Source: Tridacna crocea (Eukaryota; Mollusca; Bivalvia; Cardiida; Cardiidae). Taken from it: a stretch of DNA of 64,000 nt. The notes below the pieces were generated by a model. The model was not told the DNA's origin, searched no databases, and worked only from the letters and a program-made list of their open reading frames with translations. The translations under genes and the position numbers were made by a program. Shown piece by piece: positions 1-64,000 of this stretch (position 1 is its first letter; each line of letters opens with the position of its first letter). The DNA lies in assembly GCA_943736015.1 (NCBI GenBank), contig OX031056.1:63825277-63889276 (forward strand), in the 5' to 3' direction.

Positions 1-490
1 GCACTCCCCCTCAATGAGATCTATCCACCCATGAAATTTCGTAACCCTAGCTAGTATAGTTTTGGAGATATGCTCCGGACAAAATTCAAGTATGAAAAAC
101 AACAAAGGGCAATAACTCAAAAATTAAGCAAGAAAGAGTTATGATTCTTGTGCACTGCACTCCCCCTTGATGAGATCTATCCACCCATGAAATTTTATAA
201 CCCTAGCTAGTATAGTTTTGGAGATATGCTCCGGACAAAATTCAAGTATGAAAAACAACAAAGGGCAATAACTCAAAAATTAAGCGAGCAAGAGTTATGA
301 TTCCTGTGCACTGCACTCCGCCTCAATGAGATCTATCCACCCATGAAATTTGATAACCCTAGCTTGTATAGTTTTGGAGATATGCTCCGGACAAAGAACT
401 GGACGCCGCCTGCCCGCCCGCCCGCCCGCCCGTCCGCCCACCACGGGTGATCCCATAATACGTCCCGTCTTCGACGGGCGTATAAAAAGG
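1..490 (+). repeat. Family A tandem-repeat element, right end (about 156-bp units)
   Basis: Two and a half copies of a unit with 'tgagatctatccaccc', 'gttttggagatatgctccgg' and 'aagggcaataactcaaaaa' recur every ~156 bp. They are followed at 397-490 by an end module: a CCCG-rich run, then 'cgtcttcgacgggcgtataa'. The end module is the inverted counterpart of the start module seen at 5099 (shared ATACGCCCGTC). The array runs off the left edge. Confidence 0.85.
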
Positions 491-642
491 CCTCTTCCTC
501 AGGTTCATAAAAATTCGTCACTGTGTTGTAAAGGGTTAAAACCCTCTTTTATTTCAAATACTTTATGATTACTTGGTACAAATATCTGGTTTTCATTCTT
601 AAGTCAATAATTTATTATGTAAGTGTGAAATAAGAAAGTCAT

Positions 643-864
643 TTAACTCACTTAGCAACGAAATGTTAAGTTTATCCGAATCGAAAGCATTTGCAGACGC
701 CAAAATTAAAGTGACTGAAAATGTTAACCTTTTCTTGTTGACGGTAGAAAACATTGCGGGAAAAGGAGAAAATGCTGGTATCCAGCATTTTCTCCTTTTC
801 CCACAATGTTTTCTAAAGGCTTCTTTCTTAGGGTCATCGAAAGAAGGGATTGTGTGGTAATGCG
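643..864. mobile_element. P1 MITE (TTAA-flanked, central palindrome)
   Basis: Consensus by eye for P1 is TTAA-CTCTTTACCA at one end, the inverted TGGTAAAGAG-TTAA at the other, a length of ~230 bp and a long central hairpin built on GGAAAAGGAGAAAATGCTGG. Here the hairpin is at 745-815, with one mismatched pair in the stem (gcggg/cccac). The right TTAA is lost. TTAA targets and CTCTTT/CCCTTT ends suggest a piggyBac-type non-autonomous element. Confidence 0.8.
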
Positions 865-999
865 TCTACATGCTACAGTACAATACTGTATTCAGTTGGA
901 TTCATAGACTACAGAGCCAGTTGAACTTTGGGACGCATAATATAGGTTTGTCCTGCATTTCTCTGTGAACGAATTCATCATTATACTGAACCATTTCAA

Positions 1000-1210
1000 C
1001 TATTTATCAAACAACAAGATTTTAGACTGGTCCCAGTTGAAATCATTTGCAGATGACAAAATGAATGTGATTTGTTTTAGGAAAGGACAAAAACATTGTG
1101 GGAACAGGAGAAAATGCTAGTTACCAGCATTTTTTCCTTTTCCCATAATGTTTTTTCAAAAGGCTTCTTTCACAGGAGTGTTAAAAGTCATAATTGTGTG
1201 GTAAAGAGAT
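1000..1210. mobile_element. P1 MITE, diverged
   Basis: The left end 'ttatcaaacaacaag', hairpin (1092-1155) and right end 'gtgtggtaaagag' are recognisable. Both terminal TTAAs are lost. Confidence 0.7.
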
Positions 1211-2008
1211 TCAAACTTTAAAGACTAGCCATTCAATTGGCTAAGACAGAAAATCTCAGCAAACTAGATGGCTTGATTTTATATTTTCAGATGATACATC
1301 AAAACTAAGATTTAAATTTGATTTTGCAAATTATCCCTTTTCAAGTTAACTCTAGAAATTCAATGTCATATTTTTTCAATGTGTATTTTAACATTGGTGA
1401 CAGAGAAAAAAATTCAGTTTTCAAGTAAAAGTGCCTGTGTTTACTATGAACTGCAATAATCAATTTTTGGTGAAGATGAAAATAAAACTTGAATTTCATT
1501 GGGATTGTGTGGAAAAGGGTTAAATGACATCATAATTATCATCATACACCTACAGGGTGCAAAAAAACTACCTTCCGCTCTTCCTTACTAGTAAAATTTT
1601 GGTGAGGGCAAGCAGATTATCCTTCTTTGTCTAACTGTAGGACGAGTGCAAAATGGCAGTAAGACAAGTTAAAAATTAATTCTGAAATTTTTTGGACCCT
1701 GACCTATAAATTTTCTGGATCAGGTACAAGCATAGAATTTTGATAAAATCAAACATGTAAGAGAAAAGCATTTCATCTACAAAGTGTTAAGTACAGATTC
1801 AAATATGATGATGTTACCTGCCTGCAAACACCGTATGTCCAAACTGGTTTGAGATCTTATTGGTCAAACATTTGCATCAAAATATTCATTCACCTTTCAT
1901 AAAACAATGTAATTACCCCATATGTTTCATTTTTCTATTTTGGAATAGAATTGCAAATTTTGTGTAAAAATGTGTATGTATATGATAAAAAAGATTATGT
2001 ATATGTAT
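1211..2008. other. No gene seen; AT-rich
   Basis: No ORF with a convincing protein, splice-flanked exon or RNA gene was recognised. It is probably CPSF4 intron 3. Confidence 0.5.
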
Positions 2009-2198
2009 TATGCTATAGTAACTTTCTGTGAAATTGTACAAGTGCCCTCTTTTCTTTGTAGTTTATATTGGTCGCGTAAGCGTAAGTACTGCAAGCATAT
2101 GACGAGGCAGTCTACATGTAGTAGCTTTTACCTGCATTGGAAAAGATAAACAAGAAGTAGATACTAGCAACAGGAAAGTTACTATAGTATCATATATA
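2009..2198. mobile_element. Small TIR element
   Basis: 'gctatagtaactttctgt' at the left and 'acaggaaagttactatagta' at the right are inverted repeats of ~18 bp about 180 bp apart. No ORF lies between them. Family unknown. Confidence 0.55.
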
Positions 2199-2223
2199 TA
2201 GCATCTGACATGATTCGGCTTTT

Positions 2224-2323
2224 GAGGTAAGATTTTATTACACGAGTCGAGGGAAATGTTATTAAGCGAAAGGCTCGCTTAATAATATTTTGACGAGAGT
2301 AATAAAATCCTATCTCAATCGTC
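2224..2323. repeat. Long imperfect inverted repeat (foldback)
   Basis: About 45-nt arms (gaggtaagattttattac… against …gtaataaaatcctatctc) meet at 'ttaagcgaaaggctcgcttaa'. It would fold into one hairpin. Confidence 0.6.
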
Positions 2324-3107
2324 CATGAATGTCAGGTTGTTTTATCACATAACTGCATTTCACGAAATACAAGTTAAATTATGGAAAAACATTCACAAGT
2401 GCACCCGCAGTAATATCTGTAAGACCCATCCTATGTAATATGTACAAAATCACATCGAAAATAACATCACACAAATGTGATGTCAAAAGTGTATAAAATG
2501 AGAAAATTCATAATGGGTATATTACACTGAAAACAAGGGAGGTTATGTGATAAAAATGTATTCTACATCAGTGTTTCCACTGGAAATTTTATTTGGGGTT
2601 TTTTTGTACCCCCTACAACTGAAAAATGGGGGTATAAGAAAAAAAATGTGGGTGCAAATTCAGAAAACTCTAGATACATGTATTTACTGCCTCATTCTTG
2701 TTCAGATGCAGATCAATCATATTATAGATCTACTCTGTCAATGTACATTTTGAAATGTATGCATAACTGACAGTTAAAGAATTGCAAAGTTTTAACTAGA
2801 CTGTAGTGGTCATTATGCTCATATTTTCACATCCCACTAGCCTTTTTTATTTCAGTTTAGATTTCATATTTGAAGGTATGACAATAATGGTTCTCAACTG
2901 AAGGTAAAGTAATCCATATTCATGATTTGCAGCAAAAAAAAAGTACGTTACATTAAGATATTTGTGGAAATTTGTAACTTAAATCCATTACAAGCTGAAA
3001 AGAAAGTATGAGGTGACTCTGATCAGACAATGTAAACAGGAGCATTTTGTTGTGTCATGGGATTCTGTGTTTTTTTAACCTATCCATTTTTCATGTCCAT
3101 TTAGTTA
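2324..3107. other. No gene seen
   Basis: AT-rich sequence with no supported feature. Confidence 0.45.
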
Positions 3108-4022
3108 TTATTATCTCCTGCTAGATGGCATTCTATAAATACTCATCTATCTGATATGGGCATCCTGGGTACAGAACCGAACCACTTTCCTACGCGATAC
3201 CCATTACTTTGAATTTAAAACAAAAAAAAGTTTACCCAATAAAACGCTACCTCGTGCACTTCACTCAACTATGATCACCAATTTAGACAAATCTGTTGCT
3301 AAAGCAGGTCTCATTTCTACTCAAACGTATTGATACGTAAAAGCTATTTTCAACATTGCTACTTTATAGAGCGTAATATTACAGTCAGCCCGCTTTCAGG
3401 GCTAGTAGTGATGCGTCGTATAAGACAGTCAAATCTTCGAAGAATATGACATGAAAAGACAACAATTTAGTTATGGATAGGTGTTTCTGCATGATCTGGC
3501 TAATGGTTGATAATAAGGATAGCAAGTCACTTCAAAACCTGTCATTTTACACAAGATTAGCAGATAATGGCTTTTGTTTTTGGTTACATTTTTTCTTGAG
3601 GTCTTGCATGTAACCAAACTTTGTTATGTGAATTTCAATTCTGTACAGTGATTGACATAATAATTTGCGTGAGTCTGAACACCGATATGAACTCTGTTTT
3701 CTCGATGATGAATATTTCTACAACTCATGTGCCTTGCTTGCTTACGGGAACCCGAATTCCGAAACCCGAAAGAACATTTCTGAGCTAATCCCAATGTAGG
3801 TTCACAGACGAAAGACGTTGACGTCAACAAAACGCTCTCGATTAATCGAGAGAGATTAATATAAGTTGTAAGAACTTGTTTCTCAATCGATGTAAAATAA
3901 ATTTGTTTTTAAACAAAACGCTCTTTCATAGACTGCGTCAAACAAAGGAGAGCTGAATTAAGGATTCTTTTTGGAAACAAACGAGTCACAGTCTGCAAAA
4001 GAATGCCATCTAGTGGGAGATA
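3108..4022. mobile_element. TIR element, about 915 bp, copy 1
   Basis: 'attatctcctgctagatggcattct' at the left end is inverted at the right end as 'agaatgccatctagtgggagataat' (~25-bp TIRs, split here only by small mismatches). No intact ORF is present. Its left ~345 bp are repeated directly at 4036-4381. Confidence 0.65.
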
Positions 4023-4035
4023 ATGGCAAATTATC

Positions 4036-4381
4036 ATTATCTTCCCCTAGATGGCATTCTATAAATACTCATCTATCTGATATGGGCATCCTGGGTACAG
4101 AACCGAACCACTTTCCTACACGACAACCATTACTTTGAATTTAAAACAAAAAAAAAGGTTTACCCAATAAAACCCTACCTCGTGCAATTCACTTAACTAT
4201 GATCACCAGGTTAGAGAAATCTGTTGCTAAAGCAGGTCTCATTTCTCCTCAAACGTATTGATACGTAAAAGTTATTTTCAACATTGCTACTTTATAGAGC
4301 ATAATATTACAGTCAGCCCGCTTTCGGGGCTAGTAGTGATGCGTCATATAAGACAGTCGAATCTTCGAAGAATATGACATG
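4036..4381. mobile_element. Second, truncated copy of the 3108-4022 element
   Basis: This copy is closely similar to 3106-3452, including 'cagtcagcccgctttc', and ends abruptly at 'gaagaatatgacatg'. A further inverted fragment sits at 6184-6262. Confidence 0.7.
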
Positions 4382-4951
4382 GGCAGACAACGGGCAAATT
4401 ATAGGTCGCGAGAATAAAGACCGAGTACGCCGACCATGTAAATGTTCTAAAAATAAAAAGCTGGAAATCCAAAATTTTTCTGATGTTAGATTTACTTTGT
4501 CAGAAAATAGCTTTTACGTGAGCCATTCTATGCAAACACTTTCTTTTTTTTATTTTTATGTTCCATCTTCTTCTGTATTTTTTGTGCTTGATTTCACGTA
4601 CAGTTTTGTAATTTTGTGCGTGTTTTATTTCATTTATATGTGTTTCACGCACGATTTTGCGTGATCGGGAACACTGCTACATGTACTCTAAACTAAAGGG
4701 GGCTCAATGCATCTGCAGAAAGTCTGCCCAGCCTGATCTGAATCAAAACATTTTGTCAATTTTCTGTAAGTCAAATGACCACAATACCAAAAGATGTAGT
4801 TGTTAAACTTACAGTGGTTTATATCAGCCAAAATTATATAATTTGCTAGGTAAAACGATTCACCGAGATGCATTTAATATCTAGCAATTTGCCTCAGTAT
4901 AGCTCAGTTATCAGAGATAAAGATGATGTGTAATTCAGTTACCATGTCTAC
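4382..4951. other. CPSF4 intron 3, donor side; no further exon seen
   Basis: I looked on the minus strand for finger 4-5 coding sequence (KHGP.CRHRH-like) and found none here or to the left. Confidence 0.5.
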
Positions 4952-5038
4952 AAAATCCTCTGTCATACCAGGCACAATCTCGCACTTTCTGATCTGGATC
5001 TATATGGAGAAATGGGCATTCCTTGTTATTGCACTGTC
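4952..5038 (-). CDS. CPSF4: CPSF4 exon 3 (completes zinc finger 3)
   Basis: This 87-bp exon is too short for ordinary ORF detection. It follows ttcttgcag and ends before GTAGAC at 4951. It encodes QCNNKECPFLHIDPDQ and then RDCAWYDRGF. The final T begins a Cys codon, matching the FCKHG continuation known in the family. Confidence 0.92.
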
Positions 5039-8000
5039 CTGCAAGAAAAAGAGCTATTGTTCACAGTATAATCAAGCAACTTGGAAAATAGTATGTCTAA
5101 ACAAGAGCGGCAAACTGTCGCAAGATACGCTCGTCTTACCCCAAGTTGTAAAGCTGGGGCATGCACCAGACTAAATTCAAGTATGAAAAATGACAAAGGG
5201 CAGTAACTCAAAAATTAAACGAGCAAGAGTTATGATTCCTGTGCACTGCACTCCCCCTTGATGAGATCTATCCACCCATGAAATTTCATAACCCTAGCTA
5301 GTATAGTTTTGGAGATATTCACCAGACAAAAATCAAGTATGAAAAACAACAAAGGGCAGTAACTCAAAAATTAAGCAAGCAAGAGTTATGATTCCTATGC
5401 ATTGCACTCCCCCTTGATGAGATCTATCCACCCATGAAATTTCATAACCCTAGCTAGTATAGTTTTGGAGATATGCTCCGGACAAAATTCAAGTATGAAA
5501 AACGACAAAGGGCAATAACTCAAAAATTAAGCAAGCAAGAGTTATGATTTCTGTGCACTGCACTCCCCCTTGATAAGATCTATCCACCCATGAAATTTCA
5601 TAACCCTAGGTAGTATAGTTTTGGAGATATTCACCAGACAAAATTCAAGTAGGAACAAGAGCGGCAAATTGTCGCAAGATACGCCCGTCTTACCCCAAGT
5701 TGTAAAGGTGGGGCATGCACCGGACAAAATTCAAGTATGAAAAACAACAAAGGGCAATAACTCAAAAATAAAGCAAGCAAGAGTTGTGATTCCTGTGCAC
5801 TGCACTCCCCATGGATGAGATCTATCCACCCATGAAATTTCATAACCCTAGCTAGTATAGTTTTGGAGATATGCTCCGTACAAAAATCAAGTATGAAAAA
5901 CGACAAAGGGCAATAACTCAAAAATTAAGCAAGCAAGAGTTATGATTCTTATGCACTGCACACACCCTCGGTAAGATCTATCCAGCCATGAAATTTCATA
6001 ACCCTAGCTAGTATAGTTTTGGAGATATGCTCCGGACATAATTCAAGTATGAAAAACAACAATGGGCAATAACTCAAAAATAAGCAAGCAAGAGTTATGA
6101 TTCCTGTGCACTGCACTCCCCGTCAATGAGATCTATCCACCCATAAAATTTCATAACCCTAGCTAGTATAGTTTTGGAGATATCTTATATGACGCATCAC
6201 TACTAGCCCCGAAAGCGGGCTGACTGTAATATTATGCTCTATAAAGTAGCAATGTTGAAAATAACTCAAAAATCAAAGGACTGAAAGTCCTGAAAAGCGG
6301 ATTTGTTGAACAGTTTCAAGCTATTTGGTGTGATGTGAAAAATATAAATACCCACCCTTTAAACTATTTTCTCCTGTTTCAATAGTGTTTTCAATTATAT
6401 GAGTAAACTTAAGTTCATTTACAGGTATCATTTTCTTTTGTCTGCAGATGCATTTAACTATTTCCATATTAAAGGCAACACCAGAAGCTTTGATGGACAG
6501 TGTGGGTCAAGATCAGACTGCACAGAACATATAGTCTGATCTCTGATCTCCACTGTTCCCTGCTTCATTGTAGATTCATGACCAAATTGTTTCTTGATCT
6601 TGCAGAAGAAATGTATTTTTAGCCTTTGAGACAATGCAATTAATTTGTTCAGTAGTGAAAGCGTTAAAGTGCCTAAAACTTGTCATATGCGACAGTAATG
6701 AACAATGAAATGGCATTAATTTGATTACCATATTTGATTAAAAAACAAGAAGTAACTTATGCATAGATGGTTGACGTAGACTAACTTGAACAAGCTTACA
6801 AAATTAACTCCCATCTAAATGTGGATCTGGGGTCCTGCATGGCTCACTAGTAAAGTGTAGGACTTGTTACCTGATGGCCCAGCCTCATTGGATGCACACT
6901 GGTTTTTTTCTGCAAGAGTGTCCTTAGGCAAGACAATGCAGTGCCCCAGCCTAGTACATGTACTACTTAAAGCCAGACATGCAGAAATAAGCTAGCTGTA
7001 GCAGTCATATGACTGAAATAATGTTGAAAGTGACAGTAAACATCATTCAATTAATCAAATGTGGATCTAACATTAGCCTGCAAGCTTAACTTTCATCTAA
7101 TATTTCTGTCAGCCTCACAAAATGTAGCTGTTAAGTTTTAGAAAACATTGGTAGACCAACATATTTTAAGTTTTCATTCTTACTTAAGGTTAGACCTGCG
7201 TAATGGAAAACAGCTATTTCCACTAAAATATCATCCTGCAAAATTAGCTATAGTTAAAAATGAGTATTGTTGAACTACTTTCACCGATTCACTTTTTTCA
7301 TTTTTTCCTTCTTTGAATTATCATTTGTAAATCTAAAACCACTATATTCTCAATTCAAAAAGAGATAATAATTACCTCCCTTTTCAGAAAACTAACAAAA
7401 TTATCAAAAAATGATTTCAAGATAGGCATAAATGGAATTTCTGATCCGTTAGAAATGTGCAAAAATATCATTTCTGCATAAATCCTTATTTATCCTTATT
7501 TTTTATCATCCAATTAGAACATTCACCGGAAGTGCATTACACAGGTTTTATCTTAACTCTTTACAACACAATCCCGAGTTAACAACTGTGTGAAAGAAGC
7601 CCTTTGAAAACATTGTTGGAAATGGAGAATATGCTGGTAACCAGCATTTTCTCATTTTCCCACAATGTTTTCTACCCTATTGAAGACATATTCCATCATT
7701 TGAGCGACATTTGAATTGTCATCTGCAAATGCTTTCACATGTCCAAAATTTCATTGTGTGATAAAGAGTAAAGTCATTTTCCCCATCCCATTTCACCATT
7801 AAGGATAAGTGTGGCAATATTATCCCATTTTGAAGGATGTTCAGAAAAAAGACCTTTTGAAACAACTTATCCAATTGGCTGAGGTGTTTTTTGTCTGAGA
7901 CATTGCTTAAATCAGATTGAAAATATTAAAAGCTCAGCCTAGGGTTTATAAACATGTGAGCTTATATAGATACACTAGACATAATGATTCTATCATTCTT

Positions 8001-9944
8001 TTCTATAGCATTTTAAGCATTTCTAAATTCATCATTGTTCATCATTAAGCAAGACTCTTTTAAAAGATTGAAACTTCTGTACTCAAACATTAAGGTTTTG
8101 ATTTTTACAGTAGCATTTTACAATTCTAGCCTAGGCACAACAATTTCTAAACTTTTATATGGTTGGTATAATCATATAGACTGCAAACAATTCAAATCTA
8201 AAATAGTGAGCCAATGAGAGGAATTTTACTATAATTTAGGCAGTCTGATCTTGCTCTACCAGAACACCTGTTACAAACTATTACAGACTGTCTTCATTCT
8301 GAGGTATAAAGCATGCATTGTTTTGAAACTAGTATGGTTTAGTTAAAAAAAAAAACAATACAGGAGTCCTCTTTGGGTAAAAGAAATAGTGGTATTTTGT
8401 ATGTAAGTTCTTACTGAAAGCACATTGTCCTTTCCATAACTCTTAACACATAGACTAGTATCCTTTCAAGGTTCTTCTTAATTACTACACAACTTCAAAC
8501 TATTGATTTAAAAATGAAATACAAAATCAAATTAGTAACAATAATTTGATTGTTCAGGTAGAATAATTTCTTCTTTTCTTTCAGAAGAATGTTCTTGGTT
8601 TCATTCCTGAACTCAAAAATGTTTTGTAATAGTCTGAGAGGTGAAAACTAAGTGATGTGTTCAGTAATTTCTAAGATTTAGACCATGTGCAATTCATGAA
8701 TATTGAATGTATCTTTCTTCTTTAAATAAATGAAAATTTACCTTGTATCTTCATAAAGAAACAAGTCAAGAAAAGAAATTATTGTACAAAAGAATGTAAG
8801 GTCAACTCATGCAGTGCCACAAAATATGAACTTGAAACCTTCAAGAATAATTTGATGGTGACTATTTTCTGGTTATCAGTGACTATTAGTGTCAACACTG
8901 TTTCAGTCTTACAGTGGTGACAACAATTCATCCGTTTCTGTACCTTTTGGGTTTTACAAGGGCTAGGCTGGTTTTCTGCGGTGTCTTATCTATGGGCATT
9001 CTACAAAATCCTAGCATCTAGAAGAGGACAGAACCTGTGATAATCCATAAGTGGTCAGAACTGGTCAATAATGGTCGACTTGTAGAAGTCAACTGGAAAT
9101 TTAAATGGTCTGATGAGTTTTAAAACGGCAGTTTAGTCTAATTTGTGGATGATTTGTTGTGTGGATTTTTTCCCTCAGATAAGCTGATTTCATCAATGTG
9201 AAAGAGAGGGGTGGAAAAACTGTTTTGTCCGTGCCAAGGATACTCACCAGCTGGCTTTTGCCACTTTTCCAAACTTTGTAGAAGTTCCTAAAGTTCCTAA
9301 TAAGGTCTTTAAGTTTCATGTTTGACACCTAAGTAATTGCTTGATGATAAGATATTATCATGACTATATACAAGTCAGTATTACAAGCTTTAGGAATAAA
9401 GCCTGGTGTTGAGGATAATACTCCAAAATAGGGACACATAATTTGTCCCTTTGGTAATTTGATTTTACTCTTTACTAAATGACAAAATTGTAGGCTGTTC
9501 CAAATTGAAAGCATTTGCAGATGACAGAATAAATGTGACTGAAAAATTAAAATTTGGTTTCGGATGGATACAAAAAAAACATTGTAAGAAAAGCAGAAAA
9601 CACATTTTCTCCTTTTCCCACATGTTTTCAAAAGGCTTCTTACTCATGGTCATTAAAAGTCAGGATTGTGTGGTAAAGAGTTAAGCCACACCCAACTGAG
9701 GTAGAAAGGGCCAACTTTCAAACCTTTAACTGTTTTGATAGCACTTTATAGATGTAGGAAGACACTTAAATGTACTTCAGAGACATTGATGTATCCCAAA
9801 CTATTGTAATATTTAATCAGTTAATGCCTTCTTCATGTGTACCTCAAAATTCCTATACATTTACATGTATATTAATAACAAACCTGCATATTTCTCATGT
9901 TTGCCTATGAATGACTGCTTTTCTGCAATTTAACATGAGAGGTG

Positions 9945-9987
<43 letters not shown>

Positions 9988-12900
9988 TGTCTGTGTAGAA
10001 ACATTATCTAACCTGTAAGAAATGATAATCGACAAAAACTGTTTGCTTAAAAAAAAACAACCTCTATGCAGGTTGACCAGCAATACTGTCTTTTGAATTA
10101 TGATCAAATAAAAAAGTGCCTTAATAATAAAAACTATGATACAGATGATAATATAATAATAAACCTTCATGTACAGGATATAAGAGGACAGCTTTTAACA
10201 TTAATTTAGAAACCAGACAGGTATACATGTAAGCCAGTGATTTAATCAACCAAATCAACCACCCTAATCAACCACACCAATCGACCACTTGTGACCAGTA
10301 TTGACTGTTTATAACCAGTTAAAGCTGCCAGGCTGGTCAATACTCATATTGACCTGCTCTTTGCCAACCTTGCACACTATATATTAACTAAATCATTGCA
10401 AATACCAGTATGTGCAAAAAATACCTGTTGTAGCATTATGAGCTACTTGAACCCTTCCAAACCAAATGAGTTTGCAGACGACAATATTAGATTGGGAGAA
10501 AATGGCAGAAAGTTCTCAAAAAGGGTTGAAAACACTGTGGGAAAAGGAGAAATTGCTCGTTACGAGCAATTTTTCCTTTTCCCACAGTGTTTTCAAAATA
10601 CTTTTACTGCAGACATGTAAAATCAAGGGTTTGTTTGGGAAAGGGTTAAAATCATTACACACCACCGGGCAGAAAATAGTCCTTTTTTTTAAATATGTCC
10701 TTGGTACAACTGAAGGTACTTTTGCAGCCAGAATGGATCAAGATCACACTCAGTGTGACATGTTGCCATGCAGAGTAAAAAATGACTTTAACATAACTAA
10801 ATTAAAACTTTCAAGTTGAATGTACAAATCCAATTATTGCTATTTTGAAGTTAATTCTTTTGGGAAAAGTACTTTCTTACAAGGCAGTATGGATCAAAGA
10901 TCAGACCTCACTTTTGTGCAGTCTGATCATAATCAACACTTTCTGCAAAAGGTCCTTGAGTAGCACTTATCAGCCTAAGGGTTAATGGCATTGGGTCACT
11001 CTATGAAAGTTTAAAAACTATATAGGCATACTTTCACGCTAAGGTTTGAAATACATAAAACACAGTCACTGTCTTAAATATGGGCTGAGCTGCAGTTCAT
11101 AATAAGAATTTAAATAAGTAAAAATAGTTATATAACTTGCTCTGTAAATGCACTTCTAATTCACAGGATCAGAAATATATCAAAGATGTCAAATCTATAT
11201 GTCTAAAAGAAAGACGTATAGATGCATTTCTGTGCATCCTTTGTCATAAATGATCTACTACCTCGGCCTTTTTTTTTTTTGCTGAAATGTCACAAAATAA
11301 AATTCAAGGTATCAGAGGGACTAAAAATGAAGTTTTACATCTTGAAGACAAATTGGAAGCCTATCTGAGTCCTTTAGGATTCACGTTAGTGGATGTCTAG
11401 TTCACTGAAAAGGACACGATTTTCCACCAAAAACTTTCAGTTAAATTCGTGTCACGGGTTCGTACTTGATCGGGGCCGTTTGTAAATAAATTATTTCTTA
11501 CCGTCGATGACAAGAGCGAAACATTGGTTCCAAGCCTTTATGCTACAGGATGCATATAAATCAAACATTTTTTTTATACACTGCACGATCTCCATACTAT
11601 CAAAAGTTCTGCAAAAATGTTTCAAACAAATCGGAAATTCATCGAGAGTGTCATACGAGTGGCCGCAACTAGTTTTGGTCGGCTTTATGGGTTCTGTATA
11701 TTCGTTATCGACAGGGCTTTTTATATCATTTATGGCCAAATTCTAGCTGGCTCTCTGAACAGTGAACAATTTTTTAAATAAGACATAGTTGAAAATGTGA
11801 TTTTATCGGGGGAAAATTGCTTAATCTCCTTGTTTATTTGGCAGCGGATGATACAAGTTGTGAATGAAAGTTCTTGAATGAAAACGAGGGCAGTGTAAAT
11901 AATGTTCATACGCTACATTTTGAAAAATACAAGAACAAACTTTGTTTTAGTATTAAAGTAATTTAGATTGACAATTGTTTAGTTTTGGTGAAATTTCGAT
12001 AAAGAAATCAACCTTAATTTGTATGGTTTGTTCAGGGTCAGAATTTATCGGATTTGTAGATCTGCGTTATTAGCCTATAACTCATCCATGCAAAACTGAA
12101 ACTAAGCGCGCATGCGTCGTTACGGATGATGTATTTGGTTCCGGTCAAAACGATCACAGTAAGCGGATTTGCAATAGCAAATCCGCTAATTAAGCAAGCA
12201 AGAGTTATGATTCCTGTGCACTGCACTCCCCCTCGGTGAGATCTATCCACCCATGAAATTTCATAACCCTAGCTACTATAGTTTTGAAGATATGCTCCGG
12301 ACAAAATTCAAGTATGAAAAACAACAAAGGGCAATAACTCAAAAATTAAGCAAGCAAGAGTTATGATTCCTGTGCACTGCACTCCCCGTCAATGAGATCT
12401 ATCCACCCATGAAATTTCATAACCCTAGCTAGTATAGTTTTGGAGATATGCTCCAGACAAAATTCAAGTATGAAAAACAACAAAGGGCAATAACTCAAAA
12501 ATTAAGCGAGCAAGAGTTATGATTCCTGTGCACTGCACTCCCCCTTGATGAGATCTATCCACCCATGAAATTTCATAACCCTAGCTAGTATAGTTTTGGA
12601 GATATGCTCCGGACAAAATTCAAGTATGAAAAACAACAAAGGGCAATAACTCAAAAATTAAGCGAGCAAGAGTTATGATTCTTGTGCACTGCACTCCCCC
12701 TTGATGAGATCTATCCACCCATGAAATTTCATAACCCTAGCTAGTATAGTTTTGGAGATATGCTCCGGACAAAATTCAAGTATGAAAAACAACAAAGGGC
12801 AATAACTCAAAAATTAAGCGAGCAAGAGTTATGATTCTTGTGCACTGCACTCCCCCTCGATGAGATCTATCCACCAATGAAATTTCATAACCCTAGCTAG

Positions 12901-15900
12901 TATAGTTTTGGAGATATGCTCCGGACAAAGAACTGGACGCCGCCCGCCCGCCCGCCCGCCCGCCACGGGTGATCCCATAATACGTCCCGTCTTCGACGGG
13001 CGTATAAAAAAGGACGAAGGGCAATAACTCAAAAATTAAGCGAGCAAGAGTTATGGTTCCTGTGCACTGCACTCCCACTTAGTGAGATCTATTCACCCAA
13101 GAAATTTCATAACCCCAGCTAGTATAGTTTTGGAGATATGCTCCGGACAAAATTCAAGTATGATAAACGACAAAGGGCAATAACTCAAAAATTAAGCAAG
13201 CAAGAGTTATGATTTCTGTGCACTGCACTCCCCCTTAATAAGATCTATCCGCCCATGAAATTTCATAACCCTAGGTAGTATAGTTTTGGAGATATTCACC
13301 GGACAGAATTCAAGTATGAAAAAAGGACAAAGGGCAATAACTCAAAAATTAAGCGAGCAAGAGTTATGGTTCCTGTGCACTGCACTCCCACTTAGTGAGA
13401 TCTATCCACCCATGAAATTTCATAACCCTAGGTAGAATAATTTTGGAGATATGCTCCGGACAAAGAACTGGACGCCGCCGTCCGCCCGCCCGCCCGCCCG
13501 TCACGGGTGATCCCATAATACGTCCCGTCTACGACGGGCGTATAAAAATTATCAAATGTGTTACATTGTGGTTTATACAGAAAGTGATGCCAAGGAAAAG
13601 TAATACTATTCCTGCCCCATATTAATTGAAAAGATAACCATTTCTCTGTTTTAACCCTTCACATTAAAATTCTGAGTTTTAACTAACCTCACTGGAAAGT
13701 GGGTTTGAAACAATGGGGGAAATGGAGAAACTTATAATAGCCGGAATGTCAAGCATGTCCCAGAATGTTCATTACCCTTTCTCAGACAATTCCTTGATTT
13801 GGGACACATTCATTTTGTCATCTGCATAATATACTTTGAAATTTGGCTCGTCTAAGATTTTCTGGTATGGTTAAGGATTAAGAATACTAAGCCTTAGCCT
13901 ATTACCAAACAACAATGTTTCATGCTTGTCCAAACAGAAACAAGAGATGTTTGTAAAACATGTATGCCCCCATAATGGCACCCAATTCTAAATATAACAT
14001 GTGTTAAGTTCAAAGTGTAAAAACGAACAAAGGGTAATTACTCAAAAATTATTAATGATAAATTAGCAATTCTTGAGCACTGCACTTCCCATTTATGTGA
14101 ACTATCAACTTTTAAAGTTTCATGATTTTACCTCACATACTTTTTGAGTTATGCTCCGGAAAAAAAAATTATGTAAAAATTCAACAAAAAGCAATAACTG
14201 CAAAAATATAATGGGCAGAGTTATGGTTCTTGTGCAATGCACTTCTCCTGAATAAGATCTATCCACAAATAAAAGTTCAAGATGGTACCTGAAAAACCTT
14301 TTGAGTTATGCTCCGGACAAAAATTACATAAGAAAATCAACGAAGGGCAATAACTCCAAAAATATGATGAGCACAGTTATGGTTCTTGTGCACTACACTT
14401 CTCCTGAATAAGATTAATCCATCTATGAGGTTTCAAGGTGATACCTGTAATACTTTTTGAGTTATGCTCCGGACAAAAATTAAGTTTGAAAATCAACAAA
14501 GGGCAATAACTCCAAAAATATGATGGGCAGAGTTATGGTACTTGTGCACTGCACTTCTCCTTAATGAGACCTATTTACCTTTGTGGTTTCATGATGATAC
14601 CTGAAATACTTTTAGAGTTATGCTCCGGACAAAAATTAAGTATGAAAATCAACAAAGGGCAATAACTCCATAAATATGATGGGCAGAGTTATGGTTCTTG
14701 TGCAGTGCATTTCTCCTAAATGAGATCTATCCACCTTTGTAGTTTCAAGATGATACCTGAAATACTTTTTGAGTTATGCTCTGGGACAAAAATTAAGTAT
14801 GAAAATCAACAAAGGGCAACTACTCCAAAAATAAGATGGGCAGAGTTAATGTTCTTGTGCACTGCACTTCTCCTTAATAAGACAAGAGCCGTCAGAGACG
14901 GGTTATGCTCCCCGAACAAGTGCTTATCATAAAATATAAGAAATTGATATAAATTCACTTCTTTTATCCTAGAAGAACCTGTTCATGCCCCCGAAAATCT
15001 GAAGTGAAAGGGCAATTACTATCTTAGAGATGGGTAACACAAATTTTACTTGTAGAGGACAATAAGCCCAATAAGCCCCCTTTAAGCCCCCTTTTCCCGT
15101 AAGACAATATTGGATCATTGCAATAAATACAACGGGTGTGTGGTTTGTAGCATTTTTGAATAATAATTCAAAATTCGAAATTTCATAAAATTTTGAGCAG
15201 TCATGTATCAAATATTACATAAAACAATTTTTTACATGAAGCCCCCTTTTTCCGAGACGCAGCCTGATATTGAGAAAAAGGAAGAGAGGTACCTGGGCAA
15301 CGTTCCAACAAGTTCAGATTTGAAATTTCACAAAGTTTTGAGCACTGATAAAGGAGAACCTAGTGAAAAACAATTCTTTCCATGAAGTCCCCTTTTTCCG
15401 TGATGCAGCCTTAATTTGAGAAACCAAGAAAGACGTATTTGTGCATTAATAATTCATAGATTGCAGAAACAAAGGGCACATGTTGAAACTTGTAAAACAA
15501 GATATAACCATGAAATGTTGACAAAAACTGAACAAGATATTAGTAAAAATTGCAATTTTGCAATAGGGCCCCTTTTTCATTTTACAAGAAACCCCCTTTT
15601 TCCATGACAGAGGGTCAAATTGAAAAACACATAGATAAAGAAACAAGAGCACATGGTGAAACTTTGAAAAAACAATATAACCATGAAGTTTAATGAAATT
15701 TTGACCAAAACTGAAAGAAATATTAGTAAAAATTGGAATTTTGCAAGAAGCCCCCTTTTTCCATGACAGAACATCAACTTAAAAAACGCCCAGATTAAAA
15801 ATAGCAAGGGCACATGCTAAAACTTTCCATAAACAATATAACCATGAAGTTTCATGATATTCTGACGAAAACTGAATGAGATATTGGTAAAAATTGCAAT

Positions 15901-18900
15901 TTTGCATTAAGCCCCTTTTTTCCATGGCACGGGGTCAAATTGAAAATCCGGGAAAATATATCAGCGCCTTACCCTAAGGAGTTCATACATGAAGTTTTAT
16001 CCAATTTGGTCCAAGGGTTGTGGAGAAATCGCTTCGGACGGACGGACGGACAGACGAAGCGGCGACTATATGCTCTCCCTTCGGGCAGCATAATAAATCC
16101 ACCTATGAGGTTTCAAGATGATACCTGAAATACTCTTTGAGTTATGCTCCGGGCAAAAATTAAGTATGAAAATCAACAAAGAGCAATAACTCCAAAAATA
16201 TGATGGGCAGAGTTATGGTGCTTCTGCAGTGCACTTCTCCTTAATGAGATCTATCCACCTATCAGGTTTCAAGATGATACCTGAAATACTTTTAGAGTTA
16301 TGCTCTGGACAAAAATTAAGTATGAAAATCAACAAAGGGCAATAACTCCATAAATATGATTTAGGCAGAGTTATGGTTCTTGGGCACTGCACTTCTCCTT
16401 AATGAGATCTATCTACCTAAGTAGTTTCAAGATGATACCTGAAGTACTTTTAGAGTTATGCTCCGCACAAAAAATGAGTTCGAAAATCAACAAGAGGCTA
16501 TAACTCCAAAAATATGATATGCAGAGTTATGGTTCTTCAGCAATGAACTTCTCCTTAATGAGATTAATCCACCTATGACGTTTCAAGGTGATACTTGAAA
16601 TACTTTATGAGTTATGCTCCGGACAAAAATTAAGTATGAAAATCAACAAAGGGCAATAACTCCAAAAAGATGATGGGCAGAGTTATGGTACTTGTGCACT
16701 GCACTTCTCCTTAATGAGATTAATCCACCTATAAGGTTTCAAGGTGATGCCTGAAATTCTTTTTGAGTTACGCTCCGGACAAAAATTAAGTATGAAAATC
16801 AACAAAGGGCAAAAACTCCAAAAATATGACGGGCAGAGTTATGGTTCTTTGCCCTGCACTTCTTGTTTATGTGATCTATCCACCTATGAGGTTTCAAGAT
16901 GATACCTGAAATACTTTTTGAGTTATGCTCCGGACAAAAATTAAGTATGAAAATCAACAAAGGGCAATAACTCTAAAAATATGATGGGCAGGGTTATGAT
17001 TCTTGTGCACTGCACTTCTCCTTAATGAGATCTATCTACCTATGTAGTTTCAAGATGATATACTTTTTGAGTTATGCTCCGGACAAAAATGTGGTCTACG
17101 GACCGACCGAGGCGACCGACGAGTTTAAACCAATATACCCCCACTTCTTCAAAGGGGGGCATAATTATTTGCAGAAGACAAAATAAATGTGACTGAAAAT
17201 TGGAAATTTGTTTTGTGAAGGATAGAAAACATTGTGGAACAAGAGCTTCGCAGAGCGGCGCATATACGCCCAACGGGGATTGTCGGTGAAATGAGTTGCA
17301 TTGACGGATGGGCCATGAATGTAGAGTGGTTATTCTCCATGATATGTGAAAAAATTGTTAAAGGGCAATAACTAAACAAGAGGGCCAAGATGGCCCTGGA
17401 TCGTTCACCTGAATTTTTGAGATGACCATAGCCTATTTTTTTTTTGAGGTATTGAAACATTGGAACCAAATTTATAATTTTGCTAAGCAATTTTCAAAAG
17501 GTCACCTGTAAAATTCATTTCGAAATCTGACCATCAGTTTCAAAAAGAAGAATTTTTAAGAATTCTTCATTTCTGTATAAGAGCAAGTATCCCCTATCCA
17601 CGAGAGCCATGTTTCTTGATGGATCAAAATTTACGATCAAGTTCTCAAAAGGGTCACCCAAGGAACATTTCGGATTTTTTTTTTTTAAATCTGACCAGGG
17701 GTTTCAGAGAAAAAGAATTTTCAAGAATTTCATCATGTCCATATAGTGCAAGTAGCTCCCATTCACAAGAGCAAGGATCACCCAAGGAACATCCCTGTCA
17801 AATTATTTTAAAATCTGACTAGGGGTTTCATAGAAGAAGAATTTTCAAGAATTTCTTCATTTCCATATAGTGCAAGTAGCCCCATTCACAAGAGCCATGT
17901 TTCTTGATGGATCAAAATTTTGTGAACACTTTTTGAAAAGGGTCATCCAAGGATCATCTCTGTGAAATCATTTCAAAATCTGCCCAGCCGTTTCAGAGAA
18001 GAAGAATTTTTAAGAATTTCTTCATTTCCCTATAGCGCCAATAGTCCCCATTCTCCAGAGCCATGTTTCTTGACCAATCAAAATTTCGCGAAAAACTTTT
18101 GAAAAGGGTCACCCAAGGAACATCCCTGAGGAATTATTTCAAAATCATACCATCGGTTTCAAGAGAAGAAAAATTTTTAAGAATTTTCTCATTTCCCTAT
18201 AGTGCAAGTAGCCCCCATTCACCAGAGCCATGTTTCTTGACCAATCAAAATTTCGCCAAAAATTTTGAAAAGGGTCACCCAAGGAACAACTCTGTGAAAT
18301 TATTTCAAAATCCGAATGTATAGTGCAAGTAGCCCCCCATTCACCAGAGCCACATTTTTTGACGGATCAAAATTTCACGAACACTTTTTGAAAAGGGTCA
18401 CCCAAGGAACAACTTTGTGAAATTATTTCAAAATCCGACCAGCGGTTTCAGAGGAGAAGATTTTTAAAGAATTCCTTGATTTCTGTATGGTGCAAGTAGC
18501 CCCCATTCACCAGAGCCACAATTTTTGACGGATCAAAATTTCACGAACAATTTTGGAGAAGGGTCACCCAAGGAACATATCTGTGAAATAATTCCAAAGT
18601 CCGACCAGCGGTTTCAGAGGAGAAGATTTTTAAAGAATTCCTTGATTTCTGTATAATGCAAGTAGCCCCCATTCACCAGAGCCACAATTTTTGACGGATC
18701 AAAATTTCACGAACAAGTTTGGAAAAGGGTCACCCAAGGAACATATCTGTGAAATAATTCCAAAATCCGACCAGCGGTTTCAGAGGAGAAGATTTTTAAA
18801 GAATTTGCTAAAAAATTCCATTGGGTTGCCATGGCAACCAGAGTTTTTGACGGAATCAAATTCTGTGAACAATTCTTTTTAAAGAGGACCTCCCAAGGAA

Positions 18901-21900
18901 CATTCCTGCCAAGTTTGGTCCAAATTGGCCAAGCGGTTTTAATAGGAGGAGTTGATGTTTAAAGAATTGTTGACGACGCACGACTGACACCCAGTGACCC
19001 TAAAAGCTCCCCTTGAGCACGTTGTGCTTAGGTGAGCTAAAAAATATGGGTTGCAAAGTTACAAAGTTTGTGAATTGCTCTTATCCACAAGCTGTTCTAT
19101 CAGTCTTTGAAGGTTCAAGATCATATCTTTTATATTTTAGAAATTATAGCCCAGACGAACATTCAAAGTGAAAAGGGCAATAACTCAAAAAGAAGGATAG
19201 CACAGTTATGATTCTTGTGCAATGCACTTCTTCATAATGTGTTCTATTAATCTTTGAAGTTTCAAGATGATGGATTTTGAAGTTTGGAAGTTATGGTCTT
19301 TACAAAAATTCAAACTGAAAATTAAACAAGATGGCCCTGGAACACTCACCTGAATTTTTGAGATGACCATAGCCTATTTTTTTCTTGAGGTATTGAAATA
19401 TAGGAACCAAATTTATAATTTTGCCAAACAATTTTCAAAAGGTCACCTGTAAAAGTCATTTCGAAATCTGACCATCAGTTTCAAAAAGAAGAATCTTTAA
19501 GAATTCTTCATTTCTGTATACAAGCAAGTAGCCCCCATCCACGAGAGCCATGTTTCTTGATGGATCAAAATTTACAAACAAGTTTTGAAAAGGGTCACCC
19601 AAGGAACATTATGGAAGATTTCTTTTAAAATCCGACCAGGGGTTTCAGAGAAAGAGAATTTTCAAGAATTTCATCATGTCCGTATAGTGCAAGTAGCCCC
19701 CATTCACAAGAGCCATGTTTCATGACGGATCAAAATTATATGTACATTTTTTGAAAAGGGCCACCCAAGGAACATCTCTGTGAAATTATTTTAAAATCTG
19801 ACCAGCGGTTTCAGAGAAGAATTTTCAAGAATTTCTTCATTTCCATATAGTGCAAGTAGCCCCCATTCACCAGAGCCATGTTTCTTGACCTATCAAAATT
19901 TTGTGAACAATTTTTAACAAGAGGGCCAAGATGGCCCTGGATCGCTCACCTGAATTTTTGAGATGACCATAGTCTTTTTTTTTTTTTGAGGTACTGAAAC
20001 ATTGGAACCAAATTTATAATTTTGCCAAGCAATTTTCAAAAGGTCACCTGTAAAAGTCATTTAGAAATCTGACCATCAGTTTCAAAAAGAAGAATTTTTA
20101 AGAATTCTTCATTTCTGTATAAGAGCAAGTAGCCCCCATCCATGAGAGCCATGTTTCTTGATGGATCAAAATTTACAAACAAGTTTTGAAAAGGGTCACC
20201 CAAGGAACATCTCTCTGAAATTATTTCAAAATCTGACCATGGGTTTCAGAGAAAAGAGAATATTAAAGAATTTCATCATGACCGTTAAGTGCATGTAGCC
20301 CCCATTCACAAGAGCCATGTTTCTTGACGGATCAAAATTATATGTACAGCTTTTGGAAAGGGTCACCCAGAGAACATCTCTGTCAGATTATTTTAAAATC
20401 TGACCACGGGTTTCAGAGAAGAAGAATTTTCAAGAATTTCTTCATTTCCATTTAGTGCAAGTAGCCCCCATTCACTAGAGCCATGTTTCTTGGCCAATCA
20501 AAATTTCGCGAACAATTTTAGAAAAGGGTCACCCAAGGAACATCTCTGTAAAATTTTTTCAAAATCTGTCCAGCCATTTCAGAGAAGAAGAATTTTCAAG
20601 AATTTCTTCATTTCTGTATAGTGCAAGTAGCCCCCATTCACCAGAGCCATGTTTCTTGACCAATCAAAATTTCGCAAACACTTTTTTGAAAAGGGTCACC
20701 CATGGAACAACTCTGTGAAATTATTTCAAAATTTAACCAGCTGTTTCAGAGAAGAATTTTCAAGAATTTCTTCATTTCTGTATAGTGCAAGAAGCCCCCA
20801 TTCACCAGAGCCATGTTTCTTGACCAATCAAAATTTCGCGAACAATTTTTTAAAAGGGTCACCCAAGGAACAACTCTGTGAAATTATTTCAAAATCTGAC
20901 CAGCGGTTTCAGAGAAGAAGATTTTTTAAGAATTCCTTCATTTCTGTATAGTGCAAGAAGCCCCCATTCACCAGAGCCACATTTTTTGACAGATCAAAAT
21001 TTCACGAACAATTTTTGAAAAGGGTCACCCAAGGAACAAGTCTGTGAAATTATTTCAAAATCTAACCAGCTGTTTCAGAGAAGAAGAATTTTTAAGTATT
21101 TCTTCATTTCTGTATAGTGCAAGAAGCCCCCATTCACCAGAGCCATGTTTCTTGACCAATCAAAATTTCGCGAACAATTCTTTAAAAGGGTCACCCATGG
21201 AACAACTCTGTGAAATTATTTCAAAATCTGACCAGCGGTTTCAGAGAAGAAGATTTTTTAAGAATTCCTTCATTTCTGTATAGTGCAAGAAGCCCCCATT
21301 CACCAGAGCCACATTTTTTGACGGATCAAAATTTCACGAACAATTTTTGAAAAGGGTCACCCAAGGAACATATCTTTGAAATCATTTCAAAATCTGACCA
21401 GCGGTTTCAGAGGAGAAGATTTTTAAAGAATTCCTTCATTTCTGTATAGTGCAAGAAGCCCCCATTCACCAGAGCCACAATTTTTGAGGAATCAAAATTT
21501 CACGAACAATTTTTGAAAAGGGTCACCCAAGGAACATATCTGTGAAATCATTTCAAAATCCGACCAGCGGTTTCAGAGGAGAAGATTTTTAAAGAATTTG
21601 CTAAAAAATTCCATTTGGTTGCCATGGCAACCAGAGTTTTTGATGGAATCAAATTCTGTGAACAATTTTTAAAGAGGACCTCCCAAGGAACATTCCTGCC
21701 AAGTTTGGTCCAAATCCGCCCAGCGGTTTAGGAGGAGTTGATGTTTAAAGAATTGTTGACGACGCACGACGGACGACGGAGGACGCACGACGCACGACGG
21801 ACGACAGACGACGGACACCGGGTGATCCTAAAAGCTCCCCTTGAGCACGTTGTGCTCAGGTGAGCTAAAAAGGGTCACCCAAAGAACATCCCTGAGAAAT

Positions 21901-24900
21901 TATTTCAAAATCTGACCAGCGGTTTCAGAGAAGAAGATATTTTAAGAATTCCTTTTTTTTTGTATAGTGCATGTAGCCCCCATTCACCAGAGCCACATTA
22001 TTGACGGATCAAAATTTCACAAACAATTCTTGAAAAGGGTCACCCAAGAAACAACTCTGACCGGCAGTTTCAGAGAAGGAGATTTTTTAAGAATTCCTTC
22101 ATTTCTGTATAGTGCAAGTAGCCCCCATTCACCAGAGCCACATTTTTTGACAAATCAAAATTTCACAAACAGATTTTGAAAAAGGTCACCCAGGAAACAA
22201 CTCTGTGAAAAAAGGGCCACAATTTTTGACGAATCAAAATTTTACGAACAATTTTTGAAAAGGGTCATCCAAGGAAAATATCTGTGAAATTATTTCTAAA
22301 TCTGACCAGCGGTTTCAGAGAAGAAGATTTTTTAGGAATTCCTTCATTTCTGTATAGTGCAAGTAGCCCCCATTCACCAGAGCCACATTTTTTGACGGAT
22401 CAAAATTTCACGAACAATTTTTGAAAAGGGTCACCCAAGGAACATATCTGTGAAATTATTTCAAAATCCGACCAGCGTTTTCTGAGGAGAAGATTTTCAA
22501 AGAATTCCTTGATTTATGTATAGTGCAAGTAGCCCCCATTCACCAGAGCCACAATTTTTGACGGATCAAAATTTCACGAACAAGTTTGAAAAAGGGTCAT
22601 GCAAGGAACATATCTGTGAAATTAATTCAAAATCCGACCAGCGGTTTCAGAGGAGAAGATTTTTAAAGAATTTGCTAAAAAATTCCATTTCGTTGCCATG
22701 GCAACCAGAGTTTTTGACGGAATCAAATTCTGTGAACAATTTTTAAAGAGAACCTCCCAAGGAACATTCCTGCCAAGTTTGGTCCAAATTGGCCAAGAGG
22801 TTTTGGAGGAGTTGATGTTTAAAGAATTGTTGACGACGCACGACGGACACCCAGTGACCCTTAAAGCTCCCCTTGAGCACGTTGTGCTCAGGTGAGCTAA
22901 TAAAAATGATTGTTACACTTCTAATGCATAAAGGTGAGTATCTAGAATTTTCGTCTCCCGCCAAATTAGAAAATATTTATATCATTGAAATTTATATCAT
23001 AAAACAATACAAATCATCAATAATTAAGAATCATAAAATTACAAAAAAAAAAAAATTTTTTTTTTGATGGTATTCCCTTACTCTTTACCACACAATCCCG
23101 ACTTTTAATGACCCTGAGAAAGAAACCCTTTGAAAATATTGTGAAAAAGGAGAAAATGCTGGTAACCAGCATTTTTTCCTTTTTTCCACAAAGTTTTCTA
23201 CTCTTTCCAAATCAAATTTCAATTTTTGATTCACATTTATTTTGTCGTCTGCAAATGCTTTCAACTTGGACTAGTCCAAAATTTTGTCGTGTGGTAAAGA
23301 GTTAAAAGACTATGTAGCCTCTTAAGCTGTTTTTAGATTTCCCGCCAAAAATAAAAAAACATTGTGGGAATGTTAAGTGACTGGCACCTGACTAATGACG
23401 CTGAAATTCCGAACATGTAATTATTTTCCATAATGTTTTCTTTGGATGCTATGTTTGTAGCTTCCTCTGTATATTTCCAGTGTGTAAATGAGCAAGTTGC
23501 TCATGTAAAAATAGACCGTGTTTCCCATCGGTGTTAACCTGGGCTGTAGTAAATCTCTAACTTCTCTTGTTGTTGGATGATTTTCGACTATTGGGGTTTT
23601 ATGAATGAAAATTATAAGCCTTTTGGAGAATAAGGATGATTTTTTTGTATACTTGTAAAATGTTTGTCCAAAAATCTGAAGGCCCACCTTTAATTACTGG
23701 AAGTTTACGGGCCTATTTCAGTTTAATGAATTAAAAGTGTTTTAGCATGGTATTAATGAAATTATCATAAATTATCTGGATAGCTCCAATGAAAAGGCAA
23801 GCATGCAAAAATAAAGAAATCAGAAAATTCTCTCCTCTGATAAGTGAGTTGAATGACATGCTGGGTATACATAAATAGGGGCCATGCTCCGAGTACAAGG
23901 TATAATGTATCAGCAAAAAACATCAACTCAGGAGAGAAAGTGCTGTCCATGCAGGTGAACTTTGGATGAAACTGTTGGCTGTTGGTTAACCCTTTATTCC
24001 ATGTATACTCATTTCTACGCGCTGCTCGTAGGAGCCTTTGGAAAACATTGTGGCAAAAGGTGAAATTGCTCATGACTAGCAATTTCACCTTTTACCACAA
24101 TGTTTTCTATGCTATTAAAAGGTGTCATATATGCATAAGAAACAGCTTCATCCTTGCTGTTATTTAGGGCAAATTAGAGATACCATATAAATGTCTTATG
24201 GGGTAAAGGGTTAATTTTCTGCATACCAAAGCCCCAGTTTAGCTCATGATTAAGTTGTTTGTTTGTTGAATGGATGTTATGGATCCACAACAAGTGATGA
24301 CTGGCTTTGTATAAGGGATCACAGAAATGCTTTAGTTCCCCTTTTGCCAGAGCCTGGATCACATCTAAATTCATGATGTTTTACATTTTACGTCTGTTTA
24401 ATCCTTTTCCAAACAATCTCTGCTTTTTACAACCCTGAAAAAGAAGCCTTCTGAAAACATCATGGGAAAAGCAGAAAATGCTGTAAACCAGCATTTTGTT
24501 CTTTTCCCTCAATGTTTTCTACCCTCCTACAACAAATTTCAATTCATGAGTCATGTTAATTTTGTCGTCTGCAAATTCTTTCAATTTGGACCAGTCTAAA
24601 ATTTTTTCATTTGGTAAAGAGTTAAAAAACCTTTTAACTTGTTATAGTCCAACATACCATATTTACTAAAGAAGAAACATTCAGGCATTTTAGTCATGTC
24701 AAATTCGTGGAGAAATTCACAGTCATCTCCCTTTTTACACAGTCCCCTCAACCAGTGTTTGCAAACAACTGTTCTGTCACCCTTCACGTGTCTGAATGGA
24801 CATGCTGTGGCTTTACTGCATCCTCCTGTTCCTTGGAAAAATGTACAAATTGCTGCTCCGGATTCTGAAACATACAAATAATCCATTCTTTACCCATTAT

Positions 24901-27887
24901 CTCCAACTAGATGACATTCTACAAATAACCACCTCTACAGGCTTAGCTAATACCTTCGTTATAAGCCCTACTTTTCACCTGGATGCCTCAAAGCAGACAC
25001 GGTCTTCGATGACATGCCAAGACAAGGCTCTTTACCAAATGACAAAATTGTGGACTAGTATAAAGTGAAAGCACTTGCAGACAACAAGATAACTGTGACT
25101 CAAATACTGAAATTTGTTATGGGACAACATTGTCGGAAAAGGAGAAAATTCTGGTTACCAGCATTTTCTCTTTTTCCCTCAATGTTTTCAAAAGGCTTCT
25201 TTATCAAGGTTGTTCAAAGTCAGGATTGTGAGGTACACAGTTTTGGAAAGTGGCAAAAGTCAGCTGATGAGTGAGTGCCCTTGGCAGGTACAAAACAGTT
25301 TTTCAGTCAAGTCAGCTCTTACATATCAATGAATTCAACCTTAACAGAGATCCAAAAATAACAAGAAGAGGGCCATGATGGCCCTGAAATCACTCACCTG
25401 AGTCTATTGACCTAACATGAACCATTTTCAATCTAGAGACCTAGTTTAAATCAGACATTACCCATTATCAAACGCTTTTGAGATATCAATAAGACAAACA
25501 TTCTGATTAAGTTTTATAAGTATTGAATGTGGGGTCTAGAGTGTACAAGGGGTTTTTCTAGGATTTGATAAAGTAACCTAGTTTTTGACCCAACATTACC
25601 CATCATCAAACTCTTATGAGGCATTACCAAACAAACATTCTGACCAAGTTTGAAGAGTATCAGGCTGAAAATGTGGCCTCTTGACCGGACACAAGGTTTT
25701 TTCTAATTTTTGACCCAGTGACCTTGTTTTTTACCTATATGACCCATTTTCAAACTCATTCAAGGTATCACCAAGATAAATATTCTCGGCAACTTTCTGG
25801 AGTATCAAACTGAAAATGTGTCCTCCAGAGTGTACACAAAATTTTCATAAGATTTGGCCTATTGACCTAGTTTTTGACCCAACATGACCACTTTACAATC
25901 TCATCCAAGATATTATTAAGACAAACATTCTGACCAATTTTCAAGAGTGTTCGACTGAAAATGTGGCATCCAGAGCATATGTACAAGGTTTTTTGAAGAT
26001 TTCACCTGGTGACCTAGTTTTTGACCCCACATGACCAATTTTCAAACTTGTCAGAGATATCAATGAAAGGTTTGGCTGAGAATCTTGGTGGTGTAAATTC
26101 AAGCTCAGACTGCATTCTTTGCATATTGATCTTACTCTTTATCACCCGTTTCGATTTTAGCGTTAAATGAATTAAGGGTTCAATATTGAATATTGCAATT
26201 ATGTTACAATAATTTCCATTATGAAAATCGCACCTTTCTAGCTCTCTTTGTTCAGGAAATTTGCCTTTTCACCAGGTGCGAAAATTTGATTAATTCTGTG
26301 TTCATTTTATCAACTCCTTTCATTTAACAAATATCTAATCCAATCAGATACTGATTCCTAGACTGTTCTTACAAAAAACAACATCAAACATCAAAACTTG
26401 AATGCAAGAGAAGGCTAGCCGAAGAATTGAGTAGAGCAAAAAGTAATTCTACTAATGATTTTTCAGTTGAATACAATTTATTTATCTTTGTAAAAGTTGA
26501 CAGCATGTTGGTAAACTAATTTATTTATTAGTGGGTGTACGAGTTCTCCAGAGAACTCGTACCCAGGGTACTACCTTCAGTCTGAAGGTGTCTGCTCCGA
26601 TGCTATTTTTGTGACTGGTCTTCGCAGACCCCTTCATATCAGCCATTCATTAGACCCTTCTGGAAAAAATAAGATGTTACCCGCATCTTTTCGAACGGCT
26701 CAATGCGACAAAATTTCCAATGACAGCTAATAAAATGGGTATGGATCGTTAGATAAATGATTAATCTTTAAGAGCACACAAAATATGCTGCAAAATACCA
26801 ATTAAATCAATGGGAATTTACCTTTTCCCCAACGTAAATAAATCCAGCATAATTTGTAAACAACTAACACAGCGACTTCCGTTAGTCAGGCATGCGCACT
26901 CAACAGAATTTGAAATTTGTACAGTCTGGTTCCCTAACCCTATACAGCCAAGTTCGATCAAGGTGCGTTTGTTTACAGCAAAATTCGCAACTAAACCATC
27001 CTGTAGCGTGTCAGAGATACTGCGATTTCTGCCGGGACATGCGCATTGAAAAGATCACCATGTTTTGATTTCTGGTGAAGTAGGTCAACGATTATTTACG
27101 TTGAAAAGTACAGATTTGCACAAAGGTAAGAGTTGGATATTAACTAAAATCAGTTTGTTTGTAAAGATTAATCATTTATCTAACAATCCATGCCCATTTT
27201 ATTAGTTGTAATTTGAAATTCTGTCGCATAGAGCCGTTCGAAAAGCTGCGGGTAAAATCGTGTTTTTTCCATACGGGTTCAATGAATGGCTGGCCTGAAG
27301 GTGTTAGCGAAGACCAGTCACAAAAATAGCATCGGAGCAGACACCTTCAGACTGAAGGTACCAGGGTACGAGTTCTCCTGATACCGACTCGAGTACACAC
27401 AACAAAGAAAATTAAACAGGGTATTATTTAAAAATCCTACTTGATGGGGGGTCTTACAGCTTAGAGACTGGAACTAGTATGAAAGACCAAAGACAGCTCA
27501 TCCAAAAAGAAAGAAGTGGGGGGGTGGGTGGGGGGGGGGGGGGGGGGGGGGAAACAGCATTAATTCAGTAGCATACATTGTCACGTTAAAAATATGCTGA
27601 CAATCCTTTCATGTTTAGTCAATATTATTTTCCAAATTTGACATTTTGCCAAGGATTTTTTTCGCCAATTTGACCAGGGGCCTTTTCCCAAAATGCCTGG
27701 TTAAAGCCCTGACTTGGGTACGTTTTGGTTTGGGTACGTTTTGACTGTAACCCGATTGAGACACATAACCTGAATACAACTTACTATCCATTCCTGGGAA
27801 AGGTAGAGGATAGGCTCCGAGTTGATTACTAAGGGCGATTTCAATGTCAAAAGTGATTGCTTCCACTGGTGCAACAACATCTTGCAT
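4952..27887 (-). CDS. CPSF4: CPSF4 (CPSF30), N-terminal half, exons 1-3
   Basis: CPSF30 is the CCCH zinc-finger subunit of the cleavage and polyadenylation specificity factor; in the nucleus it helps recognise the AAUAAA signal. Three minus-strand exons join in phase: 27785-27887 (ATG at 27887, A at -3), 24658-24864 and 4952-5038. All have GT donors, and exons 2 and 3 have AG acceptors. Exon 1 gives the family N-terminus ending LPFPGMD. Exon 2 gives two CCCH fingers (C-x8-C-x5-C-x3-H, then C-x7-C-x5-C-x3-H including CKHWLRGLCKKGDDCEFLH) and starts the third. Exon 3 completes the third finger (GQCNNKECPFLH) and opens the fourth (WYDRGF, then the T of a split Cys codon). About 132 codons are present; vertebrate CPSF4 has about 270. 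No exon for finger 5 or the CCHC knuckle was found in 1-4951, so the gene probably continues off the left edge. The reading frame is intact. Confidence 0.93.
5099..6183 (+). repeat. Family A element, array of about 156-bp units
   Basis: The start module 'aacaagagcggcaa' + 'gatacgctcgtcttacccc' appears at 5099 and again at 5654, so one copy is partly nested in or fused to another. About six diverged units follow. The right end module is absent, and the array stops at an inverted fragment of the 3108-type element. Confidence 0.82.
6184..6262. mobile_element. Inverted fragment of the 3108-4022 element
   Basis: 'cttatatgacgcatcactac' through 'aagtagcaatgttgaaaata' is the reverse complement of 3345-3427 and 4280-4350. 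Confidence 0.7.
6292..7552. other. No gene seen; one dispersed inverted motif
   Basis: A short inverted motif 'gatcagactgcacag…tagtctgatc' lies at 6510-6545. It recurs near 10880 and 32456 and resembles the 48-bp satellite unit. Nothing else is supported. Confidence 0.45.
7553..7772. mobile_element. P1 MITE
   Basis: Left end TTAACTCTTTACAACAC is intact. The hairpin (7612-7675) has a few mismatches. The right end reads 'gataaagagtaaa'. Confidence 0.8.
7773..9462. other. No gene seen
   Basis: A 60-codon ORF at 8035-8217 has no recognisable family and no splice context. Otherwise this is AT-rich intronic sequence. Confidence 0.45.
9463..9684. mobile_element. P1 MITE with eroded hairpin
   Basis: The right end 'tggtaaagagttaa' is intact. 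The left arm of the hairpin is shortened around 9585-9600, so the palindrome is broken. Confidence 0.75.
9948..9986. repeat. (GA)n microsatellite
   Basis: About 18 uninterrupted GA dinucleotides end in a short TGTG run. Confidence 0.95.
10449..10649. mobile_element. P2 MITE
   Basis: Subfamily P2 has ends of the type AACCCTTTCCCAAACAA and a hairpin core GAGAAATTGCTCGTTACGAG. Here the hairpin is at 10528-10593 and the right end reads 'gtttgggaaagggttaa'. Confidence 0.75.
10650..11490. other. No gene seen; dispersed GATCAGAC motif
   Basis: The motif 'ggatcaaagatcagac…gcagtctgatcataatc' is at 10888-10934. No coding sequence was recognised. Confidence 0.4.
11491..11742 (-). other. Possible exon of unknown gene
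   Basis: An open minus-strand frame of about 80 codons contains ICLKHFCRTFDSMEIVQCIK and CSIKAWNQCFALVIDG. It ends at a good donor (gacg|GTAAGA, GT near 11511). There is no in-frame ATG at the 5' end, but a cagctag that could be an acceptor precedes it. The surrounding DNA is more CpG-rich than the rest of the intron. I do not recognise the protein. It may equally be a degraded transposon exon. Confidence 0.2.
12163..12189. repeat. Perfect short hairpin
   Basis: AGCGGATTTGC and GCAAATCCGCT are inverted around AATA, immediately before a family A array. Confidence 0.7.
12187..13549 (+). repeat. Family A array with two internal end modules
   Basis: About eight units of ~156 bp. The CCCG-rich end module ending 'gacgggcgtataaaa' occurs at 12927-13010 and again at 13465-13549, so at least two elements lie head to tail. 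The module interrupts a unit at the same point each time ('gctccggacaaagaactgg'). Confidence 0.85.
13651..13881. mobile_element. P1-like MITE, heavily degraded
   Basis: 'ttaacccttcacattaaa' at the left and 'ggttaaggatta' at the right remain. The central palindrome is lost. Confidence 0.5.
13941..17165 (+). mobile_element. Family A2 tandem-repeat element (interrupted by D)
   Basis: The start 'aaacaagagatgtttgtaaa' + 'catgtatgcccccat' and end 'cttcaaaggggggcataat' give a short inverted TATGCCCCC. Between them are ~155-bp units ('gttatggttcttgtgcactg', 'gatgatacctgaaatacttt', 'gttatgctccggacaaaaat'). The array is split at 14881-16092 by a family D element. No protein is encoded. Confidence 0.82.
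14881..16092 (+). mobile_element. Family D tandem-repeat element nested in A2
   Basis: The ends 'ttatgctccccgaac' (14901) and the inverse of 'cttcgggcagcataa' (16078) match as ~14-bp TIRs. Internal ~160-165-bp units carry 'agccccctttttcc'. A GACG run ('ggacggacggacggacagac', 16035) precedes the right end. The A2 unit resumes immediately afterwards. Confidence 0.8.
17169..17238. mobile_element. P1 MITE, left half only
   Basis: 'gcagaagacaaaataaatgt' through 'gatagaaaacattgtgg' is the P1 left half. It is cut in the hairpin by the family E element. Confidence 0.75.
17239..19323 (+). mobile_element. Family E element, split by a family B insertion
   Basis: The start 'acaagagcttcgcagagcgg' + 'cgcatatacgcccaacgggg' is shared with copies at 47037 and 60279. 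Its body is in two pieces, 17239-17374 and 19041-19323. The second carries one or two A2-like units ('cagttatgattcttgtgcaa'). Confidence 0.7.
17375..19040 (+). mobile_element. Family B element B1 (about 160-bp internal tandem units)
   Basis: The left end 'aacaagagggccaagatggc…gttcacctga' and right end '…ttaggtgagctaa' carry the inverted CTCACCTGA. About nine internal units repeat 'gtgcaagtagcccccattca', 'tgacggatcaaaatttcacg' and 'gaaaagggtcacccaaggaa'. Near the right end, 'gttgccatggcaac' is a perfect palindrome. Noncoding. Confidence 0.88.
19324..22900 (+). mobile_element. Family B element B2, split by B3
   Basis: The left end 'aaacaagatggccctggaac' and right end 'cacgttgtgctcaggtgagc' (22880) belong to one element. 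Its unit is interrupted at 19915 ('gtgaacaattttta') and resumes at 21871 ('agggtcacccaaag'). Confidence 0.85.
19916..21870 (+). mobile_element. Family B element B3, nested inside B2
   Basis: This is a complete element with both ends, about ten internal units, the 'gttgccatggcaac' palindrome and a run of 'acgacgg' variants at 21760-21815 before the right end. Confidence 0.88.
22980..23078. repeat. AT-rich segment with long A/T homopolymers
   Basis: Poly-A then poly-T around 23042-23065. The sequence (…aatcatcaataattaagaat…) is inverted at 48815-48900. Confidence 0.6.
23079..23305. mobile_element. P1 MITE
   Basis: TTACTCTTTACCACACAATC to 'gtggtaaagagttaa'. The hairpin (23130-23199) has a few mismatches. 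Confidence 0.82.
23310..23700 (-). repeat. Dispersed repeat with degraded ORF (pair of 48418-48830)
   Basis: The reverse complement matches 48418-48815 in order: 'gggaaacac', 'tactggaaa…acagaggaagc', 'gacattatggaaaataa', 'cattcccacaatg', 'gcgcgaaatctaaaaa'. This copy is frameshifted. The encoded protein is not recognised. Confidence 0.55.
23986..24214. mobile_element. P3 MITE
   Basis: Subfamily P3 has ends TTAACCCTTTA…CCAT / ATGGGGTAAAGGG-TTAA and a hairpin core TGGCAAAAGGTGAAATTGCT. The copy at 37017 is closely similar over its whole length. CCCTTT after TTAA resembles known piggyBac-type termini. Confidence 0.82.
24398..24625. mobile_element. P1 MITE next to CPSF4 exon 2
   Basis: 'ttaatccttttccaaacaat' to 'tggtaaagagttaa'. 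The hairpin is mismatched at several positions. Confidence 0.8.
24658..24864 (-). CDS. CPSF4: CPSF4 exon 2 (zinc fingers 1-2 and start of 3)
   Basis: The exon begins after a tttcag acceptor (AG at 24866-24865) and ends before GTATGT at 24657. It is 207 bp, phase 1 to phase 1. A P1 MITE lies 32 bp beyond the donor and a TIR-element fragment (from 24895) lies 30 bp before the exon. Confidence 0.94.
24895..25022. mobile_element. Fragment of the 3108-type TIR element
   Basis: 'attatctccaactagatgac' + 'attctacaaataacc' corresponds to the left TIR of 3108-4022. Only ~125 bp remain. Confidence 0.45.
25028..25244. mobile_element. P1 MITE
   Basis: CTCTTTACCAAATGACAAAA at the left. The right end has decayed to 'gtgaggtacacagttt'. 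Confidence 0.75.
25364..26075 (+). mobile_element. Family C tandem-repeat element, left part
   Basis: It starts 'agaagagggccatgatggcc' + 'ctgaaatcactcacctga', like family B ends. About five units spaced ~147 bp follow, each with 'gacctagtttttgacccaac' and 'caaacattctgaccaa'. No right end was found. Confidence 0.75.
26076..26550. other. No gene seen
   Basis: AT-rich CPSF4 intron 1 sequence with no supported feature. Confidence 0.45.
26551..27377. mobile_element. Foldback element F (about 250-bp TIRs)
   Basis: 26551-26800 and 27118-27377 are inverted copies of each other: 'gagaactcgtaccc…ccttcagtctgaaggtgtct…gactggtcttcgc', then 'ttagataaatgattaatctt'. Together they make up most of the 827 bp. 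Outside the left end, 'gtacgagttctccagagaac' + 'tcgtac' is another palindrome. A related copy is at 58178-59150. Confidence 0.8.
27517..27551. repeat. G-tract, 22 consecutive G
   Basis: GGGGGGGTGGGTG is followed by an unbroken G run (27530-27551) about 230 bp inside CPSF4 intron 1. On the CPSF4 transcript it is a C-tract. Length may be an assembly estimate. Confidence 0.9.
27785..27887 (-). CDS. CPSF4: CPSF4 exon 1
   Basis: The start codon at 27887 opens MQDVVAPVEAITFDIEIAL, the conserved CPSF4 N-terminus. The exon ends in phase 1 before GTAAGT at 27784. It is 103 bp. Confidence 0.92.
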
Positions 27888-28376
27888 CTTCGTAGATTTT
27901 AATGACGGAATAAGTAGGTTGAACTAAAATTCTATAGAGTGAGGGTACGCTGTTTTGATATAGACTCGGTATAGACTCTAAAGAGCTAGGGTACGGTATG
28001 ACAAAATGGAAACGCTGGCATATGTAGAAATATGTATCATATAGAAAATCTGCAGATCAAAATTAAAATTTAAATATCGTCCTAGATATCTGCAAATTAA
28101 GAAGAAAATGCCAATATTCATGTTATTAAAATTGAACTACTTTATGCCAAGTTTAATATCACTGCGCTAAAGCCCGGGACCTTTCGGAGGTAGATTAATT
28201 TATCAATTTCATTGACAGCCGTCTTCTTCTGAAAAGGGCTGTTAATACACTTGAAATTACGTTTTTCAGCCCGTCTGGCTTTTTTTTTTGCGATAAAAGA
28301 GCATATAAAGATTGCTTTGTCTGTTTGTATGTGGTTAGGACAGAGAACGTAGTGATGATGTAGTCTACTCCAACGT
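27888..28376 (-). promoter_or_regulatory. CPSF4 upstream region (5' UTR/promoter not resolved)
   Basis: About 490 bp separate the CPSF4 start codon from the ISL2EU-like element. There is no clear TATA box, but 'gagtgagggtacg' and 'gagctagggtacgg' form a short diverged direct repeat. The promoter presumably lies here, unless part of it was displaced by the insertion. Confidence 0.35.
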
Positions 28377-28422
28377 GTTAAGTACGGTGGCACAAAAGTG
28401 ACATGGAAGATATATTTTATAC

Positions 28423-28670
28423 TACGTGCGCACGCAGTAGCTAATACGTGCGCACGTATTAGTTATTACGTGCGCACGCAGTAGCTAATACGTGCGCACG
28501 TATTAACTAATACGTGCGCACGCAGTAGCTATTACGTGCGCACGTAATAACTAATACGTGCGCACGTATTAACTAATACGTGCGCACGTAATAGCTACTG
28601 CGTGCGCACGCAGTAGCTAATACGTGCGCACGTATTAGTTATTACGTGCGCACGTAATAATCCACCAATC
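28423..28670. repeat. Left array of 22-bp palindromes (11 copies)
   Basis: Eleven units centred on ACGTGCGCACG recur every 22 bp. Most read ATACGTGCGCACGTAT or a variant with GCAGTAG on one side. Each core is self-complementary and strictly alternates purine and pyrimidine. The first unit is part of the terminal inverted repeat. Confidence 0.95.
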
Positions 28671-28744
28671 AGAATCATGAACGGAAGCCATTGTTTCAAG
28701 ATGGAAGTAGACATTTATTGATTCGTGAATATGGTGGACAGAAT

Positions 28745-28890
28745 AGTGAAACTATGAGAAGAAGATATGAAAGGCGCCGTACTACCTGATCCAGTTGTTG
28801 AGGACAACGATGCAAAGGATCTCGCAAGAAGGCTGAATTGTTGAGGCTTTGCGGCGAACACAAGTTGTTCAAAAAAGAGATTTATTAACA
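28745..28890 (+). pseudogene. Possible SAP-like first exon of the transposon nuclease gene
   Basis: In shifting frames it reads DPVVEDNDAKDLAR and then KKAELLRLCGEHKLFKK, which resembles a SAP DNA-binding motif. It ends at a plausible donor (aacag|GTAAAT). At least one frameshift is needed. The exon at 30788 begins VKDLQENGLSKF, as expected after a SAP segment. Confidence 0.35.
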
Positions 28891-29149
28891 GGTAAATTAA
28901 GAGAAATATCTTGCCCACTTGCGCGACGAGCTGTGACTCTGAGCGAGTTTGAATCGCCGTCCTTATGTTTTTCAGACATCGCCCATATAGACTGATTATA
29001 CATTAAACTGTTTATCATGCATCCAAAGCCTAAGTTGTGGATATTCTTTTGAAAGGGAATTCCAATGGTTACGGGTCCGTAACTTTGATGTTTTTGCCTA
29101 CGATTCGGGGTTCCCCTAAGATCCATTTCCTTCTATGTGCTGGCGGTTT

Positions 29150-29640
29150 TTAGCTCCACTTGCCGAAGGCCAGCGAGCTATTGTCATGGCGTTGTGTCCG
29201 TCATGCGTCCGTCCGTTCGTCCGTCCGTGCGTGCGTCCGTGCGTGCGTCCGTAAACTTTTTCTTTAAAAAACTTCTCCTCAGAAACTATTGACTGGATTT
29301 TTTACCAAATTTCACAGGAATGTTCCTTAGGTGGTCCTCTTTCAAATTTCTTCAAATAACTGTGTTCCATGAATAATTCTGGTTTCCATGGCAACCAAAG
29401 TAAAAAACCTTTAAAAATCTTCTCCTCCCAAACCACTAATTGGACAGCATCACTATTTTGCAGGAATGTTCCTTAGATAGAGGTCTACAGAATTCCTTAA
29501 AAAAAGATCCATCAAAAAACATGGCTTTTATGGGAGACTCATTTTCCTTTTATGGTATAAAGTAAAATCTTTGAAAAATTTCTTCTCTCAAACTGTTCGT
29601 TTTGATTTCATTGTTGTATTGCAGGTTAGTTCCTATGGTG
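29150..29640 (-). mobile_element. Family B-related fragment with CGTC repeats
   Basis: 'tagctccacttgccgaaggc', a (CGTCCGTG)n stretch at 29205-29255, then units with 'aggaatgttccttaggtggt' and 'ggtttccatggcaacc' in the order of a minus-strand B element. The left end differs from B1-B4, so it is a separate subfamily. Confidence 0.65.
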
Positions 29641-29644
29641 GTAA

Positions 29645-29869
29645 GTCTTTACCATACAATCCTGACTTTTAACAACCCTAAAGAAGAAGTCTTTGGAAAA
29701 CACTCTTGGAAAAGGAGAAAATGCTGGTAATCAGCATTTTCTCCTTTTCCCTCAGTGTTTTCTACTCCATCAAAGAGAGAAATAATCATTTCATCAATGT
29801 TTAATTTGTTGTCTGCAAATGCTTTCAGTTTGGTCACATCCCAAATTTTGTCGTTTGGTAAAGAGTTAA
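29645..29869. mobile_element. P1 MITE inside the ISL2EU-like element
   Basis: GTCTTTACCATACAATCC to TGGTAAAGAGTTAA. The hairpin (29694-29764) is nearly intact. Confidence 0.82.
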
Positions 29870-30012
29870 AGATGGTTGCTTTACATAATCTATAATCCTT
29901 TTCATATAAAACAAGAGAACCTCTGCACTTTGATTAGTTCTGGTAAAGGTTTGTTGACCTACTGGTGACCTAGTACAAAGAGGGACAGGGCTTTACTGTT
30001 GTGATAAGGCAT

Positions 30013-30215
30013 TTTGTTATCCAATCAAACTGATCCCTGACAAAGAAGACTTTAGAAAAGATTGTGGGAAAAGGAGAAAATGCTGGTAACCTTTTCCCAC
30101 AATGTTATCTACCCTTCACAAAACAACTTTCAAATTTTCAGTCACTTTTATTTTTTCATCTACAAATGCTTTCCATTTGGGCAACCCTAAAATGTTGTTG
30201 TTTGGTAATGAGTTA
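30013..30215. mobile_element. P1 MITE with collapsed hairpin
   Basis: One half of the palindrome centre is missing ('atgctggtaaccttttccca'), as expected from deletion within a hairpin. Its right TTAA is shared with the next element. Confidence 0.75.
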
Positions 30216-30427
30216 ACTATAACCAGACGACAAAATCTTTATAACTGGCCATAATTGAAAGATGTTGCAGACAACATAAATCTTCAAATTAGTAAAACTT
30301 GTATCAAAAAGGGTAGAAATTATTGTGTAAAACTAAGAAAATGCAGGTTACTTTTATTTTCTTCTTTTCTCACAATGTTTTTCATAGCCTTTTTTCTTAA
30401 AATGCAGTAATGAATGGTAATTGTTAA
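30212..30427. mobile_element. P1 MITE abutting the previous copy
   Basis: It begins at the same TTAA (30212-30215) that ends the previous MITE. Diverged. Confidence 0.65.
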
Positions 30428-30787
30428 AAACTTCTCTTCACCGTTACAGAAAAATCAGGCCTGTGGAGCGATACAGGCGCTCAAGCGCCTCTAGTTATTT
30501 TCCACAAGAATATTTTCTGTATTTGGTCTAAACCAATGTGGAAAAAGATGACTTCAGCATATGCAAACTTAAGCAATATGCACTAGATTCCCATTCAGCT
30601 GTTATTAATAAATTTAACACCTGTAATCGGCATTTATTAATGATTTATTTATTTATAAATATATCTAACTATAGGCTAGCATACTTATAACTTGAAAAGC
30701 CTATCACATAGAAGCTAGGACTAGTAACATTCTACACTTGATGTACAGAATAACTTTTAAAATATTGTGCATTGTTTGATATTTCAG
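30428..30787 (+). other. Intron of the transposon nuclease gene
   Basis: AT-rich, ending in the acceptor 'tgatatttcag'. Nothing else is supported. Confidence 0.4.
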
Positions 30788-31478
30788 GGTGAAAGATCTT
30801 CAAGAGAATGGACTTTCAAAGTTTGTTGTTGACCTGGATGGATCAGAATGTAGTCAGAATGTGTTAACTGAGGCAGACTGCGAAATCCGTAAAGATATTA
30901 ATTTTCCACTTCCATTACTGAGAAACTGGACAACAAATATGGGTTCTATTCCAAGAGGTTTCAACTATGCTTGCATAGTTGACTATCTAGTTAAAAGAAA
31001 ATTAATGATAGTTCATGCTGCAGACTCTGACAATGAAGACTCTGTTACAATCACAGATTTGCCTGTTGCCCAGAAACCACTGAGGAAAGGTTTTAACTTT
31101 TTAAAATCTGGTCATGTAAGTGATGTAAAATTTAATAAACTGGAAGACTACACACATGTCAGTGGAATGGTGTTGTCATCATACAAGAGCAAGACATTTC
31201 AAACAGATTTAGTTTTAAAAAACAGCACTGGTGAAGTTATGAAAGGAAAGTGCAAATGTGCAGCAGGACTTGGAGGAAAGTGCAATCATATAGCCATTGT
31301 ACTTTTTGGCCTATTGGACTTTCAAGAATCTTTAAATGATGCACCAGAAAGCTGCACTTCCAAGGAACAGAAATGGCACCAGCCTTCAAGAAAAGCAAAG
31401 AAGCTAGCCAAACCCATAAAAACAGGTATTTTTTTTTTACATTGTCCAGTTGTGATAAGAAATCTATAAAATGTCTTT

Positions 31479-31607
31479 GATAGGGTAGAAAACAATGCGG
31501 GAAATGGAGAAAATGCTGGTTATCAGCATTTTCTCCTTTTCCCACAATGTTTTCAAAATGCTTCTTTGTTTGGGTTGTTTAAACTCGGGATTGTGTGGTA
31601 GAGTTAA
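31479..31607. mobile_element. P1 MITE lacking its left end
   Basis: Hairpin 31484-31554 and right end 'ggtagagttaa'. It lies in the first intron of the SWIM/YqaJ gene. Confidence 0.75.
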
Positions 31608-32774
31608 AATAGAGGTCTTGTGCATTTTCATTATACAATGTGTACAGTACTACAACAAACATCAGAAGCTTTCCCCATTTGTTCTGAAAATTTGTGACAT
31701 TTGTGTGATGCTTTGCATCGCTTTCGAAGTGTATTTATAATGTTTGCTGCCGCTTTCGACAATTTTTTTTTCATTTTATATTTCTCATGTGACCAGAAGG
31801 TCTGTTGTTGGGACTTGAAACTTTGAACCACAATCAGTGAGACCACAATACCTCACAGGTCTGAGATTACAAGCTTTAACCACTGAGCCTCACCAACCCT
31901 GTTATGCATTTGGAAATAAACTTGGACTTAGAATGGAAACCAAAATGTTTGGTGAGCAAAAGATCCATGCTAATCAAACTGTGTTCTTTTAACATTTTTA
32001 CAAAAAATCTGATTCTCCCATTTCAGGTGTTCGTGTTGTCCAAAAACATGTATTTGGACGCTCTGTACGACGAAAAAGACCTCTTGAAAACTATGATGGG
32101 TACAGTGTACGAATGAAAAAGGCCATCTTAGATACCAGTGCCTTAAAAGAAGACTTGAAGCAATTACCTCATGAAACAGACTTGCTGATGGTAAGCACTA
32201 AAATTTCAACATTGATGAAAACCATTCTTGGAGCTTCTTTGAAATAAGTAACATTTACATGCAGTGTCTTTTTCGTTGTTGAAAATAATCACAGGGACAG
32301 CACTGTGCCAATCTTTCAGGTGGTTGACAAATGTATTCTTTAACATTTACGTTGACTTTTGTCAACATTTACAATGCTGGGTAAACATGATGAACTTTTT
32401 TCAAACATTGTGCAAGGTTGTTTCAACCATAACCTGTAGTAAGGTATTGGACAATATAGATCAAAGATTAGTCTGCATGCTCTGTGTAGTCTGATCTTGA
32501 TCTGCACTGATGGTAAAAGCAAGTTTACTTGATTTTAGCATTGTGAAGGTTAGAATGAAAAGCAAAGGATAAAAAGGATAAAAAATAACCCAACATACAT
32601 GAAAAACTATTTAATTTATTTTCTTCAGATTCTTAACTCAAGCACTGATACTGCTAGTGAAAGTGAAGAAGAGAGGATTAATACTCATCAGCTTCCAGAG
32701 GAAATAGTTTGTCAAAAACTTAAGGTATTTACATATAAGACTTTATCTTATAATTTTTTATCAACAACCTCAGT

Positions 32775-33003
32775 TTAACTCATCACAAAAGGACAATATT
32801 TTAGGCTGGTCCAAATCGATAGCAATTGCAGGCAACAAAATAAAAATGACTGAAAATTTGAAATTTGTGTTGTGAAGGGTAGAAAACATTGTGGGAAAAG
32901 GAGAAAATGCTGGTAACCAGCATTTTCTCCTTTTCCCACAATGTTTTCTAAAGGCTTCTTTCTCAGGATCGTCGAAAGTAGGGATAGTGTGGTAATGGAT
33001 TAA
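32775..33003. mobile_element. P1 MITE with a perfect 71-bp palindrome
   Basis: TTAA at both ends (32775 and 33000). 32880-32950 consists of two exact 35-nt inverted arms around a single A. It lies in an intron of the SWIM/YqaJ gene. Confidence 0.9.
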
Positions 33004-33037
33004 ATGACCTCAGTAAGAAAGTTAACATAAAGTTCTG

Positions 33038-33267
33038 TTAATTCCTTACGGAACGACAAAGTTTTAGACTTGTCCAAATTGAAAGCTTTTGCAGACAACA
33101 AAATTAATGTGACACAAAAAATGAAATTTAATTTGTGAAGGGTAGAAAACATTGTGGGAAAAGGAGAAAATGCTGGTTACCAGCATTTTCTTCTTTTCCC
33201 ACAATGTTTTCAAACAACTTCTGCCTCTGGAGTCCTGAAAACCAGGGATTGTTTGGTAAAGGGTTAA
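33038..33267. mobile_element. P1 MITE
   Basis: TTAA at both ends. The hairpin (33143-33213) is nearly perfect, with its centre in the opposite orientation (ggTTacc). Confidence 0.88.
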
Positions 33268-33351
33268 AGAGATCAAATCTTTAAGCAAGCAACATTTTTC
33301 ATCTGCAATATTTTACATTAGGTTTAGTAAAGAAAGAAAAAGGTTGATTTT

Positions 33352-33489
33352 TTTTCCAACAGGGTCAAAAACAGTGTGTGAAAAGGATGAAATGCTGGTT
33401 ACCAGCATTTTCTCCTTTTCCCATAGGGTTTTCTAAAAGGTAACTTTCTCAGGGTCATTAAAAGTCGGGATTGTGTGATAAAGAGTTAA
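33352..33489. mobile_element. P1 MITE, left half lost
   Basis: Hairpin 33360-33434 and right end 'gtgataaagagttaa'. Confidence 0.75.
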
Positions 33490-34234
33490 CTTGAAAGCAG
33501 TTGATAAATGATAACAGCTAATTTATTGCCTTTATAGGTCACAGAGGCATGACAGAAAGAAATCGAAAAGCAAACTCGTGGACAAGTAAAAAACCCATTG
33601 TGGTTCAGGCACAAGAAAGGCAGGATTACAGCAAGTAAGGCCAAAAAGTTTGTCGGAAAGGGAGATATTGGAACCCTAGTTAAAGATATTATTCAGATAA
33701 GAAAACCAAAATTGACATCCATTCCAGCTGTCAAATATGGGATAGATAATGAAGTTGTTGTCCAGCACAAGGTGTAAATATAACAGTCTGTGGGTGTGGT
33801 TTGTTTGTTGATTTTGAATTTGGGCAGCTTGCTGCTAGTCCTGATGGCCTGATTACAGATCCTTCAGAGAAAGACCCACATGGATTGGTTGAAATTAAGT
33901 GTATTTATTCTTGTAGAGATATTTCTCCTAAAGAAGCCATTGAAAGAAAAAGGTTTCTAGCCAGTTTTCACTTAACGCAGTTGGAGAAACAATCATTATG
34001 AAAGAAAGCCATTATCATTACTATTAAATTCAAATGGGAGTGATGAAACGAAGATGGTGTGACTTTGTTCTTTTCACTAAAGAAGATGAGGAAGTTTTGA
34101 TACTTCGTGTGAACTTTGATCCAAGTTTTTTGGAAAAAGTGAAAGAAAAGTTGTTGGACTTCCACACAATGAACATTGTACCTACTTTGGTAGCTCAGGG
34201 GTTTTATAAAAAAAGGATAAAAATAGGTCTTGAG

Positions 34235-34358
34235 TGGTAGAAAACATTGTGGGAAAAGGAGAAAATGTTTCCATTACTTTTTCCTTTTCCTACAATTTTT
34301 TCGAAAAGCCTTTTTTCTAAGGAGTGTTAAAAGATGGGATTGTATGCTATGTGTTAGA
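34235..34358. mobile_element. P1 MITE fragment
   Basis: 'ggtagaaaacattgtgggaa' with an eroded hairpin centre. It directly follows the YqaJ coding remnant. Confidence 0.65.
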
Positions 34359-34373
34359 ACAAAGAATTTGCAT

Positions 34374-34597
34374 TTAACCCTCTACCAAACAATCCCTGGT
34401 TTTTACAACACAGAGGAAGCAGCCCATTGAAAACATCGCAGGAAAAGGAGAAAATGCTGGTAACCAGCATTTTCTCCTTTTCCCAAAATTTTTTCTACAC
34501 ATCTAAAGTCAAGTTTCAGTTTTTGAATCATGTTTATATTGTCGTCTGCCAATGCTTTGAATTTGGACAAATCTAAAAATTTGTCGTTTGGTAAAAC
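34374..34597. mobile_element. P1 MITE
   Basis: TTAACCCTCTACCAAACAAT to 'cgtttggtaaaa'. The right TTAA is lost and a further half-copy follows immediately. Confidence 0.8.
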
Positions 34598-34605
34598 CCA
34601 GAGCA

Positions 34606-34720
34606 CTTGTGAGAAAATAGAAACTACTGGTAACCAGCATTTCCTCCTTTTCTCACAAAGTTTTCAAGAGCTTTCTTTCTTATGATAATTAAAACTCAAG
34701 GTTGTTTGGTAATGTGTTAA
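34606..34720. mobile_element. P1 MITE, right half
   Basis: The hairpin 'gaaactactggtaaccagca' and end 'gtttggtaatgtgttaa' remain. It lacks its left half and adjoins the previous copy. Confidence 0.65.
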
Positions 34721-34839
34721 TTTAAGATGTCCACAATGTCTACAATTATGCATTTTTTCTTCCATTTAAGACTTTCACTGATAAACATAAAATACATGTA
34801 TTATGTAAAAAAGACTAAGGAAAGTTGACACATAATTTA

Positions 34840-35058
34840 TTTTACTAGATGACAGAATTGTAGACTTACTCACTTTGAAAGCATTAGCAGATCACAAATA
34901 AAATGTCAATGAAATATGAAATTTGTCTCTCATCTAAAGAAAGGAAACTTGGAAAGGGAGAAAATGCTGGTTACCAGCATTTTTTCTATCTTTCCACAAT
35001 GTTTTCAAAAGTTTCTTATAGTGGAATGCTTAATTCAGGACTGTGTGGTAATAGATTG
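34840..35058. mobile_element. P1 MITE, diverged
   Basis: The hairpin (34955-35000), 'gcagatcacaaataaaatgt' and right end 'gtgtggtaatagattgaa' are recognisable. Confidence 0.65.
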
Positions 35059-35327
35059 AAATTCACAACACTTACCATGTTTATAAAATGTGCCATTTTA
35101 ATAAAAAATTTTGAAATTTAGTAATTGTTACTTCTTCAAAACATTTGTCCTGATGAAAATGGAAATAAAATGTAAGTGAAAATTTAGACTCTGGTTAGCC
35201 TGCAGTCAGATTTATGAAGGTGGATGCTTTTCCCTTTTCCAGAGAAACCTTTAATAGCTAACATTTGTTTTACTGACAAGTAATAGGTGGGTAAAAGTGG
35301 AACACATTTGCACAGAAAGATTAATTA

Positions 35328-35495
35328 TTAACCCTGTCCCAAACGACAAATTTTAGACTCTTCTCAATTGAAAGGGCTTGCAGACGATAATTTTAAGTTT
35401 CACTCATTACAAGCAATTTCTCCTTCCCCACAGTATTTTCAAAAGATTTGTATGGCAGACAAGTAAAAACCAGAGCTTGTTTGGGAAAGGGTTAA
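35328..35495. mobile_element. P2 MITE, shortened
   Basis: TTAACCCTGTCCCAAACGAC to 'gtttgggaaagggttaa'. The left hairpin arm is deleted. Confidence 0.7.
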
Positions 35496-35715
35496 TTAAA
35501 ACTTTAAAGTTTTCAAATGCATTATTTTCAAGAGGAGTTGACAGTTGGCATTGCAGGATAAAGGTTCAAATCTTTACCAGACGACAAAATTTCAGACCTT
35601 TGTCAAAATTGTATCTGCAGATGACAAGTTCACTTTGTTAAATAATGACTGCTCTGCATTCATAATTCTGTTGAAAAGTACATGTATCATGACCATTTTG
35701 TTGGATGAGTTCAAT

Positions 35716-35764
35716 ACCATTCTAAGTGCCTATACAATGTACATGTATAGGCACTTAGAATGGT
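35716..35764. repeat. 49-bp inverted repeat between the two convergent transposon genes
   Basis: Perfect 21-nt arms (ACCATTCTAAGTGCCTATACA) flank the 7-nt loop ATGTACA. It lies 20 bp beyond the transposase stop (35784). Confidence 0.9.
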
Positions 35765-37016
35765 TCTGCACTCACTCATCAATTTACTCAGAGTCCTTAT
35801 CTACTAATGGGGGCCAAAATAAAACCAACATTACACACAACTGGAAGATGTGATTAATGTGCTTCCAAAAAGTGATAGGCACTTTAGAAGACAAAATGAC
35901 CCACTGCTTCAAGCGCCCCGTGAGCCTTTCAACATGAGTTCTGACACGAGCAATAGAAACAGATTCAACAAGATTCTGTATTTGCATTTGGTCTTTATCG
36001 CTCAAGAAATGTGGATTACAAGTCTAATTTTATGTTTTGCAAGAGACTCCCGTCCAGTAAATCCACGGTCTGCCATGATGGCATCTCCCTCCTGAAGTTT
36101 TTCAACCAATCCACTATCAAAAATTATCTGATTGTCAGAAATACTCCCTTCGAAAAGATCTGAAACGAATGTCGGAATTCCATTTGGACTTATACCAATG
36201 AGGCCTTTCAACGTGTTGCAACTCTTGTACGTGGAGTAAGTTGCTGCCTGTACCTCAAAGTCAGATGGTCTTTCCAGTGATATTTCTGTACAGTCAATTA
36301 TAATCCGTACATCCTGGTAAATTTCCTTGAATATATTTGGACTGTTACGCCTTATTTTTCCACTTCACATCCAAATGTCTAAACTGCACAAGACACTGTG
36401 CATAAAGTTCACCCATGTAATAAATATGCGTGACACATGGATTTCACTAATACCAAACCTCTCTGCCAGATCCAAGTTGGCAGAGCCTTGCCTTAGTTTC
36501 ACTAGGGTCATGAACATTTCATCCATTGGAATAAGTGTTCTCTTTCTGCCACATTTCAAACTGTCTCCATCTTTAGTGGTTGAGTTATTTGCGCCCCAGT
36601 ACTGTAAACACTTTGCCTCCTGCTCCAGCATATTATGATAGAATGTCATCAAAGCCTGGTAGGAGTAAAATCCTGTCCAAAAACCTAATGTCCAAATCAC
36701 TTCCCTCAAACCTTTTTAGGAAAAATCTGTCATAATGTCTCAACTCAACCACACAGTCCAATTGCTCTTTCACATTCATAAGCAATTTGGTCACAACAAT
36801 CAGCAGGGCTTGTAATTCCCTTATACTGTTTGGATCAGGGTCAGAATCTTGGGAGGATAATTTGTTTAGAATACTTTGGAGCAGCTGTTGAAGTTCGTCT
36901 TTTACTATTACCGTACTACCCTTTTGGTTTTTGCAGGCTTTTTCCTGAAATACAAAAATATGATTTGGAATATGATAGACATAAAGGCACAAGTCTTTTT
37001 GACTTGATTTTGTTCC

Positions 37017-37245
37017 TTAACCCTTTACTCCATAGATACTCATTTCTACTCATTGCTTGCAGGAGCCTATGGAAAACATTGTGGCAAAAGGTGAAATTGC
37101 TCCTGACAAGCAATTTCACCTTTTGTCACAATGTTTTCTATGCTGTCAAAAGGTAACATATACACATAAGAAACGGCTTCATCCTTGTTGTTATTTAGGG
37201 TCAATTAGAAATACCACAGAAATGCCTTATGGGGTAAAGGGTTAA
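37017..37245. mobile_element. P3 MITE in transposase intron 2
   Basis: TTAACCCTTTACTCCATAGA to 'tatggggtaaagggttaa'. The hairpin (37069-37143) is nearly perfect. Confidence 0.85.
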
Positions 37246-37747
37246 CCAGCTGTTTTTTGAGGTATTTGTTCATCTTGCCAAATCAAAGAATGCAGGTCTA
37301 TTATGAACCTATCAAAAACTGAGGAGTGAAAAAGGGAAAAAGGGAGAAAATGCTTGTGTTCTGTATTTCCTCCTTTTTCCATACTTCTTTCTCCAGTAGG
37401 AGAAACAAACTTCATACTTTTGATAACATTTGTAATCTGCAACCAAAACTAAAACTTTGTTCGATGCTAGGGCTCTGAAATGCTATGCTACAGTCTTGCC
37501 AGTTTTTCTCAACCACAATGCAAAATAACATCATGGGTTATAAATGTTACAAAATTTATTCTAAATCTTAAAACATTGACAATTTAAAGTTAACTTTGGG
37601 AAAAGACAAAAATACATGTACCAGTGACCACAAAGTTTTCAACCCTACAAGATGCATATTTTGTGTAACATTTTAACTGTTATCTACAGACTCTTTCATA
37701 AAAATTTCTTGCCTGGTAAAGAGTTAAGAAAAAGACAATATTATAAC
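37246..37747. other. Transposase intron 2, remainder
   Basis: A weak P-type remnant (37320-37395, 'gggaaaaagggagaaaatgc…tcctttttcc') is visible. Nothing else is supported. Confidence 0.4.
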
Positions 37748-37864
37748 CTGAGCATTTGGCTGTCCGACTGTCTCTAACAACAAATGATTTTCATCTGCGA
37801 TTGTAGATTCATCCAAGCTTACTGTATATGATGTTCTCTCCACATTTAAGGTACTGATATTTGC
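37748..37864 (-). CDS. Transposase exon 2, intact
   Basis: 117 bp between ctatttcag and CAG|GTTATA, 39 codons in phase 0 (ERTSYTVSLDESTIADENH). No domain recognised. Confidence 0.7.
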
Positions 37865-38171
37865 CTGAAATAGACAATACAGTATGGAAAGAAAAAATTA
37901 CACCTTCATGTGGACCAAAAGATAGTGGGGGCTCCGAGTTAAAGCGTCACTGGATACACTATGTTTTTTCTTGGAGTGTCCTGGGCAAGACACTTCAGGG
38001 CACCAGCCTTGTACTACAGAAACCCAGGAAACACATGAATATGTGATACCAGTTAAACAATCCTTCAATCAAGTAAACTACACCATCAAGATCAAGGGTA
38101 ATATGTTAGACCAAATATTGTGAAATAGCAAGAGACAGACTGAATCCTTTCAATGTTAGGCCAGTGGACTA

Positions 38172-38677
38172 CCCTCTTTAAACTAGTCCAAATTCAAAGC
38201 ACTTGCAGATGACAAATTAAAGGTGACTAAAAAATCAAAATTGTTTTGGGAAAGGTGGAAAACCTTTTGGGAAAAGGAGAATATGCCGGTAACCAGCATT
38301 CAAAACCTTTCGACAACACCCCTTCCAAGCACGGATCCAGATATCTTTCTCAGCGGGGGGTCCCACCAAAAACACACTCGTCTTATTATATGATACTTTG
38401 GTTTCCAGATTTCAGTGGATGCAAGCCGTTTACAAGAAAGGTCAACGTTTCCAGTTCTAACCATGAGGAAGTGTCCACATTTAGAACCTTTCTTTTTTAA
38501 AGTTATGGCTGTATTTTACATAAATGCTGTGCAATATTAAACCAGTTCCATTTCACGAATCCGGCAACCGCATTTTTGCCAAAATTCCAGGAGTGTCCGG
38601 ACCCCCAGTTCCCCCCTCTGGAGCCGCCCATGCCTTCGTTGGGTCGTTAAAAGGTAGGATTGTGTGGTAAAGAGTTA
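38172..38677. mobile_element. P1 MITE split by another insertion
   Basis: The left half 38172-38302 ends in the hairpin ('gccggtaaccagcattc'). The right half resumes at about 38638 ('ttgggtcgttaaaaggtagg') and ends at TTAA 38674. Confidence 0.75.
38303..38637. mobile_element. Small element with GGGGGG-rich imperfect TIRs
   Basis: It starts 'caagcacggatccagatatc' with GCGGGGGG and ends with CCCCCCTCTGGAGCCGCCCA; inverted, the two ends share a G-tract and TCCAG. It is inserted in the preceding MITE. No ORF. Confidence 0.55.
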
Positions 38678-38881
38678 AGCCAATACCAGCTTTTAACAAC
38701 CATATGGAAGAAGCATTTTGAAAACCAGATGGGAAAAGGAGAAATGCTGTTAAACAGCATTTTCTCCTTTTCTCACACTGTTTTCTATAGGCAACAGAAA
38801 TCATCATTTGGTATGATGTCTTGTCTGCAAATGCTTCGAATGTGGTCCATTTAAAAACTTTGTTGTTTGGTAAAGAACTAA
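38674..38881. mobile_element. P1 MITE sharing TTAA with its neighbour
   Basis: It begins at TTAA 38674-38677, which also ends the previous MITE. The hairpin 'gagaaatgctgttaaacagc' is shifted at the centre. Confidence 0.7.
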
Positions 38882-38942
38882 GCTGATTTGCTGTTAGTTT
38901 GTTTGATTGAACTTTAATCTTAGTAAGTTACGGGTTGTGATT

Positions 38943-39115
38943 TTAACCCTTGACCAAACAACAGACAATATCTGACACATCCAACTTTGCCGATGACATA
39001 TTTGTCACTGACAGGTATGAAAACATTGTGGGTTAAGGAAAAATTGTTGGTTACTATAATCTTTTCAAAATGTTTCTTTCACATGGTCGTTTTAAAGTCG
39101 GGCTCGTTTGGTAAA
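38943..39115. mobile_element. P1 MITE, degraded
   Basis: 'ttaacccttgaccaaacaac' at the left and 'gtcgggctcgtttggtaa' at the right. The centre is eroded. Confidence 0.6.
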
Positions 39116-39189
39116 AAAAAATGATTGGTTGGTTATTGTCCAAAATATGCATCCATTTGCATCTATTGATTTAAAAGAATATGGTATAC

Positions 39190-39591
39190 CTGTGTATCAA
39201 AAAGTCTTTTTCTCATCCTCTTTTCTCTTGCTGTACTTCCGTCTTCACCAGTTTTCTGTCTTTTCCTGTAAGACTGAGGCTGAACCATTTTGAGTGATCT
39301 GAATTTCGGTCTTGCAGTGTCAGATCTGTTGTTATACGTGTAAATTACTTTCTCCCAATCTTGCGACCATGGAAAGATTGTAGGACAAGAGTCATCATAT
39401 GTCTTGCGTCCATTAACAAAGTGGAGACTGCACACGCTGGTCCATTGAGACTCCATTCGCAAGTTTTCGTTCCGAATCAGCCTTATCCAAGTCTGTCTTT
39501 CACGCGTTCCTTTCTTGGGAAGCCGATAAAAAGGTAGGTTACCTTTAGATTCGGCAGTACACAAAGGAACACAATAAATTACTCGAGGCAT
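39190..39591 (-). CDS. Transposase exon 1: THAP domain, intact
   Basis: 134 codons ending CAG|GTATAC. The THAP C2CH ligands and the conserved Trp and Pro-Thr-Ile-Phe are all present. After the domain comes a Lys/Arg-rich stretch (SYRKRQKTGEDG, REKRMRKR), a likely nuclear localisation signal. It starts about 75 bp inside the right palindrome array. Confidence 0.88.
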
Positions 39592-39664
39592 TGTGAAAAT
39601 GCAGCGCGACTGATATTTGTTTACCAGAGTGACGTCATAGGGGTAGAGGTCTGATTGGTCGATT

Positions 39665-39814
39665 AATACGTGGGCACGTAATAGTTATTACGTGCGCACG
39701 TATTAGTTAATACGTGCGCACGTATTAGCTAATACGTGCGCACGCAATAGTATTACGTGCGCACGTATTAGTTATTACGTGGGCACGTATTAACTACTGC
39801 GTGCGCACGTAGTA
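39665..39814. repeat. Right array of 22-bp palindromes (7 copies)
   Basis: Seven units, inverted counterparts of the left array. Two units carry TGGGCACG in place of TGCGCACG, breaking their symmetry. One spacing is 20 bp. Confidence 0.93.
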
Positions 39815-39857
39815 TAAAATATATCTTCCATGTCACTTTTGTGCCACCGTAGTTAAG

Positions 39858-40231
39858 TTATCTAGAAAGCACTATAAACTGTAAAGCATTTAGGTACATA
39901 AACAATATAAGCACGTTTAAAGTTAAAAAAAATGCATGTTTCCCTTTTGACAGCGACAAAATGAATCGGCTAAAGCTTAATTGATAGTGTCCATGGTTGA
40001 GAGATAGAGCGTCTGCCACATAACCAAAGGAACTCGAGTTCAAGACACAGGAGCGGGGTTTTTTAAGTTTGGGATCTTTCATTGATCAACATATCCGGCT
40101 TAAGTACTGGTGTAGTTCCCAGGAAGCAGAATCAAGAGAGATTTGGATAATTTGTACAAACTTGTTTTTCAATCGCTGATAAATATATATGTTTAGTTGT
40201 TTTATGACCGAAATATGTTTAACATGCGCTT
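39858..40231. other. No gene seen
   Basis: Flanking DNA right of the ISL2EU-like element. No feature is supported. Confidence 0.4.
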
Positions 40232-40343
40232 TAACCCATTACCACATACTACCTACTTCTGACGACCCTGATAAAGAAGCCTTTAGAAAACATTGTGGGA
40301 AAAGGAGAAAATGCTGGTAACTAGCAATTTTTGTCGTTCCCAC
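40232..40343. mobile_element. P1 MITE, left half joined to the 39-bp satellite
   Basis: TTAACCCATTACCACATACT through the left hairpin arm and centre ('atgctggtaactagcaattt'). The satellite begins where the right arm should continue. Confidence 0.75.
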
Positions 40344-41592
40344 ATGAAGACTCTAAAGAGTTTAGGTACATACACAACAGAAATGGAGACTCTAAAGAGT
40401 TAAGGTACATACACAACAGATATGACGATCCTAAAGAGTAAAGGTACATACACAACAGAAATGAAGACTCTAAAGAGTTAAGGTACATACACAACAGATA
40501 TGACGATCCTAAAGAGTAAAGGTACATACACAACAGAAATGAAGACTCTACGGAGTTAAGGTACATACACAACAGCTGAGAGGACTCTAAAGAGTAAAGG
40601 TACATATGCAACGGATATGACGATCCTAAAGAGTAAAGGTACATACAGAACAGAAATGAAGACTCTAAAGAGTAAAGGTACATACGCAGCTGATATGACG
40701 ATCCTAAAGAGTAAAGATACATACAGAAAAGAAATGAAGACTCTAAAGAGTAAAGGTACATACGCAGCTGATACGACAATCCTAAAGAGTAAAGGTACAT
40801 ACAGAACAGAAATGAAGACTTTAAAGAGTTAAGGTACGAACGCAACGGATACGACGATCCTAAAGAGTAAAGGTACATACGCAACGGATATGAAGGCTCT
40901 AAAGAGTAAAGGTATATACAGAACAGAAATGAAGACTCTAAGGAGTAAAGGTACATACGCAGCGGATATGACGATCCTAAAGAGTAAAGGTACATACAGA
41001 ACAGAAATGGAGACTCCAAAGAGTAAAAGTACATACGCAGCGGATATGACGATCCTAAAGAGTAAAGGTACATACAGAACAGAAATGAAGACTCGAAAGA
41101 GTAAAGGTACATACGCAGCGGATATGACGATCCTAAAGAGTAAAGGTACATACAAAACAGAAATGAAGACTCTAAAGAGTAAAGGTACAAACACAACAGC
41201 TGAGAGGACTCTAAAGAGTAAAGGTACATACGCAACGGATATGACGATCCTAAAGAGTAAAGGTACATACAGAACAGAAATGAGGACTCTGAAGAGTTAA
41301 GGTACATACGCAGCGGATATGACGATCCTAAAGAGTAAAGGTACATACAGAACAGAAAAGAAGACTCTAAAGAGTAAAGGTACATACGCAACAGATATGA
41401 CGATTCAAACGAGTAAAGGTACATACAGATCAGAAATGAAGACTCTAAAGAGTTAAGGAACAAACACAACAGCTGTGAGGATTCTAAAGAGTTAAGGTAC
41501 ATACGCAACAGATATGACGATCCTAAAAAGTAAAGGTACATACAGAACAGAAATGAAGACTCTAAAGAGTAAAGGTACATACGCAGCGGATA
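40344..41592. repeat. 39-bp tandem satellite in 78-bp higher-order units (about 32 monomers)
   Basis: The monomer is (a/g)gactctaaagagtaaagg + tacatacgcaacggatatg-type, alternating with acgatcctaaagagtaaagg + tacatacagaacagaaatg. Because 39 is divisible by three, the minus strand stays open for 419 codons as 13-residue repeats (MYLYSLESSFLFC). The array is best read as noncoding. Confidence 0.92.
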
Positions 41593-41899
41593 TAGTTTAG
41601 TTTAGTTTAAACATATTTTATTTCATATACAATGAAATGGGGTTGGACCACAAGTTCTAACAACTTACAATCGGTCCTTCCCCTACAAGAATGTACAATA
41701 ATGATTTCTACAACAATGGCAAATACAGTAAATACCTTTCCAATAAATGAAAACAAAAATGAAAACGAAAGGAACGGAAAAAAGGGATATTTATAAGGGG
41801 AAAAAGATAAAAGGAAATATGATGGTGCTCTCTGTTAGATGTCTGGTAATATTATCACTGTTACAGTCGATGTAAATTACTTAAAACGTTTGGTATTTT

Positions 41900-42692
41900 T
41901 TATATATATGTCTGGACTTCTTCAAAAAGTAAACAGTTTTGATCAAAAATTAGGTCAGCACTGCCAAACAGTAGTTTATTAATATTTAAAGGATGGAATT
42001 CCCTTGTTGCTCGAAAAAGCGAGATCCTAAAATCTGAATAACGATGGCATTTAAAAAAATAATGCTCAGCATTTTCGACCCCAGTAAGACAATCACACAT
42101 TGGATCCAATCTTAGATGGTTTATATAAAGATCTTCGTTTAGATGGCTACAATTGTTTCTTAACCGTGCATGAAGCACTGAGATATATCTATTACCAATA
42201 CAATAAATATTTGAAATTTTGACTTGCTTATTCTTATCAGAGAATTTGGATTTAAACGAACTATAATATTATTATTATATTATGTTGAACTACTTCTTAT
42301 TTCTTGTTCTAAATTGTTCCAGAGTGAAATTGAAGATGGGATACATGACTTTTGTAAATACTTGTTCTAGTATGTATGTTTTCATAATTTTGGCTGTCTC
42401 TCAGCTGATATTGTGATCTGTTGCCAACTAATGGAGGAATTAATTCTGCAATATATTGTGGGACAAGATTATTAGAAACTTTGTACATAAAACACAACTT
42501 AGAATTTTTCCGTCTTGCCGATAATGTTTCCCAACCACATTCTCGATAAAGATTTTCAAGAGATACTGATCTTGTAAGGCCTGTTACGATTCTTGCAGCT
42601 TCATTTTGTAGTTTGTCAATAGAATCTGAACATGAAGCTGAGCATCCATCCCATACTATAGATGAGTATTCAAGGATAGGTCTTACATACAT
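41900..42692 (-). pseudogene. Retrotransposon C-terminal region, frameshifted
   Basis: 42309-42692 encodes the RT C-terminal helper region (RPILEYSSIVWDGC, LYRECGWETLSARR). 41900-42178 encodes a cysteine/histidine segment (CDCLTGVENAEHYFFKC), typical of CR1/Jockey-group C-termini. At least two indels between 42180 and 42330 separate them. Confidence 0.8.
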
Positions 42693-44305
42693 GTGTAGGA
42701 TAAATAAATTTGGTTTAATGCTGCACGAGTCAGAGTAAATTGAAGTCGACGCATAATATGAATTATTTTGGATGCCGCGTTTAAAGTGTTATTTATATGG
42801 TCATTCCAAAGACCTGAACTACTTAGTGTTATACCAAGATGTTTATGTTGATCTACAATATTAATTCTAGAATTTTCGAAATAAAGTTCTGGCTCACCAT
42901 GATCCTTTCTTGAGGAAAATATAACAGCTTCAGTTTTATTTGGGTTGAAATCGACCAGCCATTGTTTTGCCCATATTGAAACATTTCTTAGGTCATGGTT
43001 TATTATACCCTCAATATCTTGTAGTAATGTAGCTGAATAATAAAGGGAACTGTCATCTGCACATAATCTAGTAAGACTTAATAAGGATTCTGTAATATCA
43101 TTTACATAAATGAGAAACAAAAGAGGTCCAAGTACTGAGCCTTGCGGAACTCCTGCTTTTAAGGGTAGAAAATTAGATTCTAATGCTTGTATTACTACTT
43201 TTTGTTTCCTATTTTCAAGATAACTGTTCAGCCACAGAAGAAGACTGTCACCTATGCCGTTTTCTTTAAGTTTAAATAAAAGACCTTTATGCCATACTCT
43301 GTCAAATGCTTTAGAAATATCGCAAAAAACAATACAAGAGAGTTGGCCGTGATCAATAGCTTGGCATATGTGGTGATATATGTCGACAAGTTGGTAGGTT
43401 GTAGAATGCTTTGGTAAAAATCCAGATTGATATTTATATAGAAGATCATTGGCCACAAGAAAATTATACATATGTTTAAAAATAATTCTTTCAAGAATTT
43501 TACCGCAACTACTTAACAAAGAGACGGGTCTGTAATTAGACGGCAAAGACTTATCACCTTTTTTAAATATAGGTGTGACAATTGCTTTTTTCCAAGACTC
43601 AGGGAAAACCCCTTCCGAGAGGGAAAGATTGTATAATATACAAAGTGGTTCACATATAGAGTTAATACAACCTTTGAGCATTCTATGGCTTATATTATCT
43701 GGACCACTAGCCTTATTAATGTCAATAGAATGAATTATATCCTTTACTTCAGTAATGGTAATTTCGTCTATTACTAGTTGATTTAAGGTTTTAAGTTGAC
43801 ATTCGGGAAGCGTAATCTTATTGTCATTTACTGTTGATATTGATGCAAAGTAGCTGTTTAGACAATTGGTTTTTTCATGAGGAGAAGAATGCCAAATTTT
43901 ATCTCCATTGGGTAATATATCACTCAGAGGTGGAAAACATGAAATAGAGCTGTTCTTTTTGATAAAATGTTTAATAATTTTCCAAAAGCCTTTTTTGTCA
44001 TTACAGTTTAACTCTATCAAGTTTGTTTCCAAGCTTTTATAGAAATTTTCTTTCGCATGTTTTTTCATGTTATTAACATTATTTCTTAAATTCTTATATT
44101 TTGACCAGTCTGTAGATTTCCTAGATGCTTTGGCAGTACGTTTCATTCTGTCCCTTTTTCGGGAGAGTCTTCTGATTGCGTTGTCGTACCATGGCTGATC
44201 ATCAGGTCGAATACATACTTTTTTACATGGGATACACTCTTTGACCAAATCCATAAAAGTCGTAGTAAATAAGTCACATGCTTCATCAAGAGAACGATTG
44301 TGCAA
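42683..44305 (-). CDS. Retrotransposon reverse transcriptase
   Basis: A 540-codon frame, originally continuous with the endonuclease. RT motifs are in order: KASGPDNIS, WKKAIVTPIFKKGDKS, NYRPVSLLSSCGKILERI, SGFLPKHST, VFCDISKAFDRVWH (first catalytic Asp), GVPQGSVLGPLLFLIYVNDI and LCADDSSLYY (catalytic ADD). It ends SYTCM at a frameshift; the chain resumes in another frame as YVRPILEYSSIVWDG. Confidence 0.9.
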   Translation of the reverse strand: MHNRSLDEACDLFTTTFMDLVKECIPCKKVCIRPDDQPWYDNAIRRLSRKRDRMKRTAKASRKSTDWSKYKNLRNNVNNMKKHAKENFYKSLETNLIELNCNDKKGFWKIIKHFIKKNSSISCFPPLSDILPNGDKIWHSSPHEKTNCLNSYFASISTVNDNKITLPECQLKTLNQLVIDEITITEVKDIIHSIDINKASGPDNISHRMLKGCINSICEPLCILYNLSLSEGVFPESWKKAIVTPIFKKGDKSLPSNYRPVSLLSSCGKILERIIFKHMYNFLVANDLLYKYQSGFLPKHSTTYQLVDIYHHICQAIDHGQLSCIVFCDISKAFDRVWHKGLLFKLKENGIGDSLLLWLNSYLENRKQKVVIQALESNFLPLKAGVPQGSVLGPLLFLIYVNDITESLLSLTRLCADDSSLYYSATLLQDIEGIINHDLRNVSIWAKQWLVDFNPNKTEAVIFSSRKDHGEPELYFENSRINIVDQHKHLGITLSSSGLWNDHINNTLNAASKIIHIMRRLQFTLTRAALNQIYLSYTCM

Positions 44306-44337
44306 AATATTCCAATTATAATTTAAAATTTTTTGAT

Positions 44338-45357
44338 TTAATAATTCGTAATTAGCTCTGCTATATAACCAAATTGTTCTTTTGTAGCTAGCTTGGATCT
44401 CATAAAAAAAGGTATAGATACATATGTAGCTGAATGGTCAGTTATTCCTTGTGGTAGTGCAATAGTGCAAGACTCAGAAACTTCCATATCAACAGGAATA
44501 AGAATGGGATCAAGAAGTGCATTCTGTCTGGTAGGAGATTTAATTACATTAATCATTGAATTTAATACCAGAATATCCTTTAAATTATGAAAGTTGTCAT
44601 TAAGTAAGTCCTCGTTTAAATCGCCTAGCATGATTACATTTTTCGATATGTTAAAAGCTGCTTCAATGTTAAGGTTAAAATTTCTAAAAAAATCTTTGTC
44701 TGCTGTTTTGGGGCTATAAAAAGTACCAATCAAATATATGTCAGAATTTACAATGATTTTTACCCAAATGGATTCATTACAATAAGCCTCAAGATCAGTA
44801 ATTCTTGAATGAACAAGATCCTTATTCAAATATACAAGAATCCCACCTCCGTGGCTGGTTCTGTCTTTTCTGTAAGGTTCGTCAAAAGAGTCAGAAAGGT
44901 TCAAAAAATCATTAGTAATAATATAGTTTAAATGCGTTTCTGTGAAACAAATGATATTAAAATCTAGAAATTCATTTCTTATAAAATCCAATTTGTTTCT
45001 TATACTCCTTACATTGCAGTGCAGTATCGATAATAAAAATGCATTTTCTTGTGATATAGGCCCAGGATTAAGTTGTACATCCCCAGCTAGTAAAATGAGT
45101 AGCCATATCACATAGAAGTAAAGAATGAAGTATATTTTTTCTGTCAACTCTTTTCCTCCATTGAATAAAATAGACTTGATATATTGAACTAATTTTTTTA
45201 CCATATATGGTAGATTGCTTAATATGTTTGACCAAATATAGTGATGAACGTTTTTGTAACAGGAATAAACTCTTCCGTGAAACAGACCGATGGACGCTCT
45301 CCATGCAGTCAGGTCATTACCCATTAGGAAGTAAAATGACATGTCCGCAGAGAGCAC
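44338..45357 (-). CDS. Retrotransposon APE-type endonuclease with N-terminal 2A-like motif
   Basis: This 339-codon ORF cuts target DNA for target-primed reverse transcription. Residues ~76-91 are hydrophobic and lead directly into DVQLNPGP (93-100, bases 45058-45081), a 2A-like ribosome-skipping motif with Gln at the usual Glu position. Endonuclease motifs follow in order: LHCNVRSIRNK, CFTETHLN (catalytic Glu), GTFYSP, MLGDLNEDL and the terminal TDHSA (catalytic Asp-His). A 1-bp shift near 44395 breaks the fusion to the RT: the next frame continues sensibly with WLYSRANYELLN. Confidence 0.85.
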   Translation of the reverse strand: MLSADMSFYFLMGNDLTAWRASIGLFHGRVYSCYKNVHHYIWSNILSNLPYMVKKLVQYIKSILFNGGKELTEKIYFILYFYVIWLLILLAGDVQLNPGPISQENAFLLSILHCNVRSIRNKLDFIRNEFLDFNIICFTETHLNYIITNDFLNLSDSFDEPYRKDRTSHGGGILVYLNKDLVHSRITDLEAYCNESIWVKIIVNSDIYLIGTFYSPKTADKDFFRNFNLNIEAAFNISKNVIMLGDLNEDLLNDNFHNLKDILVLNSMINVIKSPTRQNALLDPILIPVDMEVSESCTIALPQGITDHSATYVSIPFFMRSKLATKEQFGYIAELITNY

Positions 45358-45522
45358 CCATCAGGGCTGAATCATTACAAAGATAAGTCACACAGGCACC
45401 ATCATTACTAAAGAGATAAGAAAAACATAAAAAAACATATAACGTATATACAAGAATAAATGAACGTGTACAATTGCAGAGTGACGATATATTGTGATTA
45501 ATTTATTGTGAGATGCATCCTT

Positions 45523-45765
45523 TTGACTCTTTACCAAACGACAAAATTTTAAACTGGTTCAAATTGAAAGCATTTGCAGACGACAAAATAAATGTAACCC
45601 AAATACTGAAGTTTGTTTTGAAAGTGGTGGAAAACATTGTTAGAAAACATTGTGGAAAAAGGAGAAAACGCTGGCTACTAGCATTTCCTCCTTTTCTTAC
45701 AATACCCTCAAAAGCGTTCTTTCTCAGGGTCGTTAAAATGTCGGGATTGTGTGGTAAAGAGTTAA
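45523..45765. mobile_element. P1 MITE with a partly duplicated arm
   Basis: TTGACTCTTTACCAAACGAC to 'gtggtaaagagttaa'. The hairpin arm contains a repeat ('gaaaacattgttagaaaaca'). Confidence 0.82.
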
Positions 45766-46150
45766 TCCAACATAACATGATTTCTTACAACTAAGAGGAA
45801 AAAAAAAACAGAAAGAAAAAGCACCCGCTTAACTCTCCATCGAAACGAAACATGGAAAAGTTATTAAGGTACTTTGTATTTTTGTTTTTGTAGTTTTGGG
45901 GAAGGGGGAAAGGTGGAAAAGGATTAGCAGACGGTAATATACATATTTGTCTATGACGTTTTTGAAAACATTGTGGAAATAGGAGAAAATGTAGGAAACA
46001 GCCTGCACTCCCTCCTGCAAGTGATCGCAGATGCATTTTCTCTATATGGATTAAAACTCAAAATTAATTCTATGTTGCGAAGGATTAGCTGAAAACCAAA
46101 AATTGAAAGAATAACTCAATGAAGTTAGAGTTAAAATTTAAAATTTAAAA
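45766..46150. other. No gene; weak P1 remnant
   Basis: 'tgaaaacattgtggaaatag' + 'gagaaaatgtagg' near 45964 is a P1 trace. Nothing else was seen. Confidence 0.4.
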
Positions 46151-46837
46151 TACTGTCCAATCGGATAGAGCCATAAATAAAAAAACCTTCGGGGGTTTAC
46201 TCATCACAGTATATAAACGAACTGTACCCAAACCGGATCTTGCGAGTAAATTCCATGAATCGATTGGTGAAAACAGATGGGTACTTTTGAATAATTGAGA
46301 TGGACAGGTTGTTGTGACTTTCATGCAACTTGCAAACACTTGCATCATTGAATGAAATAATGTATCTTTCAAATAAATACATCATTTACCATCTTTGGCC
46401 GTGTGATTGCTCATAAAGTGCAAAACTAGTCTTCACTCCCTTTGCTCACTACTATACATGCTGTTTTCACAAGGCAATTTATGTATAATTCCGTCTATTT
46501 ATCCGATACCCATTTGTAAAGTTTTGTTTTTAAGTGTATGCTCTTCACAAAACAGCCAATACATGCCGCCAAAATTAGTTAAAATTACCTAAAAATGTAT
46601 GGAAATTCTGCATGGCGAACGGTTTGATACTGTACCCTTCTTGCAAATATCAAGTAAATGATCTGTACATTACTTGCGAGTTGGCTGAACGAATTCTTGC
46701 GAGTACCATACAGGGATTTCCATTGCTTTATACCTACACAAGAGCGAAGCATCCATTACGCATGTTACTAGAATGCTCAATACAAACTTTGTTTCGCAAT
46801 TTATTCCTTACAATGTCATTTCAATGCAGTTGTACTG

Positions 46838-46928
46838 AAGAATCTTTGAAATTTTTGTGGCAAAAGGTGGAACTCCTCGTTACAAGCAATTTCAACCTTT
46901 GCCACAACACTTTGTATGCTGTATAAAA
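46838..46928. mobile_element. P3 MITE, central fragment
   Basis: 'gtggcaaaaggtggaactcc…tttgccacaacac' matches the P3 hairpin with mismatches. Confidence 0.55.
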
Positions 46929-47036
46929 TCTAATATACATATCACAAGTAAAAAAATATTAGCTGTGATTATATGTGAATCATTTCTAAGTATACGTTCA
47001 AAATAAAACGACTTTGTCTCATTGGCAAAAAATTAA

Positions 47037-47880
47037 CATGAGCTTCGCACAGCAGTGCATATATGCCCAAAGGGGCTTGTCAGTGAAATGGGTTAAAATC
47101 TAGAACCCTACAGAGATCAAAATTTGAAAAGTCACATGCAAAACCACACATCATAGAAATTCATTGTAGTAAGTTTCTGTGGGTGCATACAAAAAATGCT
47201 AACGGTGACCGACCGTGGCCATAACATAAGGCTGCGATCACATAGAACTACACTATTCGGGTATACGGTGCACGTTCATGCAGGGCACGCGAATATAGTT
47301 TGAATCGAACAAGTTTATCTCATAATACCGGGTCACATAAGAGGGCACTATTCCATAGAGCCGTATACCTGCGTATAGTATAGAATAGTGGGAATCGTTC
47401 TGGTTCGATTTTCGTGCAGTGTATACCGTCCTGTCGAATGTGTCAGCTTGATTTCGTGAGTACAGGCGTTCTGAATTTCCCCAATCACGACTTAATGAGT
47501 ACAATGCGATAATTTAGAAACAATAGGTTTTATTTTTAACACTTATATTGCAATTTCATTGCACATGCCTTCATATATACATGTTACAAAATCAAACTTG
47601 ATTTTTAACAGGTAGCCATGGATGATTTCAAGTATGCTATTATATTGTTCTTTGTTTTTTCGACCAGGGGTCCCCTGGTAAGCATCGGCTAGCAGAAGCA
47701 GGGCCGAATCTTCTTCGTCGGACGTGTCCATAGGGTCGGCGCCAAATACCGAGTAGGGTGCGCGTGCTACCCTATATGACTCGCCGTGCTCGTATAGCGT
47801 ATAGCGTATACCGAATACCGTATACAGCATAGTACTATGTGATCGCAGCCTAATACAACCCTTCCATCGTATAAAAAAAA
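47037..47880 (+). mobile_element. Family E copy, split by a Harbinger-type element
   Basis: 'gagcttcgcacagcagtgca' + 'tatatgcccaaaggggcttg' through 'gaccgtggccataacataa' (47229) continues after the insertion as 'taatacaacccttccatcgt' + 'ataaaa'. The 60279-60535 copy shows the uninterrupted form. Confidence 0.7.
47230..47850 (-). mobile_element. PIF/Harbinger-type element, 621 bp
   Basis: TIRs GGCTGCGATCACATAG / CTATGTGATCGCAGCC are flanked by the 3-bp direct repeat TAA (47227-47229 and 47851-47853), the Harbinger-type TWA target. Inside, near the right end, a minus-strand frame contains MDTSDEEDSALLLLADAYQG, resembling an acidic Harbinger protein N-terminus. It is too short to be autonomous. 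Confidence 0.75.
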
Positions 47881-48417
47881 TCAAAGTGCTGTCAGCACTG
47901 TAATCGGTCGACACTGAATAATCTCTAACCTAGCCATTCGACCCCTCGTCTACCCACCATGTGTACAACCTTATCCTCGTACCACCACATATGAAATACG
48001 CTATTTTATATTATAAAAGTGAGACAATGATTTTGTTCTGTTGTCATTATCAGTGCCATTTCTGAACACCATTCGTTGTATGTTTTGTTGAAGGATTACG
48101 TGTCACAGGGACTATGTGTCACATTTTATTTGCGTCTTTAGTTCATGCAGAGTGTACTGCCCAGCTCTTTTATTACAGCAGGGTATGGGTGGAGCTGTAT
48201 TTTATTTCCATAAGTTAGTGTTGAAATCGGTGATCAAGGCGGACCAGAATAAAAGACAATATCAAATATGAAACACGTGGAGATATGTTACAGCTGCGAC
48301 AGGTCATTGAACATCTATTCTTGTGGCTGTAAACAGTCACTGAAGATCAGGTTTTTGAGAGAAAAGCAGCCAAACATAATAGTATAAAAAGACTCGGTTT
48401 TATTCTGCTTCCTTTTC

Positions 48418-48830
48418 ATGAACTACAGGAGGCCCTTCAGATTTTGGGACAAAAATTTTACAAAAAAAAAAATACTCCCAAAGCCGTATAATTTTCTTTC
48501 ATTTAACCCCAGTAGTCGAAAACCATCCGAAAACAAGAGAAATAAGAGATTTACTACAGCCAAGGTCGACACCGACGGGAAACACTGTCTCTTTTTACAA
48601 TTTGCTCATTTACATACTGGAAAGTACACAGACGAAGCTTCAAACATAGCGTCCGAAGAAGACATTATGGAAAATAAATACATGTCTCTAATGGAATTTA
48701 AGCGTCATTAGTCACATGCCAGTCACTTATTTAAAATTAACATTCCCACAATGCTTTTTTTTGGCGCGAAATCTAAAAATAGCCTAATGGGCAACGTAGC
48801 CTTTTAAGGGAATACCACCTCAATTTTTTG
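48418..48830 (+). repeat. Dispersed repeat with 97-codon ORF (pair of 23310-23700)
   Basis: The ORF 48418-48711 (KHCLFLQFAHLHTGKYTDEA, SEEDIMENKYMS) is open here and frameshifted in the other copy. Homology continues past the stop. Two diverged copies in opposite orientation suggest a transposon rather than a host gene. Confidence 0.5.
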
Positions 48831-49136
48831 TAATATTATGATTCTTAATTATTGATAATTCGTATTGTTTTTTCATATTAATTTCAGTGATATATATATT
48901 ATTTAATTTTGTGTGATGTGAAAAACCTATATACCCACCTTTAAGGAACAGAACGAATTCATGCAATAAAATTTCACAATTCGTATTCATCTGCTAATAG
49001 ATAAAAAGAGGGATTCATCTGCTTAAATAGATAAAAAGAGGAATTACCATTTCCTGATACTGCATCTTGGACTCATCCAATTTGGGAGAATTTAGGGGAA
49101 AATTTACAGATCTTCTTATTAAAAGTATAATTTTGA

Positions 49137-49215
49137 AAAAGAATAGAACATGTAACGAGAAAGGAAGAAATTGCTCGTTGAGTATAATTTCTTCTCAAAT
49201 TCTTACAATATTTTC
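49137..49215. mobile_element. P2 MITE remnant
   Basis: 'gaaggaagaaattgctcgtt…aatttcttctc' is a decayed P2 hairpin. Confidence 0.45.
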
Positions 49216-50226
49216 TTAAGTCATTGACTGATGACTCATTTCTATGAGGAATAGGAATAACCACTATAAAACAGTATTTCACATAAAACATTCAGATTCT
49301 TCAAGAAACTTGTGAACATCCCTCACTGGTGTCTTTCTTTATGGGGCTTTTTTAAAATGGTGACACATAAACAAGCCTTCAAACTCACTGTCTTAGTATC
49401 ATCATTAGGTTGCAGAGGCCTGTTCCATAGCTTCAAATCTTTTGAAATACTTTTGAAGTTTTTTTTAATGCGAAATTGTTTCTTTTCTTTGTGAATCAAA
49501 TTCTGAAATTTTGATCTTGATGTGTTTCCTTTATGGATTTCCAAATTATGATTTATTTATATCACCAAAGCTTGTGGTTGACAGTTTGCTGTAAAGGCAT
49601 CTGAATTACTCCATTTTATACAGATTTATACCATCAGGCATCAGATTTGTTATCTCAAGAACCGTACAGAATATTTGAAAAAACTCCCAAGACATCGTAC
49701 AGATAGATTTCATAAACTCGCAAGTAAGGGTACGAATCACCAGCAAGAAACGTACAGTTGACCTACTTTACATAGAGGCATTAATTCTTATTTTTTATGT
49801 TCAAAATCGAACTTTAAAATGCTCAATGCCGCAAATGTCTTTTTTAATTAATTAATTGCACCGGTTCAAACTCAGAAAACGTGTTTCAGCCAGCCTTAAC
49901 ATGATAAAAGCTGATTTAAGATCGGGTCTACTGCAAATGACGCTGTAGCCTGCGGTGAGTATTGAGAATTTCATGTTTTAAAGCTAAGAATGATAATGTA
50001 GCAGTTTATGTATTAACAATACAGGTGTGGCATAAACTATAGATAAAGATTCACATAGTTTACATTCAGCAGTATGAAAGACGCAACAATTTTTATGTCG
50101 GCTGTCTCTAATGCAAAGTGGACATCACTGAAATTTACTCGCAATATCCGGTTTGGGTACAGTTCGTTTATACACTGTGCTCATGGTAAACGTCATAAAA
50201 CGAAATGCAGCAACCTAATTGGACAG

Positions 50227-51152
50227 TATTAATAGTTATCAACACAACCCAAAAAGGCAACACTAACAAAGCCAATTACTGTTATTAGACGCCGCGCAGA
50301 AGCGCGCGACTATATTTTTAATAGTTTTTCGATTTAGCACATGGATAGTGGGAATTTCATTTTTATAGGGGTGTTAGGTTAACTTAACAAGGAATCTTTC
50401 TTCTTCGCCTTAAACTAGCTTTTAAATTCATTCTTAAACTACGAAATTACAATACGATACTATTTTTGTTCTGTTAATACTTACAACATCAAAAATTCCG
50501 CCCAATTTTACTTTTATTTTCGCTATTCGTGAGAAATGGACTCGTCCACATGAATGCCTTGTTTCCATTGGTCAAGGCTGTACAGTTTTCCAGTCATTTC
50601 GTACCTTGTTAATTTCGTACCTATGTCATTTCGTACGATTTTGGTCATTTCGTACCTACTTATACTTTCTATTTTGATCATTTCGTACAAACTTCGTACA
50701 CAGGTTTAATTATCATTTTGATTATTTAGTAGACAGTTTTTCCTACTATTTGTGTATTTTTTTTTGTTGAATGACTTCTGCTAAAATTGTACATTGATGA
50801 AATTGTTCTAAATTCCGCCGAAGAACGGGTATGATGGTTATGATTGTATCTGACCATTATTGGTTAGATCTGTCAAAGTTTAGTTTTTAAAACAAAGATA
50901 GTTTAGAACTCCTTTGTTTATTTCTCAACGAGCTCTGCATAAATTTATTTTGTGGAAAACAATCTGGAGAGAGGCCACTTTTTCGCTGTGTTGTTCATAA
51001 AGCGCGATGCAAAACCATGATTCTTTATTAACACTTTTCAAAAAACAGTATAGTCTTAGACTTGTTTAAATTGAAAGTACGCCTAGCAAACTTACGTCCT
51101 CTTGAATCATACTTTCCTAGGACAGCAACATTTTAGTAACTTAGCACTGCTT
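50227..51152. other. No gene; cluster of TTTCGTAC motifs
   Basis: '(t)catttcgtac' or 'aatttcgtac' recurs five times within 50595-50690, with a partial sixth. No ORF or TE ends. Confidence 0.5.
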
Positions 51153-51362
51153 TCAACACTTTTCCAAATAAACACCGGTTATCACATCTGTTGTTAAACA
51201 AGTTGATAAGGAGAACTTGCTCGTTATAAGCAATTTCTTCTTTATTACATACTTTTTTACCACTACTAGAGAATTTTCCACCATTTTTGCAGCTTTTTAA
51301 ATTGTCATCTGCCAACTCTTTGACTTTGGAAAAGTCTGATATTTGTCGTTTGGAAAAGACCT
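51153..51362. mobile_element. P2 MITE
   Basis: 'aacacttttccaaataaaca' to 'gtttggaaaagacc'. The hairpin around 'cttgctcgttataagcaatt' is imperfect. Confidence 0.65.
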
Positions 51363-51995
51363 AAGAGAGCGCTGTGTTAGGGTATTAGATACTGTATCAG
51401 AAGACAAGTTTTGATATAGATTCACAGTCACATCAATTTTATAATGTGTTAAAAAATCTGCTGATGAAAACTGACATTTACTTACTTGCCCTGGCTTTCT
51501 TGAAGCATTAAACACTTTTTTTGCGGCGACTTTGATGCTTTGCATCAACTTTTTCTTGTGGAAATATTTATAGTGTAAAATCACTGACATAAACTGAGAT
51601 AGTTGAATCTGATGGACTGTATTAATAGGCAACATCACAGTTCGACATGATAGTGCTAAAAATAGCACCATTCAGGTTTCCCACAATGTGTTGAAAAACA
51701 CATGCATTTTGAAAATTGAATCTTTCTTAAATAAAGGTATTAATTTCAAGAAGTTATTTCAATTGATTCAGTAGCAATTATGTAATTCAAAGACACTATT
51801 AATTCCGAGAAGTAAAACCCACTAAAGTACACTTACAAATCTACCGACATTTCATACGAAACATTAACCACCCCCAGAGCGCTGCAGTAGTTAAAGGGCT
51901 CAGAAAAAGAACCTCAAATTGACAAAGCGATTTCTCTCGGTACTCAGAAAACGTATTTACAAAGTTAAAATGAAATATAAGCAGTGTATATATCC
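51363..51995. other. No gene seen
   Basis: A 124-codon minus ORF (51297-51671) overlaps the MITE, has no recognisable domain and no splice support. Confidence 0.4.
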
Positions 51996-53430
51996 AGTAT
52001 CAGACAACACAGAAGATAATATGATAATGTACCGTATAAGTCAATGATCAGATTGGACAAAAATAATAATATAATAGACTGTATAGATTATAGATCAGAT
52101 TGCCCAGAAGATAATAATGAAACGGACTATGTAGATCTAAGATCAGACAGCACACTTAATAATGGAAAATGGACAGTATAGATCAAAGATCAGACTGCAC
52201 AAAGGTAATATAACAATAATTTGCAGTGCAATTATGACATCAGACCGCACAACAGAAAATGAAATAACGGACTTTGCAGATCAAAGATCAGACAACATCA
52301 GATTGGACAAACAATAATGAAATATTGGTCTGTGCGTATCAGATATCAGTCTGCTCAGACAATACTGGAGTAATGGACTGTGCAGATCTAAGATCAGACA
52401 GTAATGAATATAGATCAGATATAAAAATCTGTAATTTACATCTAAGATCAGACTGCGCAGGCAATAATGCAAAATGCATAGCATAGATCAAAGATCAGAC
52501 TGCACAAAACATAATATAATATTTTGCAGTGCAGATCAGAGATGGGACTGCAAGAACCATAATGATAAAAAGGACAGTGCAGATCAGAGATCGGACTGCA
52601 GAGACCATAATGATATAATGGACAGTGCAGATCAGAGATCGGATTGTAGAGACCACAATAATATAATGAACAGTGCAGATCAGAGACCATAATGATATAA
52701 TAGACAGTGCAGATCAGACATCGTACTGCACAGAAAATAATAAAATAATGGTCAACATGGATCAGAGATCAGACTGCACAGACTATAATGAGATAATGGA
52801 CAGTGTGGATCGTAGATCAGACTATATTGACAATATTGAAGTAATGCAATATCAGACTGCTAACATAATAATTAAATAATACACGGTGCAGATCAGAGAT
52901 CAGACAGCACAGACAATATTGAAATAATGGGCAGTGCAGATCAGACATCATATTGCACAGAATATAATGAAATAATGGACAGTGCATATCAAAGATCAGA
53001 CTGCACACACATCATTGAAATATTGAGCTTGGTTCAGACACATTCAATATTGGAGCACAGTGCAGATCAGATACCAGACTGCTCAGACATAAATAAAACC
53101 ATGGACAGTGCAGGTGAAAACAGCAGACTGCTCAGACATTAATGAAACAATGAACAGTGCAGATCAAATATCAGACTGCCAGACATTATTGAAGTATTGA
53201 GCAGTGCTGGTAAAAGATCGGACTGCACAGACATTACTGAAGTGATAAATAGTGCAGTTCAGTGATCAGACTGGACATACAATTATGAGACAATAGACAT
53301 TATCAAATATCTTACTGCTCAGACATTAATGAAACAATGAACAGTGCAGATCAGATATCAGATTGCCAGACATTATTGAAGTATTGAGCAGTGCTGATAA
53401 AAGATCAGACTGCACAGACATTACTGAAGT
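51996..53430. repeat. 48-bp tandem satellite
   Basis: The unit, best preserved at 52545-52700, contains 'cagtgcagatcagagatcgg' and 'actgcagagaccataatgat'. Outer units are diverged (46-60 bp). The length is a multiple of three, so both strands show spurious 16-residue repeats. The GATCAGACTGCACAG core also occurs singly elsewhere in the window. Confidence 0.88.
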
Positions 53431-54590
53431 GAAGTGACGATCCTAAAGAGTAAAGGTACATACAGAACAGAAATGAAGACTCTAAAGAGTAAAGGTACAT
53501 ACGGAACGGATATGACGATCCTAAAGAGTAAAGGTACATACAGAACAGAAATGAAGACTCTAAAGAGTTAAGGTACATACACAACAGATATGACGATCCT
53601 AAAGAGTAAAGGTACATACAAAACAGAAATGAAGACTCTAAAGAGTTAAGGTACAAACACAACAGCTGAGAGGACTCTAAAGAGTAAAGGTACATACGCA
53701 ACGGATATGACGATCCTAAAGAGTAAAGGTACATACAATACAGAAATGAAGACTCTAAAGAGTTAAGGTACATGCGCAACGGATATGACGATCCTAAAGA
53801 GTAAAGGTACACACGGAACGGATTTGACGATCCTAAAGAGTAAAGGTACATACAGAACGGAAATGAAGACTCTAAAGAGTAAAGGTACATACGGAACGGA
53901 TATGGCGATCCTAAAGAGTAAAGGTACATACAGAACGGAAAAGAAGACTCTAAAGAGTAAAGGTACATACGGAACGGATATGGCGATCCTAAAGAGTAAA
54001 GGTACATACAGAACGGAAAAGAAGACTCTAAAGAGTTAAGGTAGGACATGTAGGAACATACAAAACAGAAATGAAGATTCTATAGAGTTTATGTACATAT
54101 AAAACAGAAATGAGTCTAAAGGGATTAGGTACATACACATCGGAAATAAAAGTTTGAAACAACGATGATGACAACGCTAAAGAGATTAGGTACATCAAAA
54201 CACAAATGAACACTTAAAAGATATTAGGCACATACAAAACAGAAATGAAGACTCTAAAGAGTTTAGGTACATACAAAACAGAAATACCTTTAAAGAGAAT
54301 AGGTACATACACAACGGAAATGTTGACTCTTAAGAGATTCTTTGCATACACAGCAGTGTTAAAGATTCTAAAGAGATTAGGTTCATAACAACAATGATGA
54401 CAACGCTAAAAAGATAGGTACATTAAAACAGAAATGAGCACTCTAAAGAGATCAGGTACATACAAAACAGAAATGAAGAAGTCTCTAAAGAGTTTCTAAA
54501 GGTACATACAAAACAGAAATTATTCTAAAGAGATTAGGTACATAGATAACCATAATGCCAACTCTGAAGAGATTAGGCACATAGGCAACA
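53431..54590. repeat. Second 39-bp satellite array
   Basis: Same 39/78-bp unit as 40344-41592. It is regular to 54040 (about 15 monomers), then decayed ('gaagactctaaagagtttag') to about 54590. It abuts the 48-bp satellite directly. Confidence 0.9.
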
Positions 54591-54725
54591 GTGTTTTCTA
54601 GTCTTTCTGATTCAAATTTGAATCAATTTTTACACCTTTAATTTTGCGAAATTTTAAATTTGTATAAGGGTTGCTGTTATTAATGTTTTTGTAATGTTTT
54701 CATGTCGTATTAATATGTCCCAATA

Positions 54726-55152
54726 TAACTCTTTACCAAACAAGTCTGAGTTTTTTAGTTCTGATAACCAAGAGAAAGAAACGTGAAAATCGCAAAATCA
54801 TTGCGGGAAAAGAAGACAGTGCTGGTAACCAACAGTTTCTCCTTTTCCATAACGTTTACTACACTTCAAAGACAATCCTGTCATTTGATATACATCTATC
54901 ATAATTTGTCATCTGCAAATGCTTTCAGTATATATAAATATAAAATATGACCATCACAGGGACGTAGGAAGCAATTCAAGATGGGGGGGGGGGTGCTAAC
55001 TCGTATTTTATGGAAAACTTTGCGTCGATTGAAACTATCCGCGACAAAGGTAATTTGAATTACCATGATTGTCAAAATCATTCGGGGGGGGGGGGCTTAC
55101 CCCCTCCCCCCATCCCCCCGTTCCTACGGGCCTGCATCAGGTAACGAGTTAA
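54726..55152. mobile_element. P1 MITE split by a G-rich element
   Basis: 'actctttaccaaacaagtct' to 'atcaggtaacgagttaa'. The right part is interrupted at about 54950-55136. Confidence 0.7.
54950..55136. mobile_element. Small G-rich TIR element nested in the MITE
   Basis: The ends 'cacagggacgtaggaagc' and 'gttcctacgggcctg' are imperfect inverted repeats. Inner G runs (54984, 55084) and a C run mirror each other. Confidence 0.6.
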
Positions 55153-55375
55153 TTCTCTTCAAAACGAGAAAATTTAAGACATGTCGACATCGAAAGCAAA
55201 TGCAATTTGCAAATGACATTTGAAATGTTATTCAATTTTTTTTAAATTTGTCTTACAAAAGGTAGAAAACATTGCGGGAAAAGAAAAAAATGCTGGTTAC
55301 CAGCATTTTATTCTTTTCCCACACTGTTTTTAAAAACCTTCTTTTTCGGGATCGTTAAGAGTCGACCCACGGTAT
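55149..55375. mobile_element. P1 MITE sharing TTAA with its neighbour
   Basis: It starts at TTAA 55149-55152. The hairpin (55261-55332) contains 'tgctggttaccagca'. The right end is lost. Confidence 0.7.
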
Positions 55376-55608
55376 GGTTTGTATAGAATTAGAAAACTTG
55401 TTGGCAATGACTTTATATACATGTAGGCCTTTGTATACTACATGTCCTTTTTCTGCCCATATAGATTCTAGTCATCAGTACGAACACATTTAATTAAAAG
55501 CATACATGTAGATCTATAATGAGTTTGAAATCCAAAGACTTAAAAAACTTAGAAAATTACACTTGCTACATTTCGGATTTTTACTATTTTTGAAGACTAC
55601 CAGTTGTC

Positions 55609-55830
55609 TATTAACTGTTTAGCAGACAATTTCGAGTTTTCGCATTTAGCAAACCGAGGAAAGTCTGTTTGAAAACATTGTGGAAAAAAAGAGAAAATGC
55701 AAGAAACAGCATTGTCTCGTTTTCTCACTATGTTTTCTAGCCTATCATACAAATTCTGTCATTTTAACCTGAATTAAATTGTTGTCTGCGAATCCTTTTG
55801 ATTTGGACAAGTCGTTCTCGTGTGAGTTAA
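55609..55830. mobile_element. P1 MITE, diverged
   Basis: Hairpin 'gaaaacattgtggaaaaaaa' (55672) to 'ctcactatgttttct'. Right part 'gttgtctgcgaatccttttg'. Confidence 0.65.
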
Positions 55831-56537
55831 ACTAAAATTCCAAAGCGTTTGAATCAGTTTCAAGCTACAAACATACGGGATATTCCGGCAAAATTTAAGC
55901 CGGAACTACTTTAACCCTAGCTCGTTCTACCGCTGTGTACCTTCACGCGATGGATTATTAGATCCACGGAATAAGTAGTATTGCTATAATTCGGGGATTT
56001 TTTTTATTACAACTAGCTTGAGACAGTAGGTGGGATTAAGCAGTGAGATTTGGTCATTCGATCCCGCCTTTTAATGACGTCATATGTCACTTCGTTACTA
56101 CATGTTTTTGGACGAACGGGGCGGGGTCTAAGGCCTTCAGTGCTCAAAACCACCCACCACCGTTAAGTAGTTGTAGTTTGAACAAATCCATGAAGTATAA
56201 ATGATGTGAAAGCATCACAAACAGAAAGTTATAGACATCGTCTGGTTCCAGCAAAAATGGTTTATCATGATAAACGAAATATATGTCAGGACCAATAAAG
56301 CGGATTATAGTCCAGGAGAAGACATTTGTGGGTAAGCTCGAGAGTCATGGAATTAACATCCGAAACAGTTCAATCGTCACCGAGTCACATCGAAACTCTT
56401 GGTCCTATGACAGGTTTCGGGATGTTTAGCCCCAAAACCATTTCTTTCCCTAGACATCACATGATACTTCAGATTTTTCTAGAATCTTTAGTATCATTTG
56501 ATGTCCATAAATGTCTTAAAATCGAAAAAAAATAATA
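55831..56537. other. No gene seen
   Basis: No feature is supported. Confidence 0.4.
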
Positions 56538-56544
56538 GTAATAA

Positions 56545-57260
56545 CAGGGTTTTCCATGACGCACAAATCCTGCGTCAATGACGCAATTTTAATTCAAATG
56601 GCCCCCAAAATAAATGACAGTGTGTCATCGGTGACGCAACTTTCCAAAATCTAAATAATGTACGAAGTTGATAAAGCGTCATAATTCCAAGTCTGTTCTT
56701 ATTTCAATGTCAGACGAACACAGTGTGTTATTTAACTATAGGGTTTATTTTAGATAAAAGTGGTTTTCTGGTAATCTATTTATAGAATAAGACTGGTTTA
56801 CGTATTATTGTCAAAATGTATATTGGACACGTGTCTTAAATATGGGCCCAGTCAAAGTCGTAGTTGGGTTCTCTGTGTTTCATTGCATATTTTACACGAC
56901 TTCCGGTATATAAAAGTACACATTACCGGTCTGTGCTGTTAGCGGATGTCGTGACGAAGAAAACTGTCGCATTCTTATTGTCTGCTTCCTACAACTGCCG
57001 ATCAAGCCATGTCAAGCAGCGATTCAGACGAAAATGTTTGGATTGTCAAAAAGTGACATCGGCCTTTCCGTCGGAAATGATCTTCCGACTTTTCAATCTT
57101 GGAAGTTGGCGTTAAAAGGTAAAATGCATTATAAATCGCGCTTGAAGTTGATGACGAGGAAATCCATATTTTTAACCCCCAAAATTAATGAAATGACCCT
57201 CAACTAATGAGGAAGGGGGTCAAAATGACCCCCAATTTTCAAAGCCGAGGGAAAACCCTG
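56545..57260 (+). mobile_element. hAT-like element, 716 bp, retaining a promoter and first exon
   Basis: CAGGGTTTTCC at the left is inverted as GGAAAACCCTG at the right. GTAATAA directly repeats on both sides (56538-56544, 57261-57267); with one mismatch this extends to 8 bp, the hAT target length. CAGGG…CCCTG ends are hAT-like. No transposase catalytic region is present. Confidence 0.72.
56907..57118 (+). promoter_or_regulatory. TATA promoter and degraded 5' exon inside the hAT-like element
   Basis: TATATAAAAG (56907-56916) lies ~100 bp before an ATG (57009) in a good context (gccATG) that opens MSSSDSDENVWIVK. The frame then breaks in an A run; shifted by one base it continues SDIGLSVGNDLPTFQSWKLA to a GTAAAA donor near 57118. 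It is probably the transposase gene's first exon. The protein family is not recognised. Confidence 0.4.
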
Positions 57261-57267
57261 GTAATAA

Positions 57268-58177
57268 GTAATACGAAAATACGCTTCCTTGCATTTCTTG
57301 TGACGTCAGCGAATGGCTACCTGGATAAATCAAAATGTCCTGATAGAGCTGTAAAACATGACGGATATCTCCGGTTGAAAGGTGTCTACTGAGGTATCGC
57401 CGGATGTCTCAGGTACATTAATGTGTTGTCTATCGCTAGGCTGAAGGAGATTATGATCAATGTTTGTTTCGTGGGTGATTTTGGTTGGGAAAGGCTGTTG
57501 GGTGCTCGCACCAGCAATCGAGACGTTGCATTCCTTGTGTTTATATTATACAGGGGAGATTTTTTTTCATATTTCATCATTTATTTTGGCTATAGAATGT
57601 CAAATTCCTGTGCTTTGTGACTTTTTTTTTTTTGGCCGATGATATTTACCCGACTGTTGTGTACACACAAATATCGTCTTGGAGACACGACTTACATGCT
57701 CGATATTTTTGATTTCTTCAATCAGTATCCTACGATACATTACACGGTCGTGTCCGCACTGAAGATTCGGACTCTTATGTACACTGTTCACATTTATGTT
57801 TACATTAGATTATGTTCCACAGTAGACTTGCACGTTACAACAGAAAAAAAATCATCAAAATAGAAAGTGTTGTATTGAATTAGCATGTGATGACTGCACA
57901 GGTTGATTTGTGTCGACACTTTATTCAAATGTTTGAATCATCCTTTTTGCATGTTGCAAGCCATGTATAGCTATCTACCTCATTCCCATTTTTATTGTTT
58001 TCATTTTTTTGCCTTGATTTTTCAGTGTACATTTAGGGTTTAAAATGAACTTTATTGCCGATTTATAGTATATATGAAATGGGAAAGTAATCATTTAGAG
58101 CTGAATCTCCTTTTTTGTCACAAAGCTGATCATCTAATGTAAACAAAGAGGCAACAGCACATGATTGATCTGTACCA
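57268..58177. other. No gene seen
   Basis: A T-rich run lies at 57621-57632. No exon or element was recognised. Confidence 0.4.
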
Positions 58178-58214
58178 TTTTCCCCAACAAAGATAAATCC
58201 AGTGTAATTTGTAA

Positions 58215-58420
58215 TGTTACGGGAGACCACTCCTTCCTGCATGGCATTCTCCCGATTTAAATACAATACCTGGCTACTGCGTCAGGGAGATATCTCTTTG
58301 ACTCAGTGGTTATGGTATTGGCCTTGCGTCCGGGAGTTCGGGGTTCGAACCCCGCTCGGTACCTTATTTCTGCCATGCATTTATTCATTTGTTTCTTTGT
58401 TACGGACTTTGTTCGTAAGA
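58215..58420 (+). repeat. TRIM left LTR
   Basis: TGTTACGGG…CGTAAGA with short imperfect inverted ends. It contains an AT-rich 'gatttaaatacaatac' and a tRNA-like block. Confidence 0.85.
58302..58371 (+). promoter_or_regulatory. tRNA-like Pol III A and B boxes in TRIM LTR1
   Basis: A box TGACTCAGTGG is followed ~45 nt later by B box GGTTCGAACCC. The spacing is tRNA-like, but acceptor-stem pairing is absent, so this is a promoter remnant, not a tRNA gene. The LTR2 copy (58624-58693) reads GGTTCGAATCC, a perfect B-box consensus. Confidence 0.65.
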
Positions 58421-58536
58421 TGGGGGCTCGTCTGGGATTGGCCATTGAGCCATTAATCCCATTTGTTGTCCAAAATTGGACTTCCTACCTAATAAGGCTT
58501 TGAGTCATCAATAAATGATGACTTTAAGAGGGGGTG

Positions 58537-58742
58537 TGTTATGGGAGACCACTCCTTCCTGCATGGCATTCTCCCGATTTAAATACAATACCTGGCTACT
58601 GTGTCAGGGAGATATCTCTTTGACTCAGTGGTTATGGTATTGGCCTTGCGTCCGGGAGTTCGGGGTTCGAATCCCGCTCGGTACCTTATTTCTGCCATGC
58701 ATTTATTCATTTGTTTCTTTGTTACGGACTTTGTTCGTAAGA
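58537..58742 (+). repeat. TRIM right LTR
   Basis: It differs from the left LTR by three C-to-T changes, two of them at CpG sites, suggesting a recent insertion. Confidence 0.85.
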
Positions 58743-59246
58743 GTAAACAACTTACATAGCGACTTCTGTTGAACAGACATGCGCACGCAACATAATTTTG
58801 ATTTTGTACAGTCTGGTTTTCTAACCCTAACGACCGTTTTGTACAAGGTGCCTTTGTCAGCAGTAGATTTCCAAAGTGAACTGCCCTGTAGCATGTCAGA
58901 AATATTGCGATTTCTGCCAAGACATGAGCATTGATGATATCACCATGTTTTGATCTCTGGTGAAGTAGGTCAACAATTATTTACGTTGAAAAGTACACAT
59001 TTGCACGAAATATGATTTAGATATTAACTAATATCAGTTTTTTGCAAAGATTAATCATTTATGTAACAATCCATGCCCATTTTATTAGCTGTAATAGGAA
59101 ATTTTGCTTCAAAGAGTTGTTTGAAAAGATGCTGGTTAAATCATATTAAGATGACCTAAGTGGGTCATCATGTATAGTACTCACATTTTGTCAGGGATCG
59201 ATTAGATAATTCAGCATGGGTATGTATGTTACAACAGTTTTGCATG

Positions 59247-59697
59247 AACTCTTTACCACTGTATAAAATTCTAGAATTGCCCAAGTTGAAAGCATTTGCT
59301 GACTAAAAACCAAATGCAGCATACAATGTCATATGTTAGAAAAGCATCAAACAGTGTTTTCCAAAGGCTTCTTTCTCTGTGTGCCCGCCCGGGTGGCTCA
59401 GTGGTGAGCGTAATGGACTCATGACCTGGTGGTTGTGAGTTCGATACCCGGTTGAGGCGAACTTTCTTTCCGGCGTATTTTCGCCTCTCACCTCTGCTGA
59501 AGCATGTGAGAAAAGTAGTCAGTGGCTTTGGAAAGAAAGTAGTGTTAGTACTGGTATGAGAAAGCCAGGAAACACATGTGCGTCACTGACCGCCATGATA
59601 TGACCTTAGCTGTTAAAGTGGCGTTAAACCTCAACACAATCAATCAATCAATCTTTCTCTCTGTCTTTAACAGTCGGTGTTTTAAGGTATAGGATTT
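59247..59697. mobile_element. P1 MITE interrupted by a SINE
   Basis: CTCTTTACCACTGTATAAAA to 'aggcttctttctctgt' (59380), resuming at 59653 'ctttctctctgtctttaaca'. The right end has decayed. Confidence 0.7.
59381..59652 (+). mobile_element. tRNA-derived SINE
   Basis: A box TGGCTCAGTGG (59394) and B box AGTTCGATACC (59438) form a tRNA-like head. A ~180-bp body and an (atca)n tail (59638-59652) follow. CTTTCTCTGT before and CTTTCTCTCTGT after are the target duplication. Confidence 0.85.
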
Positions 59698-59733
59698 AAG
59701 ATACATTTCCACTTGATATTTTATTAATCAGTG

Positions 59734-59829
59734 TGGCAATGTAACATACTGTAAAACTATGTCATGATCCAAGGCACATTATGGCAATGTAACATACTGT
59801 AAAACTATGTCATGATCCAAGGCACATTA
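59734..59829. repeat. Perfect 48-bp tandem duplication
   Basis: 'tggcaatgtaacatactgta…aaggcacatta' occurs twice without a mismatch. Confidence 0.95.
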
Positions 59830-60278
59830 TATAGATCCAGGCTGAATCTAATATTATATAGTGATCTGTTGCAAATTTTGAGTAGTATATTTACTTACTC
59901 AGTTTGCATGTATTGAATGAAATTAGAGAGTGAGTAAATCAGTGTGTGCGATCACATATAAATAAATGCACATGATGCATATATAAAATAGAATAATCAC
60001 CTACAATTTTTCTCTGTTATATGTATCAGAACATACGAAAAACTTGACTTTAAATTGTTAAAATTCATAGAACTTGGCAATTTTAAGATTGGTATTCTGC
60101 AGCAAAATATTTATAAATGTTTTTCCTTGTCATTCCTTGTTGTGTAGAGTTTTCCTGATTCTAAATATAGGTTAAAACATAATGTACCAGTTATAGTATT
60201 TTTGTCCAAAATGTTGATGCTGTGTTTTGATCAGTTTGCTGACTTTTTAAGTTTTGACTCCGGGATTGTAAAACAAAA
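59830..60278. other. No gene seen
   Basis: AT-rich, no supported feature. Confidence 0.4.
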
Positions 60279-60535
60279 AATTCACAAAGAGGTGCACATA
60301 CACCCGAAGGGGCTCGTCATAGAAACAGATTAAAGTCTAGAACATAGACCTGCATATATCTAAATTTTAAAAGTCATATGCACAACTACACACATAGAAA
60401 TTCATTGCGGTAAGTGTGAACTTAATCCAATGAAAACTGTAGGAAGAGTTGCGTGCACAAGAAATTGCTAACAGACAGACAGATGGACTGATGACTGGGG
60501 CCGTAACATGGTACGACTCTTCGAGCATATAAAAT
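60279..60535 (+). mobile_element. Family E copy, uninterrupted
   Basis: 'ggtgcacatacacccgaagg' + 'ggctcgtc' to 'gtacgactcttcgagcatat' + 'aaaa'. It provides the empty site for the Harbinger-type insertion at 47230. Confidence 0.65.
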
Positions 60536-61339
60536 ACAGCAAGCTCCTATGTTTTAGTGTACGAATTTTGGCTGCAGTTTGATTATTTGACCAAGTTAGT
60601 GAAACAATGGCCCAGTTTAAATTATCTTTGTTCTTTTCTACAACAAATGAACTAGCTGCTGATCAGCAAAGATCTATCTTCCGATGGTGGTGACAATAGT
60701 GTTAATCAAACATGGAAGGTACCGAAAACAGGGGAAAAAAAATTCCCATGATACATTGTAATCAGATTCGATAGATTTAGTACCAGTTCCATGGTATTCC
60801 ATTTACCTGCATGTTTCAGGAAACATTAGAATTGATTTTGCCCAAAATATTTGCATGAATTTAGGGAAGATTCCCAAAGTGTTTGAAGAGCCCATAGCTG
60901 TATAGGCTACATGTATCCATAAAAACTTGTTTGTGCATATCGCATGAAAGCAATTTGTTGTTTAATAGGCTGTCATTAAAACTGAAATTAAAGAGAAATT
61001 AATGTTGTTTAGCTATGAACCCACATCTTTGTGAATCCCCAACTGTTGTTACAAAAGGGTTCAAAAACCTCAACCTCAAGCTAGAAAAAGTACAGCATAC
61101 TCTGGTAAATAGTGATAAGCATGTAGGTGCTGATGACATTGTTTTCACTTCCAGTATATTTTTTTCTTCAATTCTAAATTTTTATTTTGAAATAGAAGCT
61201 GGCTTGGGGAAAAAAATGTACGAGTCAAGGTATTTTTTAATAAAAATAGAGACTAAACAAGTCCCTATTGGGCGTAGATTTTTGTCAAGACAGCAAAATA
61301 CTTATTACCTGAAGCAATATGTACCATGTGGTGACTTTT
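60536..61339. other. No supported gene
   Basis: A 140-codon plus ORF starts at 61015 but runs into the family B element and shows no domain. I looked here for upstream exons of the arrestin-like gene and found none I trust. Confidence 0.4.
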
Positions 61340-62865
61340 TAGCTCACCTGAGCACAACATGCTCAAGGGGAGCTTTTAGGATCACCCGGTGTCCGTCGTG
61401 CGTCATCAACAATTCTTTAAACATCAACTCCTCCTAAACTGATGGGCCAATTTGGACCAAATTCGGCTGGAATGTTCCTTGGGAGGTCCTCTTTCAAATT
61501 CGTTCACAGAATTCAATTCCGTCAAAAACTCTGGTTGCCATGGCAACGAAGTGGAATTTTTTAGGAAATTCTTTAGGAAAATTTTAGGTATTCCTTGGAT
61601 GACCTTTTTCAAAAATTGTTTGTTAAAGTTTGATTCGTTGAGAAACATGGCTCTGGTGAATGGGGACTTCTTGCACTATACAGAAATGAAGAATTTCTTA
61701 AAAATTCTTCTTCTCAGAAACCACTGGTCAGATTTTGAAATAATTTCACAGAGATGTTCCTTGGATAACCCTTTTCAAGATATGTTCGTGAAATTTTGAT
61801 CTGTCAAGAAACATGGCTCTGGTAAATGGGGGTTTATTGCACTATACAGAAATAAAGAAATTCTAAAAAATTCTTCTTCTCTGAAACTGCTGGCCAGATT
61901 TTAAAATAATTTCACAGAAATGTTCCTTGGATGACCCTTTTCAAAAAATGCTCGCGAAATTTTGATCAATCAAGAAACATGGATCTGGTGAATGGGGGCT
62001 TTTTGCACTATACAGAAATGAAGAAATTCTTAAAGATTCTTCTTCTCTGAAACAGTTGGTCAGATTTTGTAATAATTTCACAGAGATTTTCCTTGGATGA
62101 CCCTTTTCAAAAACTGTTTGTGAAATTTTTATCCGTCAAGAAACATGGCTCTGGTGAATCGGGGCTACTTGTGCTATACAGAAATGAAGAAATTCTTAAA
62201 AATTCTTCTTCTCTGAAACAGTTGGTCAGATTTTGAAATAATTTCACAGAGATTTTCCGTGGATGACCCTTTTCAAAAACTGTTTGTGAAATTTTGATTC
62301 GTCTAGAAACATGGCTCTGGTGAATGGGGGCTGCTTGCACTATAGGGCAATGAAGAAATACTTAGAAATTCTTCTCTGAAACAGCTGGTCAGATTTTGGA
62401 AAATTTTCACAGAGATATTCCTTGGGTGACCCTTTTCAAAAATTGTTCGTAAAAATTTGATTCGTCGACAAACATTGCTCTGGTGAATGGGGGCTACTTG
62501 CACTATATGGAAATGAAGAAATTCTTGAAAATTCTTCTTCTCTGAAACAACTAGTCAGATTTGAAAATTGCTTCATGGAAATATTCCTTGAATGACCTTT
62601 TTCAAAATTTGTTCGCGAAATTTTGATAGGTCAAGAAACATGGCTCTGGTGAATGGGGGCTACTTGCACTGTACGGAATTCCTAAAAATTCTTCTTTTCT
62701 GAAACTGCTTGTCAGATTTTGAAAGGCTTTTTACAGGTGACCTATAAAAATTGCTTGGCAAAATAATGATTTTGTTTCCAGTGTTTCAATACCTTCAAAA
62801 AAAAAAGGCTATGGTCCTCTCAAAAATTCAGGTGAGCGATCCAGGGCCATCTTGGGCCTCTTGTT
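61340..62865 (-). mobile_element. Family B element B4 (minus orientation)
   Basis: It starts 'agctcacctgagcacaacat' and ends 'gcgatccagggccatcttgg' + 'gcctcttgtt'. About eight ~160-bp units and the 'gttgccatggcaac' palindrome lie between. It is the reverse of B1-B3. Confidence 0.88.
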
Positions 62866-62889
62866 AAGGATAATTGGTGTTGCGGATGT

Positions 62890-62990
62890 TTAGTGGTTTG
62901 GATAGCTCAGTGGTTACCGCAACACGGGCTTGCACCCATGATATTTTGAACACTGGCCTTGAAAGCAAAGGTCCAGGGTTCAAAAGCTGT
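62890..62990 (+). mobile_element. Degraded tRNA-derived SINE head
   Basis: 'tagctcagtggttaccgc' (A box) and 'ggtccagggttcaaaag' (B-box-like) are ~70 nt apart. No clear tail. Confidence 0.45.
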
Positions 62991-63124
62991 AAAATTGGCT
63001 AAAAACTGGTGAAAAAACGAGTTTAGATGGATCTTAAAGAAAGGTTGGTGAATACTGACCCAGTTTTATTTACAGCAATCAGTTTACATTTGAATTATCA
63101 ATTATTCTTAATTTTTCATTCCAG

Positions 63125-63957
63125 TGCTGTTTATTTACATATAATAAATCCTACTGCTGGCAGGGGTGTGAGAATATCATTTCATGGCTATGAGCAAGGT
63201 AGGTAACTCTATGTGTGCCAAATAACTCAAACAGACATTTTCAGTTTAGAAACAAGACCTAAATAAGTGCAATAAATTATGATGGTACATGTATTAGTGT
63301 ACAGTGCTTCAGCAAAGCAACAGTATAGTTCAAAGATCAGTCTCCTTGTTTTGACATATTTTCTGGCTAGTACTGCTAAAACTTGGTCAGAATGTCTGCT
63401 TTCATGATATCTAGGAACAGTTTAAAAATTGGTTATTTATAAAAGTTTAAGTCACTGGGTCAGATCTCTGAAAAAAACTTCAGAACACTCAAGAGTTCCA
63501 ATTTTGGTTCAGAATGTTTGTCTTGATAATATATTGGATTGATATGAAACTGGATCATTTTGGTTCAATACTGATAAATGTTCTCAATAGTTGTCAGGCT
63601 AGGGTTAGCTATTTAGGGTCACCACGGCTCTCTTACTATATTTTAGGTATGGTAGGTTTCAGACTTGGTGTGGTAATAGGTCTTGATATGTAGATTATTG
63701 AGATGATACCAGTGTACGGGAAAGATTATGGGTAAATCACTGTTGGTTAATATCAAGAAAGTAGGAACCAAACTTTAATCAAGAAATGAACTTGTTCTGT
63801 GCAAGGTTTTGATAATGGCCTTACCTGACCATTATTGTCTCTTGAATGTTTACAGTGGAGTATGAATACAAGAATGAAGGAAGAGAAGATCAGTATGTTG
63901 GTTATAGAGAGATGAAATACTACATCAACCAGCAGGTATCTCTTCATGAATCTCAAG
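63125..63957 (+). CDS. Arrestin-domain protein, two internal exons
   Basis: Exon 63125-63198 (74 bp, ccag acceptor, GTAGGT donor) encodes VYLHIINPTAGRGVRISFHG. Exon 63856-63957 (102 bp, ttacag acceptor, GTAGGA donor) encodes EYEYKNEGREDQYVGYREMK and then YYINQQVSLHESQ. They join in phase (g|tg, Val) without stops. The 'VYL.I.NP…RGVRI.F.GYE…Y' pattern is that of the N-terminal arrestin fold in ARRDC/alpha-arrestin-like proteins, membrane-trafficking adaptors. Earlier exons were not found and the gene continues off the right edge. The splice structure is solid; the family call is moderate. Confidence 0.62.
63199..63855 (+). other. Intron between the two arrestin-like exons
   Basis: 657 bp. It contains a short piece of the dispersed GATCAGTCT motif (63325) and otherwise nothing. 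Confidence 0.55.
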
Positions 63958-64000
63958 GTAGGAGTCTACATGGTCCATTGTTTATAATTAGTTTTTGATA

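What the first reader, a model, noticed from the sequence alone, without database searches (positions are those of the whole stretch)
58215..58742. Complete 528-bp TRIM whose LTRs carry tRNA-type Pol III promoter boxes
Seen: two 206-bp LTRs with three differences, an 18-nt PBS complementary to tRNA-Pro with one mismatch, a polypurine tract, a GTAA duplication, and in each LTR an A box (TGACTCAGTGG) and B box (GGTTCGAACCC or AATCC) at tRNA spacing. Known: TRIMs are tiny non-coding LTR elements, and the plant TRIM Cassandra carries 5S rRNA promoter sequence in its LTRs. Inference: this is an animal counterpart with a tRNA-type promoter, possibly transcribed by Pol III like a SINE yet copied through an LTR cycle. 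I know of no described bivalve example.
Basis: partly seen in the sequence, partly recalled or inferred. Interest (0 to 1): 0.88.

Follow-up and report, generated by a model that had tools for sequence, protein, structure and literature searches.

The report
Tiny LTR transposon with tRNA-like promoter
This is one copy of a large, recently active family of very small jumping genes in a mollusc (probably bivalve) genome; each carries a tRNA-like promoter in both of its ends and copies itself by a retrovirus-like cycle, a kind already described in 2024 as Helenus, though this genome also seems to hold molecular fossils of how the copying works.

Summary
In detail: two 206-bp LTRs with 3 differences, 116-bp internal region, tRNA-Pro PBS, PPT, GTAA duplication, A and B boxes in both LTRs. 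It is no lone locus: the genome holds 1,701 exact LTR-end/PBS junctions. Of 43 copies analysed, 37 have exact 4-bp duplications and 39 an 18/18 PBS; the host's tRNA-Pro genes match. But bivalve examples are in print: Kojima 2024 named such elements Helenus (4-bp duplications in animals, tRNA-Pro among the primers, 51 bivalve families). So: a new member of a known kind.

Beyond that paper's text: (1) TTTT, the Pol III stop, occurs in 4 of 43 elements but 86 of 86 flanks; 4 runs against 346 expected from composition. (2) Mirror-image copies joined at LTR ~77, 38 R-side against 2 U3-side, place the RNA start near LTR 73, 12 nt before the A box. (3) One copy holds 39 nt of tRNA-Pro sequence, 21 more than the PBS. 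(4) A young Gypsy with the same PBS and a 4-bp duplication is a candidate driver. Pol III use itself is inferred, and a TATA-like box leaves Pol II possible.

The parts
58211..58214 (.). 4-bp target site duplication GTAA, left
   Evidence: sequence; 37 of 43 analysed copies have an exact 4-bp duplication, 0 of 43 a 5-bp one
58215..58420 (+). 5' LTR, 206 bp, TGTTACGG...CGTAAGA
58256..58268 (+). TATA-like TTTAAATACAATA in the 5' LTR (LTR 42-54)
   Evidence: 0.92 identical in five diverged relatives; function inferred
58287..58296 (+). palindrome GAGATATCTC (LTR 73-82); inferred RNA start / end of strong-stop DNA at about its first base
   Evidence: 38 R-side against 2 U3-side mirror junctions in the genome; three mirror copies read
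58299..58309 (+). A box, 5' LTR (LTR 85-95)
58342..58352 (+). B box, 5' LTR (LTR 128-138)
58421..58438 (+). primer binding site for tRNA-Pro (one mismatch in this copy)
   Evidence: 39 of 43 copies 18/18; host tRNA-Pro genes
58421..58536 (+). internal region, 116 bp, non-coding
58526..58536 (+). polypurine tract AAGAGGGGGTG
   Evidence: recurs in the 30 best-matching copies with few changes
58537..58742 (+). 3' LTR, 206 bp
58578..58590 (+). TATA-like box, 3' LTR
   Evidence: same as in the 5' LTR
58609..58618 (+). palindrome GAGATATCTC, 3' LTR
   Evidence: pair I3
58621..58631 (+). A box, 3' LTR
58664..58674 (+). B box, 3' LTR
58743..58746 (.). 4-bp target site duplication GTAA, right

Best explanation
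A member of a large, recently active TRIM family of the Helenus kind (TRIMp3 in Kojima's terms). Shown from sequence: it spreads as a non-coding LTR retrotransposon with 4-bp target duplications, a tRNA-Pro PBS, a PPT, and A/B boxes kept in both LTRs. Supported by fossils in the genome: tRNA-Pro is the real primer, and first-strand (strong-stop) DNA ends near LTR base 73. Inferred: RNA polymerase III starts there under the TATA-like/A/B promoter, reads through the TTTT-free element including both LTRs, and stops in the 3' LTR at an interrupted T tract or at the first TTTT of the flank. That RNA has R at both ends; a tRNA-Pro-primed Gypsy supplies reverse transcriptase and integrase in trans.
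For: Copies and hallmarks. Boxes in relatives chosen without regard to boxes: at least one LTR in 12 of 14, against 0 of 6 other tRNA-Pro elements and 28 of 2,000 random stretches. Boxes better conserved than the sequence between them: A 0.93, B 0.95 against 0.55-0.75. TTTT in 4 of 43 elements against 86 of 86 flanks; 4 runs against 346 expected from composition, while AAAA is as expected, 43 against 44. No AATAAA or ATTAAA in 86 of 86 LTRs. Primer: host tRNA-Pro genes and 39 nt of tRNA-Pro sequence in copy L068. Strong-stop end. Driver candidate.
Against: No transcription data. The TATA-like box and the inferred start at LTR 73 suit Pol II as well. The T-rich LTR tail proposed as a leaky stop is poorly conserved (0.60). 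Five of 14 PBS-chosen relatives have TTTT in the stretch examined, L081 and L082 between the A and B boxes, though these look old. In L068 the inverted LTR piece runs past LTR 73 to about 57, and L068 lacks a 4-bp duplication. The candidate driver shares only PBS, duplication length and terminal bases with the TRIM. Shuffle tests of TTTT absence on the single element are modest (0.05 by base, 0.007 by dinucleotide; 53 of 1,270 windows of the same size in this 64 kb also lack TTTT).
Confidence: 0.75

Rival explanations
1. Pol II transcribes the element from the TATA-like box, and the tRNA-like block is a passenger from an old SINE insertion into an ancestral LTR, copied along without function.
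For: TATA-like 13-mer 0.92 identical in diverged relatives and 31 nt before the inferred start; no tRNA fold remains.
Against: A and B boxes are kept better than the sequence between them and in 12 of 14 relatives chosen by PBS alone; TTTT is depleted on the sense strand only; no AATAAA or ATTAAA in 86 of 86 LTRs, while 42 of 43 internal regions have AATAAA just upstream of the 3' LTR, where a Pol II transcript would end before R.
Confidence: 0.2
2. The mirror-image junctions come from fold-back at the palindrome in genomic or late DNA, not from strong-stop DNA, so they say nothing about the RNA start.
For: The junction lies on a natural palindrome, and 2 U3-side mirrors exist; some of the 38 may be copies of one event.
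Against: 38 R-side against 2 U3-side (p = 7e-8 with half-word abundance from fetched loci, 133:101); in 3 of 3 copies read the arm ends exactly at the LTR/PBS border, and 2 of 2 testable ones have 4-bp duplications.
Confidence: 0.2
3. It is the published bivalve element biv-TRIM (Satovic et al. 2019) rather than Helenus.
For: Bivalve TRIM with 202-218-bp terminal repeats and tandem arrays.
Against: biv-TRIM has a 77-80-bp internal domain, mostly PPT GGGGAGA and no canonical PBS; here 116 bp, AAGAGGGGGTG and a tRNA-Pro PBS.
Confidence: 0.05
4. A single chance SINE insertion into one LTR before duplication, or copies carried only by some other repeat.
For: Six loci (L006, L007, L011, L013, L018, L025) share flanks and are one insertion spread inside a larger repeat.
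Against: 37 of 43 analysed copies have a 4-bp duplication, with many different sequences; the block is in both LTRs of copies across the genome.
Confidence: 0.01

Closest known systems
Helenus (TRIMp3), Kojima 2024, PMC10886601 (abstract, text parts 1-4 of 6, legends and tables read)
   Same: TRIM under 1 kb; tRNA-like sequence with A and B boxes in the LTRs; PBS and PPT; 4-bp duplications in animals; tRNA-Pro among the bivalve primers; families in bivalves; Gypsy suggested as driver.
   Different: No sequence comparison with his families was possible. TTTT depletion, mirror copies and captured tRNA primer are not mentioned in his main text. Host subclass here unknown; his bivalve hosts are all Pteriomorphia.
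Cassandra (plant TRIM with 5S rRNA sequence)
   Same: Pol III promoter in TRIM LTRs; tandem arrays (passages).
   Different: 5S type promoter with terminators in the LTR; plants; 18-bp terminal redundancy of the RNA. Here a tRNA-type promoter and no TTTT in the LTR.
Ajax (nemertean TRIM with 5S-derived LTR), same paper
   Same: Animal TRIMp3.
   Different: 5S promoter, 5-bp duplications, tRNA-Leu primer.
biv-TRIM, Satovic et al. 2019, PMC6934838 (abstract, text parts 1-2 of 5, passages)
   Same: Bivalve TRIM, similar LTR length, tandem arrays.
   Different: No canonical PBS, shorter internal domain, other PPT; no Pol III promoter described.

Membership tests
Helenus | TRIM: two LTRs, non-coding, shorter than 1,000 bp | tested here: met
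   528 bp, LTRs 206 bp, internal region 116 bp
Helenus | tRNA-derived sequence with A and B boxes in the LTRs | tested here: met
   Boxes in both LTRs; in 12 of 14 relatives chosen by PBS. Similarity to a named tRNA by Censor or tRNAscan-SE was not run; ARAGORN and Rfam find no tRNA
Helenus | PBS and PPT | tested here: met
Helenus | 4-bp target site duplications (animals) | tested here: met
   37 of 43 copies; 0 of 43 with 5 bp
Helenus | sequence similarity to a published Helenus family | not testable with these tools
   Repbase and supplements not available
Helenus | mobilised by a Gypsy element | tested here: inconclusive
   Young Gypsy with the same PBS and 4-bp duplication; no further shared sequence
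TRIMp3 | transcription by RNA polymerase III | not testable with these tools
   Indirect only: boxes, TTTT depletion
Cassandra / Ajax | 5S rRNA sequence in the LTRs | tested here: not met
   No 5S match in Rfam scans of the region and window
biv-TRIM | 77-80-bp internal domain, PPT GGGGAGA in most copies | tested here: not met
   116 bp and AAGAGGGGGTG against the published values

The most novel reading that the evidence does not exclude
An animal LTR element whose genomic RNA is a Pol III read-through transcript: its 5' end, and so the start of R, is set by a tRNA-type promoter 12 nt before the A box; the element is kept free of Pol III stops so that the RNA can cross both LTRs; and the 3' end is set by a leaky T tract or by host DNA outside the element. 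The genome records the intermediates: strong-stop DNA dimers, and tRNA-Pro copied past the PBS up to tRNA base 38.
Probability: 0.5. Interest if true: 0.62.

Novelty: new member of a known kind. Interest (0 to 1): 0.42.

Why it matters
Helenus was proposed from consensus sequences, with Pol III use unproven. This family is young and numerous, the RNA start is predicted to within a few bases, the primer gene is identified and a candidate driver is named. That makes two open questions directly testable: can a Pol III transcript feed an LTR cycle, and how is the terminal repeat of the RNA made without a Pol III stop in the LTR.

Tried and rejected
Single locus or chance SINE insertion: rejected. 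A functional tRNA gene in the LTR: none called. Foldings of the two tRNA-like blocks of the window were about as stable as shuffles (z -0.89 and -0.22; the third sequence of that call, from L010, was on the wrong strand and is disregarded). A partner with the same LTR: of 48 places with the family's PPT and LTR start but another following base, 20 were read and all 20 match the TRIM LTR; L105, which had a different internal sequence, proved an old TRIM with inserts. Gypsy family Y (L084): no open frame over 110 aa in the 6 kb read, decayed. Spread by another repeat: true for one insertion. Host identity: a literature lead (Xylophaga dorsalis, 0.45 Gb) did not fit 1.049 Gb; a protein search gave no names; not resolved.

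Rows dropped: of the 60 loci L001-L060, L032, L038, L051 and L058 had no second LTR by my rule; L031, L033, L035, L036, L043, L052, L054 and L060 failed the start or length rule; L007, L011, L013, L018 and L037 were duplicates by flank; 43 remained. These still include L002 and L003 (overlapping halves of one array with outer flanks ACAT/ACAT), L028 (array) and L025 (same insertion as L006, boundary off by one). L001-L030 are best matches to the window copy and L031-L060 were chosen by B box plus PBS, so box frequencies are biased; one search is the test not biased for boxes. Its 20 places were chosen by hand from 53, mostly those whose last base was T or C. In one search, five of the nine aligned relatives were used; L033, L051, L074 and L081 were left out because their 5' part is truncated or rearranged. 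In one search L077 and L081 count as lacking the pair, but they have an A box and a B box (changed in L077) 66 and 68 nt apart, just beyond the rule.

Full report
OBSERVATION. The 528-bp element is as described. LTRs 58215-58420 and 58537-58742 differ at 3 of 206 positions, the internal region is 116 bp, and GTAA flanks both ends. The PBS has one mismatch to the tRNA-Pro PBS; the next best site in the window has six, and 40 shuffles had a best of five to seven. A and B boxes start 43 nt apart in each LTR; these are the only two exact B-box matches on the + strand of the window, and 0 of 200 shuffles gave a pair. Neither ARAGORN nor Rfam reports a tRNA, so what remains of the tRNA is essentially the promoter.

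FAMILY. A search of the window's own assembly (1.049 Gb, 31 contigs) listed 42 matches at 96-100%, with 40 of 2,876 first-look candidates scored. Exact words give further counts: 3,812 copies of a 21-nt LTR word, 1,701 LTR-end/PBS junctions and 447 B-box-to-PBS matches, each with 0 in the reversed control. The first 100 listed places of the LTR word make 58 loci: 35 pairs and 3 arrays with steps of 316-339 bp, and 20 singles. Of 43 analysed copies 37 have an exact 4-bp duplication and none a 5-bp one; 39 PBSs are 18/18. Seven of 28 full-length copies among the best matches have identical LTRs, two of the seven being halves of one array, so insertion has been recent. The window copy differs from the commonest base at 8 of 528 positions, among them one in the PBS and one in the A box of each LTR.

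BOXES ARE KEPT. The first 60 loci were chosen by similarity or by the B box and are biased. As a test without that bias I read 20 of 53 places chosen by the tRNA-Pro PBS followed by a base that the family rarely has: 14 are TRIM relatives, 6 are other elements. An A+B pair is in the 5' LTR of 11 of 14 and in the 3' LTR of 11 of 14 (in at least one, 12 of 14), in 0 of 6 of the others, and in 28 of 2,000 random host stretches, each of those at the weakest passing score. In five diverged relatives the TATA-like 13-mer, A box and B box are 0.92, 0.93 and 0.95 identical to a family copy, the stretches between and just after them 0.55-0.75, and the LTR ends 0.82 and 0.86 (five sequences, two of them chosen with the B box, so indicative only). 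Some diverged relatives carry about 20-24 extra bases between A and B.

NO POL III STOP INSIDE. The window element has 19 TTT runs and no TTTT. Taken alone this is modest: 0.05 by base shuffle, 0.007 by dinucleotide shuffle, and 53 of 1,270 windows of equal size in the 64 kb also lack TTTT; 0.03 or 0.004 by extension rates. Across copies TTTT is in 4 of 43 elements but in 86 of 86 flanks of equal length. Scaled by base composition, 346 TTTT runs would be expected and 4 are seen, whereas AAAA runs are as expected, 44 and 43. The copies share descent, so 43 is not 43 tests; the point is that the family's source elements lack TTTT on the sense strand only. Read-through of both LTRs needs this. 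The first TTTT after the 3' LTR lies at a median of 61 bp. No LTR (0 of 86) has AATAAA or ATTAAA; 42 of 43 internal regions have AATAAA shortly before the 3' LTR. Against the idea: 5 of 14 PBS-chosen relatives, apparently old, do have TTTT in the stretch examined, L081 and L082 between the boxes, and the T-rich LTR tail that might serve as a leaky stop is poorly conserved (0.60).

FOSSILS OF THE CYCLE. Three loci in hand (L031, L073, L075) carry an inverted half-LTR joined to a normal one at the palindrome GAGATATCTC, LTR 73-82. In all three the inverted arm runs exactly to the LTR/PBS border. L031 and L073 are flanked by 4-bp duplications, TTTT (with the last LTR base changed) and AAAG, both of low complexity; L075 continues into an array and cannot be tested. 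Two minus-strand strong-stop DNAs annealed by their 3' ends would give this. It needs those ends, and so the RNA 5' end, at about LTR 73 (70-76). Genome-wide there are 38 exact R-side mirrors and 2 U3-side mirrors, as expected if strong-stop DNA, which has no U3, is the source. The R-side half-word occurs 5,198 times; the U3 half-word could not be counted genome-wide, and with the ratio in fetched loci (133:101) p is 7e-8, too optimistic if some junctions are copies of one another. LTR 73 is 12 nt before the A box and 31 nt after the start of the TATA-like box, so it fits a tRNA-type Pol III start and a Pol II start alike. A fourth copy (L068) has, in place of its internal region, 39 nt complementary to tRNA-Pro plus CCA, then inverted LTR sequence. 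The word GGTTCAAATCCCGGACGAGCC occurs 7 times in the genome: this copy, four genes called tRNA-Pro(AGG) and two partial ones. The 39 nt go 21 nt beyond the PBS and end at tRNA base 38, next to G37, which in tRNA-Pro is usually m1G, a block to reverse transcription (numbering and modification recalled). The simplest reading is that tRNA-Pro was the primer and was copied past the usual stop. L068 has no 4-bp duplication (CTAG / TGTG), and its inverted LTR piece runs past LTR 73 to about 57, which the strong-stop model does not explain.

DRIVER. Four of the 20 PBS-chosen places belong to one other family. Its copy at C7:41330665-41336935 has 561-bp LTRs without a difference, the duplication AACT, LTR ends TGTTA...GTAACA, the tRNA-Pro PBS after a 5-nt spacer, 12 TTTT runs and no B box in its LTR, and one 1,598-aa open frame with integrase domains (730-902) before reverse transcriptase (1225-1381). 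It is a plausible supplier in trans, in line with Kojima's view that animal Helenus uses Gypsy. No further sequence is shared, and 20 of 48 places with the family's PPT and LTR start gave only TRIM relatives.

KNOWN OR NEW. Kojima 2024 (PMC10886601; parts 1-4 of 6, legends and tables read) defines Helenus by the structural features found here, reports 51 families from five orders of pteriomorph bivalves and names tRNA-Pro among their primers. Cassandra (PMC7215508, passages) is the plant analogue; biv-TRIM (PMC6934838, abstract, parts 1-2 of 5 and passages) differs in internal length, PPT and PBS. Two searches for Helenus or TRIMp3 in the open library showed no second paper on it. TATA, TTTT, transcription start, strong-stop and palindrome do not occur in Kojima's main text, and 'terminator' occurs once, for Cassandra; a listing search on strong-stop, palindrome, inverted LTR and TRIM showed no such report in the 10 of 145 listed. 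So the element is a new member of a known kind; the TTTT depletion and the strong-stop and primer fossils seem new, within the limits of those searches.

SHOWN AND INFERRED. Shown: LTR-type insertion, family size, recent activity, kept boxes, TTTT depletion, tRNA-Pro sequence captured next to a PBS, mirror copies. Inferred: Pol III transcription, RNA start at LTR 73, read-through, the Gypsy driver. Host: a mollusc, probably a bivalve.

Noticed in passing
L085:660-5456 (G000:C7:41331359-41336155): Young Gypsy-type element with integrase domains before reverse transcriptase in one 1,598-aa frame, the order that a passage of PMC6238403 gives for the Gmr1 clade. No tree was made.
   Followed up: partly
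L128 (G000:C6:1349889-1350029): A 3' half of tRNA-Pro beginning at base 38 and ending in a CCA-like tail stands alone in the genome, cut at the same base as the tRNA-Pro piece in L068.
   Followed up: no
L006, L007, L011, L013, L018, L025: Six copies of the TRIM share both flanks or one flank at high identity: one insertion that was spread inside a larger repeat.
   Followed up: no
L077, L081, L082, L038: A diverged TRIM lineage with about 20-24 extra bases, partly hairpin-like, between the A and B boxes.
   Followed up: partly
window 42683-45360 (-): Two open frames that look like a non-LTR retrotransposon (endonuclease-like and reverse-transcriptase-like by eye); the first contains GDVQLNPGP, which resembles a 2A peptide (recalled).
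   Followed up: no
window 40321-41601 and 53405-54079 (-): Arrays of 39/78-bp repeats that stay open as frames of 426 and 224 aa; a 39-bp unit is 13 codons, so the openness may follow from the period.
   Followed up: no
window 1-395, 5164-6183, 12188-13464, 14070-14882, 16097-17090, 17505-22672, 61589-62724: Several arrays of 156-bp and about 166-bp satellites that recall bivalve BIV160 (from memory).
   Followed up: no
window 28423-28659 and 39663-39811: Two arrays of a 22-bp palindromic unit built on TACGTGCGCACGTA.
   Followed up: no
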